A stretch of DNA of 64,000 bases from Planctomycetota bacterium (GCA_016209605.1 JACQVS010000153.1:1-64000), one strand, 5' to 3'; counted from the stretch's first letter, positions 1 to 64,000 are shown. A program made the numbers and translations. Notes: a model not told the origin generated them from the sequence alone.

Positions 1-1
1 C

Positions 2-2179
2 TTCACAACCGGACTGCTGATTTTGATTCTTCCATCGCCTCTGTCGTCTGGCACTGAAGCTTATTTCGAAGATCATTTCGATTCTCCGGACCAAAACCCA
101 AACCTGGAGTCTTACTCCCCTTATTTCAAAGTAAGCAATGGCACCATTTTCCGAGAAAGCAATCAAACCTTTGATGACCGGCGTTACCTGCGTACCGTCC
201 TAGCCGACTACAATCAACGAGATTTTGCCTATGAAATCAATTTTACTAACAAAGAGGATATCATATTTATTGGATTGGGCTCAGGGCTTCGTGAAGCGGC
301 TTACAATGTCCCCGTGACCTCCGTCTATTTGAGTATCCACCCCGTGACTATTGACACCGGAGTGTTTTTGTACACCAAGTACGGAGATGTGCCACTTGGT
401 AGGTTGTTCTCCTCTGGACCCCATCGCGCCCTGATTGAAAAGCACGGCAGCTCCATCACTTTTTCTGTAGATGAGAAGTTTAACGGTACCTTCAATCCGG
501 ATATCTCGGTAACATTGCCGGATTTGCAGGATGTAGCTCCCTTTCTAACCGATACAACCTCCCATCTATTTTTTGGAGCGGTTATACCTTTGGAAAAATT
601 CGACGATTTGAAAATTTATTCACCACCTCAAGCTTTTTCGGATTGCAATAATAACCGCACGGATGACGCCGCGGAAATCGCCGCTGGAACGTTGCCAGAT
701 GAAGACACGAACGGCATTCCCGATGAATGCCAGTTGCAAAAAGTATACTTTGAAGACCATTTCGAAAGTTCGTTTCCCAATCCTAGCCTGGAAGGATACA
801 AAAGTTACTTCTCTGTTGCCAAAGGCGTCATTCGCCGCACCGGTTATCTGGCGTTTGATGACCGCCAATACATGCGCACTGTGGCGTCCGATTATAACAT
901 GCGCGATTTCATCTTTGAAATCACTTTCACCACCAAGAATGACATTGTGTTCATTGGAATCGGATTTGGGGAACGCCGTGAAAATGGTTACCATGAGCCG
1001 GCTCTTTCCATGAATTTCCGCGCCCATCCCCTTGTTAATGAGGGATTTGTGGAGGTCACCACCGCCACTGGCGGTGTCAAGGTGGGAAACTTGAAAACCG
1101 CTGGACCCCATCGCGCCCGCATAGAAAAAATCGGCAGCAAAATCACCTTCTCAATCGACGACAGCTACAACGGCAACTTCAAGGCGGATATGTCAGTTGC
1201 ATTTCCGGTGCTGGAAAATGTCGGTCCGTTCCTGAACGATCGCAATAGCCATCTTTTTTTTGGCTGCGTGATCCCGGATGAAATCTTTGATGATTTGCTG
1301 ATCCGGGATCCCGGTCTTCCTGAAACCGACTGTAATCATAACGGAATTAATGACTCGATTGATATTTCAAGCGGCTCCTCAAAAGATCAAAATGGAGACG
1401 CCATTCCCGATGATTGCCAGCTGTTCCAAGGCGCTTTAGCAATTTTGCCTGATAGAATGGGATGCGTCAAAATTGCGCTCAATCATCAGATCGCCATCAA
1501 AGGCGGCGAGATCGGATTGGCGTTCGGCCCATCGTTTCTGATTCCTCAAAGGATCCAAGCCGGCGCGGACCTGCCTGACAGCGCCGAGATTCACTTCAAC
1601 TTCAAGCCCTCGGTCAATTGTACTTCCAGTTCGGGAGTGACAGCCGGAATCACCATCGGCTGGATCAATTCACCGGCGGGAGACGTCGTGATCCCACCAG
1701 GCGCACATGAACTTTTTGAAATTTGCTTTACACCCGCCTTGGATGCCAGCGCCGGAGGAAATTTTCCTCTTAAATTTGTTCGCTGCCTCGGCGTTGCGGA
1801 GGCGCCAGTGCGAAATATTCTCACCGGCCAGAATGGCGAATCGGTCCTCGTGACCACTCAAGATGGAGAGGTGCGTCTCCTCGCCCTGCCCCAGTTTCGG
1901 CGAGGCGACGCCAACGATGATGGCTTATTTGACATCAGCGATGCCATTTCCAGCTTGAGCTGTATGTTTTTGGGAGAACTTTGCCTTGACTGCATGGATG
2001 TCATGGATGTCAATGACGACGGCCACATCGACACAACCGACCCGATCAACTTGCTTTACTGGAGGTTTCTCACCGGTTTGCCCCCGAAGGATCCCTTCCC
2101 CGGATGCGGGCCGGATCCCACCAACGACAATCTCCTCGAATGCCAAACTCCTTTGAGTTGCTCCAAAACCGGCCATTGA
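2..2179 (+). CDS. Secreted two-module dockerin protein, 5'-truncated by window edge
   Basis: The frame is open to the left edge, and the residues before the first possible TTG codon (position 23) are hydrophobic (GLLILILPS), so this is the tail of a signal peptide and the true start lies upstream. Two homologous modules of about 190 residues follow, each opening with YFEDHF and containing a TFDDR/AFDDR stretch; they are probably beta-sandwich modules. Each module ends in a calcium-loop-like segment, DCNNNRTDD...IPDECQ and DCNHNGIND...IPDDCQ. Next comes a beta-rich region of about 140 residues that could be a degenerate cohesin-like fold (weak). A dockerin pair closes the protein (RGDANDDGLFDISDAI and DVNDDGHIDTTDPI), followed by the GPDPTNDNLLEC tail. 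Its function is unknown beyond extracellular binding or display. Its G+C is visibly lower than that of the rest of the window. Confidence 0.85.
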   Translation, partial: FTTGLLILILPSPLSSGTEAYFEDHFDSPDQNPNLESYSPYFKVSNGTIFRESNQTFDDRRYLRTVLADYNQRDFAYEINFTNKEDIIFIGLGSGLREAAYNVPVTSVYLSIHPVTIDTGVFLYTKYGDVPLGRLFSSGPHRALIEKHGSSITFSVDEKFNGTFNPDISVTLPDLQDVAPFLTDTTSHLFFGAVIPLEKFDDLKIYSPPQAFSDCNNNRTDDAAEIAAGTLPDEDTNGIPDECQLQKVYFEDHFESSFPNPSLEGYKSYFSVAKGVIRRTGYLAFDDRQYMRTVASDYNMRDFIFEITFTTKNDIVFIGIGFGERRENGYHEPALSMNFRAHPLVNEGFVEVTTATGGVKVGNLKTAGPHRARIEKIGSKITFSIDDSYNGNFKADMSVAFPVLENVGPFLNDRNSHLFFGCVIPDEIFDDLLIRDPGLPETDCNHNGINDSIDISSGSSKDQNGDAIPDDCQLFQGALAILPDRMGCVKIALNHQIAIKGGEIGLAFGPSFLIPQRIQAGADLPDSAEIHFNFKPSVNCTSSSGVTAGITIGWINSPAGDVVIPPGAHELFEICFTPALDASAGGNFPLKFVRCLGVAEAPVRNILTGQNGESVLVTTQDGEVRLLALPQFRRGDANDDGLFDISDAISSLSCMFLGELCLDCMDVMDVNDDGHIDTTDPINLLYWRFLTGLPPKDPFPGCGPDPTNDNLLECQTPLSCSKTGH

Positions 2180-2234
2180 AAGCATCGTCGATTTCTACCT
2201 CAATCGACAAACCAAAATATCCGCCGAGCGGAAG

Positions 2235-2644
2235 TATTCTTCTGCCGCATGTGGATACCCCCCGAGGACAAGGACCCCATCGTTCTGCACCACCCCACCC
2301 GGAAGACCGTGGGTTTCTTCGGGGCTGTCCGTCTTCGCGATGGCAAGCTCGTCTTCCGCAGAGAGGAACACATGTTCAACGCGGCAACGTTCTTCACGTT
2401 CATGAAGCAGCTTCGGAGCGTCACCGCAGCGGGCAAACGTCGCGTGGTGACCATCTCCGACAACGCGAAGTACCATCATGGTCGTCTTCACAAGGAATGG
2501 CGGGAGCAAATTTCGGGAACGTTCGACCTTGAGTTCTTGCCGCTATACAGCCCGGACATGAACCCCATCGAGAGGGTCTGGAAGCTGACTCGACGTCAGG
2601 CAACGCACAATCGATACTTTCCGACTCTGAACGACATCAATTGA
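2235..2644 (+). pseudogene. IS630-family transposase remnant (C-terminal DDE part)
   Basis: The frame reads MWIPPEDKDPIVLHHPTRK, then ISDNAKYHHG and LPLYSPDMNPIERVWK. These are the second catalytic Asp region and the PDMNPIE Glu motif of the IS630/Tc1-type DDE transposase. The N-terminal helix-turn-helix half and the first catalytic Asp are missing. The C-terminus stops abruptly after FPTLNDIN, earlier than the family norm, so both ends are deleted. No inverted repeats are visible. It abuts a second broken gene on the opposite strand exactly where its own homology ends, so the boundary is a deletion or rearrangement junction. It is not expected to be functional. Confidence 0.8.
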
Positions 2645-2963
2645 GGAAGTCGGTCGGCGGGAAGAAATACGCCACCGCCTGCATGCGGCTCGACTCTCGG
2701 TCGACCGGATCCTTGGCCGAGGGGTCCACCGGCTTCCCCGCCGTCCCCTGCGTGAGCGAGAGTTGCCCGCCGGCCGATCCCCTTGTAGCTCTTCGGGGTT
2801 ATGACATCGAAGGTCAAGGCGGTGCCGTACTTTCGCACGTATATCACATCTTCCTGCAGGTGAACTCGGGAGGATCATCGGCGCGGATGGCGGAAGGAAC
2901 GGCGGCGACAAACGGACACAAGTCAAAGACTCTGGCGGTGAGTGGATCGCCCTTTTCCATCAT
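2641..2963 (-). pseudogene. Frameshifted and truncated gene remnant of unknown function
   Basis: On the minus strand an N-terminal stretch beginning MMEKGDPLTARVFDL runs to ADDPPEF. The good coding sequence then moves to another frame (QEDVIYVRKYGTALTFDVI) and back to the first frame (AGGQLSLTQGTAGKPVDPS, ending FFPPTDFLN). The two compensating frame changes lie near positions 2858 and 2790. The coding sequence ends where the IS630 remnant begins. I do not recognise the family. The assignment rests on protein-like composition across the three pieces, so it is moderate to weak. Confidence 0.45.
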
Positions 2964-2994
2964 GCGTCCCAGTTTGCAAAATTACCATTTTTAT

Positions 2995-3032
2995 TAAAAA
3001 AAGACCCCCTGCAAGTGATTATCGCAGAGGGG
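2995..3032 (-). terminator. Rho-independent terminator of the tRNA-Lys transcript
   Basis: Read on the minus strand, CCCCTCTGC pairs with GCAGGGGG across an 11-nt loop: eight base pairs with a single bulged T. The stem is followed at once by TC and a run of seven T. It begins eight bases after the encoded CCA of the tRNA, as expected for a single-gene tRNA unit. Confidence 0.8.
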
Positions 3033-3039
3033 CTTACAT

Positions 3040-3115
3040 TGGTGCGCCCTGAAGGGATCGAACCTTCGGCCAGCGGATTAAGAATCCGCTGCTCTACCAG
3101 CTGAGCTAAGGGCGC
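3040..3115 (-). tRNA. tRNA-Lys (anticodon CTT)
   Basis: The minus strand folds as a complete cloverleaf. The acceptor stem is GCGCCCT/AGGGCGC, the D arm is GCTC..GAGC with AGCTGGTA, and the anticodon stem GCGGA/TCCGC closes the loop TTCTTAA, giving anticodon CTT, which reads AAG. The variable loop is short, the T arm contains GGTTCGATCC, the discriminator is A, and CCA is encoded at 3040-3042. Total length is 76 nt. Confidence 0.95.
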
Positions 3116-3196
3116 ATTAGATTCCGAATTAAACTATTTAACCCAGACCCACGGAGGTGTCAAGATGCGAAGACATTCAGACGTTCAAAGGCGGCT

Positions 3197-4303
3197 CTAC
3201 TCCTGGCAGTAGTAGGGGTCGCCGGGGGTGGGATCCTGGCCGCTGTCGGGATAGGGGGCTTGGGGTGGAAGAGCGCCCAGGAAAAGATGCTGCAAGAGCC
3301 CGATCGCATCGCCAATGGTCAGCTCGCCGCTGTCATCGACGTCGCCGGCGTCCATGCAGCCGCTGGGCGGATCGCCCAGGAAAAGGAACCTGAGGAGGCC
3401 CACCGCATCGCTCAGGTCGGGTGTGCCGTTGTGGTCAAAATCGCCGCGGATGAACGTGACCGCGGGCGGGATGGGCCGGAAGGCCAGGCTGCGGGCGAGA
3501 CGGATCCCCGGATGGCCAAAGGTCGAAAGGACCGCCCCCGAGGGGCCGATGACCGCCACGGTGCCGGCGGCGTAATTGCTCGCGTAGAGCCGGCCGGCAT
3601 CGTCAAACGCCAGCCCCTGGGGTGCGACGATGGAGCTGGCATCTCGGATGTTCCTCTCGAAATCGCCGTCGAGCGAAAAGACGCCCACAGCGCTGCTCCC
3701 GCCTCCGGACACGAAGAGCTTTTCTTCCCACAGGGCGATCCCCATAGCGCTCGAGAGCCCGCCGCCGGTGAACTCACCCAGGAACTGGAGCTGGGGGTCG
3801 AAGCGGAAGACGCTGCTCTTCATTTGACTGGCGACGAAGAGGTTTCCATGGCCATCGAAGGCGACGCAGTTGGGGCCGTCCAGGCCCGACGCGGTGTAGG
3901 TCTGCTGAAAAATTTCGTCCTTCGAAAACACCACCACCTGGTCGTTGTTGAAGGAGGCGGCGTGGATCGATTGATCGGGGGCAATGGCGATGCCGGTGGG
4001 GCCGGAGAGCTGGGGCGCCGCGAACCGGCGGAGGAAGGCCCCATCCGGCTTGAAGGCGAAGATGTCGTTCGAGTTCTGGCTGGCCACGTACAGCTCGCCG
4101 CGGCGGTTGAAGGCCAGGCCGCGCGGGGAGTTGAGTCCAGGGGCCGTGAAGCTGAAGCGGAAGATCCCCTGCCGGGTGAAGCAAAACACCCGGTTGGCGC
4201 CGGAGCTGGAGAGGTAGAGGTCGCCGGCTGGCGAAGGTGGAAGCGGGAAATCGGCTAAGGCGGCGGCCCGAGCCAGGAGCAAGAGAAAAATCGCAGCTTT
4301 CAT
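3197..4303 (-). CDS. Secreted NHL-type beta-propeller protein with C-terminal dockerin
   Basis: The start is set at 4303 because a perfect Shine-Dalgarno (AAAGGAGGT) lies seven bases upstream and a clean signal peptide ([17 protein letters not shown]) follows; the open frame extends ten codons further upstream without support. Residues about 25-285 hold NHL-like propeller blades ([52 protein letters not shown]). Residues about 288-365 form a dockerin pair ([30 protein letters not shown]) with a [13 protein letters not shown] tail. It is probably a surface binding protein rather than an enzyme, since no catalytic motif is seen. Its start lies 88 bp from that of the divergent beta-helix gene, so the two share a promoter region. 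Confidence 0.88.
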
Positions 4304-4391
4304 GGCCAGAACCTCCTTTAAAAAATCCGACAACCAGTTATTTTTATCATTTGTAATCGTGTTTTTAAACTTATTTCAGGGAGTAAGCCTC

Positions 4392-7112
4392 ATGACCATC
4401 TCGCCGCTTCGATTCGGCGCGCTCTCGATCCTTTTTTTGACGTTCGCCCCAAGTTCTGGCGCCTTGACCCTGTTCGTCGCCCCCGAGGGGAACGATGCCT
4501 GGTCCGGCCGGCTCGAGAAGCCCAATGCCCAGAAATCCGATGGGCCGCTGGCCTCCCTCGCCGGCGCGAGCGCGGCCGTGCGCCGCTGGAAGGAGAAGGG
4601 GCCCCTGGCCGAGCCGGCGCGCGTCTTCATCGCCGCGGGCGAGTACGCGCTCCGCGAGCCGGTCGTCTTCACGCCCGAGGACAGCGGCACGGCTCGGGCA
4701 CCCATCGCCTACGAGGCCGCCCCCGGCGCCCGGCCGCTCTTTTCCGGCGGCCGCAGGATCGGCGGCTTCAACCCCGCGGCCGGCGGCTTGTGGGTGGCCG
4801 AAATTCCGGAAGCGCGAGCGGGTAAATGGACCTTCGAGCAGCTCTTCGTGAACGGCCGCCGCGCGGTGCGGGCGCGCTCGCCCAACCAGTTCTATCACTA
4901 CATGCTCCGCCGGATCGAGCGCGGCATCGATCCCTTGACCGGCCAGCCGGCCGATCTGGCGAACCGCGCCTTCCAGGCTCGTCCCGAGGATGTGAGGCCC
5001 CTCCAGAGCGTCAAAAATCTGAGCGACGTCACCCTGGTGGCTTACCACTCCTGGGAGGTCTCGCGCCATCGCCTGGCGGCGGTCGATTTCGAGAAAAACA
5101 TCGCCATCACCACCGGCCCGGCCCCCTGGCCGTTTCTCCAGTGGGGGCCGCCGCAGCGCTACCACCTCGAGAACTTCAAGGCGGCCCTCGATGCCCCCGG
5201 CGAGTGGTTCCTCGACCGCGACGGCGCTTTGAGCTATTTCCCCCTCCCCGGAGAGGACATGGCCCGCGCCGAGGTGGTGGCGCCGCTGGTGGAGCAGTTC
5301 GTCATCTTCGCGGGCGATCCCGAGCGCGGCAAATGGGTCGAGCACATCGCCTTGAAGGGGCTGGCCTTCCACCACGGCCAGTACCTCCTGCCGCCGCAAG
5401 GCCACGGCGATGGACAAGCAGCCTACAGCATCCCGGCGGTGGTGCTGGCCGACGGCGCCCGGAACATAAACATCGAAGGCTGCGAGATCGCCCACGCGGG
5501 GATTTACGGGATATGGTTCCGCCGCGGCTGCGAGAACTGCCGCGTGACCCGCTGCCGGCTCGAGGACCTCGGCGCCGGCGGCATCCGCATCGGCGAGGGG
5601 TCGATCCAGCCGAAGCTGGAAAACCGCACCGGCCGCATCGCCATCGACAACAATATCGTCCGCTCCGCCGGCCTCATCTTCATGGGCGCGGTGGGGGTGT
5701 GGATCGGCCACAGCGGCGACAATCAGGTGACCCACAACGACATCTCCGACCTGCGCTACACCGGCGTGTCGGTGGGCTGGCGCTGGGGATACGGCGAGAG
5801 CCTGGCGGTGCGGAACCGGATCGACTTCAACCGCATCCATCACCTCGGCCGGGGCGTCTTGAGCGACCTGGGCGGCGTTTACACCCTCGGGCCGTCGCCG
5901 GGGACGACCGTGAGCAACAACGTCATCCACGACATCTACTCCTACGACCACTACGGCCGCGGCGGGTGGGGGCTTTACAACGATGAGGGGAGCACCGGCA
6001 TCGTCCTCGAAAACAATCTCGTCTACAACGTCAAGACCGGCACCTATCACCAGCACTACGGCAAGGAGAACCTCATCCGCAACAACATCCTCGCCTTCAG
6101 CATGGACGGGCAGCTGCAGCGCTCGCGCGTCGAGGAGCATCTCTCCTTCACCTTCGAGAACAACCTGGTTTACTGGAAGGGCGGGCGGCTCTTCCACGGC
6201 TCCTGGAAGGACGCCAACATCCGGCTGCGCCGCAATCTCTACTTCAACGCCGCCGGCGAGCCGGTGACTTTCGAGGAGATGAGCCTCGAGGAGTGGCAGG
6301 TGAGCGGCAAGGACGAGGGCTCCCTGATCGCCGATCCCCTGTTCGTCGATGCGGCCCGCTCCGACTTCCGCCTCCAGCCCGGCTCGCCGGCCGGAAAGGT
6401 CGGCTTCAAGCCCTTCGATTTCACCCGCGCCGGCCTCTACGGCGACCCGGAGTGGACGGCCCTGCCGGAGCAATTCAAATATCCCCCGGTCGAGTTCGCG
6501 GCGGCGCCGCCTCCGCCTCCGCCCCTCGAGATGCGCGACGGCTTCGAGGATTCCCCTCCCGGCGCGAGGCCGGCCTCGGCGCAGGCCCACGTCGAAGGGA
6601 AGGGGGACGCCGTCGCCGTCACCGAGGAGGCGGCGCGGAGCGGCAAGCGCTCGCTCAAGGTGGCGGACGCGCCGGGCCTGCAGTTCGCCTTCAATCCGCA
6701 CTTTTACTACGTCCCCAACCACCTTGACGGCGTCACCCGCTGCCGCTTCGATCTGCGGGTCGAAGCGGGGGTGGTGATGTTCCACGAGTGGCGCGACTCC
6801 TGGAGCCCTTACCGCGTCGGCCCGAGCTTGTGGGTGCGAAACGGCCGGCTCTCCGTCGCCGGCAAGGAGCTGATGGACCTCCCCGCCGGCGAGTGGTTCC
6901 ACTTTGAAGTCGCGGCCGGCCTGGGCTCCCGGTCGACCGGCGCCTGGGATCTCGAGGTCTCGCAGGACGGCAAGGAGCCGCGGCGCTTCGGCGGCTTGAA
7001 GAGCCCCAGCCCGGACTGGAAGACCATCCAGTGGTTAGGCTTTTCGAGCACGGCGGTCGAGAAGACGGTTTTTTACCTGGACAACATCGAACTCGTGAAC
7101 ACCCCGCCATGA
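4392..7112 (+). CDS. Secreted right-handed parallel beta-helix protein, lyase-like
   Basis: The start at 4392 is chosen for its signal peptide ([18 protein letters not shown]) and the upstream CAGGGAG; the frame is open 30 codons earlier. The opening [19 protein letters not shown] is the usual entry to bacterial parallel beta-helix carbohydrate-active proteins. Residues about 150-640 carry many short turns of the type [29 protein letters not shown] and FENNLVYW, typical of stacked helix coils. Residues about 700-906 form a separate beta-sandwich ([23 protein letters not shown]). Polysaccharide lyase or glycoside hydrolase activity is plausible but unproved, because no catalytic residues can be assigned from sequence alone. 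The stop overlaps the next start (ATGA), so it forms an operon with the symporter remnant, suggesting a former degrade-and-import pair. Confidence 0.85.
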
Positions 7113-7472
7113 GCCTCGAGCTTCTGGGAATTTTCATCTACATCTTCCTCCAGCTCCTCATCGGAGTGCTGGTCTCGAAGCGCATCGCCACGCAATCCGA
7201 TTATCTCCTCGCCGGACGCAGCCTCCCACGATCTGGTCGAGCAAGCCTCGTCCTTCGGCAGCGCCGGCCTGTTCATGATCATGGCCTTCGGGCTCTTCAC
7301 CCGCATCGGCCGCAGGGGGAGCGCCTTCGCCGCGCTGCTCGCCGGCACCGGCTCGTGGGCGTGGATGCGCTACGGTATGAACTTCGCGTACCCCTACCTG
7401 GCCTCCCTGGCGGCGGCGCTGGCGGCCTATTTGGGCGTTGCAGTCATCGAAAAATTGAAGGACAATAAGTGA
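7109..7472 (+). pseudogene. Na+/solute symporter (SSS family), internal deletion and frame change
   Basis: The ATG overlaps the beta-helix gene stop as ATGA. The first 40 residues ([20 protein letters not shown], then SDYLLAGRSL) match the first transmembrane helix and the conserved DYLLAGRS motif of sodium/solute symporters. Around position 7225 the sequence jumps to another frame encoding ASHDLVEQASSFGSAGLF, GLFTRIGRRGSAFAALLAG and a last membrane helix, which is the family's C-terminal end. About 350-400 residues of the usual ~500 are missing. It is most simply a deletion derivative and non-functional. Assembly collapse is the alternative. Confidence 0.75.
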
Positions 7473-7502
7473 TGGTTTCTCAGTAATCTGAGGTCGAACA
7501 TC

Positions 7503-10499
7503 ATGGCTCGTTGGGTTTGCTGTCTCATCCTGGTTTTGCTGTCAGCGTCAGCCGGCGACGCCGCCTTCTTCATCCGCGGCGACGCCAACTTTGACGGCGA
7601 GCTGGACATCTCCGACCCCCAGTTCACCCTCTACCACCTCTTCCTGGGCGAAGCGGCGCCGCCGTGCCCAGCGGCGGCGGACGCCAATGACGATGAGGAG
7701 GTCGACATTTCCGATCCCATCGCCACCCTGGGCTTCCTCTTCCTCGGCCGGCCGGCGCTGCCGCTCCCCTGGCCGGCGCCCGGTCCCGATCCGACGCCGG
7801 GCCTCGGCTGCGGGCTGGCGGAGCCGCTAAACCTCTCCTGCGCCAGGTCCGGGCCGGCGGTTCTGCTCTCCTGGAAACTCGCCGAGGCGTACACGGCCAT
7901 CGAGGTGCGGCGCGACGGCCGGCTCATCGCCGCCCTCTCCGGCAACGCCACGGCTTACCGCGACGCCCCGGCCCGCGGCGGCAGCTATCTCTACGGCGTG
8001 AGGGGAGTCCAGGGGAACGCGTCCACCGGAGATGTCGCCTGCCGGGCGAGCGGCCTGCCCGACAACCGGCCGCCGGCGCTCACCTTGCTGTCTCCGGCGC
8101 CGGGGGCCCTGGTGGATGGCGAGAGCGCGACAGTGCGCGGCCGCGTGTCCGATGACGGCAAGGTGGCGAAGGTGCTGGTGGAGGGGATCGATGCGACGCC
8201 GGCGGGGCCGCCCGTCCTCCCCTTCGAATTTCAGGCCGCTGTTCCGCTCGCGCCGGGGCTCAACCTCCTGCGGCTCGAGGCGGTCGATGAGGCCGGCCGG
8301 ACGGCGTTTCTCGAGCTGGGCATCGGCCGCGCGTCGGTCCTGCTCGCGGGTCAGGCGGCGCGGGGCCTGCTTCTCGACCTCACCGGGCAGGGCGGCTACG
8401 GCGAGCTCGAGGCCATCCTCCAGCCGTTCCTGAGCCAGGTGCCCGCGGCCCTCGATGGCGCCGTCCGGGGCGCGGTGCTCTATCAAAACAATTTTTTAGG
8501 GGTCGACCTCCGCGTCATCGGCAACCGCGTCGAGGTCGCCGGCGCGGTGGGATTGGACCTTTACCCCTCCGCCGCGGGGGGCGGCCGCATCGGCATGACC
8601 GTCCGCCTCGATCAGGTGAAGCTCTTCGCCGAAGGCCGGAGCGACTACGGCTTCCTGGGGACCGATGGCTGGAACGCCGTCTGGACGGCCAGCCAGGTGA
8701 CCATCGACGGCGCCTTCGCCTTGAGCCCGAAGCCCGGCGGGGCGGGGCTCGAGGTCGCCTCCGATGGTTTCACGGTCGGAATCGGCGGCTCGGAACTCAC
8801 CGTCAGCGGCTTCCTCGACCCCTTCGGCATCTTCGACAGCCTGCTCAACTTCCTCGCCGGGCTCTTCCGCGGCCAGATCGAAGCCGAGGTGAAGCGCGCC
8901 GTCGAGCAGGCAGCCGACCAGGAAATCCTGCCGGCGCTGGCCGACGCCTTGAGCGGCTTGAAGATCGGCGCCGACCTGGGATCGGTGGCGCTGGACACCC
9001 GATTCGCCGAGGCGGTGGAGTCGCTGGAAGGGCTGTCGGTGGTTTTCGATGCCACCTGGCGGGGAAAAACGCGGGATCCAGGCTTTCCGGTCTACCCCGG
9101 ATCGGCGGCGCGCTTCGCCCCGCCGCCGCCGCTGCCTCTCGAGGTGCCTGCGAACCATCCCGTCGATGCGACGCTGTCGCTCTCGGCCGACACCTTGAAC
9201 CAGGCGCTGGCGGAAATGACCGCGAGCGGGATGCTGGATGCCGCCGTCGATCTCGGCGGTCTGGAGTCCGCCGTGCCGCTCACGGTGGAGACCTTGACGG
9301 CCCTCCTGGGGCCGCGCCTCGGCGACCTGCCGGGGGTCGCCCCCGACCAGCCGCTGGGCATCCGCGTGCAGGCGGCCATGCCGATCTCTCTCCAGCTCAC
9401 CGGCCGGCCGCCGGGGCGGGCGGTGGTCGGGCCGGGGGAGAGCTGGCGATACGCTCACGGCGAGCCGCCGGCCGCGTGGAAGGCGCCGGGCTTTGACGAC
9501 GGCTCCTGGGCCGAAGGGCCTTCCGGCTTCGGCTACTCGAACGCGCCGGCGGAGCTGCGGCTCGTCAAGACCGAGCTTGCCGGCATGGCGGGCGGCGCTT
9601 ACCTCTCGCTTTACTTGAGGAAGAAGTTCGCTCTGGTGGATCCCGCCATCCCCCGGGGCTTGATCCTGCGCGTCCTTTACGATGACGGCTTCGCTGCGTA
9701 CCTGAACGGCCAGGAGGTGGCGCGCGTGAACCTCCCCGGCGCCCCGGGGACGCCGGTGCCGTCGACGGCGGCCGCGACCGCGGCCATCGAGCCGGCGTGG
9801 ATCGATATCGACCTCGCCCCCTTCCGCGGGCTCCTGCGCGCGGGAGAAAACACGCTCGCCCTCCAGGGGCACAACGCCGGGGCCTCGAGCTCCGACTTCA
9901 TCCTCGTGCCGGAGCTTCTCGAGCCGCTGCCGCTGCCGCCGGGCGCCTTCGGGAGCGCGCCGGTCGAGGTGGCGGTGGACGAGCTGGTCGCCGCCCTGGT
10001 CGCCGACACCGCCCGGGACGGCGTCGGGGCGAGCGATAAAGATGGCCGCCCGGATGAGGTCGAGCTCTTCGCCTACCGGCTCAGCTTCCGCCTGGCGGCC
10101 AGCCTGATCCTGGCGCGCGGCGAGAATGGCGCCCCCAGGATCGCCTTTGCCATGGCGACCGACGATGGGCCGGATGCGGATCCCTTCCCCGATGCCCTGG
10201 CCGAAGGCGCCGCCGGCCTCTCGATCGGCGTGGCGCGGGAGTCCGTGGACCTCGACGACGCGCTGCTCGCGAGCCTGGGGGAGCTTTTCCTGGGCGCCCT
10301 GGGCCCGGCTCTGGGGGGCGCGCTGGCGGGCCTGGAGCTGCCTTCCTTCGAGTTGCCGCGGCTCTCCTTCGACTTGAACGGCGACGGCGCCGCCGACGCG
10401 CGCCTGGATTTGCAAAGCGCCACGCTGGCGCCGCTCGACACCACCGGCGAAGGCGAGCCGGACTGGCTGTGCATCCTCACGGACCTCCGCAAAAGTTAA
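7503..10499 (+). CDS. Large secreted protein with N-terminal dockerin and jelly-roll domain
   Basis: A signal peptide (CCLILVLLSASAGDAA) is followed directly by a dockerin pair (RGDANFDGELDISDPQ, DANDDEEVDISDPI) and the GPDPTPGLGC tail, so the dockerin is N-terminal here, unlike in its neighbours. Then come an Fn3-like segment (about 105-170) and an Ig-like segment (about 180-270). A long amphipathic beta/alpha region (about 275-620) is unrecognised; its pattern is loosely reminiscent of lipid-binding TULIP folds. A galactose-binding-type jelly roll sits at about 640-800 (GESWRYAHGEPPAAWK, GSWAEGPSGFGYSN, LYDDGFAAYLNGQEVAR), apparently inserted, and similar beta/alpha sequence resumes to the C-terminus. 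The stop overlaps the convergent gene's stop by four bases. Function is unknown; a surface binding role is inferred. Confidence 0.82.
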   Translation: MARWVCCLILVLLSASAGDAAFFIRGDANFDGELDISDPQFTLYHLFLGEAAPPCPAAADANDDEEVDISDPIATLGFLFLGRPALPLPWPAPGPDPTPGLGCGLAEPLNLSCARSGPAVLLSWKLAEAYTAIEVRRDGRLIAALSGNATAYRDAPARGGSYLYGVRGVQGNASTGDVACRASGLPDNRPPALTLLSPAPGALVDGESATVRGRVSDDGKVAKVLVEGIDATPAGPPVLPFEFQAAVPLAPGLNLLRLEAVDEAGRTAFLELGIGRASVLLAGQAARGLLLDLTGQGGYGELEAILQPFLSQVPAALDGAVRGAVLYQNNFLGVDLRVIGNRVEVAGAVGLDLYPSAAGGGRIGMTVRLDQVKLFAEGRSDYGFLGTDGWNAVWTASQVTIDGAFALSPKPGGAGLEVASDGFTVGIGGSELTVSGFLDPFGIFDSLLNFLAGLFRGQIEAEVKRAVEQAADQEILPALADALSGLKIGADLGSVALDTRFAEAVESLEGLSVVFDATWRGKTRDPGFPVYPGSAARFAPPPPLPLEVPANHPVDATLSLSADTLNQALAEMTASGMLDAAVDLGGLESAVPLTVETLTALLGPRLGDLPGVAPDQPLGIRVQAAMPISLQLTGRPPGRAVVGPGESWRYAHGEPPAAWKAPGFDDGSWAEGPSGFGYSNAPAELRLVKTELAGMAGGAYLSLYLRKKFALVDPAIPRGLILRVLYDDGFAAYLNGQEVARVNLPGAPGTPVPSTAAATAAIEPAWIDIDLAPFRGLLRAGENTLALQGHNAGASSSDFILVPELLEPLPLPPGAFGSAPVEVAVDELVAALVADTARDGVGASDKDGRPDEVELFAYRLSFRLAASLILARGENGAPRIAFAMATDDGPDADPFPDALAEGAAGLSIGVARESVDLDDALLASLGELFLGALGPALGGALAGLELPSFELPRLSFDLNGDGAADARLDLQSATLAPLDTTGEGEPDWLCILTDLRKS

Positions 10500-12361
10500 T
10501 ATTGGCAAAGGCTGGGGCATCCGGAGATGGGGATGCACGCCTCTCCCAGCGGGTGCGCCGCCCCTCCGAGAAATTTCCACTGCAGCAAAGCCACCGCATC
10601 GCTCAGATCGGCCGGCCCGTCGCCGTTAAAGTCGAGGAGCCGCCGGTTGCCGGGATCGGTGTTTTTTCCCCCTTCGCAGGGGAGCCGCTCGGGGTTGCCC
10701 AGGAAGAGATGGCTCAGGAGGCAGATGGCATCGGACAGATCGGCGGCGCCGTCCTGGTTGCAGTCCCCCGGAAGCTGGCTGCCACCCGCTGCCGGCGCCG
10801 GCGGGGTGGGGTCGTCCTGGGGATCGGGGTGGGTGAAGACGGTGTAGAAGTTTGCCAGGGCGGGGGAGTCGGCGCAAAAATCGTTGTCCCCATCGATATT
10901 CCGGGGATTGATCTCTCCCTTGGCGGCGATGCAGATGGCGCGGGTGGTCATGGCGGGGCTCGGGCGGAAGCTGTGGTGCCTGGCGCCGCCGCCGATGAAG
11001 CAAGCGGGGTTGCTGTTCACGAAGGGGAAGAAGGTGGGGGTCAGCGCCCGGAACTCCTTCTTCTCGGGGTCAAACGCAAAGACCCGGGCGGCAACCTGCT
11101 GGGCGAGGAACTCGGCCGGCTGGACCTCGTAAGCGACCACGGCGCGATTCAAGGCGTCCACCGCCAGGTTGACGCGGCCCAGCGCGGGGAGGAAGTCGAC
11201 CGCATCGATGCCGCCGTTGGCCGGGGTCAACTCGTTGACGTTGACCTGGGCCACGTAGCCTCGGTCACGGGAGTCCCAGGCGGCCAGCCGGCAGACGGCG
11301 CGGCCGAGGGGATCGGTGTAGGCCCCGGCCAGGAACACGAAGGGGGTGTTGATGTGCCCGGCGATGCGGGTTCCATCGCCCCGGCCCCGGTCGAAGGCGA
11401 TCGGGTTCCCCAGGGGATCGACCAGCTCGGGAGGAGCCTGGTCAGCGGACCCTTGAAGCTTGCCGGCGTTGTCGAAGAACCAGAAGGTCCCCTGCTGGCG
11501 CACGCAAAATCCCCCCTGGAAGGCGGCCAGGTTGGACCAGATCTCCCCCTGGTTGATGACGAAGGTTTCCTTGACGATGGACCCATCGGGCGCGACCAGG
11601 ACGGCCGAGGTGGCGATGCCACCGCCCAGCTGCTGATTTTGGAGGCCCGAGCGGTCCTCCACCAGCGCCACGAAATTGCCGTTGTCCAGCGCCGCCAGGT
11701 CCCCGCCAAACCGGCTGATCTGGTCGGTTCCCGGATTGCCGGAGGTCAAGCGGCCGTTGAGGCTGTCAAAGGCCTTGTAGAGCGGCTTTTGCTCAAGGGT
11801 GCCGGGATTCAAGGCGTAGGACTGGACGGCGGCATAACGGCCGCCGCGGGCGACGCCCGTGTCCCACCGGCCATCCGACCGGAACTCCGGGTACTCATCC
11901 GGGCTGGCCTCCCCGCCGGCGATGAAGTTCGCCGCCCCCGGGCGCTGGTCGCCGGCGACCCGGCCGGGGTTGCCGTCTTGCCGGTAGTTGTTGATGGGCC
12001 CCTTGTAGGGGGAGCCGCCGTCGGCGAAGAAGACCTCGCCGTAGACGGGACTCCCGCCGCCGGCCTTCTGGAACACCAGGCCGTAGCGGATCATCTGGAA
12101 GGAAGGGTCCGGCGGAGTATTTGGATCCTCGGCAAAGATGTTGGACTGGATGAGGAAAATGTCCTCTCCGAGGACGCTCGTGTAAGGCTCCCAGTTCTTC
12201 CGCCGGGGCCGGAGCTCCTCGGGGTGGATGAGGGCGTCCGGCGCGAGGCGGCGCAGGCCGGCCGATTCGATGCCCTGGGGGGAAAAGTTCCCCTGCGCTG
12301 AAGCCAAGGTGGAGATTGTTCCCAAGAAGACCACGATGAGAATTTTGAAGGCGCTGTTCAT
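10496..12361 (-). CDS. Secreted dockerin protein of unknown function
   Basis: ATG at 12361 follows GGGAGGGAAAAATC, a strong ribosome site, and starts a signal peptide (MNSAFKILIVVFLGTISTLA). Residues about 25-470 are an unrecognised, probably propeller-like beta domain with stretches such as TSAVLVAPDGSIVKETFV and AALDNGNFVALVEDRSG. The C-terminus (about 535-615) has two dockerin loops (GDCNQDGAADLSDAI, LDFNGDGPADLSDAV) separated by an insertion PCEGGKNTDPGNRR. Several cysteines near the end could form disulfides. It lies 63 bp downstream of the FG-GAP lipoprotein gene on the same strand and is probably cotranscribed with it. Confidence 0.82.
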   Translation of the reverse strand: MNSAFKILIVVFLGTISTLASAQGNFSPQGIESAGLRRLAPDALIHPEELRPRRKNWEPYTSVLGEDIFLIQSNIFAEDPNTPPDPSFQMIRYGLVFQKAGGGSPVYGEVFFADGGSPYKGPINNYRQDGNPGRVAGDQRPGAANFIAGGEASPDEYPEFRSDGRWDTGVARGGRYAAVQSYALNPGTLEQKPLYKAFDSLNGRLTSGNPGTDQISRFGGDLAALDNGNFVALVEDRSGLQNQQLGGGIATSAVLVAPDGSIVKETFVINQGEIWSNLAAFQGGFCVRQQGTFWFFDNAGKLQGSADQAPPELVDPLGNPIAFDRGRGDGTRIAGHINTPFVFLAGAYTDPLGRAVCRLAAWDSRDRGYVAQVNVNELTPANGGIDAVDFLPALGRVNLAVDALNRAVVAYEVQPAEFLAQQVAARVFAFDPEKKEFRALTPTFFPFVNSNPACFIGGGARHHSFRPSPAMTTRAICIAAKGEINPRNIDGDNDFCADSPALANFYTVFTHPDPQDDPTPPAPAAGGSQLPGDCNQDGAADLSDAICLLSHLFLGNPERLPCEGGKNTDPGNRRLLDFNGDGPADLSDAVALLQWKFLGGAAHPLGEACIPISGCPSLCQY

Positions 12362-12424
12362 GATTTTTCCCTCCCATGAATGTTTTCCCGATAATTTCTC
12401 TGGCCGGATGGCACCATCTCATTT

Positions 12425-14616
12425 TCATCGTTCTAACTCCATGGCGACGACATATTCGCCAAAGAGGAGAACGGGAAACGAAATCCATATGCCCATGGGA
12501 ATTTCGATGATCCGGAGGTCTTCGAGCCGGAGGCCGGCATCCTCGCCCGTTCCGGCGGCGCTGTTTTTCCTGAGCACCCGCAGCGCGGAGGGCTGGCCGA
12601 GGACCAGCTCTCGAAGCGCCGGATCGCGGTCGCGCAAGCGAAGGGTGAGCTGGCCGGGAGCTTGAAGCTCGACGGTTTCGCGCAGCAGGCGCACCGCCTC
12701 CGTCACCGCCAGGAGGTAATGGCCGCGGCGATAGGCCTCCCCCTGGGGAAGTTCAAAGACCGGCCCCGGCAGGAGGCAGACCTGGGCGGGCGCGGAGAAA
12801 GCCGAGGCGGTGAAATCGAGGAGGTAGCGGGGAGGATTTCGGGGGTCGGCGAGATGATAAATCTCTCCGGGAGCGGTGTTCGGATCGATGAACCGGTTCG
12901 CATGGGGGAAGAGATAGCGCTGGCGCAAGTAGATGAGGTTTTTCGATGCGAAGTTCACCGCGACCGCATCGAGAAATCCATCCCCGTCGTAGTCGGCGCT
13001 GGTCAAGACTTTGGGGCCATCCCCGGCGGGGATATCGCCCGTCCGAAGGAGGCCTCCGCTCCCGCCCCGGAGATAAGTCAAATCATGAGAAAATTCGTTG
13101 CCCGCCAGCACATCGAGGAAGCCATCCCCATCATAGTCGCCACGGGTCAAGGCCCCGGGGCCGACGCCCGAGGTGAATTCCCCCGCTTCCTGAAGGCCCC
13201 CGGGGCCTCCTCGCAGGTAGGTCACCGTGTTGGACAGCTGGTTCGCCGCCGCCACGTCGAGGAAGCCATCCCCGTTGAAATCCCCGCTGAGGAGATCGGT
13301 CGGGCTGGCCTCGAGCGCGAGGTCGCCCGCGGTTACGAGGCCTTTTCGATCCCCCCGGAGAAAAGTCAAATTTCTGGAATTGAAGTTTGCCACCACCGCA
13401 TCGTGGAACGTATCCCCGTTGTAGTCGCCGCAGGTCATGGCCGTGGGGCCCAGCCCCGTCGAGATTTTTCCCCCGGGGATGAAACCGCCCCGGTCCCCTC
13501 GCAGGTAGGTCACGTCGTTCGAGATATTGTTCGCCACCAGGGCATCCAGGAAGCCATCGCCGTCAAAATCGCCGCTCGTCAAGGCGATGGGGGTCATCCC
13601 CGCTTGAAAATCCCCCACCCTGGCGAGTCCTTTCTGGCCGCCGCGAAAAAGGGTCACGTTTCGGGATCCGAAGTTCGCCACGGCCAGAGCCGGATAGCCG
13701 TCGCCGTTGAAATCGGCGACTTCCATGGCCTTGGGGCGATCCCCGGCCTCGAGCTCATCCGCCAGGAACAGCCCTCCGCCTCCCCCCTTGAAAAAGGCCA
13801 CCTGGTTGGATCCGAAGTTGGCCACGGCCCGGTCCAGCTGGCGGTCGCCATCGAAGTCTCCGGTGGCCAGGCCCCTCGGCACGGGATTCAACTTGCTGCC
13901 GGCGGCCGTTTCATATCCCCAGACTGGCCCCCGCGGGTTCCCCCGGATACAGGTGATCGTTCCGGAGCGCTTGTTCGCCGCCACGACTTCCGTGAAGCCA
14001 TCGCCATCAAAATCGCCGCTGGCCAGGGCCTCAGGGCCATCCCCCGCCTTGATTGCGCCCGCCGCGCTCAAGCCTCCCGGGCCGCCTTGCAGAAACGTCA
14101 CGTTGTCGGAGTCCAGGTTCGCCGCCATGACATCGACGAAGCCATCCCGGTCGTAGTCTCCGCTCGTCAAGGCGATGGGCCGGTTGCCGGCCGGGATCGC
14201 GCCCGAGGGGAGCGGCAGCAGTCCCAGACGAAGGAAACGGTTCTTCCCGGCACGATGACCTCCGGAGGGCCGGACTCCGGAGTCCGCGATGCTGGGTCGG
14301 TCGAGTTCGGATCGAGGTCCAGGTTGGCGTACTCGATCTCGGCGCTCAAGCGGCCCTGGATGGCGCTTTCGATGCGGAACTGAACGGGGACGCGGTCCGG
14401 ATCCATGAGAGGATCGACATGGAATTCGGTCACGACCGGGAGGGAATCGGCTTCCATACCCCCCCCGCCGTTTTCCGATATGACGATGAATCCAAGAACC
14501 AAGCCCGCCAGCCCGGCATAGCAGCCGCTGAGGAGGGTCAACCCGGAATATAAGATGGCGATGGCCCCGAGCTTGACAACCGAAGACGATGACCGCGCTT
14601 CCTGCTCCCGTTCCAC
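12425..14616 (-). CDS. FG-GAP (integrin-alpha-like) lipoprotein, frameshifted near 14225
   Basis: The N-terminal part lies in one frame: GTG at 14616 with AAGGGGC upstream, a hydrophobic stretch, then LTLLSGC, a lipobox. It continues to about VPGRTVSFVWD. The rest is in another frame, starting LLPLPSGAIPAGN, so one frameshift near 14225 must be bridged to give a protein of about 720 residues. The second part has nine FG-GAP repeats of about 45 residues, each with a calcium loop of the type GDFDGDGFLDALVAN and ending TYLRGGxGGL. A C-terminal domain of about 150 residues is unrecognised. It is predicted to be a lipid-anchored propeller outside the cytoplasm. The frameshift may be real decay or a sequencing error; the intact repeats argue for recent origin or error. 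Confidence 0.75.
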
Positions 14617-14729
14617 GGTTACGCCCCTTATGAAAGTAAGTTTTATAAACTGATGAAGTGGCATTATAGATGGCGGCGGTTTCATTGTCCAAAGAATTTC
14701 CAGCTGATTTATCCGGGGTACAAGGACCT

Positions 14730-14751
14730 GCCCCTTTAACGGACAAGGGGC
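14730..14751 (+). other. Leader hairpin before ASPIC lipoprotein gene
   Basis: GCCCCTT and AAGGGGC form a perfect 7-bp stem around an 8-nt loop. The hairpin ends 38 nt before the ATG of the downstream gene. There is no T-run, so it is not a terminator. It could be a 5'-end stability or translation element, or part of an operator between the two divergent genes. Confidence 0.4.
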
Positions 14752-14789
14752 TCCAGTTCAGACAGAAAAATCAGTATGATGATGAAACC

Positions 14790-16439
14790 ATGCGACGACT
14801 GCTCGTTATCCCGTTCCTCCTCGCCTCTTGCGCCGGCGGCGACTCGCCGGGAGGGCTTTTCACCGAGGCGACCGCACCGGCTGGCATCCGCTTCCAGTTG
14901 GTCTCCGGCGCTTCGGGCAAGCGATTCCTCCCGGAGACCATGCTCGGCGGCCTCGGCTGGATCGACTATGACCGCGATGGCGACTATGACCTTTACCTCG
15001 CCAACGGCCACTCCGACTCCTACAACGCCGACCAGCCCGGCAAGGAGGAGGATCGGCTATACCGCAACAACGGCAATGGCACCTTCACCGATGCCACCGC
15101 GGCGGCGGGGCTGGGCGACCGGCGCTACTCAAGCGGAGTCGCCGTCGGCGACTACGACAACGACGGCGACTCCGACCTCCTGGTGACCAACTTCGGGCGC
15201 AACACCCTTTATCGCAATAATGGCGACGGCACCTTCGCCGACATCACCGAGGCGGCGGGTCTGGTGGAGACGGGCTTCAACGCCAGCGCCGTCTGGTTCG
15301 ACATGGAGGATGACGGCGACCTGGACCTCTACATCGCCCGCTATCTGCGCTACCACCCGCACACCTCCAAGCACTGCCGGGAGAAGGAGAACACCGTCTA
15401 CTGCCATCCCAAGTTCTTTCCCGGCGAGCCGGACCTCCTCTACCGCAACCTCGGCAACGGCAAGTTCGAGGAGATCGGCCGGCAAGCCGGCATCGCCAAG
15501 GCCGGCGACCAGGAGGGGAAGGGCCTCGGCGTGGTGGCCTTCGACTTCAACCGGGACGGCTTCCAGGACATTTACGTCGCCAACGACACCACGCCCAACT
15601 TCCTCTGGAAATCGAGCGGTACCGGCTCATTCACCGACATGGGCTACGCCATGGGGGTGGCCTTGAGCGCCGACGGCAAGGCTCAGGCGGGCATGGGCAT
15701 CGACCTCGCCGATGTGAACGGCGACGGCTGGACCGACCTTTACGTCACCAACTTTGCTCAAGAGACCAATGCCCTCTACCTGGGCAGCAAGGAGGGCTCC
15801 TTCACCGAAAGCTGCCAGCGCTGCAACCTCGGCAACACCTTCATCCCGCTCGGCTTCGGAACGCTCTTCGTCGATGCCGACCTCGACGGCGATCCAGACA
15901 TCGTCACCGTGAACGGCCACGTCAACGACCTGGTGGAGCTCACCGATCCAGGGAAAGGGAGCACCTACAAGCAGCGTCCGAACCTCTTCCTGAACGATGG
16001 GACCGGAAAGTTCACCGAGCGAGCGGAGGCGGGCGGGGCTTTTTTCCAGGAGCGGTACGTCGGCCGGGGGCTGGCCAGCTCCGACTACGACAACGACGGA
16101 GTCTCCGACCTCGCCGTCATGACCCTTGATCGCTCGGCGATCCTGCTGCGCGGCAGCAATCCCCAACATCATAACAGCCTGGTGATCAAGCTCGAGGGGA
16201 CGAAGAGCAACCGCGACGGCTACGGCGCGCGCGTCGAGGTGGAGGTCCAGGGGAGGAAGCAGGTCTTCGAGGTTCAGAGCGCCCGCAGCTATCTCTCCGC
16301 CTGCGATCCGCGTCTGGTTGTGGGGCTGGGGAGGGCGCCGGCGGCCGACCGGGTGACGGTGTACTGGCCGAGCGGCAAGGCGCAGGCGCTCGCCGCCGTT
16401 CCGGCTTCGAAAAGAACCCTGGTGATCAAGGAAGATTGA
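14790..16439 (+). CDS. CRTAC1-like lipoprotein with VCBS repeats and ASPIC/UnbV domain
   Basis: The start at 14790 gives a short lipoprotein signal (MRRLLVIPFLLASC, with Cys14 in the lipobox); upstream codons are unsupported. Residues about 45-430 carry VCBS/FG-GAP calcium-loop repeats (DYDRDGDYDLYLAN, DYDNDGDSDLLVTN, DFNRDGFQDIYVAN, DVNGDGWTDLYVTN). Residues about 455-545 form the ASPIC/UnbV domain (LVIKLEGTKSNRDGYGARV, QSARSYLSACDPRLVVGLG, VTVYWPSGKAQ). The usual length for the family is 500-650 residues, so it looks complete. It is predicted to be a lipid-anchored surface propeller; the biochemical role of this family is poorly known. It is divergent from the FG-GAP lipoprotein, with about 170 bp between starts. 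Confidence 0.9.
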   Translation: MRRLLVIPFLLASCAGGDSPGGLFTEATAPAGIRFQLVSGASGKRFLPETMLGGLGWIDYDRDGDYDLYLANGHSDSYNADQPGKEEDRLYRNNGNGTFTDATAAAGLGDRRYSSGVAVGDYDNDGDSDLLVTNFGRNTLYRNNGDGTFADITEAAGLVETGFNASAVWFDMEDDGDLDLYIARYLRYHPHTSKHCREKENTVYCHPKFFPGEPDLLYRNLGNGKFEEIGRQAGIAKAGDQEGKGLGVVAFDFNRDGFQDIYVANDTTPNFLWKSSGTGSFTDMGYAMGVALSADGKAQAGMGIDLADVNGDGWTDLYVTNFAQETNALYLGSKEGSFTESCQRCNLGNTFIPLGFGTLFVDADLDGDPDIVTVNGHVNDLVELTDPGKGSTYKQRPNLFLNDGTGKFTERAEAGGAFFQERYVGRGLASSDYDNDGVSDLAVMTLDRSAILLRGSNPQHHNSLVIKLEGTKSNRDGYGARVEVEVQGRKQVFEVQSARSYLSACDPRLVVGLGRAPAADRVTVYWPSGKAQALAAVPASKRTLVIKED

Positions 16440-16440
16440 T

Positions 16441-16620
16441 CTTCGCCCCGGCAAGGATGACCGCGTAAGGATCCATGCCGGCCAGGTCAAAGCCTTGCGA
16501 AAAATGTCCCTGGCCGACTGCTTTGCCACCGCATTGGCAAGGGAGCGGGGCCTGGAAATTTACACTGGCGATCCGGAATTTCGCTCGGTCGAGAAGGAAG
16601 TAAAGATCATCTGGCTTTAG
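16441..16620 (+). pseudogene. PIN-domain (VapC-type) toxin C-terminal remnant
   Basis: Directly after the ASPIC gene a frame without a start reads KALRKMSLADCFATALARE, then YTGDPEFRSVEKEVKIIWL and a stop. SLADCFAxALA and TGDPEF are the third and fourth acidic-residue regions of PIN-domain ribonucleases. The N-terminal half with the first catalytic Asp is gone. No antitoxin gene is nearby. The remaining 165 bp to the phosphofructokinase start hold no recognisable gene. Confidence 0.65.
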
Positions 16621-16785
16621 GCCAGTGCCGGTAAATATTGCCAATCGGGGAAAGGTGATCCGGCGAAGTCCCCTTATTTAGATTCCTCGCTTCCCTTCCG
16701 ATGTTAATATCTAAGCGGGGGAAACCAAATTCGGAGCGGCGAATGGGCCCGGTAACGTTCGATACAGCATTCAAGGAGCAGGCTC

Positions 16786-18165
16786 ATGAAAAGGATCGGC
16801 ATCCTGACGGCAGGCGGCGACACCCCGGCGCTCAACGCCACCATCTACGGCGCGGTGGTGGAGGCGAACAAACATCGCGTTGAAGTGTGCGGGTTCATCA
16901 AGGGCTTCAACGGCCTCCTCAATCCGTCCATGCCCCATGTCCGGCTCAACCCGCTCTTCACCGAAATTCCGGAGCTGGATCCCACCCGCGGCGGGACCAT
17001 CATCGGCGCCTCGCGCCAATACGTCGATCCCGGCGACAAGAAGGCCTTGGAGCAGATCGGCGGCGGGCTGGCGAAGCTCGGCATCGAAGGGCTCATCTGC
17101 GTCGGCGGCGATGGCACGCTCAACGGCTTGCTGCCCCTGACGGAACTTTTTCCGGTGGTGCTGGCGCCCAAGACCATCGACAACGATCTGGGGCTCAACT
17201 ACATGAACGAGCCCGACGAGTGGGCCCGCGAGCCGGCAAAATCGGCCCCCGGTTACCGCTACATCCGCACCGTCTCCAGGACGACCTTCCACCTGGAGGA
17301 CATGGTCAATTACGTCACCCCCGGCTATGCCACCTCCGTCTTCGTCTCGGCCTGGGGCATCATCCGCGTCCGGACCACCGCGGAGAGCCACCGGCGCATC
17401 GCCATCGTCGAGGTCATGGGCCGGCAGTCCGGTTACATCGCCCTCGGATCGGCTTACGGGCAGCCGGACCTCATCCTGGTTCCCGAGTGCCGGCTCAACA
17501 CCGATCTCCTGGTGGAGCGCGTCAAGGAGATCTACAACCTGCAGAAAAACGTGGTCATCGTCTGCGGCGAGGGCATCGTCGACGAGCGGGGCGAAGAGTT
17601 GGGGGCCAGCCATGCCACCACCGATCCGGCCGGCAACGTCATCCTGAGCGGGGCCGCCGACGAGCTGCGCCAGATCCTCATCCAGCGCCTCGGCGATGAG
17701 TACTTCCAGAAGTCCCGCCGCGCCTCGTCGGCCGAGGCGGCGATTTTCACCCGCAAAATCGGCCACACCCAGCGCGGCGGCAGGCCCATCCACTTCGACC
17801 GCTTCCACGCCGCCCGCCTCGGCGGCAAGGCCGTCGAGATGCTGCTCGCCGGCGAGAACAACGCCGTCGCCATCCTGCAGTGGAGCGGCGGGCAGGGCTT
17901 CTATGTAGACAGCATGCCGGCCAACCGCTTCCTCGACCGCTGGGGCGTCATCCACCCCCGCAAGATGCACCCCTCTTTTTACGATCCCGAGAGGATGAAG
18001 CCCTCCGAGGCCGGCATCGATTACCTGCTGCCGATCTTCACCAACGCGCTCAGCGCCGATGACGTCGAAAACCTCCGCTGCACTCTGTTCGATTCCGGAA
18101 ACCTGCTGCAGCCCTACCACTCGGTGAACACGGACATCGGCAAGCTCATCCGCCATCTGGAATGA
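16786..18165 (+). CDS. 6-phosphofructokinase (PfkA family)
   Basis: This enzyme phosphorylates fructose 6-phosphate to fructose 1,6-bisphosphate in glycolysis, in the cytoplasm. AAGGAG lies eight bases before the ATG. Family motifs are clear: LTAGGDTPALNA at the N-terminus, CVGGDGTLNG (residues 105-114), APKTIDNDLG (127-136) and EVMGRQSGYIAL. At the two phosphoryl-donor positions it has Gly110 (GGDG) and Lys129 (PKTIDND). By the usual rule, Asp at the first site would mean PPi dependence, so Gly with Lys predicts ATP as donor, as in several long-clade PFKs, though less safely than Gly/Gly. The 459-residue length is above the classical 320, in line with that clade. It has no operon partners. 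Confidence 0.92.
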   Translation: MKRIGILTAGGDTPALNATIYGAVVEANKHRVEVCGFIKGFNGLLNPSMPHVRLNPLFTEIPELDPTRGGTIIGASRQYVDPGDKKALEQIGGGLAKLGIEGLICVGGDGTLNGLLPLTELFPVVLAPKTIDNDLGLNYMNEPDEWAREPAKSAPGYRYIRTVSRTTFHLEDMVNYVTPGYATSVFVSAWGIIRVRTTAESHRRIAIVEVMGRQSGYIALGSAYGQPDLILVPECRLNTDLLVERVKEIYNLQKNVVIVCGEGIVDERGEELGASHATTDPAGNVILSGAADELRQILIQRLGDEYFQKSRRASSAEAAIFTRKIGHTQRGGRPIHFDRFHAARLGGKAVEMLLAGENNAVAILQWSGGQGFYVDSMPANRFLDRWGVIHPRKMHPSFYDPERMKPSEAGIDYLLPIFTNALSADDVENLRCTLFDSGNLLQPYHSVNTDIGKLIRHLE

Positions 18166-18251
18166 AAGAAGAGACTGGAAATCTACGGGGATTGAGGCGA
18201 AAATTTTAGATGAAGGTTTTTAACGAGTAAAATTGAACCGACCCTTCAGCA

Positions 18252-18424
18252 TTAAGAGCCTGTCCCGAAAGTTGCTCCGAGGCCCGAGGCCGAGCGAGAA
18301 GGCGCCAGACAAGGCGGGCCGACGCAGCCTTATTAACCGGAGAAATAAGGCGAGGAGGCCCAACGCCGTATGGCGCCTTCGCAGCCGGTCGAAGCCCGGA
18401 TGGATTTTTGGGACAGGCTCTAAA
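18252..18424. repeat. Terminal-inverted-repeat element, MITE-like, ~170 bp
   Basis: The element begins TTAAGAGCCTGTCCC and ends GGGACAGGCTCTAAA; the ends match as inverted repeats at 14 of 15 positions. The interior has further dyads: GCCTTATT/AATAAGGC around a 9-nt loop, and several GGCGCC palindromes. It fills most of the gap between the phosphofructokinase gene and hemN and encodes nothing convincing. It looks like a miniature inverted-repeat element moved in trans by a transposase, or a structured intergenic repeat. No second copy is present in the window. Confidence 0.6.
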
Positions 18425-18432
18425 GGATTTTC

Positions 18433-19827
18433 ATGCCGGAACGCTGGGACCCGCCCGTTTTCGATCAGGAGCTGATCTTGAAGTACGACCAGCCCGGCCC
18501 CCGCTACACTTCCTATCCTCCGGCGCCGTACTTCCATGAGGGGTTCGGCGCCGCCGCTTACGAGGAGGAAATCCGGCGGACGAACGCGGCCGGGACGCGC
18601 CGGCCCCTGTCTCTCTACTTCCACCTGCCCTTCTGCAAGTCGGTATGCTACTTCTGCGGCTGCAACGTCCACTTCACCAAGAACGTCGCTTTGAGCGACG
18701 TTTACGTGGACCATGTGCTGAAGGAGATGGACGCTCTCTCGCCGCTGATCCGCAAGGAAAGGAAGGTGGAGCAGGTTCACTGGGGCGGAGGAACTCCCAC
18801 CTTCATGCCGGCCGCCACGCTGAGGCGGCTTTTCGACGGTACAAGCCGCCGTTTCACCCTTGACGCGAGGGCCGAAATCGGCGTCGAGATCGATCCCCGC
18901 GAGGTCACCGAGGACCACCTCCAGATGCTGGCGGAATGCGGCTTCAACCGGATTTCCATGGGCATCCAGGACTTCGATCCCGCCGTCCAGAAGGCGGTCC
19001 ATCGCCTCCAGTCGGAGGAGCTGACGCGGCGGGTTTTCGACCGCTGCCGGGAGCTGAGATTCGAGTCCATCAACGTCGATCTCATCTACGGGCTGCCCTA
19101 CCAGACGGCGGAGACGTTCCAGCGCACCGTCGAGAAGATCGTGGAGATCGGGCCTGACCGCCTCGCCCTCTTCAACTTCGCCTATCTGCCCGACCTGATC
19201 GGCCATCAAAGGGCCATCCCCGCGGCCGCCCTTCCCAGCCCGGTCGAGAAGCTTCGCATCCTCCAGATGGTGGTGGAGCGGCTCACCGCCGCCGGCTACG
19301 TCTTCATCGGCATGGATCACTTCGCCCGGCCGGAGGATGAGCTCACCGCCGCCCTCAAGGACCGCACTCTCTACCGCAACTTCCAGGGATACACCACCAA
19401 GGCAGGCTGCGACCTTTACGGCCTCGGCGCCACCAGCATCAGCCAGGTGGGCCGCTGCTACGCCCAGAATCTCAAGGATCTGGAGCCTTATCAGGAAGCC
19501 GTGGAAAGGTCCGGCCTGGCGGTCTTCCGGGGCTGCCGGCTCTCGGATGATGATGTCCTCCGCCGCGATGTCATCACGCGGCTCATGTGCCACTTCGTGG
19601 TCCACAAGGCCGAGATCGAGGCGGAGCACGGCATCGTCTTCGACGAGGTCTTCGGAGAGGCCCTGGAATCGCTCCGGCCCATGGAGCGGGACGGCCTGCT
19701 CTCGCTCCGGCCCGACCGCCTCGAGATCCTCCCCCTGGGCCGGCTCCTGGTCCGCAACATCGCCATGGCCTTCGATGCCTACCTCAAGAAGCCCGGCGGC
19801 GCCAAGCGGTTTTCGAGGACCGTGTAA
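18433..19827 (+). CDS. hemN: Oxygen-independent coproporphyrinogen III oxidase
   Basis: This radical-SAM enzyme of heme synthesis decarboxylates coproporphyrinogen III to protoporphyrinogen IX without oxygen, in the cytoplasm. The N-terminal signature is complete: YDQPGPRYTSYP, then HLPFCKSVCYFCGCN with the 4Fe-4S ligands Cys68, Cys72 and Cys75 plus the HemN-type Cys77. HWGGGTP, EIDPREVT and RISMGIQDFD follow, and the HemN C-terminal domain is present (GMDHFARPEDEL, QGYTTKAGCDLYGLGATSI). The length of 464 matches true HemN (about 450-460) rather than the shorter HemW. The start lies nine bases after the inverted-repeat element, so the promoter is probably within or before that element. Confidence 0.95.
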   Translation: MPERWDPPVFDQELILKYDQPGPRYTSYPPAPYFHEGFGAAAYEEEIRRTNAAGTRRPLSLYFHLPFCKSVCYFCGCNVHFTKNVALSDVYVDHVLKEMDALSPLIRKERKVEQVHWGGGTPTFMPAATLRRLFDGTSRRFTLDARAEIGVEIDPREVTEDHLQMLAECGFNRISMGIQDFDPAVQKAVHRLQSEELTRRVFDRCRELRFESINVDLIYGLPYQTAETFQRTVEKIVEIGPDRLALFNFAYLPDLIGHQRAIPAAALPSPVEKLRILQMVVERLTAAGYVFIGMDHFARPEDELTAALKDRTLYRNFQGYTTKAGCDLYGLGATSISQVGRCYAQNLKDLEPYQEAVERSGLAVFRGCRLSDDDVLRRDVITRLMCHFVVHKAEIEAEHGIVFDEVFGEALESLRPMERDGLLSLRPDRLEILPLGRLLVRNIAMAFDAYLKKPGGAKRFSRTV

Positions 19828-19838
19828 TCCCCGGCCGC

Positions 19839-20225
19839 TCACCAGATCCAGGCCACCGGGTACCTCTGGATCCACGGATCGGGCGTGACCAGGGTGGCTC
19901 CCTCTTCCAGCGCGGTGGCGACGAGCAGGCGGTCAAAAGGGTCGCGATGGAGCTCCGCCAGCTCGGTGCTCCGGTAGATCGCTGGCCGCGAGATCGGCAA
20001 GGACCGCGCTTGCCAGAGGGCGAGCTGCTCTTCGATCCAGAGACGCGGCGGCTTCGGGAGCGCGATCTTGCCCGCCGCCCATTTGAGCGCGATCTCGAGC
20101 GCGGCGGCATCGCTGAAGAGGAGTTCGGCCCGCTCGTCGTCGAGGGCTGCGCTGGCCCTGGCGCTCAATCTCGCCGGATCAGAGCAGAGCCAGATCCAGA
20201 CGCAGGTATCCAGCAAATAGCTCAT
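19839..20225 (-). CDS. vapC: PIN-domain ribonuclease toxin, VapC-like
   Basis: The acidic PIN-domain residues are present: Asp6 (LLDTCVWIW), Glu44 (AALEIALK), Asp95/Asp98 (HRDPFDRLL) and Asp116 (VTPDPWI). Such toxins cleave RNA, often tRNA or rRNA, and are neutralised by the cognate antitoxin. The 128-residue length is normal. The start overlaps the antitoxin stop as ATGA, indicating translational coupling. It is convergent with hemN, with 11 bp between the stop codons. Target specificity cannot be read from sequence. Confidence 0.9.
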   Translation of the reverse strand: MSYLLDTCVWIWLCSDPARLSARASAALDDERAELLFSDAAALEIALKWAAGKIALPKPPRLWIEEQLALWQARSLPISRPAIYRSTELAELHRDPFDRLLVATALEEGATLVTPDPWIQRYPVAWIW

Positions 20226-20461
20226 AATCCCCAGGTTTTAAGCTCCGCATCTGTGAGGGGCGCGAAGGCATCCTCGGTCCAGCGCACGCTCCCCGAAGTG
20301 ACCTGCCCCACCGGCGGGCGCCGATTCGGCCCTGGCTCGACGGCAACCAGACGGGCGACCGGGATCTCTCCCCGGCAAATGAGAACCGTTTCCCCTTTCT
20401 GCACCGCTTTGAGGAGGCGTGAGAGGTGAGTTTTGGCTTGATGGACGTTGGTTTTGATCAT
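20222..20461 (-). CDS. Phd/YefM-family antitoxin of the VapC pair
   Basis: The 79-residue protein opens with MIKTNVHQAKTHLSRLL and continues GETVLICRGEIPVARLV, the standard DNA-binding fold of Phd/YefM antitoxins. Its C-terminal tail (WTEDAFAPLTDAELKTWGL) should bind the toxin. It is first in the operon, directly behind a near-consensus promoter with a palindromic operator, as expected for autorepression by the antitoxin or toxin-antitoxin complex. Confidence 0.88.
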   Translation of the reverse strand: MIKTNVHQAKTHLSRLLKAVQKGETVLICRGEIPVARLVAVEPGPNRRPPVGQVTSGSVRWTEDAFAPLTDAELKTWGL

Positions 20462-20488
20462 TTTTTTTCTTCTTTGGCGGCGTAATTT

Positions 20489-20517
20489 ATTATAAAACTT
20501 AGTCCGGACTAAGTCAA
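20489..20517 (-). promoter_or_regulatory. Antitoxin-toxin promoter with palindromic operator in the spacer
   Basis: On the minus strand TTGACT is followed after exactly 17 bp by TATAAT, a near-perfect housekeeping promoter. A perfect 18-bp palindrome, ACTTAGTCCGGACTAAGT (20497-20514), fills the spacer and overlaps the -35 box. A repressor bound there would block RNA polymerase. The antitoxin ATG lies 28 bp beyond the -10 box. Confidence 0.8.
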
Positions 20518-20533
20518 TATATAATGACCATCC

Positions 20534-22729
20534 CTAGTTTTTTCCTAAAAAATCAGTGACGGCCGCCAATTTTTGCAGGAATTCCGGGTCCGCCGGGGCG
20601 AGCTTGAGGGCCTGGTCGAGCACCGCGAGGCGCGCGATCGCCTCCTCCGGGGCCGAGAGCGTCTCGAGGAGCAGGCGGTGCTCCTCGACCCCCTCGGGGC
20701 GCAGGGAGACCAAAAACCAGGCGGTCTCGCGGGCCTTGCGCTCCGCGCCGGCCTCGCGGTAAAGGGCTAGCAGCTCGCGGTGGCGGTGGACCACATCGCC
20801 ATCCGGCAGGCCGCCCATCCGGCGCAGGAGCTCTCGCCGGGCCTGGTGCAGCTTCTTCAGCTTCTCGAGCCACGGCGCCGCCGCCGCGCGCCGAGGCGGC
20901 GAAAGCGATTTCAAGTAATCGCCGTTCAGGAAAAGCCGCGGGTGGTCGAGAAAGCCGCTCGGGTCGATGCCGTTCAAGACCTCCTGGGCGGGCGAATCTC
21001 CCGGGCGGCTCAAGCGCCAGAGCGCGTCGAGGGCGGCGGCCCAGGGGGCGCCGCCGGGGGTGTTCTGGAAGCTGCCGGAGAGGAGGGCGCCCGCCCGCGC
21101 CAGATCCCCTTCGCTGAGGGCCACCTCCGCGCGGCAGAGCAGCGTCTCCTCGGCGTTGCGGTCGGTCTCGAGCTCCTGCTCGAGCAGGCCCTTCGCGGCG
21201 GCGGCCTCGCCCAGCTCGAGGTGGGCGCACAGGCGGCGCGCCAGGAGCACGGTGCCGGCCTTGAGGTTGAAGATCTCGGGGGCCTCCGCCGGCAGCCTGG
21301 CCTCCGCGACCTCCGGGCTGGCGAGGAGCCGCCGGGCGGTCTCGGGCTCTCCATTCAGGGCTAGCAGCCGGGCCTGCTCGGCGAGGAGCACCGGCGAAGG
21401 AGCCTCCCTTCCGCCGTCCTCCAGGGCCTTCAAGGCCAGATCCCAGCGCCCCAGGAGGGCGTGCACGCGGGCAATTTCGAGATGGACTTGCGTTATCTTC
21501 GGAGCCAGCGCCAGCGCTTCCTTGAGCAGGCTCAAGGCCTCGCCGGTACGTTCGACCTCGAGAGCCGCCTGCGCCCGGTAATAGGGGACCGAGCTCAGGA
21601 AGCCGGCGGCGCGGGCGCTGCTCGCGTTCACGAGGAGCTTGTCGCGCTGGAGGAGCCGGCGGCTGCGGCTGACGATCGCATCGGCGGCGGCATGAAGGCC
21701 GAGGGATCTTTCGGCTTTCTCGAGCTGGAAGAGCGCATCGGCGCTTTCGGGATGTCGCCGCAGCTGCTTGAGGAGGAGGTCGCGCGCCTCGCCGGGCCGC
21801 TTGAGATCGAGGAGCGCCCGCGCCAGGAGCAGCTCCACGGCGGCTTCGAAACCCTCCTGGCCGAATTGGGGCAGCTCGGCGGCCGGCGTTTTGATGTTCG
21901 CCGGAACGCTTCGCACCCTCGACAGCCGCTCCAGGGCCGCCGCGGCAGCGCCGGTCTCGAGGAGCGTCTTGCCGAGGCAGTACTCCAGGTCGGATTTCGG
22001 CTCTTCCTTCACCAGCTCTTCGAGGAGCGGCAGGGCTTCCTGGTTCTTGTGAAGCGCCGCCAGGAGGCGCGCCCGGGTCTCGCGCAGCCGGCGGTCCCGC
22101 GGCGCCAGCTGGAGGCCACGTTCGGCCGCCTCGAGGGCTCTCGGCTGCTGATCGGCGAGCGAGAGGAGGAGCGCCCACTGGGCAAAGAGCTGGGCCGGCT
22201 CGATGCGCAGGCCGCGCAGCCGCGGCAGGTTCTCCTCCCGGAGGATCTCCTGGAACTCCTGGAGAAGGCTCGAATCGCCGAGTCCGCGGGCCATGGCCGC
22301 CTCGGCGCGCGCCGTCGCCGCGAAGACCCGCAGCTGCAAGGAGGCGGGCCAGACGGCCAGGCCCCGGGAGGCGATGGCCAGACCCGCCGGCAGGTTGCCG
22401 GCGAGCTTGAGGGCGAGGGCCTCGTTGTAAACGTAGGGGGCCAGGTCGGCGCTGTCTTTTCCCCAGGCCTGGGCGAGGCCTTCGAGAAGCTGCTGGTAGA
22501 GCCGGGCGGCCGCGGCGAAGTTTCCTTGCTGCTTCGCGGCCTGGATCTGCGCGTGCAGGCCGGCGAGGCCCTGGGGCACGGCGCGCAGGGGAGGCGGCGC
22601 CGTGGCGGTGGGGAGAGGAGCGCCGCCCTTATTATCCGGCGGCCTGGAAAATTTCCAGGACAGGGCCCCCCCCAGCGCGGCCAGAACCAGGACCGCCGCG
22701 GCCGATCCGTATTTGAACGAGGGGCGCAT
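20534..22729 (-). CDS. Membrane-anchored TPR protein
   Basis: One N-terminal transmembrane helix (AAAVLVLAALGGALSW) follows a short positively charged start, with a Pro/Ala-rich linker (GGAPLPTATAPPP) after it. The rest, about residues 55-720, is alpha-helical with TPR-type repeats (AAARLYQQLLEGLAQAW, ALEAAERGLQLAPRDRRL, EALSLLKEALALAPKITQ, LALKALEDGGREAP). Such proteins are scaffolds for protein complexes; no enzyme motif is present. The start is seven bases after the stop of the CotH/lamin-tail gene upstream, so the two are probably cotranscribed and this protein may serve the same secretion or assembly process. Partner identity is unknown. Confidence 0.85.
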   Translation of the reverse strand: MRPSFKYGSAAAVLVLAALGGALSWKFSRPPDNKGGAPLPTATAPPPLRAVPQGLAGLHAQIQAAKQQGNFAAAARLYQQLLEGLAQAWGKDSADLAPYVYNEALALKLAGNLPAGLAIASRGLAVWPASLQLRVFAATARAEAAMARGLGDSSLLQEFQEILREENLPRLRGLRIEPAQLFAQWALLLSLADQQPRALEAAERGLQLAPRDRRLRETRARLLAALHKNQEALPLLEELVKEEPKSDLEYCLGKTLLETGAAAAALERLSRVRSVPANIKTPAAELPQFGQEGFEAAVELLLARALLDLKRPGEARDLLLKQLRRHPESADALFQLEKAERSLGLHAAADAIVSRSRRLLQRDKLLVNASSARAAGFLSSVPYYRAQAALEVERTGEALSLLKEALALAPKITQVHLEIARVHALLGRWDLALKALEDGGREAPSPVLLAEQARLLALNGEPETARRLLASPEVAEARLPAEAPEIFNLKAGTVLLARRLCAHLELGEAAAAKGLLEQELETDRNAEETLLCRAEVALSEGDLARAGALLSGSFQNTPGGAPWAAALDALWRLSRPGDSPAQEVLNGIDPSGFLDHPRLFLNGDYLKSLSPPRRAAAAPWLEKLKKLHQARRELLRRMGGLPDGDVVHRHRELLALYREAGAERKARETAWFLVSLRPEGVEEHRLLLETLSAPEEAIARLAVLDQALKLAPADPEFLQKLAAVTDFLGKN

Positions 22730-22736
22730 TCTAAGT

Positions 22737-25700
22737 CTACGGCGAGCAGTCCAGGCTGTCAGAAGTCGGATCCGGGCCTTCCCCCGGATACGGCGCCGGC
22801 GGCGGCGGGCCCTTCAAGAACTGGAAGTGCAGGCTCAGGACCGCGTCGGCGACCTCCACCTTGCCGTTGTCGTCAAAGTCGGCGCCGTCGGCGCAGTCCA
22901 GGGAGCGGCCGTTGAAGAGATGGAGCAGGGCGGCCAGCGGGTCGGCGATGTTGAGATCGCCGTCGCCGTTGGCATCGCCGCGAATGAAGCGGGTTGAAGC
23001 GCCGGTGTAAGTGAAGGCGCGGGGGAGGACGAGGTGGTCCCCGGAGACGAAAAGCAGCTCGAGGTCCACCTTTCCATCGGGCGGCAGGGGCAGCGCCGCG
23101 GCCGGGGCGACGGCGATGATCATTTCCGCGGACTGGACGGTAACCGAGGTGGAGTCCGCGTCGCCGAAGATGACCTTGGCGCCGGCAGTGAAGTCGGTTC
23201 CGAAGAAGGTGACGTTCGTCCCTCCGGCAGCGGGCCCGGCGGCCGGGAACCAGGCGGTGACCGTGGGGGGAACCGGCACCACGGTGGTGCGCACGGTGAT
23301 CTCATCGGCGCCGATCACCTCGCCCGCCCCATCGAACCCGATGAGGACGAAGCGATTGGAGGCGGACGGCAGGGCGAAGGCGGCCTTCCAGTGTGTGGGC
23401 GTGATCCACAACGGCGAGAGCGGTTGCGCGGCGCCATCGTTGTGCTGGTACTGGATGATGGCCACTTGCGCCGGCGCATCCCCTTCCAGGTCGGCGCTGA
23501 TGGCATCGACCTGCCAGTCGTTGCCGTTATTGGTGGTGATCTGGAACGGCACCGCCGTGGAGGACTGGATCTGAGTGCGCACCACGGCGTCCGAGCTGGC
23601 CAGGAAGGATTTGATCCCCCCGGTGCCGATCCCGACATCGCGCTGCAACCGGTCGAGGAAGGGGCCGGCGATGGTGGGATTCCAGTAGCCGGTGGTGGTG
23701 TACTCGTGGAGGATCCTCAGGTAAAGCCGCCGCGGGGCCGGGCGCGAGAGCAGGCGCGTCACGTCCCCATCGGATGTGGCGAACAAGTTGGAGTTGGGGC
23801 TGCTGAAGGTGTTGTCCATGTCGAAGGAGAGCAGCTCCCAGCGGCCGTCGCGGCCGTCGTAGGCGAGGTAGCCGTTGTGGCCGTTGCCGACGGAAAAGGC
23901 ATCCCAGCCGGCCATCAGGATGTTGGGCGCCAGCCCCCGCAGGAAAGCCTCGACATCGAGGATGCTGTCGATTTGCTCGTCAAAGATAGTGTTGGTGGTC
24001 TTCCTGCGGTCCATGATCAAGGTGAGCTGGAAGAGGGGGTCCCAGACATCGGCCGTCTGGCGCATGGCCGGGGAAAAGTAGCCGCGGTAGTTTTCGGTGA
24101 TATTGCCCATGTGGATGTAGGAGGCGCCGTCCCAGATGGCGCGCTGGCCGGCGTCGTTGAACTGCAGGCGGCCCACCGCCTTGAGGACCGGGCCCGGCGC
24201 CCCTTCCCCATACCACTGGTTCATGAAGTCGTTGTCGACGGTCTGGAGCAGCGACTGGGTGCCGAACGAGGCGCCGTTGAAGCGGCCGCGGACGTACAGG
24301 TAATCGGTGGCGGGGGAGGGGATGGTTTCGGTGCCGGCGCGGCCGACCAGGAAGTAAGCCGAGCCCTCGTTGGGGGCGCCGCCGCTGTTCCCCAGGTTGA
24401 TGTCGTTCAGGCCGCGGTGGAAGAGGCGGTCCTTCTGGAAGCGCACCCGGTAGCGCTGCAGGCTGGGCCGCCCCCAGGGACTGCCGCGGTAGCGCACGCC
24501 GATATGGTAATAGATCTCGTCGTTGTTGAAGACGAAGGTGCCATCGAGGAGGTCGTTGGAGTGGAGCGGGCGCGACTGGAGCTCCTGCGTCCGCGCGCCG
24601 TCGAGGTAGTAGCGGGCGCTGTCGATCGGGTCGTTGACCGGGCCCTCGACGACGCAGAGCAAGGTGCGGCTGGGGGCCTCCACCGGGAAGCGCCGCGCGG
24701 CGCCCCGGGCGTCGGCGGCCTCGACGTAAAACACCACCTTCGCGCCGGCCGCTGGCGCGGGCAGGGCGCCGCCGAACCACCCATCGCCCGCCTCGCCGTC
24801 CTCGCTTTGCCCATCGTCGCGGAGGGGGACGGCGGTGAAGGGCCCGGAGGCGTTGTCGAGGCGGAACATGGCGCTCACGCCGGCCACCCCGTCCGAATCG
24901 GAGACCCGGGCCGCGATCTTGATGGGGGCATTGGGGGCCGGCGAGGGCGGGGAGTTCTTGACCTCGGAGATGACCGGGCCCAGGTTGGCGCCGCCGGTCT
25001 GGGCGCGCAGCGCTTTGCTGGCGCTGTTCTCCGCTCCCGGCGTGCCCAGGTTCAAGGGGACGGTCATGCGCAGCCGGCCGCCGAGGGTGTTCCCCGAGAT
25101 GTTTTCCGCCGGCGACGGGCGCCCGCCGAAGGGTCCCGGGGTGAACTCGCCGTGGCAGATGATGAGGCTGGTGCCGCGACGCCAGCGGGCCCAGAGGGAG
25201 ACGTCGTAAGGCCCGGCGGTCAGCTTGGGGCTGGTGTCGGCCTCGATGCGGTTGACCCCGGTGTCCCCTTTCCCGGTGGCCGCCAGCTCGAGGCACGCCG
25301 CGCCCGAACGCTTGTCATAAGTGATCCGCTGGCTGTGGACGTGCGTCCCCTCGATGCGCCAGCCTGCGGTGGAGGCCTCGAAGCCGGGATTGGGGATCAT
25401 GTTCGCCCCGCCGGCGCGGGTGATGGAAAGGTCGTCGATCAGGCAAATCCCCCGCTCGGCGAGGAAGAGGTGCAGCTCGGTTTCGACCGCCGGCGTGTAA
25501 GCGGAGACGGAGTATTTCAGCTCCTCCCACTGCGCCTTTTGCGTCTCATCGCTCGCCTCCCAGGCGGCGCCCACCGCGTTGTCCTGGTCCGGATCGATCA
25601 GCTCGAGGCTCGAACCGCGCCCGTCGGCCCAATGCGACCACGCCCCGCCGCCGTAATAGCGCACCTCGTCGGCGATGTTCCCGAGGAGGTCGACGAGGCG

Positions 25701-27482
25701 GAGGTTCTCGCCGCTGTTGGAGAGCGCCCCCTCGTAAGGCCCGAGGACGCCGCTCAGGCCGTAGTTCCGCTCCAGCAGCGCCGGATCCTCGGCGATGACC
25801 AGGTAGCTTCCCGGCGCCAACACCGTGCCGGCGGGGATGGAATAGGTGAGGCCGCGGTTGAAGCGGAAGCCGGACACGTCCACCGGCTGGCTGCCGAGGT
25901 TGTAAAGCTCGATGAACTCGCCGCGGCGCTCCTCCGGCGGATGGTAGAAGATTTCGTTGATGACGATGTCGGTGTTCCGCTGGACGCGGTTCGCCGCGCC
26001 CGGGGTGGGGGTCAAGGTGATCCAGAAATCGAGGCTGCCGTCGGGAAAGCGCGCCTCGGAGTAGAGGCCCTCCTGAACTCCGGCCGGCGGGTTCTTGTCG
26101 AAGGAGGCGGCGGAGACGGTGAGGCCGGCGGGGTCGATCAGGAAAAAGCGCACCTTGGGGGTCTGCAGGTTGAACTCCCCCGCCGCCCCCGGCACCGTGA
26201 GGAATCCCTTGGCGGCGATGGACGTTCCCGGCGGGAAGAGGTAGGGGTCGGGGCGGTCCGGATCGTCGGCGAGTTTGAAACCCGTGAGGTCGAAGGCCGC
26301 CGGGCCGGCGTTGTAAAGCTCCACCCAGCCGCTGCCGCTCGTGCCGCGGAAGAGCTCGTTGAAGATGACCGGAACGGAGCCGGAGGGGTTGGAGGTCACC
26401 AGCTGGCGGACCATCAACCGGGGGATGAGGCTGAAGTCGGAGCTTCCCAGGCTGAAGTTGTGCCCATCGATGGCCAGCACGTTGTCGCCGGCCTCGAGGA
26501 GGCCGCGCGGGATCAGGAAGACGTCCTCCGGACCGGCCTCGCGGGCGCCGGTGGCGGCGGCGTTCCAGGCCACGGCGGCGCCGGGCGCGCCGCAGTTGGC
26601 GCGGGCGAGCTCGGCGCCGTTCAGGAAGGCCAGGAAGCCGTCGTCGTAGTTCATCCCGAGATAGAAGTCGCCCGGCGCCGCGAGCTGGGCGGCGCTGAGC
26701 TGGAACTTTTTGCGGATGGCCACCGCGAGGTAGCCGTTCAGCATATCGCCGAGCTCGGTGGCGTCATCCCCATCGCCGTATCCGAAGCCGCTGGGCCCCT
26801 CGGGCCAGCTCGCGTCGTTGAAATCGGGCTGCCGCCAGGCGTCTTCGGGGGCGGAGAAGGCCGCCGTGCCTTTCTGGTAGCGCCAGGTCGCGCCCCTGTC
26901 GATGATCACCTGCTCGATGAAGGACGGCTCGCTCGAGGCGAAATTGGCCTTTCCCGGGGTGCCGCCGCTCTCGGCGCTGGCGCTCCAGCTCTCCGGCTCC
27001 CCGGGATCGAGATGGACGTCGCGCAAGGCCAGGGTGTGGCCGGTGCCATCGGGGATCACCGGCCACTTGCCGTTGTCGCCGTAGGTGACGCTCTGGATGA
27101 CGATGCCTGAAGGGTTCACCAGGACGATCTTCTCCCCGCCGTTGTCGAGCAGGCCGGTGAAGTTGCCGAGGGCGTCCTGGAGGCCGTACCTGGCCTTGAC
27201 CGCGCCGGCATCGGCGCAGACCACCAGGAAGCCCTTCCCCGGCAGGATGATCGGATGGGGAAAGACGAACTTGAGGCCTTCCACGAAGGCCCAGCCGGAG
27301 AGGTCCTCCGGCGTCGAGGAGTCGTTGGCCAGCTCGACGAACTCGAGGTTCTCCTGGCCGAGCGGCGGATGGTAGTGGATTTCTGAAATCACCACGCCGG
27401 CGGCGGGGCGGGCGGAGGCGATCATGGCGGCGATAAAAAGGAAAAACCGTTCCCTGGCAAGATGGGGAAGAACCCTGAGCAT
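22737..27482 (-). CDS. Giant secreted protein: lamin-tail domains, CotH kinase-like domain, IPT/TIG, dockerin
   Basis: The start at 27482 follows GGGAGAGAGATCG and gives a signal peptide ending near ASARPAAG; the open frame extends 26 codons further without support. Lamin-tail domains open with VISEIHYHPPLGQENLEF, VIFNELFRGTSGSGWVELYN and VINEIFYHPPEERRGEFIEL. A jelly-roll module sits at about 215-360 (TWRYQKGTAAFSAPED, GPSGFGYGDGDDATELGD). A CotH-type kinase domain occupies about 990-1370 (HNGYLAYDGRDGRWELLSF, then DMDNTFSS). An IPT/TIG segment (VTAWFPAAGPAAGGTNVTFF) and a dockerin pair (RGDANGDGDLNIADPL, DFDDNGKVEVADAV) with PYPGEGPDPTSDSLDC close the protein. CotH-type domains phosphorylate spore-coat proteins in other bacteria; activity here is untested. 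Confidence 0.88.
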   Translation of the reverse strand: MLRVLPHLARERFFLFIAAMIASARPAAGVVISEIHYHPPLGQENLEFVELANDSSTPEDLSGWAFVEGLKFVFPHPIILPGKGFLVVCADAGAVKARYGLQDALGNFTGLLDNGGEKIVLVNPSGIVIQSVTYGDNGKWPVIPDGTGHTLALRDVHLDPGEPESWSASAESGGTPGKANFASSEPSFIEQVIIDRGATWRYQKGTAAFSAPEDAWRQPDFNDASWPEGPSGFGYGDGDDATELGDMLNGYLAVAIRKKFQLSAAQLAAPGDFYLGMNYDDGFLAFLNGAELARANCGAPGAAVAWNAAATGAREAGPEDVFLIPRGLLEAGDNVLAIDGHNFSLGSSDFSLIPRLMVRQLVTSNPSGSVPVIFNELFRGTSGSGWVELYNAGPAAFDLTGFKLADDPDRPDPYLFPPGTSIAAKGFLTVPGAAGEFNLQTPKVRFFLIDPAGLTVSAASFDKNPPAGVQEGLYSEARFPDGSLDFWITLTPTPGAANRVQRNTDIVINEIFYHPPEERRGEFIELYNLGSQPVDVSGFRFNRGLTYSIPAGTVLAPGSYLVIAEDPALLERNYGLSGVLGPYEGALSNSGENLRLVDLLGNIADEVRYYGGGAWSHWADGRGSSLELIDPDQDNAVGAAWEASDETQKAQWEELKYSVSAYTPAVETELHLFLAERGICLIDDLSITRAGGANMIPNPGFEASTAGWRIEGTHVHSQRITYDKRSGAACLELAATGKGDTGVNRIEADTSPKLTAGPYDVSLWARWRRGTSLIICHGEFTPGPFGGRPSPAENISGNTLGGRLRMTVPLNLGTPGAENSASKALRAQTGGANLGPVISEVKNSPPSPAPNAPIKIAARVSDSDGVAGVSAMFRLDNASGPFTAVPLRDDGQSEDGEAGDGWFGGALPAPAAGAKVVFYVEAADARGAARRFPVEAPSRTLLCVVEGPVNDPIDSARYYLDGARTQELQSRPLHSNDLLDGTFVFNNDEIYYHIGVRYRGSPWGRPSLQRYRVRFQKDRLFHRGLNDINLGNSGGAPNEGSAYFLVGRAGTETIPSPATDYLYVRGRFNGASFGTQSLLQTVDNDFMNQWYGEGAPGPVLKAVGRLQFNDAGQRAIWDGASYIHMGNITENYRGYFSPAMRQTADVWDPLFQLTLIMDRRKTTNTIFDEQIDSILDVEAFLRGLAPNILMAGWDAFSVGNGHNGYLAYDGRDGRWELLSFDMDNTFSSPNSNLFATSDGDVTRLLSRPAPRRLYLRILHEYTTTGYWNPTIAGPFLDRLQRDVGIGTGGIKSFLASSDAVVRTQIQSSTAVPFQITTNNGNDWQVDAISADLEGDAPAQVAIIQYQHNDGAAQPLSPLWITPTHWKAAFALPSASNRFVLIGFDGAGEVIGADEITVRTTVVPVPPTVTAWFPAAGPAAGGTNVTFFGTDFTAGAKVIFGDADSTSVTVQSAEMIIAVAPAAALPLPPDGKVDLELLFVSGDHLVLPRAFTYTGASTRFIRGDANGDGDLNIADPLAALLHLFNGRSLDCADGADFDDNGKVEVADAVLSLHFQFLKGPPPPAPYPGEGPDPTSDSLDCSP

Positions 27483-27520
27483 CGATCTCTCTCCCAATGG
27501 GATTGAAAAAACCCAACCGA

Positions 27521-27566
27521 GCTTCTTTGATTTCAAGCCGCTGAGGAGGCTTGAAATCAAAGAAGC
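27521..27566. other. Long perfect hairpin in the leader of the CotH/lamin-tail gene
   Basis: GCTTCTTTGATTTCAAGCC (27521-27539) is mirrored exactly by 27548-27566, giving a 19-bp uninterrupted stem with an 8-nt loop. It starts 38 nt upstream of the minus-strand ATG at 27482. In the minus direction a TTTTTT run follows about 10 nt after the stem, so it could work as an attenuator or as a 5' stability element. The opposite direction has no T-run next to it. Confidence 0.55.
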
Positions 27567-27786
27567 AATAATAATTTTATAGACAAATCACCCCTTGTCA
27601 TTTTAAATTAGTATTTATCGAAAGAATTTTGTAGACCTTTAGTCGAGAGGGTTACCTGTAAACAAAGGTATAAACGCCTGGGGAACTCTCTAGCTGTTGG
27701 TTTTTCCAATCAGGTCTTTGGTTAGCAATACTCTCGATGTGGTTTTAGTGTCAAAGGTTCTTCATTCAAGGGAGTTGGAGGAAAAA
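27567..27786. other. AT-rich divergent intergenic region
   Basis: About 220 bp, much richer in A+T than its surroundings, separate the leader hairpin of the minus-strand CotH gene from the first malectin-array gene. It must hold promoters for both directions, but I find no box pair good enough to name. A strong ribosome site (GGAGG, six bases before ATG 27787) ends it. Confidence 0.4.
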
Positions 27787-30444
27787 ATGTCCCTGCGTCA
27801 TGCTTTGTTTTCCGGTTCCGTGTTTTTATTGATCCTGTGCCTCTGCGCCCCCCTGCCGGCGCAGCTCTTCCCCGTCCCGCTCCGCATCAACATGGGAGGC
27901 CCGGAGGTGGTCGATTCGCAAGGCCGGGTGTGGCTCGGCGACGGCTTCGGGCCGGGGGATGCGTTGAACATCCGCCCCGACGATGCGGGCGGCGCGAACA
28001 CCTTGAGCCTGGGGCAGTGGTTTTGCGGCGGCGTTCTGGAGCCTTTCGGCTTCAACTCGGCTCACCCCGGCGATCAGGAGATCTTCGGAAGCATCCGCTG
28101 GGATGATGGCAATGCCGACGCCATCCCCTATCTCCTCGAGCTGCCCATTCCCAACGGCAGTTATCTGGTCAACCTGTATTTCTACGAGAACTGCTGCCCC
28201 AACCGCCACTACAGCGCCTCTCTCGAAGGCGCCGTCGTCGATCCGGATATCAGCCACGGGGGCTGCACCCCGGGGCGAAGGAGCTTTGACAACATCGCGG
28301 TCGCCGATGAGAGCTTGAGCATCTCCATCCTCCCTTGCCTCGATCCGGCTTGTCCGGGAGGCGGCGATGCCAACTCCATCTTGAGCGCCATCGAGGTGGT
28401 GGTGGCCGGCTGCGGCGATCCCGCGGCCAAGCAGTGCGCCAGCGGCCTCGCCTGCCCCACCGATGCCGCCGGCGTGGTCACCGGGACCTGGAGTCCCGGC
28501 AAGTGCATCACCTATACCGGCTACGAGCTGCGCCGCGATGGAGAGATGATTCAGAACCTGCCGGGCGATGCCACGCAGTTCACCGACACGCCGGCGAACC
28601 GGTACACCGAGTACGAGCTGGTTCCCGCGGTCGCCGCGGGTGAGCCGCCGTGCCCGGCCCTTCGCGCCCCGGCCGTGAGCCCCGGCATTCCCTTTGAAAT
28701 ACCTCTCCGCCTCAACATGGGCGGCCCGACGCTGGTCGACCGCAAGGGCCAGAAGTGGATCGGCGATGGCGGGCCCGGCGCGGACTTCCTGCAGATCCGC
28801 CCGGACGATGCCGGCGGCTCCTTCACGCTCACCCCGGCGCAGTGGGGCCTTCCCCCCTTGGGGGCGATCGAGCGGTTCGGTTTCAATTCCAGCCATTCCG
28901 CCGACCGGGAGATTTTCGGATCGATCCGCTGGGACAACGGCGGCGACATGAACAGCTACCAGCTCGATCTTCCCGTCCCCAACGGCGATTACCTGGTGAA
29001 CCTCTACTTCTTCGAGGCCTGCTGCCCGCAGCGGCACTTCCAGGTTCATGTTCAAGGACAGGCCATCGACGCCGATCTCAGCATGGCGGAGTACCAATCT
29101 CCCAACACCGGCCGGCTCAGCGTTGAAAACACCATGGTCACGGGCGGGCTGTTGAATGTCACGCTGCTGCCCCTGGCGGCGCCTTGCCCGGCGGGCCTGG
29201 ACTGCAATGCCATCTTGAGCGCCCTGGAAGTGCTGCCGTCGGGGCCGCCCTCCACCTGCCCCAACAGCTTGTCCTGCGCGATCGCCGACGGCAAGGTCAC
29301 CGGCGCCTGGAACGCGGGCGAAAACGTCATCGTCACCGGGTACAAGCTCTACCGCAACGGCGCGCTCCTCGGGACGTTGCCGGCGAACGCCACCAGCTTT
29401 GAAGACCAGGTCGGCTGCCAGCGGGCATCGTTTTACGAGGTCGAGCCGCTGAACGACGATCCCGACTTCTTCTGCCCCGGCCAGCGCATGACGTGCACCG
29501 TGGTGGATGAAAACTGCCGTTTCGATATGCCGCTCCGCATCAACATGGGTTCGGTGAGCGCGTATGACTCGCAGGGGAACCTGTGGCTGGGCGACGGCAC
29601 CGGCCCGGACCCGCTCGGCATCCGGCCGAACGATGCCGGCGGCGCCAACATCATCGGCGACTTCGTCGGCGGCAACACCAAGCCGGCCTCCTACGCCGCC
29701 CTCGGCTTCGATGCCTCGAACGCCGGCGACCGCACCATCTTCAACTCCATCCGCTGGGACTTCGGCGCCGATGTCCCTGTTCCCATCGATTACGCCCTCG
29801 AGCTGCCGGTGGCGCCGGGCGTCTACGACGTCAGCCTCTACTTCAACGAGGGCTGCTGCCCGAACCGCCACGCCCAGATCGAGATCGAAGGCGCGATCGC
29901 CGACGACGACGTCAGCGCCTGGGACTTCGATCCGGCCGCCGACCGCTTCGCCGTGCCGCCGATCCCGGCTGGGCCGGGCTTCCTGGGGCGCTTGAATTTT
30001 CCGAACATCGTCGTGGGGGATGGCAGCCTCTCCATCCGACTCCTTCCCTGTCCGACCTGCTTCGAACCGCTCGGCGGGATCGACACCAACCCCATCCTCA
30101 ACGCCCTGGAAGTCTTCCATATCCCCTCGGAGGAGCTGCAGCTCGCCGGCGACTCCGACCGCGACGGCAGCCTCGGCATCTCCGACATCATCGGTTACCT
30201 CAAGCTGCAGTTCCCGGGCTTCTTCCTCCTCGACCGCCAGCCGACGGAGCTGCCCTGCGACGGCGGCCTGGCGGGGGCCGGAAACCTGGCGGTTCTCGAC
30301 ATCAACGGCGATGGCCGCATTGACATGAGCGATGCGATTTACGAAGCGATGTACCTCTTCACCGGTGGGCGGCCGCCGGTCCAGGGGCTCAAGTGCATGG
30401 TGCCGCCTTCCGGGAACTGCAAGGCGCACCCGTCGTGTCAATGA
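27787..30444 (+). CDS. Secreted protein with three malectin-like modules and dockerin (paralogue A)
   Basis: The start at 27787 is preceded by GGAGGAAAAA and begins a signal peptide (LFSGSVFLLILCLCAPLPA). Three modules of about 200 residues each open with the same phrase (FPVPLRINMGGPEVVDSQG, FEIPLRLNMGGPTLVDRKG, FDMPLRINMGSVSAYDSQG). Each continues through IRPDDAGG, an IFGSIRWD-type strand, a YLVNLYFxExCCPxRH segment and NAILSALEV. This matches the malectin/di-glucose-binding fold. Short Fn3-like linkers (ITYTGYELRRDGEMIQNL) join them. The C-terminal dockerin reads GDSDRDGSLGISDII and DINGDGRIDMSDAI. It is likely a multivalent carbohydrate binder on the surface. The next gene is a longer tandem paralogue, 83 bp away. 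Confidence 0.88.
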   Translation: MSLRHALFSGSVFLLILCLCAPLPAQLFPVPLRINMGGPEVVDSQGRVWLGDGFGPGDALNIRPDDAGGANTLSLGQWFCGGVLEPFGFNSAHPGDQEIFGSIRWDDGNADAIPYLLELPIPNGSYLVNLYFYENCCPNRHYSASLEGAVVDPDISHGGCTPGRRSFDNIAVADESLSISILPCLDPACPGGGDANSILSAIEVVVAGCGDPAAKQCASGLACPTDAAGVVTGTWSPGKCITYTGYELRRDGEMIQNLPGDATQFTDTPANRYTEYELVPAVAAGEPPCPALRAPAVSPGIPFEIPLRLNMGGPTLVDRKGQKWIGDGGPGADFLQIRPDDAGGSFTLTPAQWGLPPLGAIERFGFNSSHSADREIFGSIRWDNGGDMNSYQLDLPVPNGDYLVNLYFFEACCPQRHFQVHVQGQAIDADLSMAEYQSPNTGRLSVENTMVTGGLLNVTLLPLAAPCPAGLDCNAILSALEVLPSGPPSTCPNSLSCAIADGKVTGAWNAGENVIVTGYKLYRNGALLGTLPANATSFEDQVGCQRASFYEVEPLNDDPDFFCPGQRMTCTVVDENCRFDMPLRINMGSVSAYDSQGNLWLGDGTGPDPLGIRPNDAGGANIIGDFVGGNTKPASYAALGFDASNAGDRTIFNSIRWDFGADVPVPIDYALELPVAPGVYDVSLYFNEGCCPNRHAQIEIEGAIADDDVSAWDFDPAADRFAVPPIPAGPGFLGRLNFPNIVVGDGSLSIRLLPCPTCFEPLGGIDTNPILNALEVFHIPSEELQLAGDSDRDGSLGISDIIGYLKLQFPGFFLLDRQPTELPCDGGLAGAGNLAVLDINGDGRIDMSDAIYEAMYLFTGGRPPVQGLKCMVPPSGNCKAHPSCQ

Positions 30445-30465
30445 TCGTGGTCGGGTCATGAAATC

Positions 30466-30499
30466 GGCTCGGGCCTGGCACACGGGCTGAGCCCGAGCC
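30466..30499 (+). other. Intergenic hairpin between malectin paralogues
   Basis: GGCTCGGGC and GCCCGAGCC form a perfect 9-bp stem with a 16-nt loop in the 83-bp gap. There is no T-run, so termination is not expected. It may protect the upstream message end or tune expression of the second gene, whose ATG is 28 nt downstream. Confidence 0.4.
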
Positions 30500-30527
30500 T
30501 GGAAGGATCACCTCAAAGGAGTAGCCG

Positions 30528-33500
30528 ATGCGCGCAAGAACGCTCATTTTTCTGGGGGCGCTGGTGGGGCTGCCTTTGGCGAACGGACTCGCTCAAGGCC
30601 TGTTCAACATTCCGTTGCGGATCAACATGGGAGGGCCCGAGACGGTCGACTCCCACGGCCGCGCCTGGCTCGGCGACGGGCCGGGGCCGGACAATGACAT
30701 CAGCGACCCGCTCAATATCCGCGTCGACGACGCGAGCGGCACCAACACCATCAAGGACTTCGTCGGCGGCGGCCTTCAGCCCGACTCCGTTACCGCCCTC
30801 GGCTTCGATCCGCTCAGCTTCGAGGACCTGGCCATCTTCAACTCCATCCGCTGGGACGTCGGCGGCGACGGCATCGACTTCCGCATGGAGATCCCGGTCC
30901 CTAACGGGAAATACCTGCTGAACCTCTTCTTCAACGAGGGCTGCTGCCCGCAGCGGCACTTCAAGATCGAAATCCAGGGGACGGTCGTCGATCCGGATGT
31001 CTCCCATGCCATCGGGATGCTCGAGCGCCGCAGCTACAAGGACGTGGCCGTGAGCGACAACCTCCTCAGGATCGCCCTCCTGCCATGCCCCGATCCCGAG
31101 TGCCCGGGCTCGCTGGACACCAACGCCATCATCAACGCCATCGAGGTGCTCTCCGGCGAGGGCTGCGATCACAACGGCCTTGACTTCAACTGCTCCTATG
31201 ACTCCGGGGCCAACCAGGTGACCGGCACCTTTACGGACAATCCCAACGCCGATGCCTACACGGTCCTCAAGAACGGCCAGCCCTTCCTGAGCCTGCCGGC
31301 TGGGTCCATCGGGTTCAACGACTCGAGCCCCAACAGCGGCGGGCCGCTGGTCACTTACACCCTCCAGGCCTTCGATGGGGCCGACCCCTTCGCCACTTGC
31401 CAGTGCGCGGTGCTGGCCCTGGGCAGCGCCACCTGCCCCGGCAACCTGACCTGCATCCCCACCGGCACCAAGGTCGACCTCGCCTGGGATGGGGGCTCCG
31501 GGATCAACCTCACCGGGTGGACCGTCGAGCGGAACGGCCAGGTGATCGCCAACCTGCCGGCGGGCGACCGGACCTTCCAGGACAGCCCGATTTCGCGCCG
31601 CAACAATTACCGCGTCGTTCCGGCCACCGATCCGGGCGGCATTTGCGCCGCCATGTCCTGCGCTGCTTGCGTCGACCTCCTCTTCAGCATCCCGCTCCGC
31701 ATCAACATGGGCGGCCCCGAGGTGGTCGATTCGAAGGGGAGGACCTGGATCGGCGACCGGGGGGGAGCTGGCGATGCGCTGTGCATCCGCCCGAACGACC
31801 TCGGCGGCACCCAGACCCTCAACCCGGTGCCCGGGCAGTGGTGCCCGCCGCAGTTCGGCTCCATCGAGAAGTACGGCTTCGACTCGAACCATCCCGGCGA
31901 CAATGAAATCTTCGGCACCATCCGCTGGGACGTCGGATCGGTCGTCACCCTGGGCGATGAACCCAACAACTTCCTGATCGAGTTCGGCATCCCCAACGGC
32001 ACCTACCTGGTCAACCTCTATTTCAACGAGTGCTGCTGCCCGCAGCGGCATGCCACCGTGGAGGTGCAGGGCCAGGTGGCGGATGAAGATGTCAGCTCGG
32101 CCGACTTCGATCCGAACTTCGTGGCGGGCATCCCCGGCCGGCTCAGCGTCTCGAACGTGGCGGTGACCAACCAGACGCTGGCGATCAGCCTCCTGCCCTG
32201 CACGACCTGCCCGGGAGTAGGAGACGTCAACGCCATCCTCAGCGCCCTCGAGGTGTTGTCGAACGACTGCTCCGATCCCGACTTCCACCAGTGCCCGTCC
32301 AGTCTCTCCTGCACGGTTGACAACACCGGCAAGGCGACCGGCACCTGGGACCCGCCGCTCTGCCTGGATACGACCGGCTACCAGGTGAAGAAAGAGGGCC
32401 AGGTGATCCAGAACCTCCCCGGCACCGCCACCTCCTTCACCGACAACTTCACGGGGCGCGTGGCCGAGTACGAGGTGCAACCGCTCGTCGGCCCCGGAGT
32501 CGATCCCTGCCTGCCGATCCGGTGCTCCGCGGTGAACACCAGCGTGCCCTTCGACATCCCCCTCCGCCTCAACATGGGTGGCCCCACCCTGGTCGACTCC
32601 CTCGGCCGCAAGTGGCTCGGCGACGGCGCGGGGCCGGGGGACCTCCTCTCCATCCGGACGGACGATCTGGGCGGCACCAACACCATCTCCAACTGGAATC
32701 CCTTCTATGTCATCAACAATCCCGACTCCTTGCGGGCCCTCGGCCTCGATCCCGCCAATCCCAACGACCTGGGGATCTTCAACACCATCCGCTGGGACCT
32801 GGCCGATGATGACAACGATGGGCAGATTGGCGAGGCCATCGATCCCGATGGCGGCGACCACGATTTCCACCTGGAGATCCCGATCCCCAACGGCACCTAC
32901 GACGTCAGCACGTACTTCACCGAGGGCTGCTGCCCCTTCCGCCACTTCCAGATCGTCCTGGAGGGGAACGTGGTGGAGCCGGACGTCTCCGCCGCCCTTT
33001 ACTCGACCTCGGGCAACCTGGGCCGCACCGCCCGCCTGACCTATCCCAATACCGCCGTCAACGACGGCGCCTTGAACATCGACCTCCTGCCGTGCCCGTT
33101 CGACTGCCTCGGCGCCACCGATTCGAACGCCATCATCGACGCGCTCGAGGTGCTGCCCGCCGGCCAGACCCTGCTCTCTTGCCCGCAGGACTTGATCTGC
33201 GCCGACGCCGGCGGCGGCGCGATGGCGCTTTCCTGGTCGCCAGGCGTGAATGTCAGCGTCTCCGGGTACGACATCTTCCGCAACGGCGAGAAGATCGCCA
33301 CCTTGCCGGGGAACGCCACCACTTACGAGGATGACCCGGTCTGCAAGCGCATCCTGGAGTACGAGGTGGTGCCGGTTTCCACCGAACCGAACCTTTGCCC
33401 CGGCTTGAGGATGCACTGCGCCGTCATCAACCCGGCGCCGGAGTGCCCCTTCGAGCCGCCGGTCCGCCTCAACATGGGCGGCGCGTCAACTTACGATTCC

Positions 33501-34598
33501 CGCGGCAAGTTCTGGATCGGCGATGGAGGCGGCGACCCGCTCGATATCCGGCCGGATGACGCCAGCGGGACCAACGAGATCGGTGATTTCCCGGGTGGCA
33601 ATTTCAGACCCGAATCCTTGACCAAGATGGGTTTCAACGGGCTTCACCCCGGCGACCGGCACATCTTCAGCTCCATCCGCTGGGACCTGGGCGGCGACGG
33701 CATCGACTTCTACATGGAGTTCCCGCTCGAAAACGGCAAGTACACCGTCAACCTCTACTTTGACGAGGGCTGCTGCATCAACCGCCGCTTCAAGATCGAG
33801 CTCCAGGGGGCGATCGTCCAGGACGAGGTGAGTTACCTCGACTACGACCCCAGCCCGGCCCTCGGCAAGGGCGGCGTCTTGAGCTTCGAGGCCGACGTCG
33901 ATGCGGGCATCTTGCGCCTCGGCCTCCTGCCGTGCCCGGAGTGCCTGGCCGGCGCCGACACCAACGCCATCATCAGCGCCATCGAGATCCTGGGGGAGAC
34001 CGTCGCCCGTCCCGAGCCGCCCGTGAACCTCGCGGCGGCGCCGGGCGACGGCACGATCAGCTTGAGCTGGCAGGCGCCGGTGGGCCCGCCGGTGGACGGC
34101 TACAACGTCTACAGGACCAAGCCCACCCCCCGCGCCAAGATCAACCCGGTGCCGATCCCGGCGACGCAAATTACCGTGGCCAACCTCCAGAACGGCACCG
34201 AGGCCTGCTTCGTGGTGCGCTCGGTCGATGCGGGCGGAACCGATAGCCGCGATTCCGAGCAGAAGTGCGCCACGCCCGGGCTCGCCCAGAAGGTCTTCCG
34301 CCGCGGCGACGTCGACGACAGCGGCGCGGTCGACATCTCCGACCCGATCAACGAGCTGCACTCGCTCTTCCTGGGCGACTTCGACATCCCCTGCCAGGAT
34401 GCGGCCGACTTCGACGACAGCGGCGAGGTCGATATCTCCGACGCCATCAACAGCCTGCTCTGGCAGTTTGGCGGCGGCCCCATCGCGCCGTTGCCGGGAC
34501 CGTTCGTTTGCGGCCCCGATCCGACCCCGGACAAGGACCCCGTAACCGGCGAGTTCACGGCGGAACTCGGATGCGACTCCTTCAAGATGTGCCCGTAA
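30528..34598 (+). CDS. Secreted protein with four malectin-like modules and dockerin (paralogue B)
   Basis: AAAGGAG lies six bases before the ATG, and the signal peptide is LIFLGALVGLPLANGLA. Four modules start FNIPLRINMGGPETVDSHG, FSIPLRINMGGPEVVDSKG, FDIPLRLNMGGPTLVDSLG and FEPPVRLNMGGASTYDSRG, each with the FNEGCCPQRH-type cysteine pair and the SNAI/TNAI...ALEVL closing strand. Fn3-like linkers carry GYxIFRNGEKIATLPGNAT. A fuller Fn3 domain (PVNLAAAPGDGTISLSWQA) and a dockerin pair (RGDVDDSGAVDISDPI, DFDDSGEVDISDAI) end the protein. It clearly arose by duplication with paralogue A plus module expansion. It is likely a secreted glycan-binding array; ligand unknown. Confidence 0.88.
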   Translation: MRARTLIFLGALVGLPLANGLAQGLFNIPLRINMGGPETVDSHGRAWLGDGPGPDNDISDPLNIRVDDASGTNTIKDFVGGGLQPDSVTALGFDPLSFEDLAIFNSIRWDVGGDGIDFRMEIPVPNGKYLLNLFFNEGCCPQRHFKIEIQGTVVDPDVSHAIGMLERRSYKDVAVSDNLLRIALLPCPDPECPGSLDTNAIINAIEVLSGEGCDHNGLDFNCSYDSGANQVTGTFTDNPNADAYTVLKNGQPFLSLPAGSIGFNDSSPNSGGPLVTYTLQAFDGADPFATCQCAVLALGSATCPGNLTCIPTGTKVDLAWDGGSGINLTGWTVERNGQVIANLPAGDRTFQDSPISRRNNYRVVPATDPGGICAAMSCAACVDLLFSIPLRINMGGPEVVDSKGRTWIGDRGGAGDALCIRPNDLGGTQTLNPVPGQWCPPQFGSIEKYGFDSNHPGDNEIFGTIRWDVGSVVTLGDEPNNFLIEFGIPNGTYLVNLYFNECCCPQRHATVEVQGQVADEDVSSADFDPNFVAGIPGRLSVSNVAVTNQTLAISLLPCTTCPGVGDVNAILSALEVLSNDCSDPDFHQCPSSLSCTVDNTGKATGTWDPPLCLDTTGYQVKKEGQVIQNLPGTATSFTDNFTGRVAEYEVQPLVGPGVDPCLPIRCSAVNTSVPFDIPLRLNMGGPTLVDSLGRKWLGDGAGPGDLLSIRTDDLGGTNTISNWNPFYVINNPDSLRALGLDPANPNDLGIFNTIRWDLADDDNDGQIGEAIDPDGGDHDFHLEIPIPNGTYDVSTYFTEGCCPFRHFQIVLEGNVVEPDVSAALYSTSGNLGRTARLTYPNTAVNDGALNIDLLPCPFDCLGATDSNAIIDALEVLPAGQTLLSCPQDLICADAGGGAMALSWSPGVNVSVSGYDIFRNGEKIATLPGNATTYEDDPVCKRILEYEVVPVSTEPNLCPGLRMHCAVINPAPECPFEPPVRLNMGGASTYDSRGKFWIGDGGGDPLDIRPDDASGTNEIGDFPGGNFRPESLTKMGFNGLHPGDRHIFSSIRWDLGGDGIDFYMEFPLENGKYTVNLYFDEGCCINRRFKIELQGAIVQDEVSYLDYDPSPALGKGGVLSFEADVDAGILRLGLLPCPECLAGADTNAIISAIEILGETVARPEPPVNLAAAPGDGTISLSWQAPVGPPVDGYNVYRTKPTPRAKINPVPIPATQITVANLQNGTEACFVVRSVDAGGTDSRDSEQKCATPGLAQKVFRRGDVDDSGAVDISDPINELHSLFLGDFDIPCQDAADFDDSGEVDISDAINSLLWQFGGGPIAPLPGPFVCGPDPTPDKDPVTGEFTAELGCDSFKMCP

Positions 34599-37500
34599 AA
34601 AAGCCAAAAAAACTAGTGACAGGCACCAGCGGGTGTCTGTCACTAGTTTTTTTCCTGGTTTTTTTCTTTCCAGCTCTCGCCCGCGCCGGCGTGCGCTTGA
34701 GCGAGCTCCTCTACCATCCCCTCGATGACCGCCTGGAGTTCGTCGAGCTGTATAACGACGGTCCGGCGGCGGCCGACCTCTCGGGCTGGCAGTTCACCGA
34801 CGGGATCTACTTCGTCTTCCCCGATGGGGCCACGATTCCGGCCCAAGGGCTCATGGTCGTCGCCCGTAACGTCGATGCCCTGGCGGCGGCAACGGGGCTT
34901 TCCCCGGCGGAGCTCTTCGGCAACACCTTCGATGCCCTCTCGAACGGCGGCGAGCGGGTGGCGCTCGCCGATGCGGGCGGCCAGGTGGTCGAGGAGGTCA
35001 CCTACTCCGACCGTTTGCCCTTCGATCCCGCCGCCGACTCCGGCGGCCGGTCGCTCGAGCGCCTCTGCTTCAGCGCTCCGGCCGATTGGCCCGGCAACTG
35101 GCGCGCTTCGGCTTCGGCGGGGGGGACGCCCCTCGCCGCCAATTCGGCCAGCGCCTGTCCGCCTCCCTTCGCGCCGGTCTTCTCGCCGGTGGTGGTGAAC
35201 GAGATCCACTACCATCCGCCCGGCGCCGGCGATCCCGGCGAGGAGTACCTCGAGCTTTACAACCGCGCCGGCGCGGCCGCCGACCTCCAGGGCTGGCGGC
35301 TCGCCGGCGGGATCGATTACCTCTTCGACGCCGCCGCGGGGCCGGCCTCGATTCCCGCGGGCGGTTATCTCCTGGTGGGAAAGAACCCCGCGGCGCTCGC
35401 GGGGCTGGCCGGTCTTCCGGCGGCGGCGATCGCCGGCCCGTACCTTAAAAAACTTTCCAACTTCAAGGACGAGATCATCCTCCTCGACCCTGACGGGCGA
35501 GAGCTGGAGCGGGTCGAGTACTCGCAGGACGGCCTCTGGCCGGCGCGCGCCGACGGCCTGGGCGGCAGCTTGCAGCGGATCAGCGCCGAGGTCTCCGGCC
35601 TCTTGCCGCAGAACTGGAAGGTGGGCGCCGACGCGAGTTGCGCGCCGGTCAAGGAGTGCGTCTTCTTCCAGAACGGCGCGCCGGTCCGCTGGTTCGAGAA
35701 CCGGAGCGGATTCGATCCCGGCTTCACCGGCGGCGCGCCGTGGTACGACCCCGCCTTCGATGACGTCCAGAACGGCTGGAAGGACGGCAATCTGGCGGTG
35801 GGGTATGACACCGTGGCCTCCTCGGCGCCGGGCTGGATCAACACGCCGTCGACTTCCGTGGCCGGCCTGCACTCGATCCTCCTCCGCCTCGAGTTCGACT
35901 TCGACCCGGCGTCGTTCCCATCGTGCAGCTCGCCGGCGCCGCACCTCTACGCCGACTGGGATGACGGCTTCATCGCGTGGCTCAACGGCGCCGAGATCGC
36001 CCGCGGCGGCATGACCGATCCGCCCGGCACCGTGCCGCCTTTCGACGGCAGCTACCGCGCGCAGATCATCACCGCCAGGGGGGACACCGCCAGGGAGCCG
36101 GTCTACCAGCTGGTCTGGACCGGCGCCGAGGGGAGCTTGAAGCCCGGACGCAACGTCCTCGCCATCGGCAACTACAACTCGCGCTCGACGAGCGGCGACC
36201 TTTTCCTCAGCGCCAGGCTGACCCTGGGGGAGGCGGCCGTCTTGAGCGATCTCACGCCCGGCGCCGCCAACTCGGTGGCGGCGCCGAAGACGCCGCCGCT
36301 CATCGCCGCCGTCGACTGGCTGCCGGTGTGGCCCAAATCGTCCGAGAGCATCGCCGTCGCGGCGCGGGTGGAGGGGGAGGACATCGGCGAGGTGCTGCTC
36401 CACTTCGATGCCGGCGCCGGCGATCAGGCGGTCCCCATGCGCGATGACGGCCAGGCCCCCGATGCCGCGGCCGGCGACGGGACTTTCAGCGCCCCCATCC
36501 CTCCCCAGCCCAACCTGACCCTCGTCCGGGTGCAGGTGGAGGCCCGGAACTCCCTCGGCTGCTCGACCCGCTTCCCCCGGAAAGGGAACCCGTCGCCCCA
36601 CACCGGCTATCTAGTGTCCGACAGCCTCCCCGCCGCCGGCGACCCGGTGCGCCTCTACTACATCTTCACGCCGGGGGCGCTGCGCGACCTCTCGTGCGCC
36701 GACGGCGTCTACCGCCAGGGGAACCTGGTCGACTACCGCGGCCGCGCCCACTTCGATGTCGGCGTCAAGAACCGCGGCGAGACGGCGTGCGGATACCCCA
36801 AGATCCCCATGCGCGTCCGCTTCAACAAGGGGGACCTCCTCGACGGCCAGGAGCATCTCAACTTCAACGCCGGCTGGCAGGACAAGTCGATGATCCGGGA
36901 GCAATTCGCCTTCGACTTCTTCCGCGCTGCCGGCGCCGCGTACTCTGAGACCCACTTTGCGCGCGTCCACACGAACAACGGGGCGTTTTTCGGCGCCTTC
37001 TTCACCATCGAAGACCCTTCCGGGGAGTACCTGCGGCGCAACCGCCAGGATCCCGACGGCGGCCTCTACAAGTGCCGGACGGCCATGCTCACCGGCGGGA
37101 CGAGCGGCTACGAGCCGCAAACCGACGGCGGCGTCGAGAAGCTGCCGGCGGTGGGGAGCTTCGCCTCGAAGCTCAACAGCTCCTCCGGCCAGGCGCTCAT
37201 CGACCACCTGAACGCCAACTTGAACGTCGAGGAGTTCTTCGACTACCAGGCGGTGCAGGTGATCATCATCGACGGCGACTCGGTGGTGAAGAACTGGCTC
37301 CTCCATGTCGGCCAGAGCGACTTCTCCGATGTCGACCGGGACCTCTTCTCGATGTACGCCTGGGACTGCGACCTCACCTACGGGCAGATGCTCCTCACCA
37401 CCGATGTCCGCAACACCAACATCCATCCTCTCTTTCAGACCCAGAGCTACCCCTTCCACGACCAGGGCTACCACGGCATCATCAACGCCGTCCTGCAGCG

Positions 37501-38833
37501 CGCCCCGGACGACTACTACGTCAAGGCGTTTTACGGCCGCACGTGGGCGCTGCTCCAGGAGAAGTTCAACCCGGCGGCGCTCCTTCCCAAGGTCAACGCT
37601 TTCGATGAGGCGACCCGGCAGACGGCCCAGGAGGACCTGAACAAGTGGCCGCGCACCTGGGGGGCGCGCGGCACCGACCTCGCCTACTGGCGGAACGACT
37701 TCCGCGCTTTCATCCAGAAGCGCTTCGACTTCCTGACCGCCTACCTGACGGCGGACAATCCCACCAGCCTGGGGAGGCGGTTCCAGTACACGCCGGCTCC
37801 GCGGGTGAAGATGGTCGAGATCAACTACCATCCTACCGGGGACGAGGAGCTGGAGTTCATCGAGTTCAAGAACTTCGAGGCCGCCCCGGTCGACCTCTCG
37901 GGCTGGGACATCCCGGCGGTGCAGTTCGTCTTTCCGGCGGGGAGCGCGGCGCCGGCGGAGGGGCTCTTCCTGGTGGCGGAGAACCCCCAGGCGCTGCGCG
38001 CGGCCTACGGCGACCCCGGCGTGCCGGTCTTCGGCCCCTATGCCGGCCAGCTCAAGAACGGCGGCGAGACCGCGCGCCTGCGAGACGGCGGCCAGTACCG
38101 CGGCAAGACCTACTACCCGGAGACCATCGACGTGGTGACTTACCGGGACGATCCTCCCTGGCCGCAGGCGGCCGATGGCGAGGGGAGAACCCTCGAGCTC
38201 AAAGACCTCTCCCTCGACAACGACGAGGCCGAGAGCTGGCAGGCCTCCCCGGCGGCCGGCGGATCGCCGGGAGGCTTGCAAGGGAGCAACCGCCCGCCGG
38301 TGGCGAGCCTGGTCATCAATCCCCGCGAGGGATTCATCCCCCTGTCGGTGAGCTTCGACGCCTCGGCGTCGCGCGACCCCGACCGCGACCCGCTCGAGAT
38401 CGCCTGGGACTTCGGCGACGGCGTCTTCGCCCTGGGAGAGCTGGCCAGCCACATTTACACGCGGGCTGGGACGTTCCGCGGCGTGGTTTCGGTGAGCGAC
38501 GGCAGCCACGATCCGGTGCTCCAGTCCTTCGAGATCAAGGCGCTGGAAGTTCCCCGAGGCTATTTCATCCGGGGCGACGTGAACTCGGACGCCGACCTCA
38601 ACATCGCCGACCCGGTGAGGCTCCTCCTGGCGCTCTTTGCCGGCCTGCCGATCACTTGCCGCGAGGCGGCGGAGGTGTTCGATGATGGCCAGCTCGACCT
38701 CTCCGACGTCATCGCCCTTCTACAATACCTCTTCTTGAGAGGCTCCCCCCTGCCGCCGGCCCCATTCCCCGCTTGCGGCCCCGATCCGGACCCCCCGGGC
38801 CTGGGATGCGAGGCCGGCGCCTGCAAAAATTAG
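34589..38833 (+). CDS. Giant secreted protein: lamin-tail domains, CotH kinase-like domain, PKD, dockerin
   Basis: The N-terminus is encoded across an inverted repeat. The best start is GTG at 34589, overlapping the previous stop by ten bases and giving a basic start (PVKKPKK) and a hydrophobic core (LSLVFFLVFFFPALARA); a second in-frame GTG at 34613 is possible. No good ribosome site is visible, so translational coupling is likely. Lamin-tail domains read RLSELLYHPLDDRLEFVEL, VVNEIHYHPPGAGDPGEEYL and MVEINYHPTGDEELEFIEF. The CotH-type domain covers about 720-1070 (DRDLFSMYAWDCDLTYGQ). PKD (FDASASRDPDRDPLEIAWDF) and a dockerin pair (RGDVNSDADLNIADPV, FDDGQLDLSDVI) with FPACGPDPDPPGLGC follow. 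It shares architecture with the minus-strand CotH protein at 22.7-27.5 kb. Confidence 0.85.
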   Translation: MPVKKPKKLVTGTSGCLSLVFFLVFFFPALARAGVRLSELLYHPLDDRLEFVELYNDGPAAADLSGWQFTDGIYFVFPDGATIPAQGLMVVARNVDALAAATGLSPAELFGNTFDALSNGGERVALADAGGQVVEEVTYSDRLPFDPAADSGGRSLERLCFSAPADWPGNWRASASAGGTPLAANSASACPPPFAPVFSPVVVNEIHYHPPGAGDPGEEYLELYNRAGAAADLQGWRLAGGIDYLFDAAAGPASIPAGGYLLVGKNPAALAGLAGLPAAAIAGPYLKKLSNFKDEIILLDPDGRELERVEYSQDGLWPARADGLGGSLQRISAEVSGLLPQNWKVGADASCAPVKECVFFQNGAPVRWFENRSGFDPGFTGGAPWYDPAFDDVQNGWKDGNLAVGYDTVASSAPGWINTPSTSVAGLHSILLRLEFDFDPASFPSCSSPAPHLYADWDDGFIAWLNGAEIARGGMTDPPGTVPPFDGSYRAQIITARGDTAREPVYQLVWTGAEGSLKPGRNVLAIGNYNSRSTSGDLFLSARLTLGEAAVLSDLTPGAANSVAAPKTPPLIAAVDWLPVWPKSSESIAVAARVEGEDIGEVLLHFDAGAGDQAVPMRDDGQAPDAAAGDGTFSAPIPPQPNLTLVRVQVEARNSLGCSTRFPRKGNPSPHTGYLVSDSLPAAGDPVRLYYIFTPGALRDLSCADGVYRQGNLVDYRGRAHFDVGVKNRGETACGYPKIPMRVRFNKGDLLDGQEHLNFNAGWQDKSMIREQFAFDFFRAAGAAYSETHFARVHTNNGAFFGAFFTIEDPSGEYLRRNRQDPDGGLYKCRTAMLTGGTSGYEPQTDGGVEKLPAVGSFASKLNSSSGQALIDHLNANLNVEEFFDYQAVQVIIIDGDSVVKNWLLHVGQSDFSDVDRDLFSMYAWDCDLTYGQMLLTTDVRNTNIHPLFQTQSYPFHDQGYHGIINAVLQRAPDDYYVKAFYGRTWALLQEKFNPAALLPKVNAFDEATRQTAQEDLNKWPRTWGARGTDLAYWRNDFRAFIQKRFDFLTAYLTADNPTSLGRRFQYTPAPRVKMVEINYHPTGDEELEFIEFKNFEAAPVDLSGWDIPAVQFVFPAGSAAPAEGLFLVAENPQALRAAYGDPGVPVFGPYAGQLKNGGETARLRDGGQYRGKTYYPETIDVVTYRDDPPWPQAADGEGRTLELKDLSLDNDEAESWQASPAAGGSPGGLQGSNRPPVASLVINPREGFIPLSVSFDASASRDPDRDPLEIAWDFGDGVFALGELASHIYTRAGTFRGVVSVSDGSHDPVLQSFEIKALEVPRGYFIRGDVNSDADLNIADPVRLLLALFAGLPITCREAAEVFDDGQLDLSDVIALLQYLFLRGSPLPPAPFPACGPDPDPPGLGCEAGACKN
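34606..34653. repeat. Large inverted repeat, REP-like or terminator-like, inside a signal-peptide coding region
   Basis: Seven A, then ACTAGTGACAG-type sequence (34606-34622), pairs with CTGTCACTAG followed by seven T (34637-34653): a 17-bp perfect stem, with inner CACC/GGTG pairs extending it. By shape it is a bidirectional intrinsic terminator for the malectin gene ending at 34598. It also encodes the signal peptide of the next gene. The core AGTGACAG recurs at the end of that gene. Confidence 0.6.
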
Positions 38834-38844
38834 TGACAGTCACT
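38832..38844. repeat. Short palindrome AGTGACAGTCACT after the CotH gene
   Basis: The palindrome has two 6-bp arms around one base and begins on the stop codon of the CotH/lamin-tail gene. Its arms repeat the outer stem of the larger inverted repeat at the gene's start (AGTGACAG...TCACT), as if the internal part had been lost. It may be a shrunken copy of the same element. Confidence 0.4.
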
Positions 38845-38917
38845 CATTTTCTTAGTCTAATATCAGTTGAACCAGGTTTGGGGTGCCAAGCACTTGTTGA
38901 ATTGGAGGCCTCCGCCC

Positions 38918-41461
38918 ATGCGCCGAATTTTCTCCATCGCCGCCGTGCATTGCTTTTTCGCCGTCCTTGCCAGCGCTCAAACCGTCCTCGTCCCCCAGGG
39001 GGAAGACTGGCGCTTCTTCCGCGGGCGCGAGGCGCCGCCGCCCAACTGGGCAACGCCGGAGTTCGAGGCCGCGGGCTGGGAGACCGGCCCCACCGGCATT
39101 GGCTACGGCGACAACGACGATGCGACGGTGCTCGGCGACATGCAAAACAATTACCTCGCGGTCTACCTGCGCACCGAGTTCGTCATCCCGGAGAACATGA
39201 AGGGCTTCACCTGGACTCTGCGCGTCCGCTTTGACGATGGCTTCGTGGCTTATCTCGACGGCGATGAATTCGCCCGGCGCAACGTTGACGGCGCGCCGCC
39301 GGCCTTTGACGACCCCGCGAGCGCCGATCACGAGATCACCAGCGCCGCGGGTTTTGACGAGGCCATCCCCGTCCTCGGCGCCGAGGAGCTGCTCGTCCCG
39401 GGGCGGCACGTCCTCGCCGCGGAGGTGCACAACATCAACTTGACGAGCACCGACCTGTCGTTTTCCGCGGAGCTGTCGACCTATCCCTTCGTGGTCACCG
39501 CCCTCGAGCCGGCTTTCGGCCCCCTCGAGGGCGGCAACACCGTCGCCATCCGAGGCGGCGGCTTCAATCCGGAGGAGGCTCCGGCGGTGCGCTTCGGCGG
39601 CAAGGCCTCGCCGCAAGTGGGGGTGATCAGCGCCGCCGAGCTGCAGGCGGCCGTTCCCGCGGGCGATCTCCCCGGCCTGGTGGCGGTGGAGGTCGAGGAC
39701 TCGCGCGGCCGCGTCGTCCTCCCGAACGCCTACCGCTACTCCGGCGGCGGGGAGACGGCGCTGGCGTTCGACGGCCTGCTCGATGTGGCGACAGCGGAGC
39801 GGTACGGCGAGCTCGCCGGTCAGGGGACCTTCGAGGCCTGGTTCCTGCGCGGGAGCGACTTCCTCAACCTCTGGCGCATCGTGCTGGCGGTGGAGGCGCC
39901 GGACGGCACGAACGCCTTCCGGATCGAAGCGCGCAACAATGAAGTGCGGGCGCGGACGTGGGTGGAGGGCACGCCCAGCAACCTCGCCGCTACCGGCCTC
40001 TCCTTGGGCGCCGGCCAGTGGCATCACCTGGCCTTCACCTTCTCGCCCCAGGGCCGCAAGCTTTACTTCGACGGCGCCCTGGCAGCCTCGGATGCTCTGG
40101 CCATGCGGTTGGAGCCTGGAACCCGCTTCCGGCTGGGGAACGGCTTCTCGGGCGGCCTGCCGGTGCCTTTCCTTGGCCAGCTGCAGTCCATCCGCGTCTG
40201 GGGCGCCGAGCGGACGGCGCTGGAGATCCGCAGATACGCCTTCGCCGGCTTGCGGGCAGGCGAAGGCCTGGAGTCCTCCTGGCCGCTCTCGGAGGGGATC
40301 GGCCAGGAGGCCCGCGACCTCGGCCCGGGGAAGCATACCCTGGTGCTCGGAGCCACCGATGCCGTCGAGGAGGCCGATCCGCAGTGGGCGGCGGTCGAAA
40401 ACTTTCCGGCCCTCGCCATCACCGACATCGACCCGGATCACGGCCCGAGCGGCGGCGGAAACGCCGTGCGCCTCTTCGGAACCGGCTTCTCGGCGGCCCG
40501 GCCGCCGGCGGTGCGCTTTGGCGCCGCCGAGGCTGCGGCGGTGAAAGTGCTGGAGCGCTGGGAACTCGAGGCCGTGGCGCCGGCCGGGCCCGCCAACCAG
40601 GCGGTCGACGTCACGGTGCAGGCGGCTCAAGGCTCCTTCACCGCGCCGCGGGGCTACACCTACGAGCCGCCGCTCCTTTACGACCTGGTGCGCGAGGGGG
40701 ACTTCTGGCAGTACGCCGCCGGCACGGCGCCGCCGCCGGCCAACTGGACCTTGCCCGAGTTCAATCCGATCAACGAGGACTGGAAGACCGGCCGCAGCGG
40801 CCTTGGCTACGGCGACGGCGACGACGCCACCGACGTTTCGATCGATGTGCTCAACCGCAGCCTCACCCTTTACGCCCGCACCGAGTGGGAGATGGCCGGC
40901 GGTGGCGAGCGGATCAACTTCCTCAGGCTGCGCATCCGCTACGACGACGGCTTCGTCGCCTGGTTGAACGGCCAGGAGGTGGCTCGGGCCAACGTCACCG
41001 GCCGGCCGCCGCGCTTCGACGAGCCCGCCGATGGGCAGCACGAGATCGAGGGATCCACCGGCACCTTTGACGACGAGATCGACATTCTGGAGTTCCGCCA
41101 TCAACTGCGGCGCGGCAAGAACGTCCTCGCCGTGGAGGTCCACAACGCCTCCCTCGACAGCACCGACATGTCCCTCTCGGCGGAGCTGATCTACTCGGCT
41201 CCTGGAGCCGCCTTCACCCGCGGCGATGTCGACGGGAACCTCGACTTGACCGTGAGCGACGCGGTGTCGATCCTGCGAGGGCTCTTTGCCGGAGGGCAGC
41301 TCGCCTGCGCGGAGGCGGCGGATGTGGATGACGACGGCGTGCTCTCCATCGTCGACGCCTTCCAGCTTCTGGGATACCTCTTCACCGCCGGCGCCGAGCC
41401 CCCCCTCCCTTTCCGGCAGGCCGCGCCGGACCTGGACGATGACCTCAACGGCTGCGAGTAG
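38918..41461 (+). CDS. Secreted protein: two jelly rolls, two IPT/TIG domains, LamG-like domain, dockerin
   Basis: The start at 38918 has GGAGG nine bases upstream and a signal peptide (IFSIAAVHCFFAVLASA); an upstream TTG start is unsupported. Jelly roll 1 (about 20-185) and jelly roll 2 (about 590-750) share the phrases WRFFRGREAPPPNWATPEF / WQYAAGTAPPPANWTLPEF and GIGYGDNDDATVLGDM / GLGYGDGDDATDVSI. IPT/TIG domains (ALEPAFGPLEGGNTVAIRGG, DIDPDHGPSGGGNAVRLFG) flank a concanavalin/LamG-like domain (about 285-490; GQWHHLAFTFSPQGRKLYFD). The dockerin pair is RGDVDGNLDLTVSDAV and DVDDDGVLSIVDAF. It is probably a secreted glycan- or surface-binding protein. Confidence 0.87.
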   Translation: MRRIFSIAAVHCFFAVLASAQTVLVPQGEDWRFFRGREAPPPNWATPEFEAAGWETGPTGIGYGDNDDATVLGDMQNNYLAVYLRTEFVIPENMKGFTWTLRVRFDDGFVAYLDGDEFARRNVDGAPPAFDDPASADHEITSAAGFDEAIPVLGAEELLVPGRHVLAAEVHNINLTSTDLSFSAELSTYPFVVTALEPAFGPLEGGNTVAIRGGGFNPEEAPAVRFGGKASPQVGVISAAELQAAVPAGDLPGLVAVEVEDSRGRVVLPNAYRYSGGGETALAFDGLLDVATAERYGELAGQGTFEAWFLRGSDFLNLWRIVLAVEAPDGTNAFRIEARNNEVRARTWVEGTPSNLAATGLSLGAGQWHHLAFTFSPQGRKLYFDGALAASDALAMRLEPGTRFRLGNGFSGGLPVPFLGQLQSIRVWGAERTALEIRRYAFAGLRAGEGLESSWPLSEGIGQEARDLGPGKHTLVLGATDAVEEADPQWAAVENFPALAITDIDPDHGPSGGGNAVRLFGTGFSAARPPAVRFGAAEAAAVKVLERWELEAVAPAGPANQAVDVTVQAAQGSFTAPRGYTYEPPLLYDLVREGDFWQYAAGTAPPPANWTLPEFNPINEDWKTGRSGLGYGDGDDATDVSIDVLNRSLTLYARTEWEMAGGGERINFLRLRIRYDDGFVAWLNGQEVARANVTGRPPRFDEPADGQHEIEGSTGTFDDEIDILEFRHQLRRGKNVLAVEVHNASLDSTDMSLSAELIYSAPGAAFTRGDVDGNLDLTVSDAVSILRGLFAGGQLACAEAADVDDDGVLSIVDAFQLLGYLFTAGAEPPLPFRQAAPDLDDDLNGCE

Positions 41462-41559
41462 CGAAAATTCCCCCAATTACGGGAAAGATTTTGTCCCTGC
41501 AAAATCCCTGGCCTCCCCGCGGTTATGACTTTTCCCCGTGGGATGCTAAAATACCGGCA

Positions 41560-41574
41560 TGGCACGTGTTTTGC
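41560..41574 (+). promoter_or_regulatory. Sigma-54 (RpoN)-type promoter
   Basis: TGGCAC-N5-TTGC occurs in full, with the -24 GG at 41561-41562 and the -12 GC at 41573-41574, ten bases apart as required. It is 94 bp upstream of the DUF47/PPDK gene pair and in the correct orientation. It implies dependence on an enhancer-binding activator, whose gene is not in the window. Confidence 0.65.
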
Positions 41575-41582
41575 GCTGAAAT

Positions 41583-41625
41583 GAATCGCGCGGCGATTCG
41601 GCTCCATAATGCGGGCTTCGCCCGC
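41583..41625 (+). other. Two tandem leader hairpins after the sigma-54 promoter
   Basis: GAATCGC-GCG-GCGATTC (41583-41599) and GCGGGC-TTC-GCCCGC (41611-41625) are perfect stems of 7 and 6 bp with triloops. They lie in the untranslated leader between the predicted transcription start (about 41586) and the ATG at 41668. They may regulate translation or message stability. Confidence 0.4.
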
Positions 41626-41667
41626 AACCGAGCTAATTCAGCCCTGGTGTGCTAGCGGCGAGGGATC

Positions 41668-43756
41668 ATGGTCAGCAAATCGAAAATACTCGAGGTTCTC
41701 GGCGGCGGGTCTTCCGAGCTCCTGCTCATGGAGAAAGTGCGGCGATCGCTGCAGGCCAACGAGCGGGTGAAGTACCTGCTGACGCTCTTGCAGCTGGCCA
41801 AGGTCCAGGCGGAGGAGCCGGCCCCCAATCCTGACGACCTGTCGGTGGAGAGGAAGCGCGCCGGCATCGAGGATCCCGATCTCGACCAGGCCATTCCCCA
41901 CACCATCCTCAAGGGCATCGGCCTCCTGGAGATTCCCGGCGGCGACCGCATCCTGGCGATGGCGCTCGGAGAGACCTTCCGCATGTGCGATCCCCTGATC
42001 CTGGCGCGGCGCCACGAGGGCCAGGCCCTCAAGGAGCGCCTCAAGAACCTGGTATCGATCTGCCGCCCTTATCTCGACGGCAACCACCCCCGCTGGGAGC
42101 CGCTGGCCGAGGAAGCCGGCCTGGAGAAGGAGCGGCCTCCCGAGGGGGAAGGGGCCGCATCGCGAGAGAGTCCAGCCGAAGGGCCGCAGGGAGCGGGCGG
42201 TTCCGGCCCGCTGGTGCTGCCCCTCGAGCTGGTGGGCCGCTTCACCTCGGCGGACCGCGCCCGCGAGGACAGCCTGCATCTCGTGGTCATGGATGCCCAC
42301 AAGGCCTTGAACAGCCTGATCGCCGAGCTCAGCGGCCAGCAGGAGAAGATCGGCGGCGCCGATGCCCTCGGGTTGACCCCGGAGGACCGCCGCCTGGTGG
42401 AGGCTTTCACCGAGGGGGTCAATTCGACCTTCCACTTGAAGGGCGGCCACCAGGGACTCTCCACCACGGCCGTGCGCCTGGGGACGAAGCTGATGATCCA
42501 GAACGACATCGGCGAGACCGACGCTCACGTCGTCCTGCTGGAGATCGAGGACGGCAAGCTCGAGCTGACCTACACCGATGTTCACGACAAGCGGGTGCAG
42601 TTCTTCATCGACATGCTGAGCGATCTGCCCATCCGCTGGAAGAAGACCGAGAGCCGCTACTCCTCGGAGCTGGCCGAGAGCAACTTCATCCTGCTGCGCG
42701 GCCTCCTGAACTTCTCGGAGGCCGCCGAGGCCGCGACGGCGTTGCGGGCCATCGGCAGCATGCTGGTCTTCCTGATCGACTGGAACAAGGCCCGCAAGCG
42801 GGTGCGTACCTTCCTGCGGGGCAGCGACGCCGCCGATGCCCTCCTCTGGGCGGCGCGCGAGCGCATCGGCTTCATGGCTTTCCTCAACTACGGCGACGAG
42901 GAGCTGATTTACGAGGTGCTCGAGGCCCTGCCGCGGGGGACCGTCCGCCGGGGCGAACCGCTCAGCTCGATTCTCGGCAAGGAGGGTTCCATCGAGTTCA
43001 TCAAGGAGGCGCTGCGCATAAGCCGGGAGACCTGCGACCGCCAGGAGTCGCGCATCTTGCTGGTCGACCGGCTGCGCTGCCAGCTCCTCATGCGCGCCCA
43101 GAAGCGGACCGGGCGGGCCGACGACCTCCTGCTGGAGATGGCCAGCCTGGGAGTGGAGGCCGGACTCACCCTGCGCGACGCCCTGCGGGCCTTGAGCCGC
43201 CCGAACCTCGGCCTCATCACCCGCAGCTGCGAGCGCATCCAGAAGTGGGAGGAGCGGGCCGATGACCGCCTCAACCGCATCCGCAAGCTGGGCATCAAGG
43301 ACCCCCAGCCGCTCCTGGCGGTGGCCATGTACGTCGACGATGCCATGGACGCCATGGAAGACGCCGCCGACCTGGCGCGAGCCTTCGAGGAGCATTACGC
43401 TGGAAAAGCCATTACGCCGGAGCTGCTGGCGATGATCGAGGAGGGAGCCGAGCTGGCGCTGCGGGCCACCCAGCTTTTTTATAAAATCATCCATCATTAC
43501 CGCGAGCTGGTGGGGGGGGGGGATCGGCGAGGCCCTGTTCGATGCCATCAACGAACTCAAGCAGACCGAGCATCAAGGAGACCGGCTCAAGAGGATGTTC
43601 CGGTGGAAGTTCTTCTCGACGCCGGGCGATCCGCGGCTGGTCATCGCGCTGCGGGAGCTGGAAGGAGCGCTGGAGGAGGCCATCAACGCCCTGAGCCGGG
43701 CCGGCTTCCTCATCCACGATCTCGCTTACACCGCCATGGAGCGAAGCTATGGTTAA
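41668..43756 (+). CDS. DUF47/PhoU-like C-terminal protein coupled to a PPDK-like gene; G-tract frameshift
   Basis: The frame is good from ATG 41668 to a run of 11 G at 43512-43522. With 10 G the frame continues as IGEALFDAINELKQTEHQG, WKFFSTPGDPRLVIALREL and ends SYG at 43756, eight bases into the next gene, giving about 695 residues. As given, the frame instead runs into a low-quality tail ending at 43761. Residues about 525-695 resemble the DUF47/PhoU-like helical fold (AVAMYVDDAMDAMEDAADLA, LFYKIIHHYRELV). Residues about 190-330 form an unrecognised mixed domain (LKGGHQGLSTTAVRLGTKLM, HVVLLEIEDGKLELTYTDVH). The N-terminal 190 residues are helical and unrecognised. The protein is cytoplasmic with no signal. 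The tight coupling suggests it binds or regulates the PPDK-like partner. Confidence 0.8.
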
Positions 43757-45389
43757 GTTGATCGAAGCCCATCCCATCTACCCCTTCGGCGCCGGCGCCA
43801 GCTCCGCCCCGCCGCCGGAGAAGGAGAGCATCGGCGCCAAGGGCCATCACCTGGCGGTGATGACCGGGTTGGGGCTGCCGGTGCCGCCGGGGTTCATCGT
43901 CATCACCGACGTCTGCCGGAGCTATTACCTCGACTACCGGCTTCCCAAGGAGCTTCCCGAGCAGCTGGCGCTGTCCCTCATGGACCTCAAGAACCGCTGG
44001 GAAACCTCCCTGGCCGGCCCGACCAGGCCCTTTCTGGTGTCGGTGCGCAGCGGCTCGGTCTCGTCGATGCCCGGCATGCTCGAGACCATCCTCAACGTCG
44101 GGCTGAACGACCGCAACGTCGACAAGATCGCCGCCTTCTCCGGCAACCCGCGATTCGCCTGGGACAGCTACCGCCGGCTGATCGCCAGTTTCGGCGCCAT
44201 CGTCCGCAAGATCCCGCGCTCCCGCTTCGATGAGGCGTTCGCGCAGGAGAAGAGGCGCCGCAACGCCGTCCTCAACCGCGAGCTCGACGTCGAGGGGCAC
44301 CAGGAGCTGGCGCTGCGCTACCTCGCCATCTTCGAAGAGGCGACCGGCAAGCCCTTTCCGCAGGATCCGCAGCAGCAGCTCGTCGAGGCGGTGGAGGCGG
44401 TCTTCCAGTCGTGGAGGGGGGCCAGGGCCGTCGAGTACCGCAAGCTCCACGGCATCCCCGATGACGATGGCACGGCGGTGACCGTGCAGGCGATGGTGTT
44501 CGGGAACTTCGGCCACGCCAGCGGGACCGGCGTCGCCTTCACCCGCAACCCGTCGACCGGCGAGCGCGGCTTGTACGCCGACTTCCTGCTCAACGCCCAG
44601 GGAGAGGACATCGTCAGCGGCGGCATCGATCCCGACCGCGGCGAGGAGCTGATGCTGACCTTCCCGAAGCTGTACCAGCAGCTCCTCGAGTACGGGCGGA
44701 TCCTCGAGAACTACTTCACCGACATGCAGGACATGGAGTTCACCATCCAGAACGGCAAGCTGTTCCTGCTCCAGACCCGCAACGGCAAGCGCACGCCCCT
44801 CGCCGCCCTGCGCATCGCCGTTGACCTGGCGGAGGAGGGCATCATCACCCGCGCCACGGCGCTCGACCGGATCCACGAGGTCCCCTTCTCGAAGATCCGC
44901 CAGCCGCGCCTCGAACTGCCCGAGAACATCAACGCCATCGCCCGCGGCGAGGTGGCCTCGCTGGGCTCGCTCTCCGGCCGCATCGCCGTCAACTCCGAGC
45001 AGGCGCGGCGCCTGAAGAGGGAGGGGGAGCCGGTGGTGCTGGTGCGCCCCGAGACCCGCACCGAGGATCTGCCGGGGATCATCGCCGCCGACGGCATCAT
45101 CACCGCCAGCGGCGGCCGCACTTCCCACGCCGCCGTGGTGGCCCGACACCTCGGCAAGGTGTGCCTGACGGGCTGCTATCCCCTCGAGATCGACGAGAAC
45201 GAGGACCTGGTGCGCGTCGGCAGCTACCGCTTCACCGAGGGGGACTGGATCTCCATCGACGGCCACACCGGCAACATCTACCACGGCCGCTTCGAGTCCC
45301 GCCTCGAGGAGGAGGACCCCGCCATCGAGGTGGCGCGGCGCTGGGCGAGGGAGCTCAACCTGCGGGACCACCCGGTCCTGGCTCGATGA
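43749..45389 (+). CDS. Pyruvate-phosphate-dikinase-like protein lacking the PEP/pyruvate barrel
   Basis: Residues about 20-370 match the PPDK ATP-binding region (KGHHLAVMTGLGLPVPPGF, VSVRSGSVSSMPGMLETIL, NLGLN-type NVGLNDRN, FGNFGHASGTGVAFTRNP). Residues about 400-530 form the swivelling phosphohistidine domain, with GGRTSHAAVVARHLGKVC giving catalytic His460 and the neighbouring Thr458. The protein stops at 546 residues, whereas full PPDK is about 880; the C-terminal TIM barrel that makes PEP is absent, and the tail is not decayed. ATP-dependent histidine phosphorylation is expected but the phosphoryl acceptor is unknown. It is translationally coupled to the upstream DUF47-like gene, and its last 35 bp overlap the convergent TPR gene. 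Confidence 0.88.
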   Translation: MVKLIEAHPIYPFGAGASSAPPPEKESIGAKGHHLAVMTGLGLPVPPGFIVITDVCRSYYLDYRLPKELPEQLALSLMDLKNRWETSLAGPTRPFLVSVRSGSVSSMPGMLETILNVGLNDRNVDKIAAFSGNPRFAWDSYRRLIASFGAIVRKIPRSRFDEAFAQEKRRRNAVLNRELDVEGHQELALRYLAIFEEATGKPFPQDPQQQLVEAVEAVFQSWRGARAVEYRKLHGIPDDDGTAVTVQAMVFGNFGHASGTGVAFTRNPSTGERGLYADFLLNAQGEDIVSGGIDPDRGEELMLTFPKLYQQLLEYGRILENYFTDMQDMEFTIQNGKLFLLQTRNGKRTPLAALRIAVDLAEEGIITRATALDRIHEVPFSKIRQPRLELPENINAIARGEVASLGSLSGRIAVNSEQARRLKREGEPVVLVRPETRTEDLPGIIAADGIITASGGRTSHAAVVARHLGKVCLTGCYPLEIDENEDLVRVGSYRFTEGDWISIDGHTGNIYHGRFESRLEEEDPAIEVARRWARELNLRDHPVLAR

Positions 45390-46428
45390 GGCCTCCCTCC
45401 GGCGCCAAATTCAGGCGCGCCTCCAGATTCAGCACCACCTCGCAGTCGCAGACGGCCCCGTGATACAGGAGGAAGCGCTCGAGCTTCGCCGGGTCGAGGC
45501 CGCGCTCGCTGGCCCAGGCGCGGGCGATCTCGATCTTACCGCTGCAGGCCTCGGGGAGGTCCGGCCCGCACTCCTCCTCTCCCGCCGGCCCCTCCGCGCC
45601 GGCATCGCCTTCCTCCGCGGGGGGCAATTTCGGGCAGGACTCCAGCTTCTCCTCCAGCTCGCGTTCAATCCGCCGGCACAGATCGCGAACCGCCGAGGCC
45701 TCGAGGAATCCTTCGCGGGCGCCCGGATCGAGCCACTCGAGGCGGAGCCTGGCGCCGGGGTGATCGGGGGCGTGCGCCAGGGCGATGCGATAGGCCTCCC
45801 CGGCCTCCTTGAAGCGCCCCAGCTCCTCCAGCGTCAAGCCCATGAGGAGCCACGCCTCGGCGAGGGCGGCAGGCGTCCCCTCCAGCGCAGATGCCTGCTC
45901 GAAAGCGCGCAGAGCCTCGAGCGTCCGGCCCAGATTGAGGAGGCAGAGCCCAGCCCAGAAATGGGGGCCGCAGGAGGGGTGGCGGCGTTCGATGGCGTCC
46001 TGGAACATCGCCAGCGCCTCCTCGATCAGCTCGAGGTGGCGCGCCGGCGGGATTTCCAGAGCCGCTTCGAGGAAGTGCAAGACCGGATCGAGGCGCCGGC
46101 TCAAGGACGCCGGCCCTTCCTCGTCCGGCTTCCCGGCCAGCTCGAAGAGGCTCAGGCCGGCGCGGAAATACGGCTCGGCATCGTCGGGACGGGCCCATTT
46201 CAGAGCTTCCAGCGCCGCCTCGTGGGCCTGATCGGCCCGCCCGCGGGCGAGAAGCGCCTCGCTGAGCAGGCAAAAGCCCTCGGCATCGCGCGGCCGGGCC
46301 GCGAGGTGCCGGGCCAGAAGCTGGATGGCCGCCGCCAGGTCGGCGTCGCTGCCAGAGTCGTGAAGGAGCGACCAAGCCCGGGAGAGGGTTTGTTCACGCT
46401 TGGATTTATGTTCAAATTTTTTTATCAT
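45355..46428 (-). CDS. Cytoplasmic TPR protein with C-terminal DUF2695-like segment
   Basis: The ATG at 46428 is preferred over the upstream TTG at 46434. There is no signal peptide. Residues about 10-260 are TPR-like helices (AIQLLARHLAARPRDAEG, EALRAFEQASALEGTPAAL, KEAGEAYRIALAHAPDHP). An acidic linker (PPAEEGDAGAEGPAGEEE) leads to residues about 305-345, where LERFLLYHGAVCDCEVVLNL resembles the CDCEVLLN signature of DUF2695. The gene converges on and overlaps the PPDK-like gene by 35 bp at the 3' ends. Function is unknown; a scaffold role is inferred from the TPRs. Confidence 0.82.
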   Translation of the reverse strand: MIKKFEHKSKREQTLSRAWSLLHDSGSDADLAAAIQLLARHLAARPRDAEGFCLLSEALLARGRADQAHEAALEALKWARPDDAEPYFRAGLSLFELAGKPDEEGPASLSRRLDPVLHFLEAALEIPPARHLELIEEALAMFQDAIERRHPSCGPHFWAGLCLLNLGRTLEALRAFEQASALEGTPAALAEAWLLMGLTLEELGRFKEAGEAYRIALAHAPDHPGARLRLEWLDPGAREGFLEASAVRDLCRRIERELEEKLESCPKLPPAEEGDAGAEGPAGEEECGPDLPEACSGKIEIARAWASERGLDPAKLERFLLYHGAVCDCEVVLNLEARLNLAPEGGLIEPGPGGPAG

Positions 46429-46481
46429 GAACAAGATCGAGTAAAATGAGCTCGCCGAATTTATTTTACTCCACCTTGACC

Positions 46482-48356
46482 ATGAATATCAAAAGCACGA
46501 TTTTTTCGATCGCCTTGCTGCTGTCCGCTGGGACTGCAGCCGATGAGAAACCGGCGGCCCAGCCGGCGCCTCGGAGCGACGGGAACCTGCAAATTCCCAC
46601 TCCCAAGCTGAGCGAGCCGGGCAAGTGGCCGCTCGACGCCTTTCTCTCCAAGCTTGAAAGCGGCCGCGATGAGTGGACCAGCGAGCGGACCAGCGAGGAG
46701 CTGACCGGAATCCTTGAGAAGCTGGCCGCCGGCCTTGGGAAAGCGGGCGGCGCCGAGTCCGTGAAGGATCTGCTCGCGGAGCACTTTGCGGGCGATGCGC
46801 CGCTGCCGGAGCCTCTGCGGCCGGTGCTCTCGAACGACTTGGCCGCGGCTTGGCTCTGGCTTCCTGGCCAGGGGGCCGGGACGGAGCGGCTCGGCCGGGA
46901 GGCGTTCCCCGCCGCTTTCCAGAGGCTGGGGGCGCTGTTTTCGAAGGTGGCCAAAATCCAGGTCAAAACCTACCGCGCCGACCGGCTGTCGAATGATCCG
47001 CCGCAATTCTCGACGGAGGTGCTCTTCGAAATGGACGGCCAGGCCGGCCTGGACCCCGGCCAGATCCAGCAAAAAGGTCCGGCGCCGTTCCTGCAGATCC
47101 GCGGCCACTGGAGGATCCGCTGGGAGAAATCGGCAGGCGCGGCCTGGCGCATGGCCGGCTTTGAGGTCCGGCGCTTCGAGAAGGCGGCCCTCAAGCAGCG
47201 GCTCTTCACCGAGATCAGCGATCAGGCTCTCGGCGCCGTTCCGTCCTACCGCGAGCAGCTCCGCTACGGCCTGGAGTACTGGCGCGGCCGCATCGACTCG
47301 GCGAGCGGCATCGAAGTGTACGGCCATCAGGGGATCGCCTGCGGGGACTACGACGGCGACGGCCGCGAAGATCTTTACATCGCCCAGGCGGCCGGGCTCC
47401 CCAACCGCCTATACCGCGCCAGGGGGGACGGGACCTTCGAGGACTGCACCGATCTCGAGGTTCTGGGTTCCCTGGATGAAACCGGAGCGGCGCTCTTCTT
47501 CGACCGGGAGAACGACGGCGACCAGGACCTGCTCGCCGTCACCTCTCTCGAGCTGCTCCTCTTCGACAACGATGGAAAAGGCCGGTTCCGCCGGGTGGAG
47601 GAGAGCGGCCTCGAGGCGGCGCAGGACCGGCGCGCCACCATGATCGGGGCGGCCGTTGCCGACTACGACAACGACGGCTTCCTCGACCTTTACATCATCT
47701 CCTACGTCTTCTGGGCCGGCTCGGCCTCGCGGCGCTCCTCGCCGTACCCCTTCCCCTATCACGATGCCAATAACGGCGCGCCCAACTTCCTCTTCCGCAA
47801 CCGCGGCGACGGCGCCTTCGAGGAGGTGACCAGGGCCTCGGGAATGGATGCCAACAACCGCCGCTACTCCCTGGCCGCCAGCTGGTGCGACTACGACCAG
47901 GACGGCGACGTGGATCTCTACGTCGCCAACGATTTCGGCAAGAACAACCTCTACCAGAATCGAGGCCATGGAACCTTCAAGGATGTCGCCCGGGAGGCGG
48001 GCGTGGAGGATGTGGGGAACGGCATGAGCGTCCAGTGGCAGGACTACGATGGCGATGGCTGGGATGACCTCTACGTCGGCAACATGTGGTCGTCGGCCGG
48101 CAACCGCCTGGCGGCGCAGCCGCAGTTCCGCCGCCGCGAGGGGGGAAATCCCGGCGTCCACCAGCGCATGGCCCGCGGCAACTCTCTCTTCCGCAACCGC
48201 CGCGACGGCGCCTTCGAGGACGTCAGCGAAAAGGCCAACGCCGCTTTCGGGCGCTGGGCCTGGTCGAGCGCCCTGGTGGACGTCGACCTGGATGGCCGGG
48301 AGGACATTTACATCCTGAACGGCTTCGTCACCGGGGAAAGGCACGATGACCTCTGA
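46482..48356 (+). CDS. VCBS/FG-GAP part of a large multidomain exported protein, ending at an in-frame TGA
   Basis: The start at 46482 gives a signal peptide (MNIKSTIFSIALLLSAGTA); ATG at 46446 is an alternative. Residues about 25-270 are an unrecognised helical/beta domain. Residues about 280-620 carry VCBS calcium-loop repeats (DYDGDGREDLYIAQ, DYDNDGFLDLYIIS, DYDQDGDVDLYVAN, DYDGDGWDDLYVGN, DVDLDGREDIYILN). The frame meets TGA at codon 625 in ERHDDL-stop-SFFWRQVV. Homology-like sequence continues in the same frame without interruption for 697 more codons, so this is the first part of a protein of about 1321 residues (see next entries). If TGA truly stops translation, the product would be a truncated exported propeller without its ASPIC domain. 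Confidence 0.85.
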   Translation: MNIKSTIFSIALLLSAGTAADEKPAAQPAPRSDGNLQIPTPKLSEPGKWPLDAFLSKLESGRDEWTSERTSEELTGILEKLAAGLGKAGGAESVKDLLAEHFAGDAPLPEPLRPVLSNDLAAAWLWLPGQGAGTERLGREAFPAAFQRLGALFSKVAKIQVKTYRADRLSNDPPQFSTEVLFEMDGQAGLDPGQIQQKGPAPFLQIRGHWRIRWEKSAGAAWRMAGFEVRRFEKAALKQRLFTEISDQALGAVPSYREQLRYGLEYWRGRIDSASGIEVYGHQGIACGDYDGDGREDLYIAQAAGLPNRLYRARGDGTFEDCTDLEVLGSLDETGAALFFDRENDGDQDLLAVTSLELLLFDNDGKGRFRRVEESGLEAAQDRRATMIGAAVADYDNDGFLDLYIISYVFWAGSASRRSSPYPFPYHDANNGAPNFLFRNRGDGAFEEVTRASGMDANNRRYSLAASWCDYDQDGDVDLYVANDFGKNNLYQNRGHGTFKDVAREAGVEDVGNGMSVQWQDYDGDGWDDLYVGNMWSSAGNRLAAQPQFRRREGGNPGVHQRMARGNSLFRNRRDGAFEDVSEKANAAFGRWAWSSALVDVDLDGREDIYILNGFVTGERHDDL

Positions 48357-48384
48357 AGCTTCTTCTGGCGGCAGGTCGTGCCGC
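48354..48384 (+). promoter_or_regulatory. In-frame TGA with SECIS-like hairpin (possible selenocysteine site)
   Basis: TGA at 48354-48356 is followed after 11 nt by GCGGCA-GGTCG-TGCCGC, a perfect 6-bp stem with a 5-nt loop beginning GG. The loop starts 17 nt after TGA. Bacterial SECIS elements are described as having the apical loop about 16-37 nt after UGA with a G among the first two loop bases, and this fits. A 6-bp stem is not rare in DNA this GC-rich, so the support is moderate. Confidence 0.5.
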
Positions 48385-50447
48385 GCTCGCCGGCGGACGG
48401 GAAGCATCTGGCGCGCTATGACGACGCCTGGGAGGCCGTGAACCAGCTCATCCGCGAGGGGGGCTCGTGGTCGGAATTCGAGCGCAACTGCTTTTACCTC
48501 GCCGCCGGCGATGGCGCCTTCGTGAACTGCTCGGCGGCGAGCGGCCTCGACTTCATCGATGACGGCCGCGCCCTCGCGATCGTGGATCTGGACCGCGACG
48601 GCGACCTGGACCTGGTCTTGAAAAACCGCAGCGGCCCGCAGCTCCGCGTCCTGCGCAACGACACGCCGCGCGCCAACCGCTCCCTGGCCTTCTTCCTCGA
48701 AGGGATCAAGCCCTCCAGCCGCGACGCCATCGGGGCGCGCGTCACCTTGCGCCTGGGAGGCAGGGTGGCCACGAAGACCGTCACTTGCGGGCATCTCTTC
48801 CTCTCGCAAAGCTCGCGGTGGCTCTATTTCGGCCTCGGCAAGGCCGATCGCGCCGATGAAGTCGAGGTGCGCTGGCCCTCCGGAAGAAGGCAGGCCTTCA
48901 AGGACGTGCCGGCGGGCCGGCGCTACCGGCTGGTGGAGGGGGCCGAGCTGAAAGGGGAGCCTTTCGCTTCGCCGGGAGACCCTGCGCCGCCGCCGGCAGC
49001 CGGCTTCGCGGCGGAAGGGGCGCACGGGCCGGAGCCCGAGGCCGGCGGCGGCCGGCGGGAGCTGTGGCTCCTGGCCGAGGGCCCGCTCCCCGAGGTCGCC
49101 GTGAAAACCCTCGCCGGCCAGGCCCTGAAGATTTCCAGCCTGCGGGGCCAGGCGGCGCTGGTGAACTTCTTCAGCCGCCGCTGCGCGCCCTGCGACCGCG
49201 AGATCCGTGACTGGGCGGGCCGGGAGGAGCTGGTCCGGAAGCTCGGCTTGAAGATCGTGCTTCTCAGCGTGGACGGAGCGGATCCGGAGGCCATGGAGGC
49301 GGCGCGGGCTTACTTGCAGGAGCGCCGGGCCCCTTTCCTGGCCGCCGCGGCGGATGACCGCGCTCTCGCGGCATATGGGATGCTGATCCATCAAATCGCG
49401 CGCTGGCCGGTGAATTTCGTGGTCCCCACCAGCCTGCTCATCGGCTTCGATGGCCAGTTGGCCAAGATCTACCAGGGAACGGTGGATTGGGATCGGCTCG
49501 TCGATGACGTGGTGCGGCTCCACCAGACCGTCGACCGCAGGCGCCTGGCGCTCCCTTTCCCAGGGGTCTTCTACTCCGGCCAGCCGCCGCGGGACTACTT
49601 TCACCTCGGGCTGGGCTACTGGGAGAGAGGGCTGCTCGATCTCGCCATCGGCGCCCTCGAGCGGGGGCTCCAGCAGCGGCCGCTCGATGCGGACCTGGCC
49701 TACAACATCGGCGTCCTCCATCTCGGCCAGGGGGAGCTGGAGCCGGCGGCGGCCGCCTTCAAGCGGGCGATCGCGTCCGATGCCGACTTCGCCGACGCCT
49801 ACTCGAACCTGGGCGTCGCGCTGGCGCAAGGGGGGGATTTCGAGGGCGCGCTCAAGCAGTTTCAAGAGGCGCAGCGGTTGCGGCCGGGGTATTCCGAGCC
49901 GCTCCTCAACGAGGCCGGCGTCCACACCCAGCGCGGCGACTGGGAGAAGGCGCTGGCGATTTACGAGCAGGTGCGCGCCGCCGAGCCGTTCCTTGCGGAC
50001 GTGCACAAGCGCCTGGGAGAGGTTTATCATCACCGCGGCGAGGAGCTGCGGGCCGTGGAGTCGTTCCAGGAGGCGCTGCGCCTCGAGCCGCAGGATGCCG
50101 AGGCGCGCTCCAACCTGGCGGTGGTCCTGGCCGGCCTGGGGAAGTTCCCGGAGGCGCGGAAGGAGCTCGAGCAGGTGATCGGCGGGCATCCGAAGCACGC
50201 CGCCGCGCACAACAACCTCGGGCTGGTGCTGCAGGCGATGGGGGAGATGGAGGCCGCCGGCGCCAGCTTCCGCCGCGCCCTGGAGCTCAAGCCGGGCCTG
50301 GCGGAGGCGGCCCTCAACCTGGCGCGCTGGCTCCTTCGCCAGGACAAGGCGGAGGAGGCGAGGGGGGTCCTCGACGACTACTTGAAGCGCCATCCGGAGC
50401 ACCCGGCAGTTCGGGCGCTGCGTGATAAAATCAGGGACAGGCGCTAA
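48357..50447 (+). CDS. Continuation past the TGA: ASPIC/UnbV, thioredoxin-like and TPR domains
   Basis: This is in the same frame as the preceding part. A conventional caller would start it at GTG 48378, but SFFWRQVVPRSPADG before and around that codon already looks coding. In order it has a last VCBS loop (DLDRDGDLDLVLKN) and an ASPIC/UnbV domain (about 95-190 from the TGA; SRDAIGARVTLRLGGRV, LYFGLGKADRADEVEVRWPS). A TlpA/AhpC-like thioredoxin fold follows (about 240-380; VNFFSRRCAPCDREIRDW, redox pair CAPC), then at least six TPRs (DLAYNIGVLHLGQGELEPA, ADAYSNLGVALAQGGDFEGA, AAAHNNLGLVLQAMGEMEA). There is no signal peptide of its own, which argues against an independent gene because its domains are extracytoplasmic types. 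Confidence 0.85.
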   Translation, partial: SFFWRQVVPRSPADGKHLARYDDAWEAVNQLIREGGSWSEFERNCFYLAAGDGAFVNCSAASGLDFIDDGRALAIVDLDRDGDLDLVLKNRSGPQLRVLRNDTPRANRSLAFFLEGIKPSSRDAIGARVTLRLGGRVATKTVTCGHLFLSQSSRWLYFGLGKADRADEVEVRWPSGRRQAFKDVPAGRRYRLVEGAELKGEPFASPGDPAPPPAAGFAAEGAHGPEPEAGGGRRELWLLAEGPLPEVAVKTLAGQALKISSLRGQAALVNFFSRRCAPCDREIRDWAGREELVRKLGLKIVLLSVDGADPEAMEAARAYLQERRAPFLAAAADDRALAAYGMLIHQIARWPVNFVVPTSLLIGFDGQLAKIYQGTVDWDRLVDDVVRLHQTVDRRRLALPFPGVFYSGQPPRDYFHLGLGYWERGLLDLAIGALERGLQQRPLDADLAYNIGVLHLGQGELEPAAAAFKRAIASDADFADAYSNLGVALAQGGDFEGALKQFQEAQRLRPGYSEPLLNEAGVHTQRGDWEKALAIYEQVRAAEPFLADVHKRLGEVYHHRGEELRAVESFQEALRLEPQDAEARSNLAVVLAGLGKFPEARKELEQVIGGHPKHAAAHNNLGLVLQAMGEMEAAGASFRRALELKPGLAEAALNLARWLLRQDKAEEARGVLDDYLKRHPEHPAVRALRDKIRDRR

Positions 50448-50448
50448 T

Positions 50449-51786
50449 TCAGTCTTGATCGGTCGCGAGCTGGGGGAACTCCAGGATGTAGTAAGGGTAA
50501 GTGCCCATGAGGTAAAGCGTGCCATCTTCGCCGATGTCCGCTCCCTGGATGGCGGTGTGATTCTTGACATCCTTGTGCTCCTCGAGTTCGGTATCGACGG
50601 CGTAGCCCAGGCACTCTGCCTTCCCGGCATCGGGATCGTAGCGCATGATGAGGAGTTGATCCGGACTGCCGCTCACGACGGCGGGCCAGCAGATTCTCCC
50701 TTTCCGGTCCCGGACCATGGCGTGGATGTCGCTGCTTTTTTCATAGGGCTCCGGCACGGCCCGGCATGCATATCTCATGGGGACGGCGTTTTCTCCGGAG
50801 CGAGCCAGATCGAATTCCTGGATTCTCCGGAGATCGCCCCCGTAGAGCTTCATGCCGCGTTCGCCGCCCCGGCCGCCGATCACGCAGGCGTAAGGGGCGC
50901 TGTAAGCGGGGCCATCCCCTTCGACCTCCACTCTCAGGTCCGCGAGCTCGTCCCTCTTGACGTCATACCGGGTCATGCGGCCGTAATTGGGTATCCAGAC
51001 ATCGCCGCGCCCGTCCATATCGATGTAACGGTTCCAGGTGCCGACGCGCCCTTTGTCGATCACCTGGCGCGTATCGATCTCGTAGATCAGAAAATGAGTG
51101 CGGGGCTCGGTCTTGAAATAGATGCGGCGGCGCTGGCGGTCGACGATGCAATTCATCAGGCCGTCTTGCGCCCGCAAGATGCCGAGGTCCTGGGCGATTC
51201 CGGCCACGGGATCGAAGCAGAGGAGGTGCCCCCCGGGATAGCCGCCTGGCTGCTCGCCGATTTCCGGCCTCGTCCTGAAAAGCTCGTGCCCCTGCTTGGT
51301 TCCCCCGTAGATCTTGCCATCGGGACCGACGGCCAGCTTGGTGTGCGTCTTCCCTTGGGTGTTGACGTCGAAGAGGTACTCGGCCGTCACCGCCATGATG
51401 TCCAGCACGGGTACGACGCTGCGGTCCTTCGGGTTATAAGCCAGCCAGTAGCCGTAGTCGTAATAATTGGCCGTGCCGACGTAGACCCGGCCATCGGGGC
51501 CCACCACCATGGCCGTGTAGCCCGAGCTGCTGTTGGAATATTTGGCGGCGACGGGCGTCGCCCTGCAGAAAAGCGGCTTGAGCTTCTCGACCCCCGGCTG
51601 CTTGAGCCTTTCGGGGACCTTCCCGGCGAGCCGGGTCTGGGCGGGGACTGCCGATGCCGGAAGCGCCAGGCCGGCCGCGGCCGGAAGGAGGCATAAAAAA
51701 ACCAGGCGGAATTTCTCACTCCAGGCCTTTTTCCGGCTGGACCGTTTGATCGATAATGGCCATCTCGACACTTTTCTCGGAATCAT
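50449..51786 (-). CDS. Exported beta-propeller protein, last gene of the htrA operon
   Basis: The start at 51786 overlaps the upstream gene's stop as ATGA; the frame is open far upstream but only inside that gene. A basic N-region (KRSSRKKAW) leads into a signal helix (LVFLCLLPAAAGLALPASA). Residues about 60-440 contain propeller-blade phrases (AMVVGPDGRVYVGTANYYD, KLAVGPDGKIYGGTKQGHE, RGDVWIPNYGRMTRYDV, GADIGEDGTLYLMGTYPYY). No catalytic motif is recognised. The N-terminal propeller of the transglutaminase protein encoded just upstream is of similar style. It is predicted to be periplasmic or extracellular; substrate unknown. Confidence 0.82.
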   Translation of the reverse strand: MIPRKVSRWPLSIKRSSRKKAWSEKFRLVFLCLLPAAAGLALPASAVPAQTRLAGKVPERLKQPGVEKLKPLFCRATPVAAKYSNSSSGYTAMVVGPDGRVYVGTANYYDYGYWLAYNPKDRSVVPVLDIMAVTAEYLFDVNTQGKTHTKLAVGPDGKIYGGTKQGHELFRTRPEIGEQPGGYPGGHLLCFDPVAGIAQDLGILRAQDGLMNCIVDRQRRRIYFKTEPRTHFLIYEIDTRQVIDKGRVGTWNRYIDMDGRGDVWIPNYGRMTRYDVKRDELADLRVEVEGDGPAYSAPYACVIGGRGGERGMKLYGGDLRRIQEFDLARSGENAVPMRYACRAVPEPYEKSSDIHAMVRDRKGRICWPAVVSGSPDQLLIMRYDPDAGKAECLGYAVDTELEEHKDVKNHTAIQGADIGEDGTLYLMGTYPYYILEFPQLATDQD

Positions 51787-54700
51787 CGAACGTACTCCAG
51801 CTCCACGCGGTTGGCCGGCCCTTCCCGGCCCATGGTGTTGACCGCCTTCGCCTCGAGGACATTTTTTCCCGCCGCCAGCTTCCAGGAGAAGGCCGGCTCG
51901 GTTTTTTTCCATTCGCCCCCGTCCCTGCGGACCAGGAACCGATCCAGGTTGGGGATCGGGCCGGAGAGCTGGACCGCGAGCTCGCCCTCTTTCTCCGTAT
52001 CCTCGAGGAGGATCACCGTCCGGTTCAGCGTCCAGTAAAAGTCCTCGGGGCGAGAGCTCTGGAGGGAATATTCGGGATAGAGCGGATCGAGGCTGTCGGT
52101 CCACCACAAGTAGCCATCCCAGTGGTAATGGTCAAAGCCGTGCTCGAGCTCCTGCGGCTCCGGCCGGTAGAGGTGATCGTTGCGGAGAGGGATGGCGAAG
52201 CGGCGGTAAACCCTCACCATGCCCTGGCGCATTTCAGCCGCGGAGGTGGGAGGGTCGGGAACGATGGCGACATCGCTGGCGCTGCCGGCCAGGGAGCGCT
52301 GGTGGAGCTCGAGCGCGTTCAGCGGCGCGCCGGCGCTTTCATATTGAAAAGTCACCGCGTGCCCCGTCATGGGGCCGGGATCTTGCAAGATCCACTTGCG
52401 GTGCCGGTCCGACCAGATCTCGGCCAGGCAGTGGTGGTCGACGATGAGCATGCGCGCCTGGTAACCCAGGGCGGCCGCGCACTGCGTGAATACGGCGGCG
52501 TAGTGGGTGCACATGCCCAATCCCAGGTTCGCGGGGGCCAGCTCAAGGATCTCCAGGGCATCCCACGGCGGGCAGTACTTGTACTTGCTGTCGTTCCAGC
52601 CTTCCCATTGCCGGCGCACCCACTGGCGCAGCAAGGCGAACCTCTCTTCATCGGTCTTGCCTGGCGCGACCACCTCTTCCAGCTGGTATTTTTCCCGCAA
52701 GTGGCGCATCCGGGGGTGGCGGGGGTCAGCGTAGTCGAACGGGTATGAGGAGACGGCGACCTGGTTGTCCGGAGCGGCGGTTGTCCGCACGTGCTCGCGG
52801 TTGGCGCCCGAGACTTCTCCCTCCGCCTCGACCGTGACGCTCCTGAGCTGGGGGGTGAGGCGCGCGTCGTCGCTTTGAAGGATCGCCCGCCACTGGACAA
52901 AACGCTTCCAGGGCAGTTTGCCCAGGTCGCTGGCAGGGTGCCAGTCGCTCCATTTTTCCGGCAGGTGCTCCGGCGACGAACCGGTTCGCGCCTCGAGCTC
53001 GATGGAGGTTCCCGGAGGCGCCGTGGCCTCGGCCATCAGGCGCAATTTCTCGATGCGGACGGTGGGATCCAGAGCGCCTTCCTTTTCACCGGCCGCCGCC
53101 CTCGCCATATCGATGGGCGGCGAGGTCAGGGAGCCCCGGGGCGGATGGCCGCGCAATCGGATGCGAACGGCGTACTCCCCCGCAAGCCGGTTCTCCGTGC
53201 CGAGCCCATCGGCCTTCCAGGGCCCTTCCAAGCTCCGGCTCTTGAAGCTGCCGCCGCCGGGGGCATCGGCATCCACGATCAGGAAACCGGCGCGGCTGAA
53301 GACCAGCTCGTTTTCTCCCTCCCGCAGGTAATCTCCGGGAACGCTTTCGCGGTCCCAGAGGCCGGTCAGCATCTTTTCCGGATCCTGGACGTGCAGGATC
53401 TCGCGGCCGTTCACCCGTAAGAGCATGGGCGCCTCTTTGCTGCCGCCGCCGCCGAAGAACAGGATTTCCGCCTGAGCGCAGGGAGAGTGCAGGCGAAAAA
53501 TCTTCTTCGCGTATATGCTGCCGCCGAGCGCCTCCCGCTCCTTGGAGCTCCTGGCCATGGCATCGGAAATCAAAAATGTCGGCGCGAGCTGGATGCCGCC
53601 GCCATCGCCGGCGAGGTCCACAAAGCGGTCGCGGGTGCAGCTCCCGAGATCCACACCCGCGGTGCTCGCCTTCCATTTTCGCAGGCGGGGGCGGTAGACC
53701 AGCAAGTAGCCGCGCCGCTCCCGCTCGCCGCACACCAGCGTGCCGCCCGCGGTTGCGGCCAGGGCGCCGATTTCTCCGAAGGTCGGAGGCTCCTCCGGCG
53801 GATTGCCGCTGGGCGACATGCCGAGATGCAGCCGCCGGCGGAGCGGATCGAAGGCGAACAGCCTGGGCAGCCCGCCGGGCTCGCCGCCGGCGCCGTAGAC
53901 CAGCCCGTCCGCCCCCATGGCGAGCCCGACGATGCGGTGCTGCCGCAGAGGCTTGCCGAAGATCTCGAGGTTCCGCTCGCCAGGGTCAAAGAGAAAGAGG
54001 TAGCCGTCCGAGGTGCCGCCGAGAAAGCCGCCGCTCGCCAGCTCGACGAAGGCCTCGAGAGCGGCAAAGGGCTCCCGCCCAGGCACCGCCGGCAGCCGGA
54101 GGTCGAGCTTCTCGAGCTTTCCCGTCGCCGGATCCAGAGAGTGGAGAGAGTTGTCGCCGGCGGTGGTTCCGCAGAAGTAGACCTTGCCATCGCCGCCGGG
54201 AATGAGAGCTTTGCTGATGGGGCGCGTGTGTAAGCGCTCGGGGAAGTTGACCACCTCGCCGTGGTCTTTCTTCTCGCCGGTCGAAAGAGCGACCGTGAAC
54301 AGCCGGCCGCCGGGCGAGGAGAGCCCGCAAAGGAACTTTCCGCCGGCGCACACGGCCAGAGCGCCGGCGCCGTCCTTCGCGAGCGATTCCGGAAGCGCGA
54401 TCTCCCCCAGCAGCTTCCCGGCGCGAGAATAGTGCCGGATGGGGACTCCTGGAGCCTCTTCGTTGATCTCGCCGGGCGGGGGCTCCCCCCCGCGGCGCTT
54501 GTAAGAGCCGGGAACGTGCGGGCGCTCCCGCGAGCGCTCGAACACGAACTGCTTGTCGTAAGCGCGCCTCGCCCCCAGGTAAACGTCCCCTTCCGGCCCC
54601 AGAGCCAGCCTCGGCTCGTCGCACCACAAGGCCTCCATGCGGTCAAGCAGCGCGACCTTCGAGCTCCGGTGATCGTAGCTGAACACGCAGATCGTCTTCC

Positions 54701-54923
54701 TGCCGCAGGTAGCGCCGAGAATCAAGCCATCGCTTTCACGATAGGCCAGCGCGCCGACCAGACATTCATTGGGAGGAAGCTCCTTGTAAAGCGGCACCAG
54801 CTCACGGCATTCTCTGGCGATGTCAATGGCCGGATCGGCGCCGCTGGCCGGTATCCACAGGCAATGGAAAAGGAAGAGTCCAGGAGCAGAAATCCGGACC
54901 CTGGTTTGGTGAGTTGCAGACAT
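51783..54923 (-). CDS. Exported propeller-transglutaminase fusion protein
   Basis: The start at 54923 is chosen because AAGGT lies eight bases upstream; a start six codons earlier is possible. A signal-like helix (APGLFLFHCLWIPASG) is followed by a propeller (about 45-430; RLALGPEGDVYLGARRAYD, LAMGADGLVYGAGGEPGG) and beta-sandwich regions. A transglutaminase-like cysteine protease fold follows, with Cys near 804 (LGMCTHYAAVFTQCAAALGY), His near 828 (VDHHCLAEIWSD) and Asp near 848 (WILQDPG), a complete triad. The C-terminus has an Ig-like segment (AGKNVLEAKAVNTMGREGP). Such domains crosslink, deamidate or cleave peptide bonds; which applies is not visible. It is third of four operon genes, 29 bp after the PDZ gene and overlapping the propeller gene. 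Confidence 0.85.
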   Translation of the reverse strand: MSATHQTRVRISAPGLFLFHCLWIPASGADPAIDIARECRELVPLYKELPPNECLVGALAYRESDGLILGATCGRKTICVFSYDHRSSKVALLDRMEALWCDEPRLALGPEGDVYLGARRAYDKQFVFERSRERPHVPGSYKRRGGEPPPGEINEEAPGVPIRHYSRAGKLLGEIALPESLAKDGAGALAVCAGGKFLCGLSSPGGRLFTVALSTGEKKDHGEVVNFPERLHTRPISKALIPGGDGKVYFCGTTAGDNSLHSLDPATGKLEKLDLRLPAVPGREPFAALEAFVELASGGFLGGTSDGYLFLFDPGERNLEIFGKPLRQHRIVGLAMGADGLVYGAGGEPGGLPRLFAFDPLRRRLHLGMSPSGNPPEEPPTFGEIGALAATAGGTLVCGERERRGYLLVYRPRLRKWKASTAGVDLGSCTRDRFVDLAGDGGGIQLAPTFLISDAMARSSKEREALGGSIYAKKIFRLHSPCAQAEILFFGGGGSKEAPMLLRVNGREILHVQDPEKMLTGLWDRESVPGDYLREGENELVFSRAGFLIVDADAPGGGSFKSRSLEGPWKADGLGTENRLAGEYAVRIRLRGHPPRGSLTSPPIDMARAAAGEKEGALDPTVRIEKLRLMAEATAPPGTSIELEARTGSSPEHLPEKWSDWHPASDLGKLPWKRFVQWRAILQSDDARLTPQLRSVTVEAEGEVSGANREHVRTTAAPDNQVAVSSYPFDYADPRHPRMRHLREKYQLEEVVAPGKTDEERFALLRQWVRRQWEGWNDSKYKYCPPWDALEILELAPANLGLGMCTHYAAVFTQCAAALGYQARMLIVDHHCLAEIWSDRHRKWILQDPGPMTGHAVTFQYESAGAPLNALELHQRSLAGSASDVAIVPDPPTSAAEMRQGMVRVYRRFAIPLRNDHLYRPEPQELEHGFDHYHWDGYLWWTDSLDPLYPEYSLQSSRPEDFYWTLNRTVILLEDTEKEGELAVQLSGPIPNLDRFLVRRDGGEWKKTEPAFSWKLAAGKNVLEAKAVNTMGREGPANRVELEYVR

Positions 54924-54952
54924 AAGATTTACCTTGATCATTCGGCGACCGA

Positions 54953-57205
54953 TTAGAGGCGAATTTTCACCAGCCGGCTCTTCCCCAGCCTCTCGACCTT
55001 GAGCTCGAGGTCTTTCTTGCCGGCCTTCATCAGGGCATCGAACTTCTGGTGGAAATCCTTCGCGCTCGCGACCGCCTGGCCGCTCATCGAGGTGATGATT
55101 TCATAGGGGCCGATCTTGGCGACCGCGGCCTTGCTGCCGCTTTCGACCTTCTGCACCACCACGCCCGGCGCGTCGTCCCGCAGCCGGTAGTGCCGGCGCA
55201 CCTCGTAGGTGAGGTCCTTCACCGTCAAGCCGATCTCCTCGAGCTTTTCCTTGGGGGCGTTTTCGAAATCGGGCGGTCCGATTTCGAGCTTCAGGCGCAG
55301 CTTCTTCTCCTCTCCCTTGTGGAGGTAAGCGACCTCGACCTCGTTCCCCTCGCCGATCTCGGTGAGCTTGTTGTTGAGGAAGTTGCGCGGCGACCGCCAG
55401 GGGGCCGGCATCTGGGCGAGCATCTGCTCCTCCACCTCATCGGGGATATCCTCGCCGATATGGTCCATGAAGCTCGAAAACGTAGCTTCCTCGCCGGTGA
55501 CGTGAAGCTCGTAGGGCTCCGGCTCCTCCAGGTCGCGAATGCTGAGGAGGATGTCGCCCGGCTCGATCTGGGCCTTGGCCGCCGGCGAGTTGGGGTAGAC
55601 GTGCAGGGCCAGGAGGCCGATCTCGCCGCCGCGGGTGGCGATCTCCACCCCCTGGTTTCGCGCCAGCTCGCGGTTGAGCGGCTGGAACTCGATGCCGAAC
55701 CACACCATGTCCTTCTCCCTCTCGGCCGGCCGCGGCACGAGGCGCGGATCGAAGTTTTGCGGGGCCTTGTCCAGAAGCTCCTTGAGATCGCCGATGGTGA
55801 AAAGCCGCAAATCGACAAAGCTCCGGCCGCGCTGGAGAAAGAACTGCCGGCGGCTGAAGGAGGGGCGGAAGCTCTCGTCGCCGTCGTCATCGCGCCGCAC
55901 TTCGATGGCCGCGCCGGCCAGCTCTTGATCCATTGAAAAAAACAGGGCGCCGCGGCGCGGGAAGCGGGCGGAGACGGCCTCGAGAACGTTGCGGTAGCCT
56001 TTTTCGAAGCGGCTGACGCGGTTGAAATCCACCCAATCGCGGCGCTTGCCGGTGGCGTGGTCGGCGGAGACGGCGAGGAGCGGCTGGTAGAGTGAATAGG
56101 ATGAAGCCTTGCCGAGGTCGAGGTGCGCCGGCAGATCCTTCTCCACCTCCACCAGGAAGGCGCCGAAGCGCTTGAAGGCGCCGATGAACCTGGCCGGCCG
56201 CTCCTCCCCTCCGGCGATGACCTTCACCTGCTCCATACGGATGGCCAGCTCGCGGTCGAGGGGGAAGTCCACCAGCACCTGCCGCGGCCCGACGGCGAGG
56301 CCGCTGGCGAAGAGGTCGTTGGGCTCCGTGTCCATGCCGCGGAAGCGGCGCGAAAAGGCGCGGTGGAAGCCTTCGCTTTCATCCGCCTCCTCCTCCTTGC
56401 GGGGGATGATCTTCACCGTCGGAATCAGGCCCGCCGCTTTCTTCACGAACAGCTCCGACAGCTTGTCCAGGGCTTGAACGGTCAGGACGGGCGCCGCGGC
56501 GAGATCGGCGCCGCGCCATAGGGGGTTGGCGTAGACGTTTTCCGGCTGCCCCTGGATCGGCAATCGGCTGGCAAAGGTGTAGCCGGCCGGATCCCCTTTG
56601 GCCGTGAGCAGGAGCAGCCCCGCCTCCACCTTGGACCACAGCGCCGGGCCGCGGACTTGCAGGCTCTTCCCCACCGGGCTCACCGAGAAAGTCCAGCTGC
56701 CGCTGTCCAGAGTCGCCTTCAAGCCGAGGAGGTCGCCCTCGGCGCCGGCATCGCTCGCCGGCACGAATTTCAACGCGTCCACGCCGGCAAGCGGATTTTC
56801 CGCGCTCAGGATCCAGCCAGGAACCTGCAGGAAGTAGCCGTGGAGGCGGGCGGGGATCCGGTCCGCGCCGGCGGCCATGCGGGCGATGGCGCGGGGATCG
56901 AGCTCCGGATCGGGAAGCCAGAGGGTGGCCGGATCGACGGCCAGCGCGGCGACTTCCATGGGACGCTTTTCCTCGAACTCCTGCTGATGGCCGGCGGGCG
57001 GATCGCCCTCGAACTTCTTGAACCAGATCTCGACCGGAACGATCTGCTTGCTCCAGCGGCCGACCACCTCGGCGGCCTTGGCGGGAGACAGCTTGTCATC
57101 ATCTTTCTCATCCCCGCCAGCCAGGATGGCAGCGAGAGGAACGAGGGCCGTGCAAAGAGTCAAGACCAGAAACCTCAGTAACTGCGGCGGCGGTAAACGG
57201 AACAT
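54953..57205 (-). CDS. Exported two-PDZ protein, probably a non-catalytic HtrA partner
   Basis: A signal helix (LLRFLVLTLCTALVPLAAIL) is followed by about 480 residues of beta-rich sequence with no trypsin-type His/Asp/Ser motifs, though the entry LSPAKAAEVVGRWSKQIVPV resembles the start of HtrA protease domains. PDZ 1 lies at about 495-640 (GGEIGLLALHVYPNSPAAKA, IEPGDILLSIRDLEEPEP) with an unusual insert (DHIGEDIPDEVEEQMLAQM). PDZ 2 lies at about 665-750 (DDAPGVVVQKVESGSKAAVA, IGPYEIITSMSGQAV). It is encoded 27 bp after the active HtrA gene and is probably translated from the same message. It may act as a pseudoprotease adaptor; this is inference. Confidence 0.85.
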   Translation of the reverse strand: MFRLPPPQLLRFLVLTLCTALVPLAAILAGGDEKDDDKLSPAKAAEVVGRWSKQIVPVEIWFKKFEGDPPAGHQQEFEEKRPMEVAALAVDPATLWLPDPELDPRAIARMAAGADRIPARLHGYFLQVPGWILSAENPLAGVDALKFVPASDAGAEGDLLGLKATLDSGSWTFSVSPVGKSLQVRGPALWSKVEAGLLLLTAKGDPAGYTFASRLPIQGQPENVYANPLWRGADLAAAPVLTVQALDKLSELFVKKAAGLIPTVKIIPRKEEEADESEGFHRAFSRRFRGMDTEPNDLFASGLAVGPRQVLVDFPLDRELAIRMEQVKVIAGGEERPARFIGAFKRFGAFLVEVEKDLPAHLDLGKASSYSLYQPLLAVSADHATGKRRDWVDFNRVSRFEKGYRNVLEAVSARFPRRGALFFSMDQELAGAAIEVRRDDDGDESFRPSFSRRQFFLQRGRSFVDLRLFTIGDLKELLDKAPQNFDPRLVPRPAEREKDMVWFGIEFQPLNRELARNQGVEIATRGGEIGLLALHVYPNSPAAKAQIEPGDILLSIRDLEEPEPYELHVTGEEATFSSFMDHIGEDIPDEVEEQMLAQMPAPWRSPRNFLNNKLTEIGEGNEVEVAYLHKGEEKKLRLKLEIGPPDFENAPKEKLEEIGLTVKDLTYEVRRHYRLRDDAPGVVVQKVESGSKAAVAKIGPYEIITSMSGQAVASAKDFHQKFDALMKAGKKDLELKVERLGKSRLVKIRL

Positions 57206-57232
57206 TTTTCGATTTCTCCTTCAATCCCCGTA

Positions 57233-58627
57233 TCAATCTTTGTATCTGGTGCTGTAGTCGAGGACGATCCGGTAGGTCAAGCCGTTGCGCAGGACCTCCA
57301 GCAGCGCCTTTTTATCGCGCTTCGAGTCGTTGATCAGGTTCTGATAAGCGGTTTGCAGCTCCTCGATGGTGGTGACCGCCTGGCCATCGACCTTGATGAG
57401 GATGTCGCCGCGGCGCAGGCCGGCCTTGGCGGCGTTTCCAGGCTCGCGCGTCCCCTGGACGTACACGCCCTCCTTGACGAAGAAGAAGAGCGCCGGCGTC
57501 TCGAACTCGTTGATGGCCTTCACCGTCATGTTCCAGTCCTTGAGCTCGAAGTCCTCGCCTTCCACCTTCCCCTTGGCGCGCGGCGTCAAAGTCAGGGCGA
57601 GATCCTTGCCGTCGCGCTGCAGGGCGATCTGGACCTCCTGGTTGACCGGCAGATCGCCCAGCAGGGTGTTGATGGCGGGGATGTCCTCGTAGTTGAGGCC
57701 GTTCACGGGAACGCTGCCGGCCTTGAGGAGGAGGTCGCCGGTGTGGAAGCCGGCGCGCAGGGCGGGGGAGCCCTTGTCGACGGAGGCGATCAGGACGCCC
57801 TCGCTCCCCTCGAAGTAGATGTTGCGGTCGAAGTCGTGGAGCGGCTGCAGGCGCAGGCCGGTCCAGGAGCGCTGCACCGTGCCGTGGCTCCTCAGGCTGT
57901 CGACGATGCGCTTGACGGTGTTGGCGGGGACCGCGAAGCCAAGGTCGCCGCCGACGATGCTGCCGAGGGTGTTGATGCCGACCACCTCGCCCTCGGTGTT
58001 GACGAGCGGGCCGCCGGAGTTGCCGGGGTTGATCGAGGCATCGGTCTGCAGCCACAGGCTGTACTCGCTGCGTCCGGGGAGGTAGCGGGTGGTGGAAGAG
58101 ATGATCCCCAGGGAGACCGAGCGCGACAGGCCCCACGGCGCGCCCATGGCCAGGACAAACTCCCCTTCCCGCAGCTTGCCCGAGTCGGCGAAGCGGGCGT
58201 GCGGCAGCTCGGCCGCCTCGCGCGGCGGCTTGATCTTCAAGAGGCCGACGTCGGTCTCGCGGTCCTCGCCGATCTTCTCGGCGGTGGTGAAGCGGCCGTC
58301 GAAGAGCAGCACGCGGATGCTGACCGCCTTTTCAATGACGTGCCAGTTGGTGACGGCGTAGCCCTCGGGGCTGATGATGACGCCGCTGCCGCCCTGCTCG
58401 CGCTTTTCGCGCTTGCCGCCGCTGAACTCCTCGACCACGGGGGCGACGTAAATCAGCGCCGGAAACACCTTCGACTTCGCCTGGGCAATGATCTGGCGGA
58501 AGTCCATGGGCCGCTCGCCGGGGGCTTCCGGCTTCTCATCGCCCGGAGAGGCTTGGCGCGGCGACCAGGCCAGGAGAAGAAAGATGAGACTTGGGATGAC
58601 AAAACGACAGCTTTTGATCTTGGCCAT
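57233..58627 (-). CDS. HtrA/DegP-type S1C serine protease
   Basis: The start at 58627 has GAGGA ten bases upstream and a signal peptide (CRFVIPSLIFLLLAWSP); nine codons upstream in frame are unsupported. The catalytic triad is intact: His96 (AVTNWHVIEK), Asp126 (DRETDVGLLKI) and Ser204 (NPGNSGGPLV). Two PDZ-type regions follow: about 270-350 (GVLIASVDKGSPALRAGF, LLLKAGSVPVNGL) and about 385-460 (GVYVQGTREPGNAAKAGLR, RGDILIKVDGQAV). It is a periplasmic quality-control protease and first gene of a four-gene minus-strand operon with the PDZ, transglutaminase and propeller genes, so its clients may be those large surface proteins. Confidence 0.93.
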   Translation of the reverse strand: MAKIKSCRFVIPSLIFLLLAWSPRQASPGDEKPEAPGERPMDFRQIIAQAKSKVFPALIYVAPVVEEFSGGKREKREQGGSGVIISPEGYAVTNWHVIEKAVSIRVLLFDGRFTTAEKIGEDRETDVGLLKIKPPREAAELPHARFADSGKLREGEFVLAMGAPWGLSRSVSLGIISSTTRYLPGRSEYSLWLQTDASINPGNSGGPLVNTEGEVVGINTLGSIVGGDLGFAVPANTVKRIVDSLRSHGTVQRSWTGLRLQPLHDFDRNIYFEGSEGVLIASVDKGSPALRAGFHTGDLLLKAGSVPVNGLNYEDIPAINTLLGDLPVNQEVQIALQRDGKDLALTLTPRAKGKVEGEDFELKDWNMTVKAINEFETPALFFFVKEGVYVQGTREPGNAAKAGLRRGDILIKVDGQAVTTIEELQTAYQNLINDSKRDKKALLEVLRNGLTYRIVLDYSTRYKD

Positions 58628-58704
58628 ATTCGCGGTTTCCTCACTGCATATCACTGCATATTAATACCCGCGGCGCTGGCGAGATCAAAAGGAATTATCG
58701 GCCC

Positions 58705-59901
58705 TCAGGACGTTTTCTGGGGCAGCGCGGCCGGCTCGCCGCCGAAGCGGCCGGGGCGGTGGGGGTTCAGGCGGTTGGCGGAGGGGTCGAGGATCAGGTC
58801 GGCGGCCAATCGGCCGATGGCGTAGCTCGCGGTGACGCCGTGGCCGCCCAGGCCGGCCGCCCAGAAGAAGCCTTCGAGCCGGGGATCGGGGCCGAGGATG
58901 AACCGGCCGTCCGGGGTCAGCGTGCGGAGGCCGGACCAGCCGGTGCGGATGGACAGGCTGGCTAGGGCCGGGAACTGCCGCTCGATCTTCTCCTTGAGGA
59001 TCTCCGGGGCCTCCGGAAAGACGTCGCTGGCCTCGTACCTGGGGAGCGGATCGCTTTCATCGCACGGCGAGAGGAGCAGCCCGCCCGACTCCGGCCGGAA
59101 GTACAGCCCCGTCGACAGGTCCCAGATGAACGGCCAGTCCCGCGGCACCCAGCTCAAGGGGCCGCTGACGAAGAGGTGGCGCCGGCGGGGGCGGAGCGGC
59201 AGGTCCGCTGCACCCGCCAGGCCGGCAATCGCCTGCGCCCAGGCGCCCGCGGCATTCACCAGCAAAGGGGCATGGATCTCGAACTTTCCAGCCCGCAGCC
59301 CTTCCAGGCGCCCGCGGCGCGAGGCGATCTCGGTGACCCCCGCCTCGAGGATCAGCCTGGCGCCGGCGCGCTGCGCCGCCTCCAGGTACCAGCGCAGGAG
59401 GTAGGCGATGTCGACGACGCCATCGCTCGGGCAGAAGCAGCCCAGCTCGAGCTTCGCGCCCTCCAGCACCGGGTACTGACGCGTCGCCGTTTCCCGGTCC
59501 CAGCGCTCCACGGGGACGCCGGCGGAGCGGGCCGCCTCCGCATCCTCCCGGAGCTGCGCCGCCTTGATCCCCGAGGCGACGAGCAGCGAGCCGGTCTGCC
59601 GGAAGAAGCCGGCCGGTTCTTTTTTTTCGAGCTGTGACGCCAGCTCGCGGATGAAGGCGGCCCCTTCCCGCGCCAGCGCGGCAACGCCGGCGTCGCTGTT
59701 CACCTGGCGCACCATGGCGGCGTTGCGGCCCGAGGCGTGGACGCCCGGCAGGCTTTCCTGTTCGACGATCACCACGTCGCGCAGGCCGCGCCGGGTGAGA
59801 TGGTAGGCGGTGGCGGCGCCGGCGAATCCGGCGCCAATGATGACGGCCTCGGCGGTGAGGACGGAGCTGTGGTCAGCGAGACGGAACACTTTGTTCACCA
59901 T
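58705..59901 (-). CDS. FAD-dependent oxidoreductase, DAO/glycine-oxidase-like family
   Basis: The start at 59901 (MVNKVFRLADHSS) precedes the dinucleotide-binding motif VIIGAGFAGAATAYHLTRRG and the FAD-phosphate region VVIVEQESLPGVHASGRNAA. The C-terminal DAO signatures are GLRTLTPDGRFILGPDP and FFWAAGLGGHGVTASYAIG. The length of 398 residues suits amino-acid oxidase or sarcosine-oxidase-like members of the DAO fold. The substrate (an amine, amino acid or hydroxy acid) cannot be assigned. It is cytoplasmic, with no signal peptide. It is encoded 69 bp downstream of the XRE regulator on the same strand and may be controlled by it. Confidence 0.88.
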   Translation of the reverse strand: MVNKVFRLADHSSVLTAEAVIIGAGFAGAATAYHLTRRGLRDVVIVEQESLPGVHASGRNAAMVRQVNSDAGVAALAREGAAFIRELASQLEKKEPAGFFRQTGSLLVASGIKAAQLREDAEAARSAGVPVERWDRETATRQYPVLEGAKLELGCFCPSDGVVDIAYLLRWYLEAAQRAGARLILEAGVTEIASRRGRLEGLRAGKFEIHAPLLVNAAGAWAQAIAGLAGAADLPLRPRRRHLFVSGPLSWVPRDWPFIWDLSTGLYFRPESGGLLLSPCDESDPLPRYEASDVFPEAPEILKEKIERQFPALASLSIRTGWSGLRTLTPDGRFILGPDPRLEGFFWAAGLGGHGVTASYAIGRLAADLILDPSANRLNPHRPGRFGGEPAALPQKTS

Positions 59902-59970
59902 GGATCGTGAATCCACGAGGATGTGGAAACTTCCTATTGTGCAGGAAGCGCGACCGCCTTGCAAACAGTT

Positions 59971-60378
59971 TCAATGCTTCGCCGGGTGGCCTCCTCCGTT
60001 GCCGCGGGAAGACGGCGGGGGCAGGGCTCCAGCGGCGGAGAGCCGGGGCCGCGCCTTCATCTGGTTTGACAGGAAGGCGGCGAAGCGCGCCAGCTCCTCG
60101 AGCTGCTCCTGGGTCATTTGCCGGGCGTGGCGGAGGATCTTTTCGAGCTGCGGCCCCGAGGGGATGAGAGCCTGGCGGCCCATCAGAAAGTCAATGCTGA
60201 CTCCCAGGGCGTCGGCGAGCTTGCGCAAGTTGTCGATGGAAGGCTCGCGGTGGCCGGTTTCAAACTGCGAGATGGCCGAAGGCTGGAGCCCCGTCCGGTG
60301 GGCCAGCTCCCTCTGCTTCAGCCCGCGCAGGAGGCGCATCTTCTTGAGCATGGCGGCGACGCTGTTTTTTCCCCTCAT
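59971..60378 (-). CDS. XRE-family HTH transcriptional regulator
   Basis: The start at 60378 gives MRGKNSVAAMLKKMRLLRGL; eleven upstream codons are unsupported. Residues about 10-65 form the Cro/C1-type helix-turn-helix (GLKQRELAHRTGLQPSAISQ, FETGHREPSIDNLRKLADAL, GVSIDFLMG). Residues 70-108 are helical (LEELARFAAFLSNQMKAR) and probably dimerise. The tail is Pro/Gly-rich. It is likely a repressor or activator of its own operon with the FAD oxidoreductase. Its start is only about 37 bp from the -35 box of the divergent small-RNA promoter, so it may also control that promoter. Confidence 0.88.
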   Translation of the reverse strand: MRGKNSVAAMLKKMRLLRGLKQRELAHRTGLQPSAISQFETGHREPSIDNLRKLADALGVSIDFLMGRQALIPSGPQLEKILRHARQMTQEQLEELARFAAFLSNQMKARPRLSAAGALPPPSSRGNGGGHPAKH

Positions 60379-60414
60379 TGGGCTCGAAAGTGCTGCGGCC
60401 GTGGAAATCAAGGA

Positions 60415-60443
60415 TTGACAAAAAGTTTACGACAACGTATAAG
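60415..60443 (+). promoter_or_regulatory. Near-consensus sigma-70 promoter upstream of a structured transcript
   Basis: TTGACA (60415-60420), a 17-bp spacer, then TATAAG (60438-60443). No open frame of note follows, but a structured segment and a strong terminator do. Transcription should start near 60450. Confidence 0.7.
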
Positions 60444-60449
60444 GCTCGT

Positions 60450-60659
60450 TAACGCGAACGTACTCCCATCGGCGCCTCGATCCTGGAGACCATCGAGGCC
60501 GTAGGTCGAGTAGAGGGCCCCGTTCACCCCGGAGGCTGTTTTATGGCGGGAGCCGGCTCCTGCCGGCTAAACCGGAGAATCGGCGCCGTAAAAAACTTTT
60601 ATTTTATACCTCCATACCGCCCGTCCGGTCAGGACCTGGTCCTGCCGGACGGGTTTTTT
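60450..60659 (+). ncRNA. Candidate small structured RNA of about 210 nt
   Basis: It lies between a near-consensus promoter and an intrinsic terminator with no convincing coding frame. The 5' part folds as GCCTCGAT/ATCGAGGC around a 10-nt loop, with outer TACTC/GAGTA pairs and a symmetric 8 x 8 internal loop. The middle has GGCGGGA-GCCGGC-TCCTGCC. The sequence ATCGGCGCC occurs twice, near each end. Size and single-copy promoter/terminator layout fit a 6S-like or regulatory RNA, but I could not match it to a known RNA or riboswitch consensus. It lies divergently beside an XRE regulator. Confidence 0.5.
60620..60659 (+). terminator. Strong rho-independent terminator
   Basis: CCCGTCCGG-T-CAGGACC pairs with GGTCCTG-CCGGACGGG (16 pairs with one bulged T and a tiny loop), followed by six T. 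The orientation is plus strand, ending the candidate small RNA. Confidence 0.88.
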
Positions 60660-60917
60660 AGCCTTCTAAGGGAACGGCTAAAATTAAGCCAGACATCGAA
60701 ACTCAGGCCAGAGTGTCCGGGGCCCTGGTTACCTGATTAAAGAGTCAATTTACCTCAAGTTCCGATAATCCAAGTATTAAAATTTACTTTTTTCCGCTCT
60801 GAAGGGCAACAGTTTTCTGGGGATTTTTCGTAAAATGTCGGGTTAAAGCATTTACTGGAAAGGATTAATGATGTCCAATACTTTCCGATCCTCGGATGAA
60901 TTATCAAGGAAAACGTC
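60660..60917 (+). other. Intergenic region with possible 20-codon leader frame
   Basis: It is more A+T-rich than its surroundings. The only candidate content is a frame from ATG 60868 to TGA 60930 (MMSNTFRSSDELSRKTSWLR), with GGAAAGGA just upstream, overlapping the GTG start of the membrane-protein gene by 13 bases. It could be a coupling leader peptide or chance. No other gene, repeat or RNA is recognised here. Confidence 0.3.
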
Positions 60918-61631
60918 GTGGTTGAGGTGACTGGATTTTGCGCTGCTTGCCAGGATCGGGTTCTCTTTCGGCGCCGGGAGGCGAACCATCTCTTCCACTT
61001 CCTGTTCAGCGCCCTGACCTTCGGCCTGTGGATTCCCTTCTGGCTCGTTTTATCCCTCAAGAAGACGCGCTGGCGTTGCAGTCAGTGCGGCTCGGCGTTG
61101 ACCCCGCAGGCCGAGGAGGGCCTCGATCTTCCCGCGGAGGCGAAAAAACCGTGGATCGTCCGCCACTTCAGGGGGTATCGAGCCCTCGAGCCGTGGCCGT
61201 TCTGCTGGCGCATCAGCCTGGAGGGTTTGACCGCGAGCGCCTTGGCAGCCATTCTTCTCAGCACCTGGCTGCCGGGGCCGGATCGAGACCTTGAAGAATC
61301 TCCAGGCCTGTTTTTCCTGGCCGCAGTGTTGATCGCCCCCGCCGTCGAAACCCTCATCTTTCAAGGGCTGGTGATCTTCCTGCTGCGACTTTGCCGCGCT
61401 CCCATGGCCTTGCAGATCGCCATCTCGGTGGCGCTGTTCGCCGCGGCCCACTTCTGGTCCAACGGCCCGGCAAACGGCATCAGCGCCGGCCTCATCGGCG
61501 GATTTTACTTCGCCTTCACCTACGCCCACTGGGCGGAGCGCTCCCACTGGACGGCGATCTGGATCACCGCCTTCTCCCACGCTCTCCTCAATGGGATCGT
61601 TTTCAGCTTATTTCTGTTCGCTCGAGATTGA
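60918..61631 (+). CDS. CPBP-family membrane protein with split N-terminal zinc ribbon
   Basis: The GTG start has AAGGA eight bases upstream. Cys8/Cys11 (FCAAC) and Cys54/Cys57 (RCSQC) make a zinc-ribbon-like knuckle pair, with a hydrophobic helix (LFHFLFSALTFGLWIPFWLV) lying between the two halves. The C-terminal part resembles CPBP/CAAX-type intramembrane proteases: APAVETLIFQG (Glu144, but Thr145 where the second Glu is usual), FAAAHFWSNG (His178) and AFSHALLNGIVF (His221, Asn225). The changed Glu-Glu motif also occurs in some members, so activity is uncertain. It is an inner-membrane protein with about six helices. Role unknown. Confidence 0.82.
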   Translation: MVEVTGFCAACQDRVLFRRREANHLFHFLFSALTFGLWIPFWLVLSLKKTRWRCSQCGSALTPQAEEGLDLPAEAKKPWIVRHFRGYRALEPWPFCWRISLEGLTASALAAILLSTWLPGPDRDLEESPGLFFLAAVLIAPAVETLIFQGLVIFLLRLCRAPMALQIAISVALFAAAHFWSNGPANGISAGLIGGFYFAFTYAHWAERSHWTAIWITAFSHALLNGIVFSLFLFARD

Positions 61632-61716
61632 AAATTTTCAAGCTGGCGCGGCGCCGGATTCTGGTGCACAATTCGTAATTCACCGTGATTCCTGAAATCC
61701 TGAGGATGAGTCCGGC

Positions 61717-64000
61717 ATGGCCGACACCGCTGGCTGCATCCGCCTGCGCGGCGTGCGGCAGAACAACTTGAAGAACCTTGACCTCGACCTCCCCCTGGGG
61801 AAGCTCATCGTGATCACCGGCGTGAGCGGCTCGGGGAAGTCGTCGCTGGCCTTCGATACCCTCTATGCCGAGGGGCAGCGGCGCTACGTCGAGACCTTCT
61901 CCGCCTACACGCGCCAGTTTCTCGAGCGCATGGCGCGGCCGCAGGCCGACTCGATCGAGGGCATCCCGCCCGCCGTCGCCATCGACCAGAGCGGCGCCAT
62001 CAAGACCTCGCGCTCGACGGTGGGCACCATGACCGGCATCAACGACTACCTCAAGCTGGCCTTCGCGCGCTTCGCGAAGCCGGTCTGCCCCCGCTGCCGT
62101 GTCGAGGTCGCGCCCATCGATACCGAGGCGACGGTGCGCCGCCTGCGCGCCCTCCCCGCCGCGGCCTTCCCGGTGACGCTGCTCGCGCCGCTCGCGCTCG
62201 GCGGCTTCGAGTCGGTGGACATCATCCAGTCCTCGCTGCGGGCGCAGGGCTACCTGCGCTTCGCCCGCGGTGGCGCCGTGCACCGCATCGAGGAGCTGGG
62301 CGCCGGCGACCTCAAGGCCGACTGCCTGGACGTGGTGGTCGACCGCTTCGCCTCTCTGGCAACGAGCGCCGCCCGCATGGCCGACTCGGTCGACCAGGCC
62401 TTCCGCCTCGGCCGCGGCCTCCTCCGCTTGGCGGAAGCGGGCGGCGGGATCGCGACCTGGCGCGAGGGCGTGCGCTGCGCCGGCTGCGGCTTCGAGTTCC
62501 CCAGGCCGACCCCCGGCCTCTTCTCCTTCAACACTCCGTACGGCGCTTGCGCGACCTGCCGCGGCTTCGGAAAAACCATCGAGCTCGATTTCGCCAAGGT
62601 CGTCCCCGATCCCGCCCTCTCGCTCCGCGACGGGGCCATCCGCCCGTGGGCGACCCCCTCGCGGCGCCGCCACCTGCTCGCCTGCCAGCGCTTTTGCGAG
62701 GCGCGAGGGATTCCCGTCGACGCGCCCTTCCAGGACCTGCCGGCGGCGGCGCGGCAGGACCTCCTCCACGGCTGCCCCGGCTTTCCGGGCGTGCGCGGCT
62801 TCTTCGAACGTCTCGAGGAGAAGAAGTACAAGATGCACGTGCGGGTGCTGCTCGCCCGCTACCGCAGCTACGTCCCCTGCCGGGACTGCCAGGGGAGCCG
62901 CTTGCGGCCGGAGGCGCTCTACTTCCATCTGGCGGGGAAGAGCCTCGCCGGGCTGTGGGAGATGCCGGTGGCGAAGCTGCGCGTTTTTTTCGACGGGCTG
63001 GCGGCCTCCCCCCTAGACCAAGCGATCCGGCTGGTCATCGAGGAGGCGCGCTCGCGCCTGATTTATCTCCACTCCGTGGGGCTGGGTTACTTGACCCTCG
63101 GCCGGCAGTCGCGCACCCTCTCCGGCGGCGAGGTGGAGCGGGTCAACCTGACCTCGGCGCTCGGGGCCTCGCTGGTGGAGACGCTCTTCGTCCTCGATGA
63201 GCCCTCCATCGGCCTCCACGCCCGCGACCACGCCCGCCTCATGGAAATCCTCCGGGCCATCCGCGACCGCGGCAACACCGTGGTGGTGGTGGAGCACGAT
63301 CCGGCCATCTTGCAGGCGGCCGACCACCTCATCGACCTCGGCCCGGCGGCCGGGGCCGGAGGCGGCGAGGTCGTCGCCCAGGGGACGGTGCCGCAGGTCT
63401 GCCGCGAGGCCCGATCGCTCACCGGCGACTACCTGAGCGGACGGCGCCGGATCCCGGTCCGCCCGGCGCGCCGCCCCTGGAGGCGGGAGCGGTGCATCCG
63501 CATCCGCAAGGCCCGCGCCAACAACTTGAAGAATATCGATGTCAGCTTCCCCCTCGGTTGCCTGGTCGCCATCACCGGCGTCTCCGGCTCCGGGAAGAGC
63601 ACCCTGGTCGAGGAGGTGCTTTATCGCGGCAGCCTGAAGGGGCGCGGCAGCCGGAGGCGGAGCGGCCAGGGGGCGGACGGGGAGGCGGCGGTCGAGGCGA
63701 TTGAAGGGCTCCACCTCGTCGATGAGGTGATCCTCGTCGACCAGGGCTCCATCGGCCGCACCTCCCGCGGCAACCCGGCCACCTACTCGAAGATCTACGA
63801 TGCCATCCGCCGGCGTTTCGGCTCGAGCCCGCAGGCGCGGGAGGCGGGCTTCACGGCGCGCGAGTTCTCCTTCAACCTCGAGGGCGGGCGCTGCCCCGAG
63901 TGCGCCGGCGCCGGCGCCATCGATGTCGAGATGCAGTTCCTCTCCGACGTCTCCCTGCCGTGCGAGGCCTGCGGCGGCAAGCGGTTCAAGGAGGAGGTGC
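61717..64000 (+). CDS. uvrA: UvrA-type excinuclease ATPase, 3'-truncated by window edge
   Basis: The ATG at 61717 opens a frame with no stop to the window end (761 codons). It reads NNLKNLDLDLPLGKLIVITG, Walker A GVSGSGKSSLAFDTLYAEGQ, YVETFSAYTRQFLERM, the zinc-finger pairs CPRC, CAGC/CATC and CRDC, the ABC signature TLSGGEVERVNL (about 466-477) and Walker B LFVLDEPSIGLHARD. The second half starts NNLKNIDVSFPLG with Walker A GVSGSGKSTL (about 617). Next come the UvrA-typical IGRTSRGNPATY and the zinc module CPECAGAG..CEACGGKRF. UvrA finds bulky DNA damage for UvrBC. The phrase IDQSGAIKTSRSTVGTMT differs from classical UvrA (IDQKTT...), suggesting a UvrA paralogue subfamily. Confidence 0.9.
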   Translation, partial: MADTAGCIRLRGVRQNNLKNLDLDLPLGKLIVITGVSGSGKSSLAFDTLYAEGQRRYVETFSAYTRQFLERMARPQADSIEGIPPAVAIDQSGAIKTSRSTVGTMTGINDYLKLAFARFAKPVCPRCRVEVAPIDTEATVRRLRALPAAAFPVTLLAPLALGGFESVDIIQSSLRAQGYLRFARGGAVHRIEELGAGDLKADCLDVVVDRFASLATSAARMADSVDQAFRLGRGLLRLAEAGGGIATWREGVRCAGCGFEFPRPTPGLFSFNTPYGACATCRGFGKTIELDFAKVVPDPALSLRDGAIRPWATPSRRRHLLACQRFCEARGIPVDAPFQDLPAAARQDLLHGCPGFPGVRGFFERLEEKKYKMHVRVLLARYRSYVPCRDCQGSRLRPEALYFHLAGKSLAGLWEMPVAKLRVFFDGLAASPLDQAIRLVIEEARSRLIYLHSVGLGYLTLGRQSRTLSGGEVERVNLTSALGASLVETLFVLDEPSIGLHARDHARLMEILRAIRDRGNTVVVVEHDPAILQAADHLIDLGPAAGAGGGEVVAQGTVPQVCREARSLTGDYLSGRRRIPVRPARRPWRRERCIRIRKARANNLKNIDVSFPLGCLVAITGVSGSGKSTLVEEVLYRGSLKGRGSRRRSGQGADGEAAVEAIEGLHLVDEVILVDQGSIGRTSRGNPATYSKIYDAIRRRFGSSPQAREAGFTAREFSFNLEGGRCPECAGAGAIDVEMQFLSDVSLPCEACGGKRFKEEV

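Follow-up and report, generated by a model that had tools for sequence, protein, structure and literature searches.

A barrel-less PPDK-like protein and its PhoU-like partner: a candidate two-protein phosphotransfer module of bacteria and methanogenic archaea

Enzymes of the pyruvate phosphate dikinase (PPDK) family share a common toolkit, in which one engine, made of an ATP-grasp domain and a swivelling histidine domain, serves for PEP synthesis, rifampin inactivation, phenol activation and VadK-type regulation. The dikinases of this family are modular and only the acceptor part differs among them; in PPDK itself the mobile histidine domain swings to a pyruvate site located in a TIM barrel. 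Among the closest described systems, rifampin phosphotransferase (RPH) combines the ATP-grasp and the swivelling histidine with a non-pyruvate acceptor in a single protein (PMC4844700). In the two-component phenolic dikinases HpeHI, CreHI and PpsAB the acceptor and ATP parts are carried by separate proteins (PMC12167813). VadK of M. tuberculosis (Rv1127c), a PPDK relative devoid of the barrel, autophosphorylates on the equivalent histidine in an ATP- and Mg-dependent manner, interacts with methylcitrate-cycle enzymes and has been described as a regulatory kinase (PMC13400623); by our own assignment it is probably of the PRK05878/NF004531 type. Barrel-less PPDKs and two-component dikinases are already known, each separately.

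The locus described here lies in a stretch of 64,000 nucleotides (henceforth the window; JACQVS010000153.1:1-64000) from the genome of a Planctomycetota bacterium (GCA_016209605.1), a 6.2 Mb draft in 275 contigs that is 80% complete. It consists of a PPDK-like gene without the barrel, preceded by a gene for a PhoU-like protein (referred to as the partner). The features, numbered from the first nucleotide of the window, are the following:

41525–41552, plus strand: weak match to a sigma-70-like promoter ahead of the pair, by itself no sign of function
41668–43756, plus strand: partner gene, with a frame change at 43512–43522 (the listed ORF runs to 43761)
41668–43044, plus strand: N-terminal part of the partner (~459 residues in the window) of no known family, in which 25 polar positions are near-invariant; the boundary follows a relative's model
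43045–43756, plus strand: helical domain of PhoU/DUF47 type in the partner; its invariant E-x3-D corresponds to E528/D532 in the window protein
43512–43522, plus strand: run of 11 G, site of the partner frame change
43749–45389, plus strand: barrel-less PPDK-like gene, 546 aa, its start overlapping the corrected partner stop by 8 nt
43821–44783, plus strand: PPDK-type ATP-grasp domain, residues ~25–345, with K31, R100, D328, E330, Q342 and R344
44934–45293, plus strand: mobile phosphohistidine (swivel) domain, residues ~396–515
45126–45128, plus strand: codon of His460, counterpart of the phosphorylated His455 of C. symbiosum PPDK

The PPDK-like ORF is a genuine gene, with coding in its frame backed by codon-position GC. 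In a domain search its product matched just two models, PPDK_N at 148.9 bits and the PEP-utilizers mobile domain at 69.2 bits; the C-terminal PEP/pyruvate TIM barrel is absent. As in PPDK (TIGR01828; 1KBL, 1DIK), an ATP-grasp is joined to a swivelling phosphohistidine domain, with 41–44% identity over ~530 columns; the alignment covers residues 16–529 of the 874 of C. symbiosum PPDK, and the protein ends just past the linker helix, scoring 597 bits against TIGR01828, under the cut-off of 843. Structural superposition of its predicted model (pLDDT 92.5) with 1KBL covers 536 columns and gives a TM of 0.86 (on the query). Domain search and alignment thereby bear out the initial annotation, which had described ATP-binding and phosphohistidine domains, the motif GGRTSHAAVV with His460, and no TIM barrel. 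A chance ORF or a PPDK fragment can be ruled out because length and domain end are kept in 71 complete relatives, so that the 546-residue protein is, as originally claimed, complete. In databases it goes by the name 'PEP/pyruvate-binding domain-containing protein', which is misleading given that the PEP/pyruvate site is precisely the missing part.

All eight catalytic residues checked are present in the window protein, with K31, R100, D328, E330, Q342 and R344 corresponding to K22, R92, D321, E323, Q335 and R337 in C. symbiosum numbering. The paired proteins resemble PPDK in keeping every ATP-site residue checked plus the catalytic histidine: across 47 of them the equivalents of K22, R92, E323, Q335, R337, T453 and H455 are invariant, and that of D321 nearly so. 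Judging by this (near) invariance, the ATP-to-histidine half reaction appears to be under selection; the acceptor half has been removed. Among the changes peculiar to the paired clade are G to Q at 467, immediately after the His helix, and G to A at 32, next to the lysine of the ATP site.

The partner gene starting at 41668 is genuine as well. Its listed ORF encodes 697 aa and ends at 43761; codon-position GC indicates a switch of frame at ~43,500, at the G11 run. The tail encoded in the next frame matches the C-termini of relatives with an E-value of 1.5e-7, against 0.09 at best for the listed in-frame tail, and a profile built from four relatives independently matches 43535–43735 in the other frame. 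Since the other-frame tail resembles the relatives and the listed one does not, the true stop is at 43754–43756, giving the C-terminus ...AMERSYG*, and the last ~80 residues of the listed ORF are a frame-shift product. The 695-residue partner of the initial annotation is consequently not one continuous frame, being broken at the G11 run, whereas its PhoU/DUF47-like C-terminus holds in both family and fold; similarly, the reported overlap between PPDK start and partner stop survives, at 8 nt, with the stop itself corrected. The extra G is either an assembly error or a real mutation. Taken as a mutation, the frame change could point to a module decaying in this genome, with the partner a pseudogene and the window holding only a remnant. 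We regard this as quite unlikely: the 615 residues before the run and the ~80 after it are intact, as is the PPDK-like gene, every near-invariant partner residue ahead of the run is retained, and homopolymer errors can occur in a draft of 275 contigs. Decay here would, in any case, have no bearing on the conserved module in other genomes.

The partner is laid out as an N-terminal part of about 410–460 residues followed by a PhoU-like bundle of ~200. The bundle matches 3l39 by profile (E 2.5e-9) and by fold search (TM 0.83 on target), sharing its fold and the invariant E-x3-D with the DUF47/PhoU_div proteins (3L39, 2IIU). The window partner alone matches DUF47 (PF01865) at 13.4 bits, below the Pfam cut-off of 24.4; among its relatives, 29 of 54 match the family at E <= 0.1 (best 2.4e-12). 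From these profile and model matches, we consider the assignment of the C-terminus to DUF47 with a PhoU-like fold firm. Unlike the solved DUF47 proteins, which are ~210–230 aa long and stand alone, the partner bundle carries ~410–460 unclassified N-terminal residues. These gave no worthwhile match in Pfam, NCBIfam or PDB by profile, nor by fold search, in keeping with the initial annotation, which had called the N-terminal domains unknown; AmyR (YbjN family), a weak and unconvincing fold candidate (probability ~0.6, rmsd 7.5), was rejected. Databases list the partner as 'DUF47 family protein', 'phosphate transport regulator' or 'hypothetical protein'. The AlphaFold model of one relative (L025) is locally of good confidence, with a mean pLDDT of 89.8 and a pTM of 0.68. 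In an alignment of relatives with 31–48% identity to the reference row, 31 polar positions are >=97% conserved and 25 to 26 of these precede the PhoU-like domain, five invariant histidines and several invariant aspartates falling in the N-terminal part; in window numbering the histidines are H204, H211, H261, H287 and H306. Invariant H, D, N, K, R and W are so dense there that they suggest a catalytic or ligand-binding site.

The pair is found well beyond the window genome. In 59 genomes (its own and those of relatives) the partner was detected in its own and in three others, G007, G010 and G012, each with a PPDK-like gene directly 3' that is complete and barrel-less in G007 and G010 and truncated by a contig end in G012. 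A scan of ~85,000 species genomes confirmed 157 partner relatives, the best 80 of which were analysed. These 80 belong to Planctomycetota, Pseudomonadota (including Bradyrhizobium, Xanthobacter, Acidocella, Beijerinckia, Accumulibacter and Pseudomonas mandelii), Eisenbacteria and methanogens (Methanospirillum, Methanoregulaceae). A PPDK-like gene lies directly 3' on the same strand at 74 of these best 80 loci, and barrel homology was seen at none of the 80. The six exceptions are two contig ends (L026, L093) and four partners standing alone (L036, L085 and two Nitrospirillum); in the three genomes with a solitary partner that were searched, PPDK occurs in full-length form only. Counting an added planctomycete locus (L016), 72 downstream genes are complete: 71 encode 519–569 aa and one 795 aa, the spacing from the partner ranges from a 41-nt overlap to a 29-nt gap in 68 of the 72, and no complete paired PPDK-like protein seen has a TIM barrel.

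As an unbiased check, the partner profile was run against 289 Alphaproteobacteria. Nine of them, including two seed genomes, carry the partner and all nine have a barrel-less PPDK adjacent, while the PPDK profile in the same 289 genomes gave, among the matches listed, no complete barrel-less PPDK beyond those nine and a single 591-aa PPDK frame at a contig end (G550). Lack of conservation outside this one genome, which the initial annotation had named as a ground for refuting its reading, is thus not borne out. Distances between partners and between their PPDKs correlate closely (r = 0.95, 45 pairs; reached in 0 of 2000 permutations), as expected under joint inheritance. Strong partner matches were present in 4 of 392 sampled Planctomycetota genomes, and of the 229 Gammaproteobacteria sampled, none but the seed genome had the partner. 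The two-gene module is, in short, rare and patchy in distribution.

To place the paired PPDKs, we used a quick tree, built without bootstrap, of 36 of them along with 14 PPDKs of full length and four barrel-less proteins from actinobacteria. A branch with an SH-aLRT of 99 separates all 36 from the rest. The paired proteins thus differ from PPDK in forming a clade of their own, as well as in lacking the PEP/pyruvate TIM barrel. The simplest reading is that the barrel was lost once and that the gene was then inherited together with the partner. Because the actinobacterial barrel-less proteins take at least two places among the full-length PPDKs, the barrel has probably been lost more than once in the family. 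Like VadK, the paired PPDKs have no barrel and end after the histidine domain. In contrast to proteins of the PRK05878 type, the window protein is no nearer to that model (456.6 bits, cut-off 456) than full-length PPDKs are (510–560), a Rhodococcus member reaching 785. The clade also differs from the VadK type in standing apart from the four actinobacterial proteins (SH-aLRT 99; the M. tuberculosis VadK sequence lies outside the tree). Neither the model score nor the clade supports membership of the paired PPDKs in the VadK type, in a comparison that leaves VadK itself outside, and a search for the partner in five plasmid records of actinobacteria that carry PPDK-like genes, run without a positive control, gave none.

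The genomic surroundings differ between lineages. In Bradyrhizobium the pair is downstream of phosphoketolase and acetate kinase genes (xfp and ackA, at 16 and 13 loci in all), and in Bradyrhizobium STM 3809 phosphate acetyltransferase and acetate kinase genes are found just upstream on the opposite strand. This hints at a link to acetyl-phosphate or energy metabolism in the Bradyrhizobium lineage, not a general one: apart from xfp-ackA, the neighbours of the pair vary by lineage and, across lineages, indicate no common metabolite. Oxygen-responsive (FNR/FixK-type) control, a possibility prompted by the xfp/ackA/fabI neighbours, was discarded, the box being present (with two mismatches) upstream of 51% of partners against a background of 50%. 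An anti-phage defence system was likewise rejected, as PADLOC matched neither protein in two genomes.

Given that the engines of RPH, of HpeHI/CreHI/PpsAB and of VadK serve non-pyruvate acceptors, our preferred explanation for the pair, held at about even odds, is a two-protein dikinase: His460 would be charged by ATP, and the N-terminal domain of the partner would provide the acceptor site. The ATP-grasp would bind ATP, and probably also Pi, by analogy with PPDK rather than with PEP synthase, and the beta-phosphate would be passed to His460 with release of AMP and PPi. By analogy with VadK, autophosphorylation on His460 may be expected. The mobile histidine domain would then swing to the partner rather than to a TIM barrel and pass the phosphate to an acceptor held by the N-terminal domain, most likely a small metabolite, with the PhoU-like bundle holding the assembly together or sensing phosphate. 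Gene linkage and co-inheritance are by themselves no proof of contact between the proteins; the contact, the transfer to a partner-bound acceptor and its small-molecule nature are what we infer. Three observations weigh against the two-protein dikinase: the partner can occur without a barrel-less PPDK with nearly all invariant residues kept (four loci), no fold or family match lends its N-terminal domain an enzymatic identity, and the neighbouring genes, as seen above, single out no metabolite. The solitary partners, which retain the near-invariant residues except for one tyrosine in one of them, could take a full-length PPDK as donor, or act otherwise.

The acceptor might instead be the partner itself. 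His460 could pass its phosphate to a histidine or aspartate of the partner, as an ATP-driven analogue of the enzyme I to HPr step, and the phosphorylated partner would regulate through its PhoU-like domain. The five invariant histidines and several invariant aspartates fit such a relay, as do the homology of the swivel domain to that of enzyme I, the membership of PhoU-like domains in phosphate-regulator families and the description of VadK as a regulatory kinase (PMC13400623). Yet the abundance of invariant N, D, K, R and W is more reminiscent of a ligand site or active centre than of one phosphate-accepting residue, the partner has no recognised output domain, DNA-binding or otherwise, and the histidines persist in solitary partners without a barrel-less PPDK; on balance we judge this relay unlikely. 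Because the partner has so many invariant polar residues, we prefer a small molecule as acceptor to the partner itself. The same residues bear on another idea, that the PPDK-like protein is an autokinase like VadK whose targets are other metabolic enzymes, with the partner as a regulator or scaffold that controls it and not as the acceptor site: a mere regulator is not expected to retain 25 near-invariant polar residues. Barrel-less VadK does autophosphorylate and interact with methylcitrate-cycle enzymes (PMC13400623), and the position of the Bradyrhizobium pair downstream of phosphoketolase and acetate kinase genes would suit a metabolic target, but the paired clade is apart from the sampled actinobacterial barrel-less proteins and its PRK05878 score is below that of ordinary PPDKs, which makes this reading improbable. 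Finally, split and two-component dikinases do exist (PMC12167813), and a separate barrel protein could in principle complete an ordinary PPDK. This explanation is largely refuted and we give it hardly any credence. A stand-alone barrel, the conserved PEP-barrel gene that the initial annotation had named as decisive against its reading, was found neither in the window genome (80% complete) nor at any paired locus. The only two barrels of that genome belong to a 582-aa frame of enzyme-I size and to a full-length PPDK, which is already present there and in several of the other genomes.

The two-protein dikinase would resemble HpeHI, CreHI and PpsAB in having one dikinase reaction split over two proteins, with the acceptor part off the ATP-grasp protein. 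The division is a different one: HpeH combines swivel and acceptor domain and HpeI is the ATP-grasp alone, whereas here the swivel is fused to the ATP-grasp, and the N-terminal domain of the partner shows no resemblance, by PDB profile or fold search, to the rifampin-binding domain of RPH. RPH itself is one protein and not two, and its similarity to the PPDK-like protein is weaker than that of PPDK (best fold match E 1e-10, 14% identity). A literature search on truncated PPDKs gave no result, and no paper was found linking DUF47 or PhoU-like proteins with 'pyruvate phosphate dikinase'; the paired clade, its fixed partner, the division of domains and the partner N-terminal domain were not found in the literature either, most subscription journals being outside the scope of these searches. 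'Unknown phosphotransfer module', the original label, is a fair reading of the pair, with the qualification that PPDKs without a barrel are in themselves no longer unprecedented, since VadK autophosphorylates on the equivalent histidine (PMC13400623).

We tentatively suggest, with rather less than even confidence, that the pair represents a distinct class of phosphotransfer, in which an ATP-charged PPDK-type phosphohistidine delivers its phosphate to or through a new domain of a PhoU-like partner in bacteria and methanogenic archaea. If true, it would either parallel the PEP-driven PTS relay, with ATP as the driver, or act as a dikinase for some metabolite. The module adds a further arrangement to those of the PPDK-family engine: engine and carrier share one protein, a new kind of putative acceptor domain sits on the other, and the two are co-inherited across phyla. 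It also offers a possible function for the large unclassified domain of the partner, and a defined way, open to testing, of arriving at a new phosphorylated metabolite or protein phosphorelay.

A TGA codon lies at window 48354-48356, between two ORFs in the same frame (46446-48356 and 48378-50447) downstream of the gene for the barrel-less PPDK-like protein. The protein split by this codon is CRTAC1-like, with FG-GAP and UnbV_ASPIC domains, and is fused to redoxin and TPR domains. When the family was searched with a query in which Cys had been entered at the TGA position, 45 of the 46 matches, found in 21 of the 59 planctomycete genomes searched, contained one TGA within the same stretch. A simple pattern was used to read 11 loci, and there the TGA occupied the identical column (...DDL*SFFWRQVV or close variants). 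The genome containing the window also gave a tRNA-Sec match of 72 bits. Judging from sequence, the codon looks like a candidate site for selenocysteine, in a protein family that is widespread among planctomycetes; a literature search on this planctomycete site found nothing.

Other features of the pair, its relatives and their surroundings were as follows.

Window 34265-41461: two large genes upstream of the pair
Window 43512-43522: G11 run, with a frame change of the partner gene
L078 (Bradyrhizobium) 3313-10553: example of a one-strand row in which phosphoketolase and acetate kinase genes precede the partner and its barrel-less PPDK
L061 (Accumulibacter adjunctus) 8958-11342: paired PPDK-like frame of 795 aa, against the usual ~545
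L124 (Rhodococcus plasmid) 718-11383, and L125: other barrel-less PPDKs in apparent operons
L044 (Nitrospirillum viridazoti) 6465-6998 and 6995-8938: upstream gene and the solitary partner overlapping its end

The frame change at the G11 run is either an assembly error or real slippage. One of the large upstream genes carries LTD, CotH kinase and PKD domains and the other Laminin_G_3 and TIG; no link between them and the pair was found. The long frame of Accumulibacter adjunctus showed no barrel homology.

The apparent operons of L124 and L125 include PEP-utilizing-enzyme fragments, AMP-binding genes and biotin/carboxyltransferase or aldehyde dehydrogenase genes, and their barrel-less PPDKs apparently form a separate dikinase group, perhaps a substrate-activating one. 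In Nitrospirillum viridazoti no PPDK follows the partner, and the gene upstream, judged by eye, is flavodoxin-like, a neighbour that might be a clue to the role of the partner when alone.
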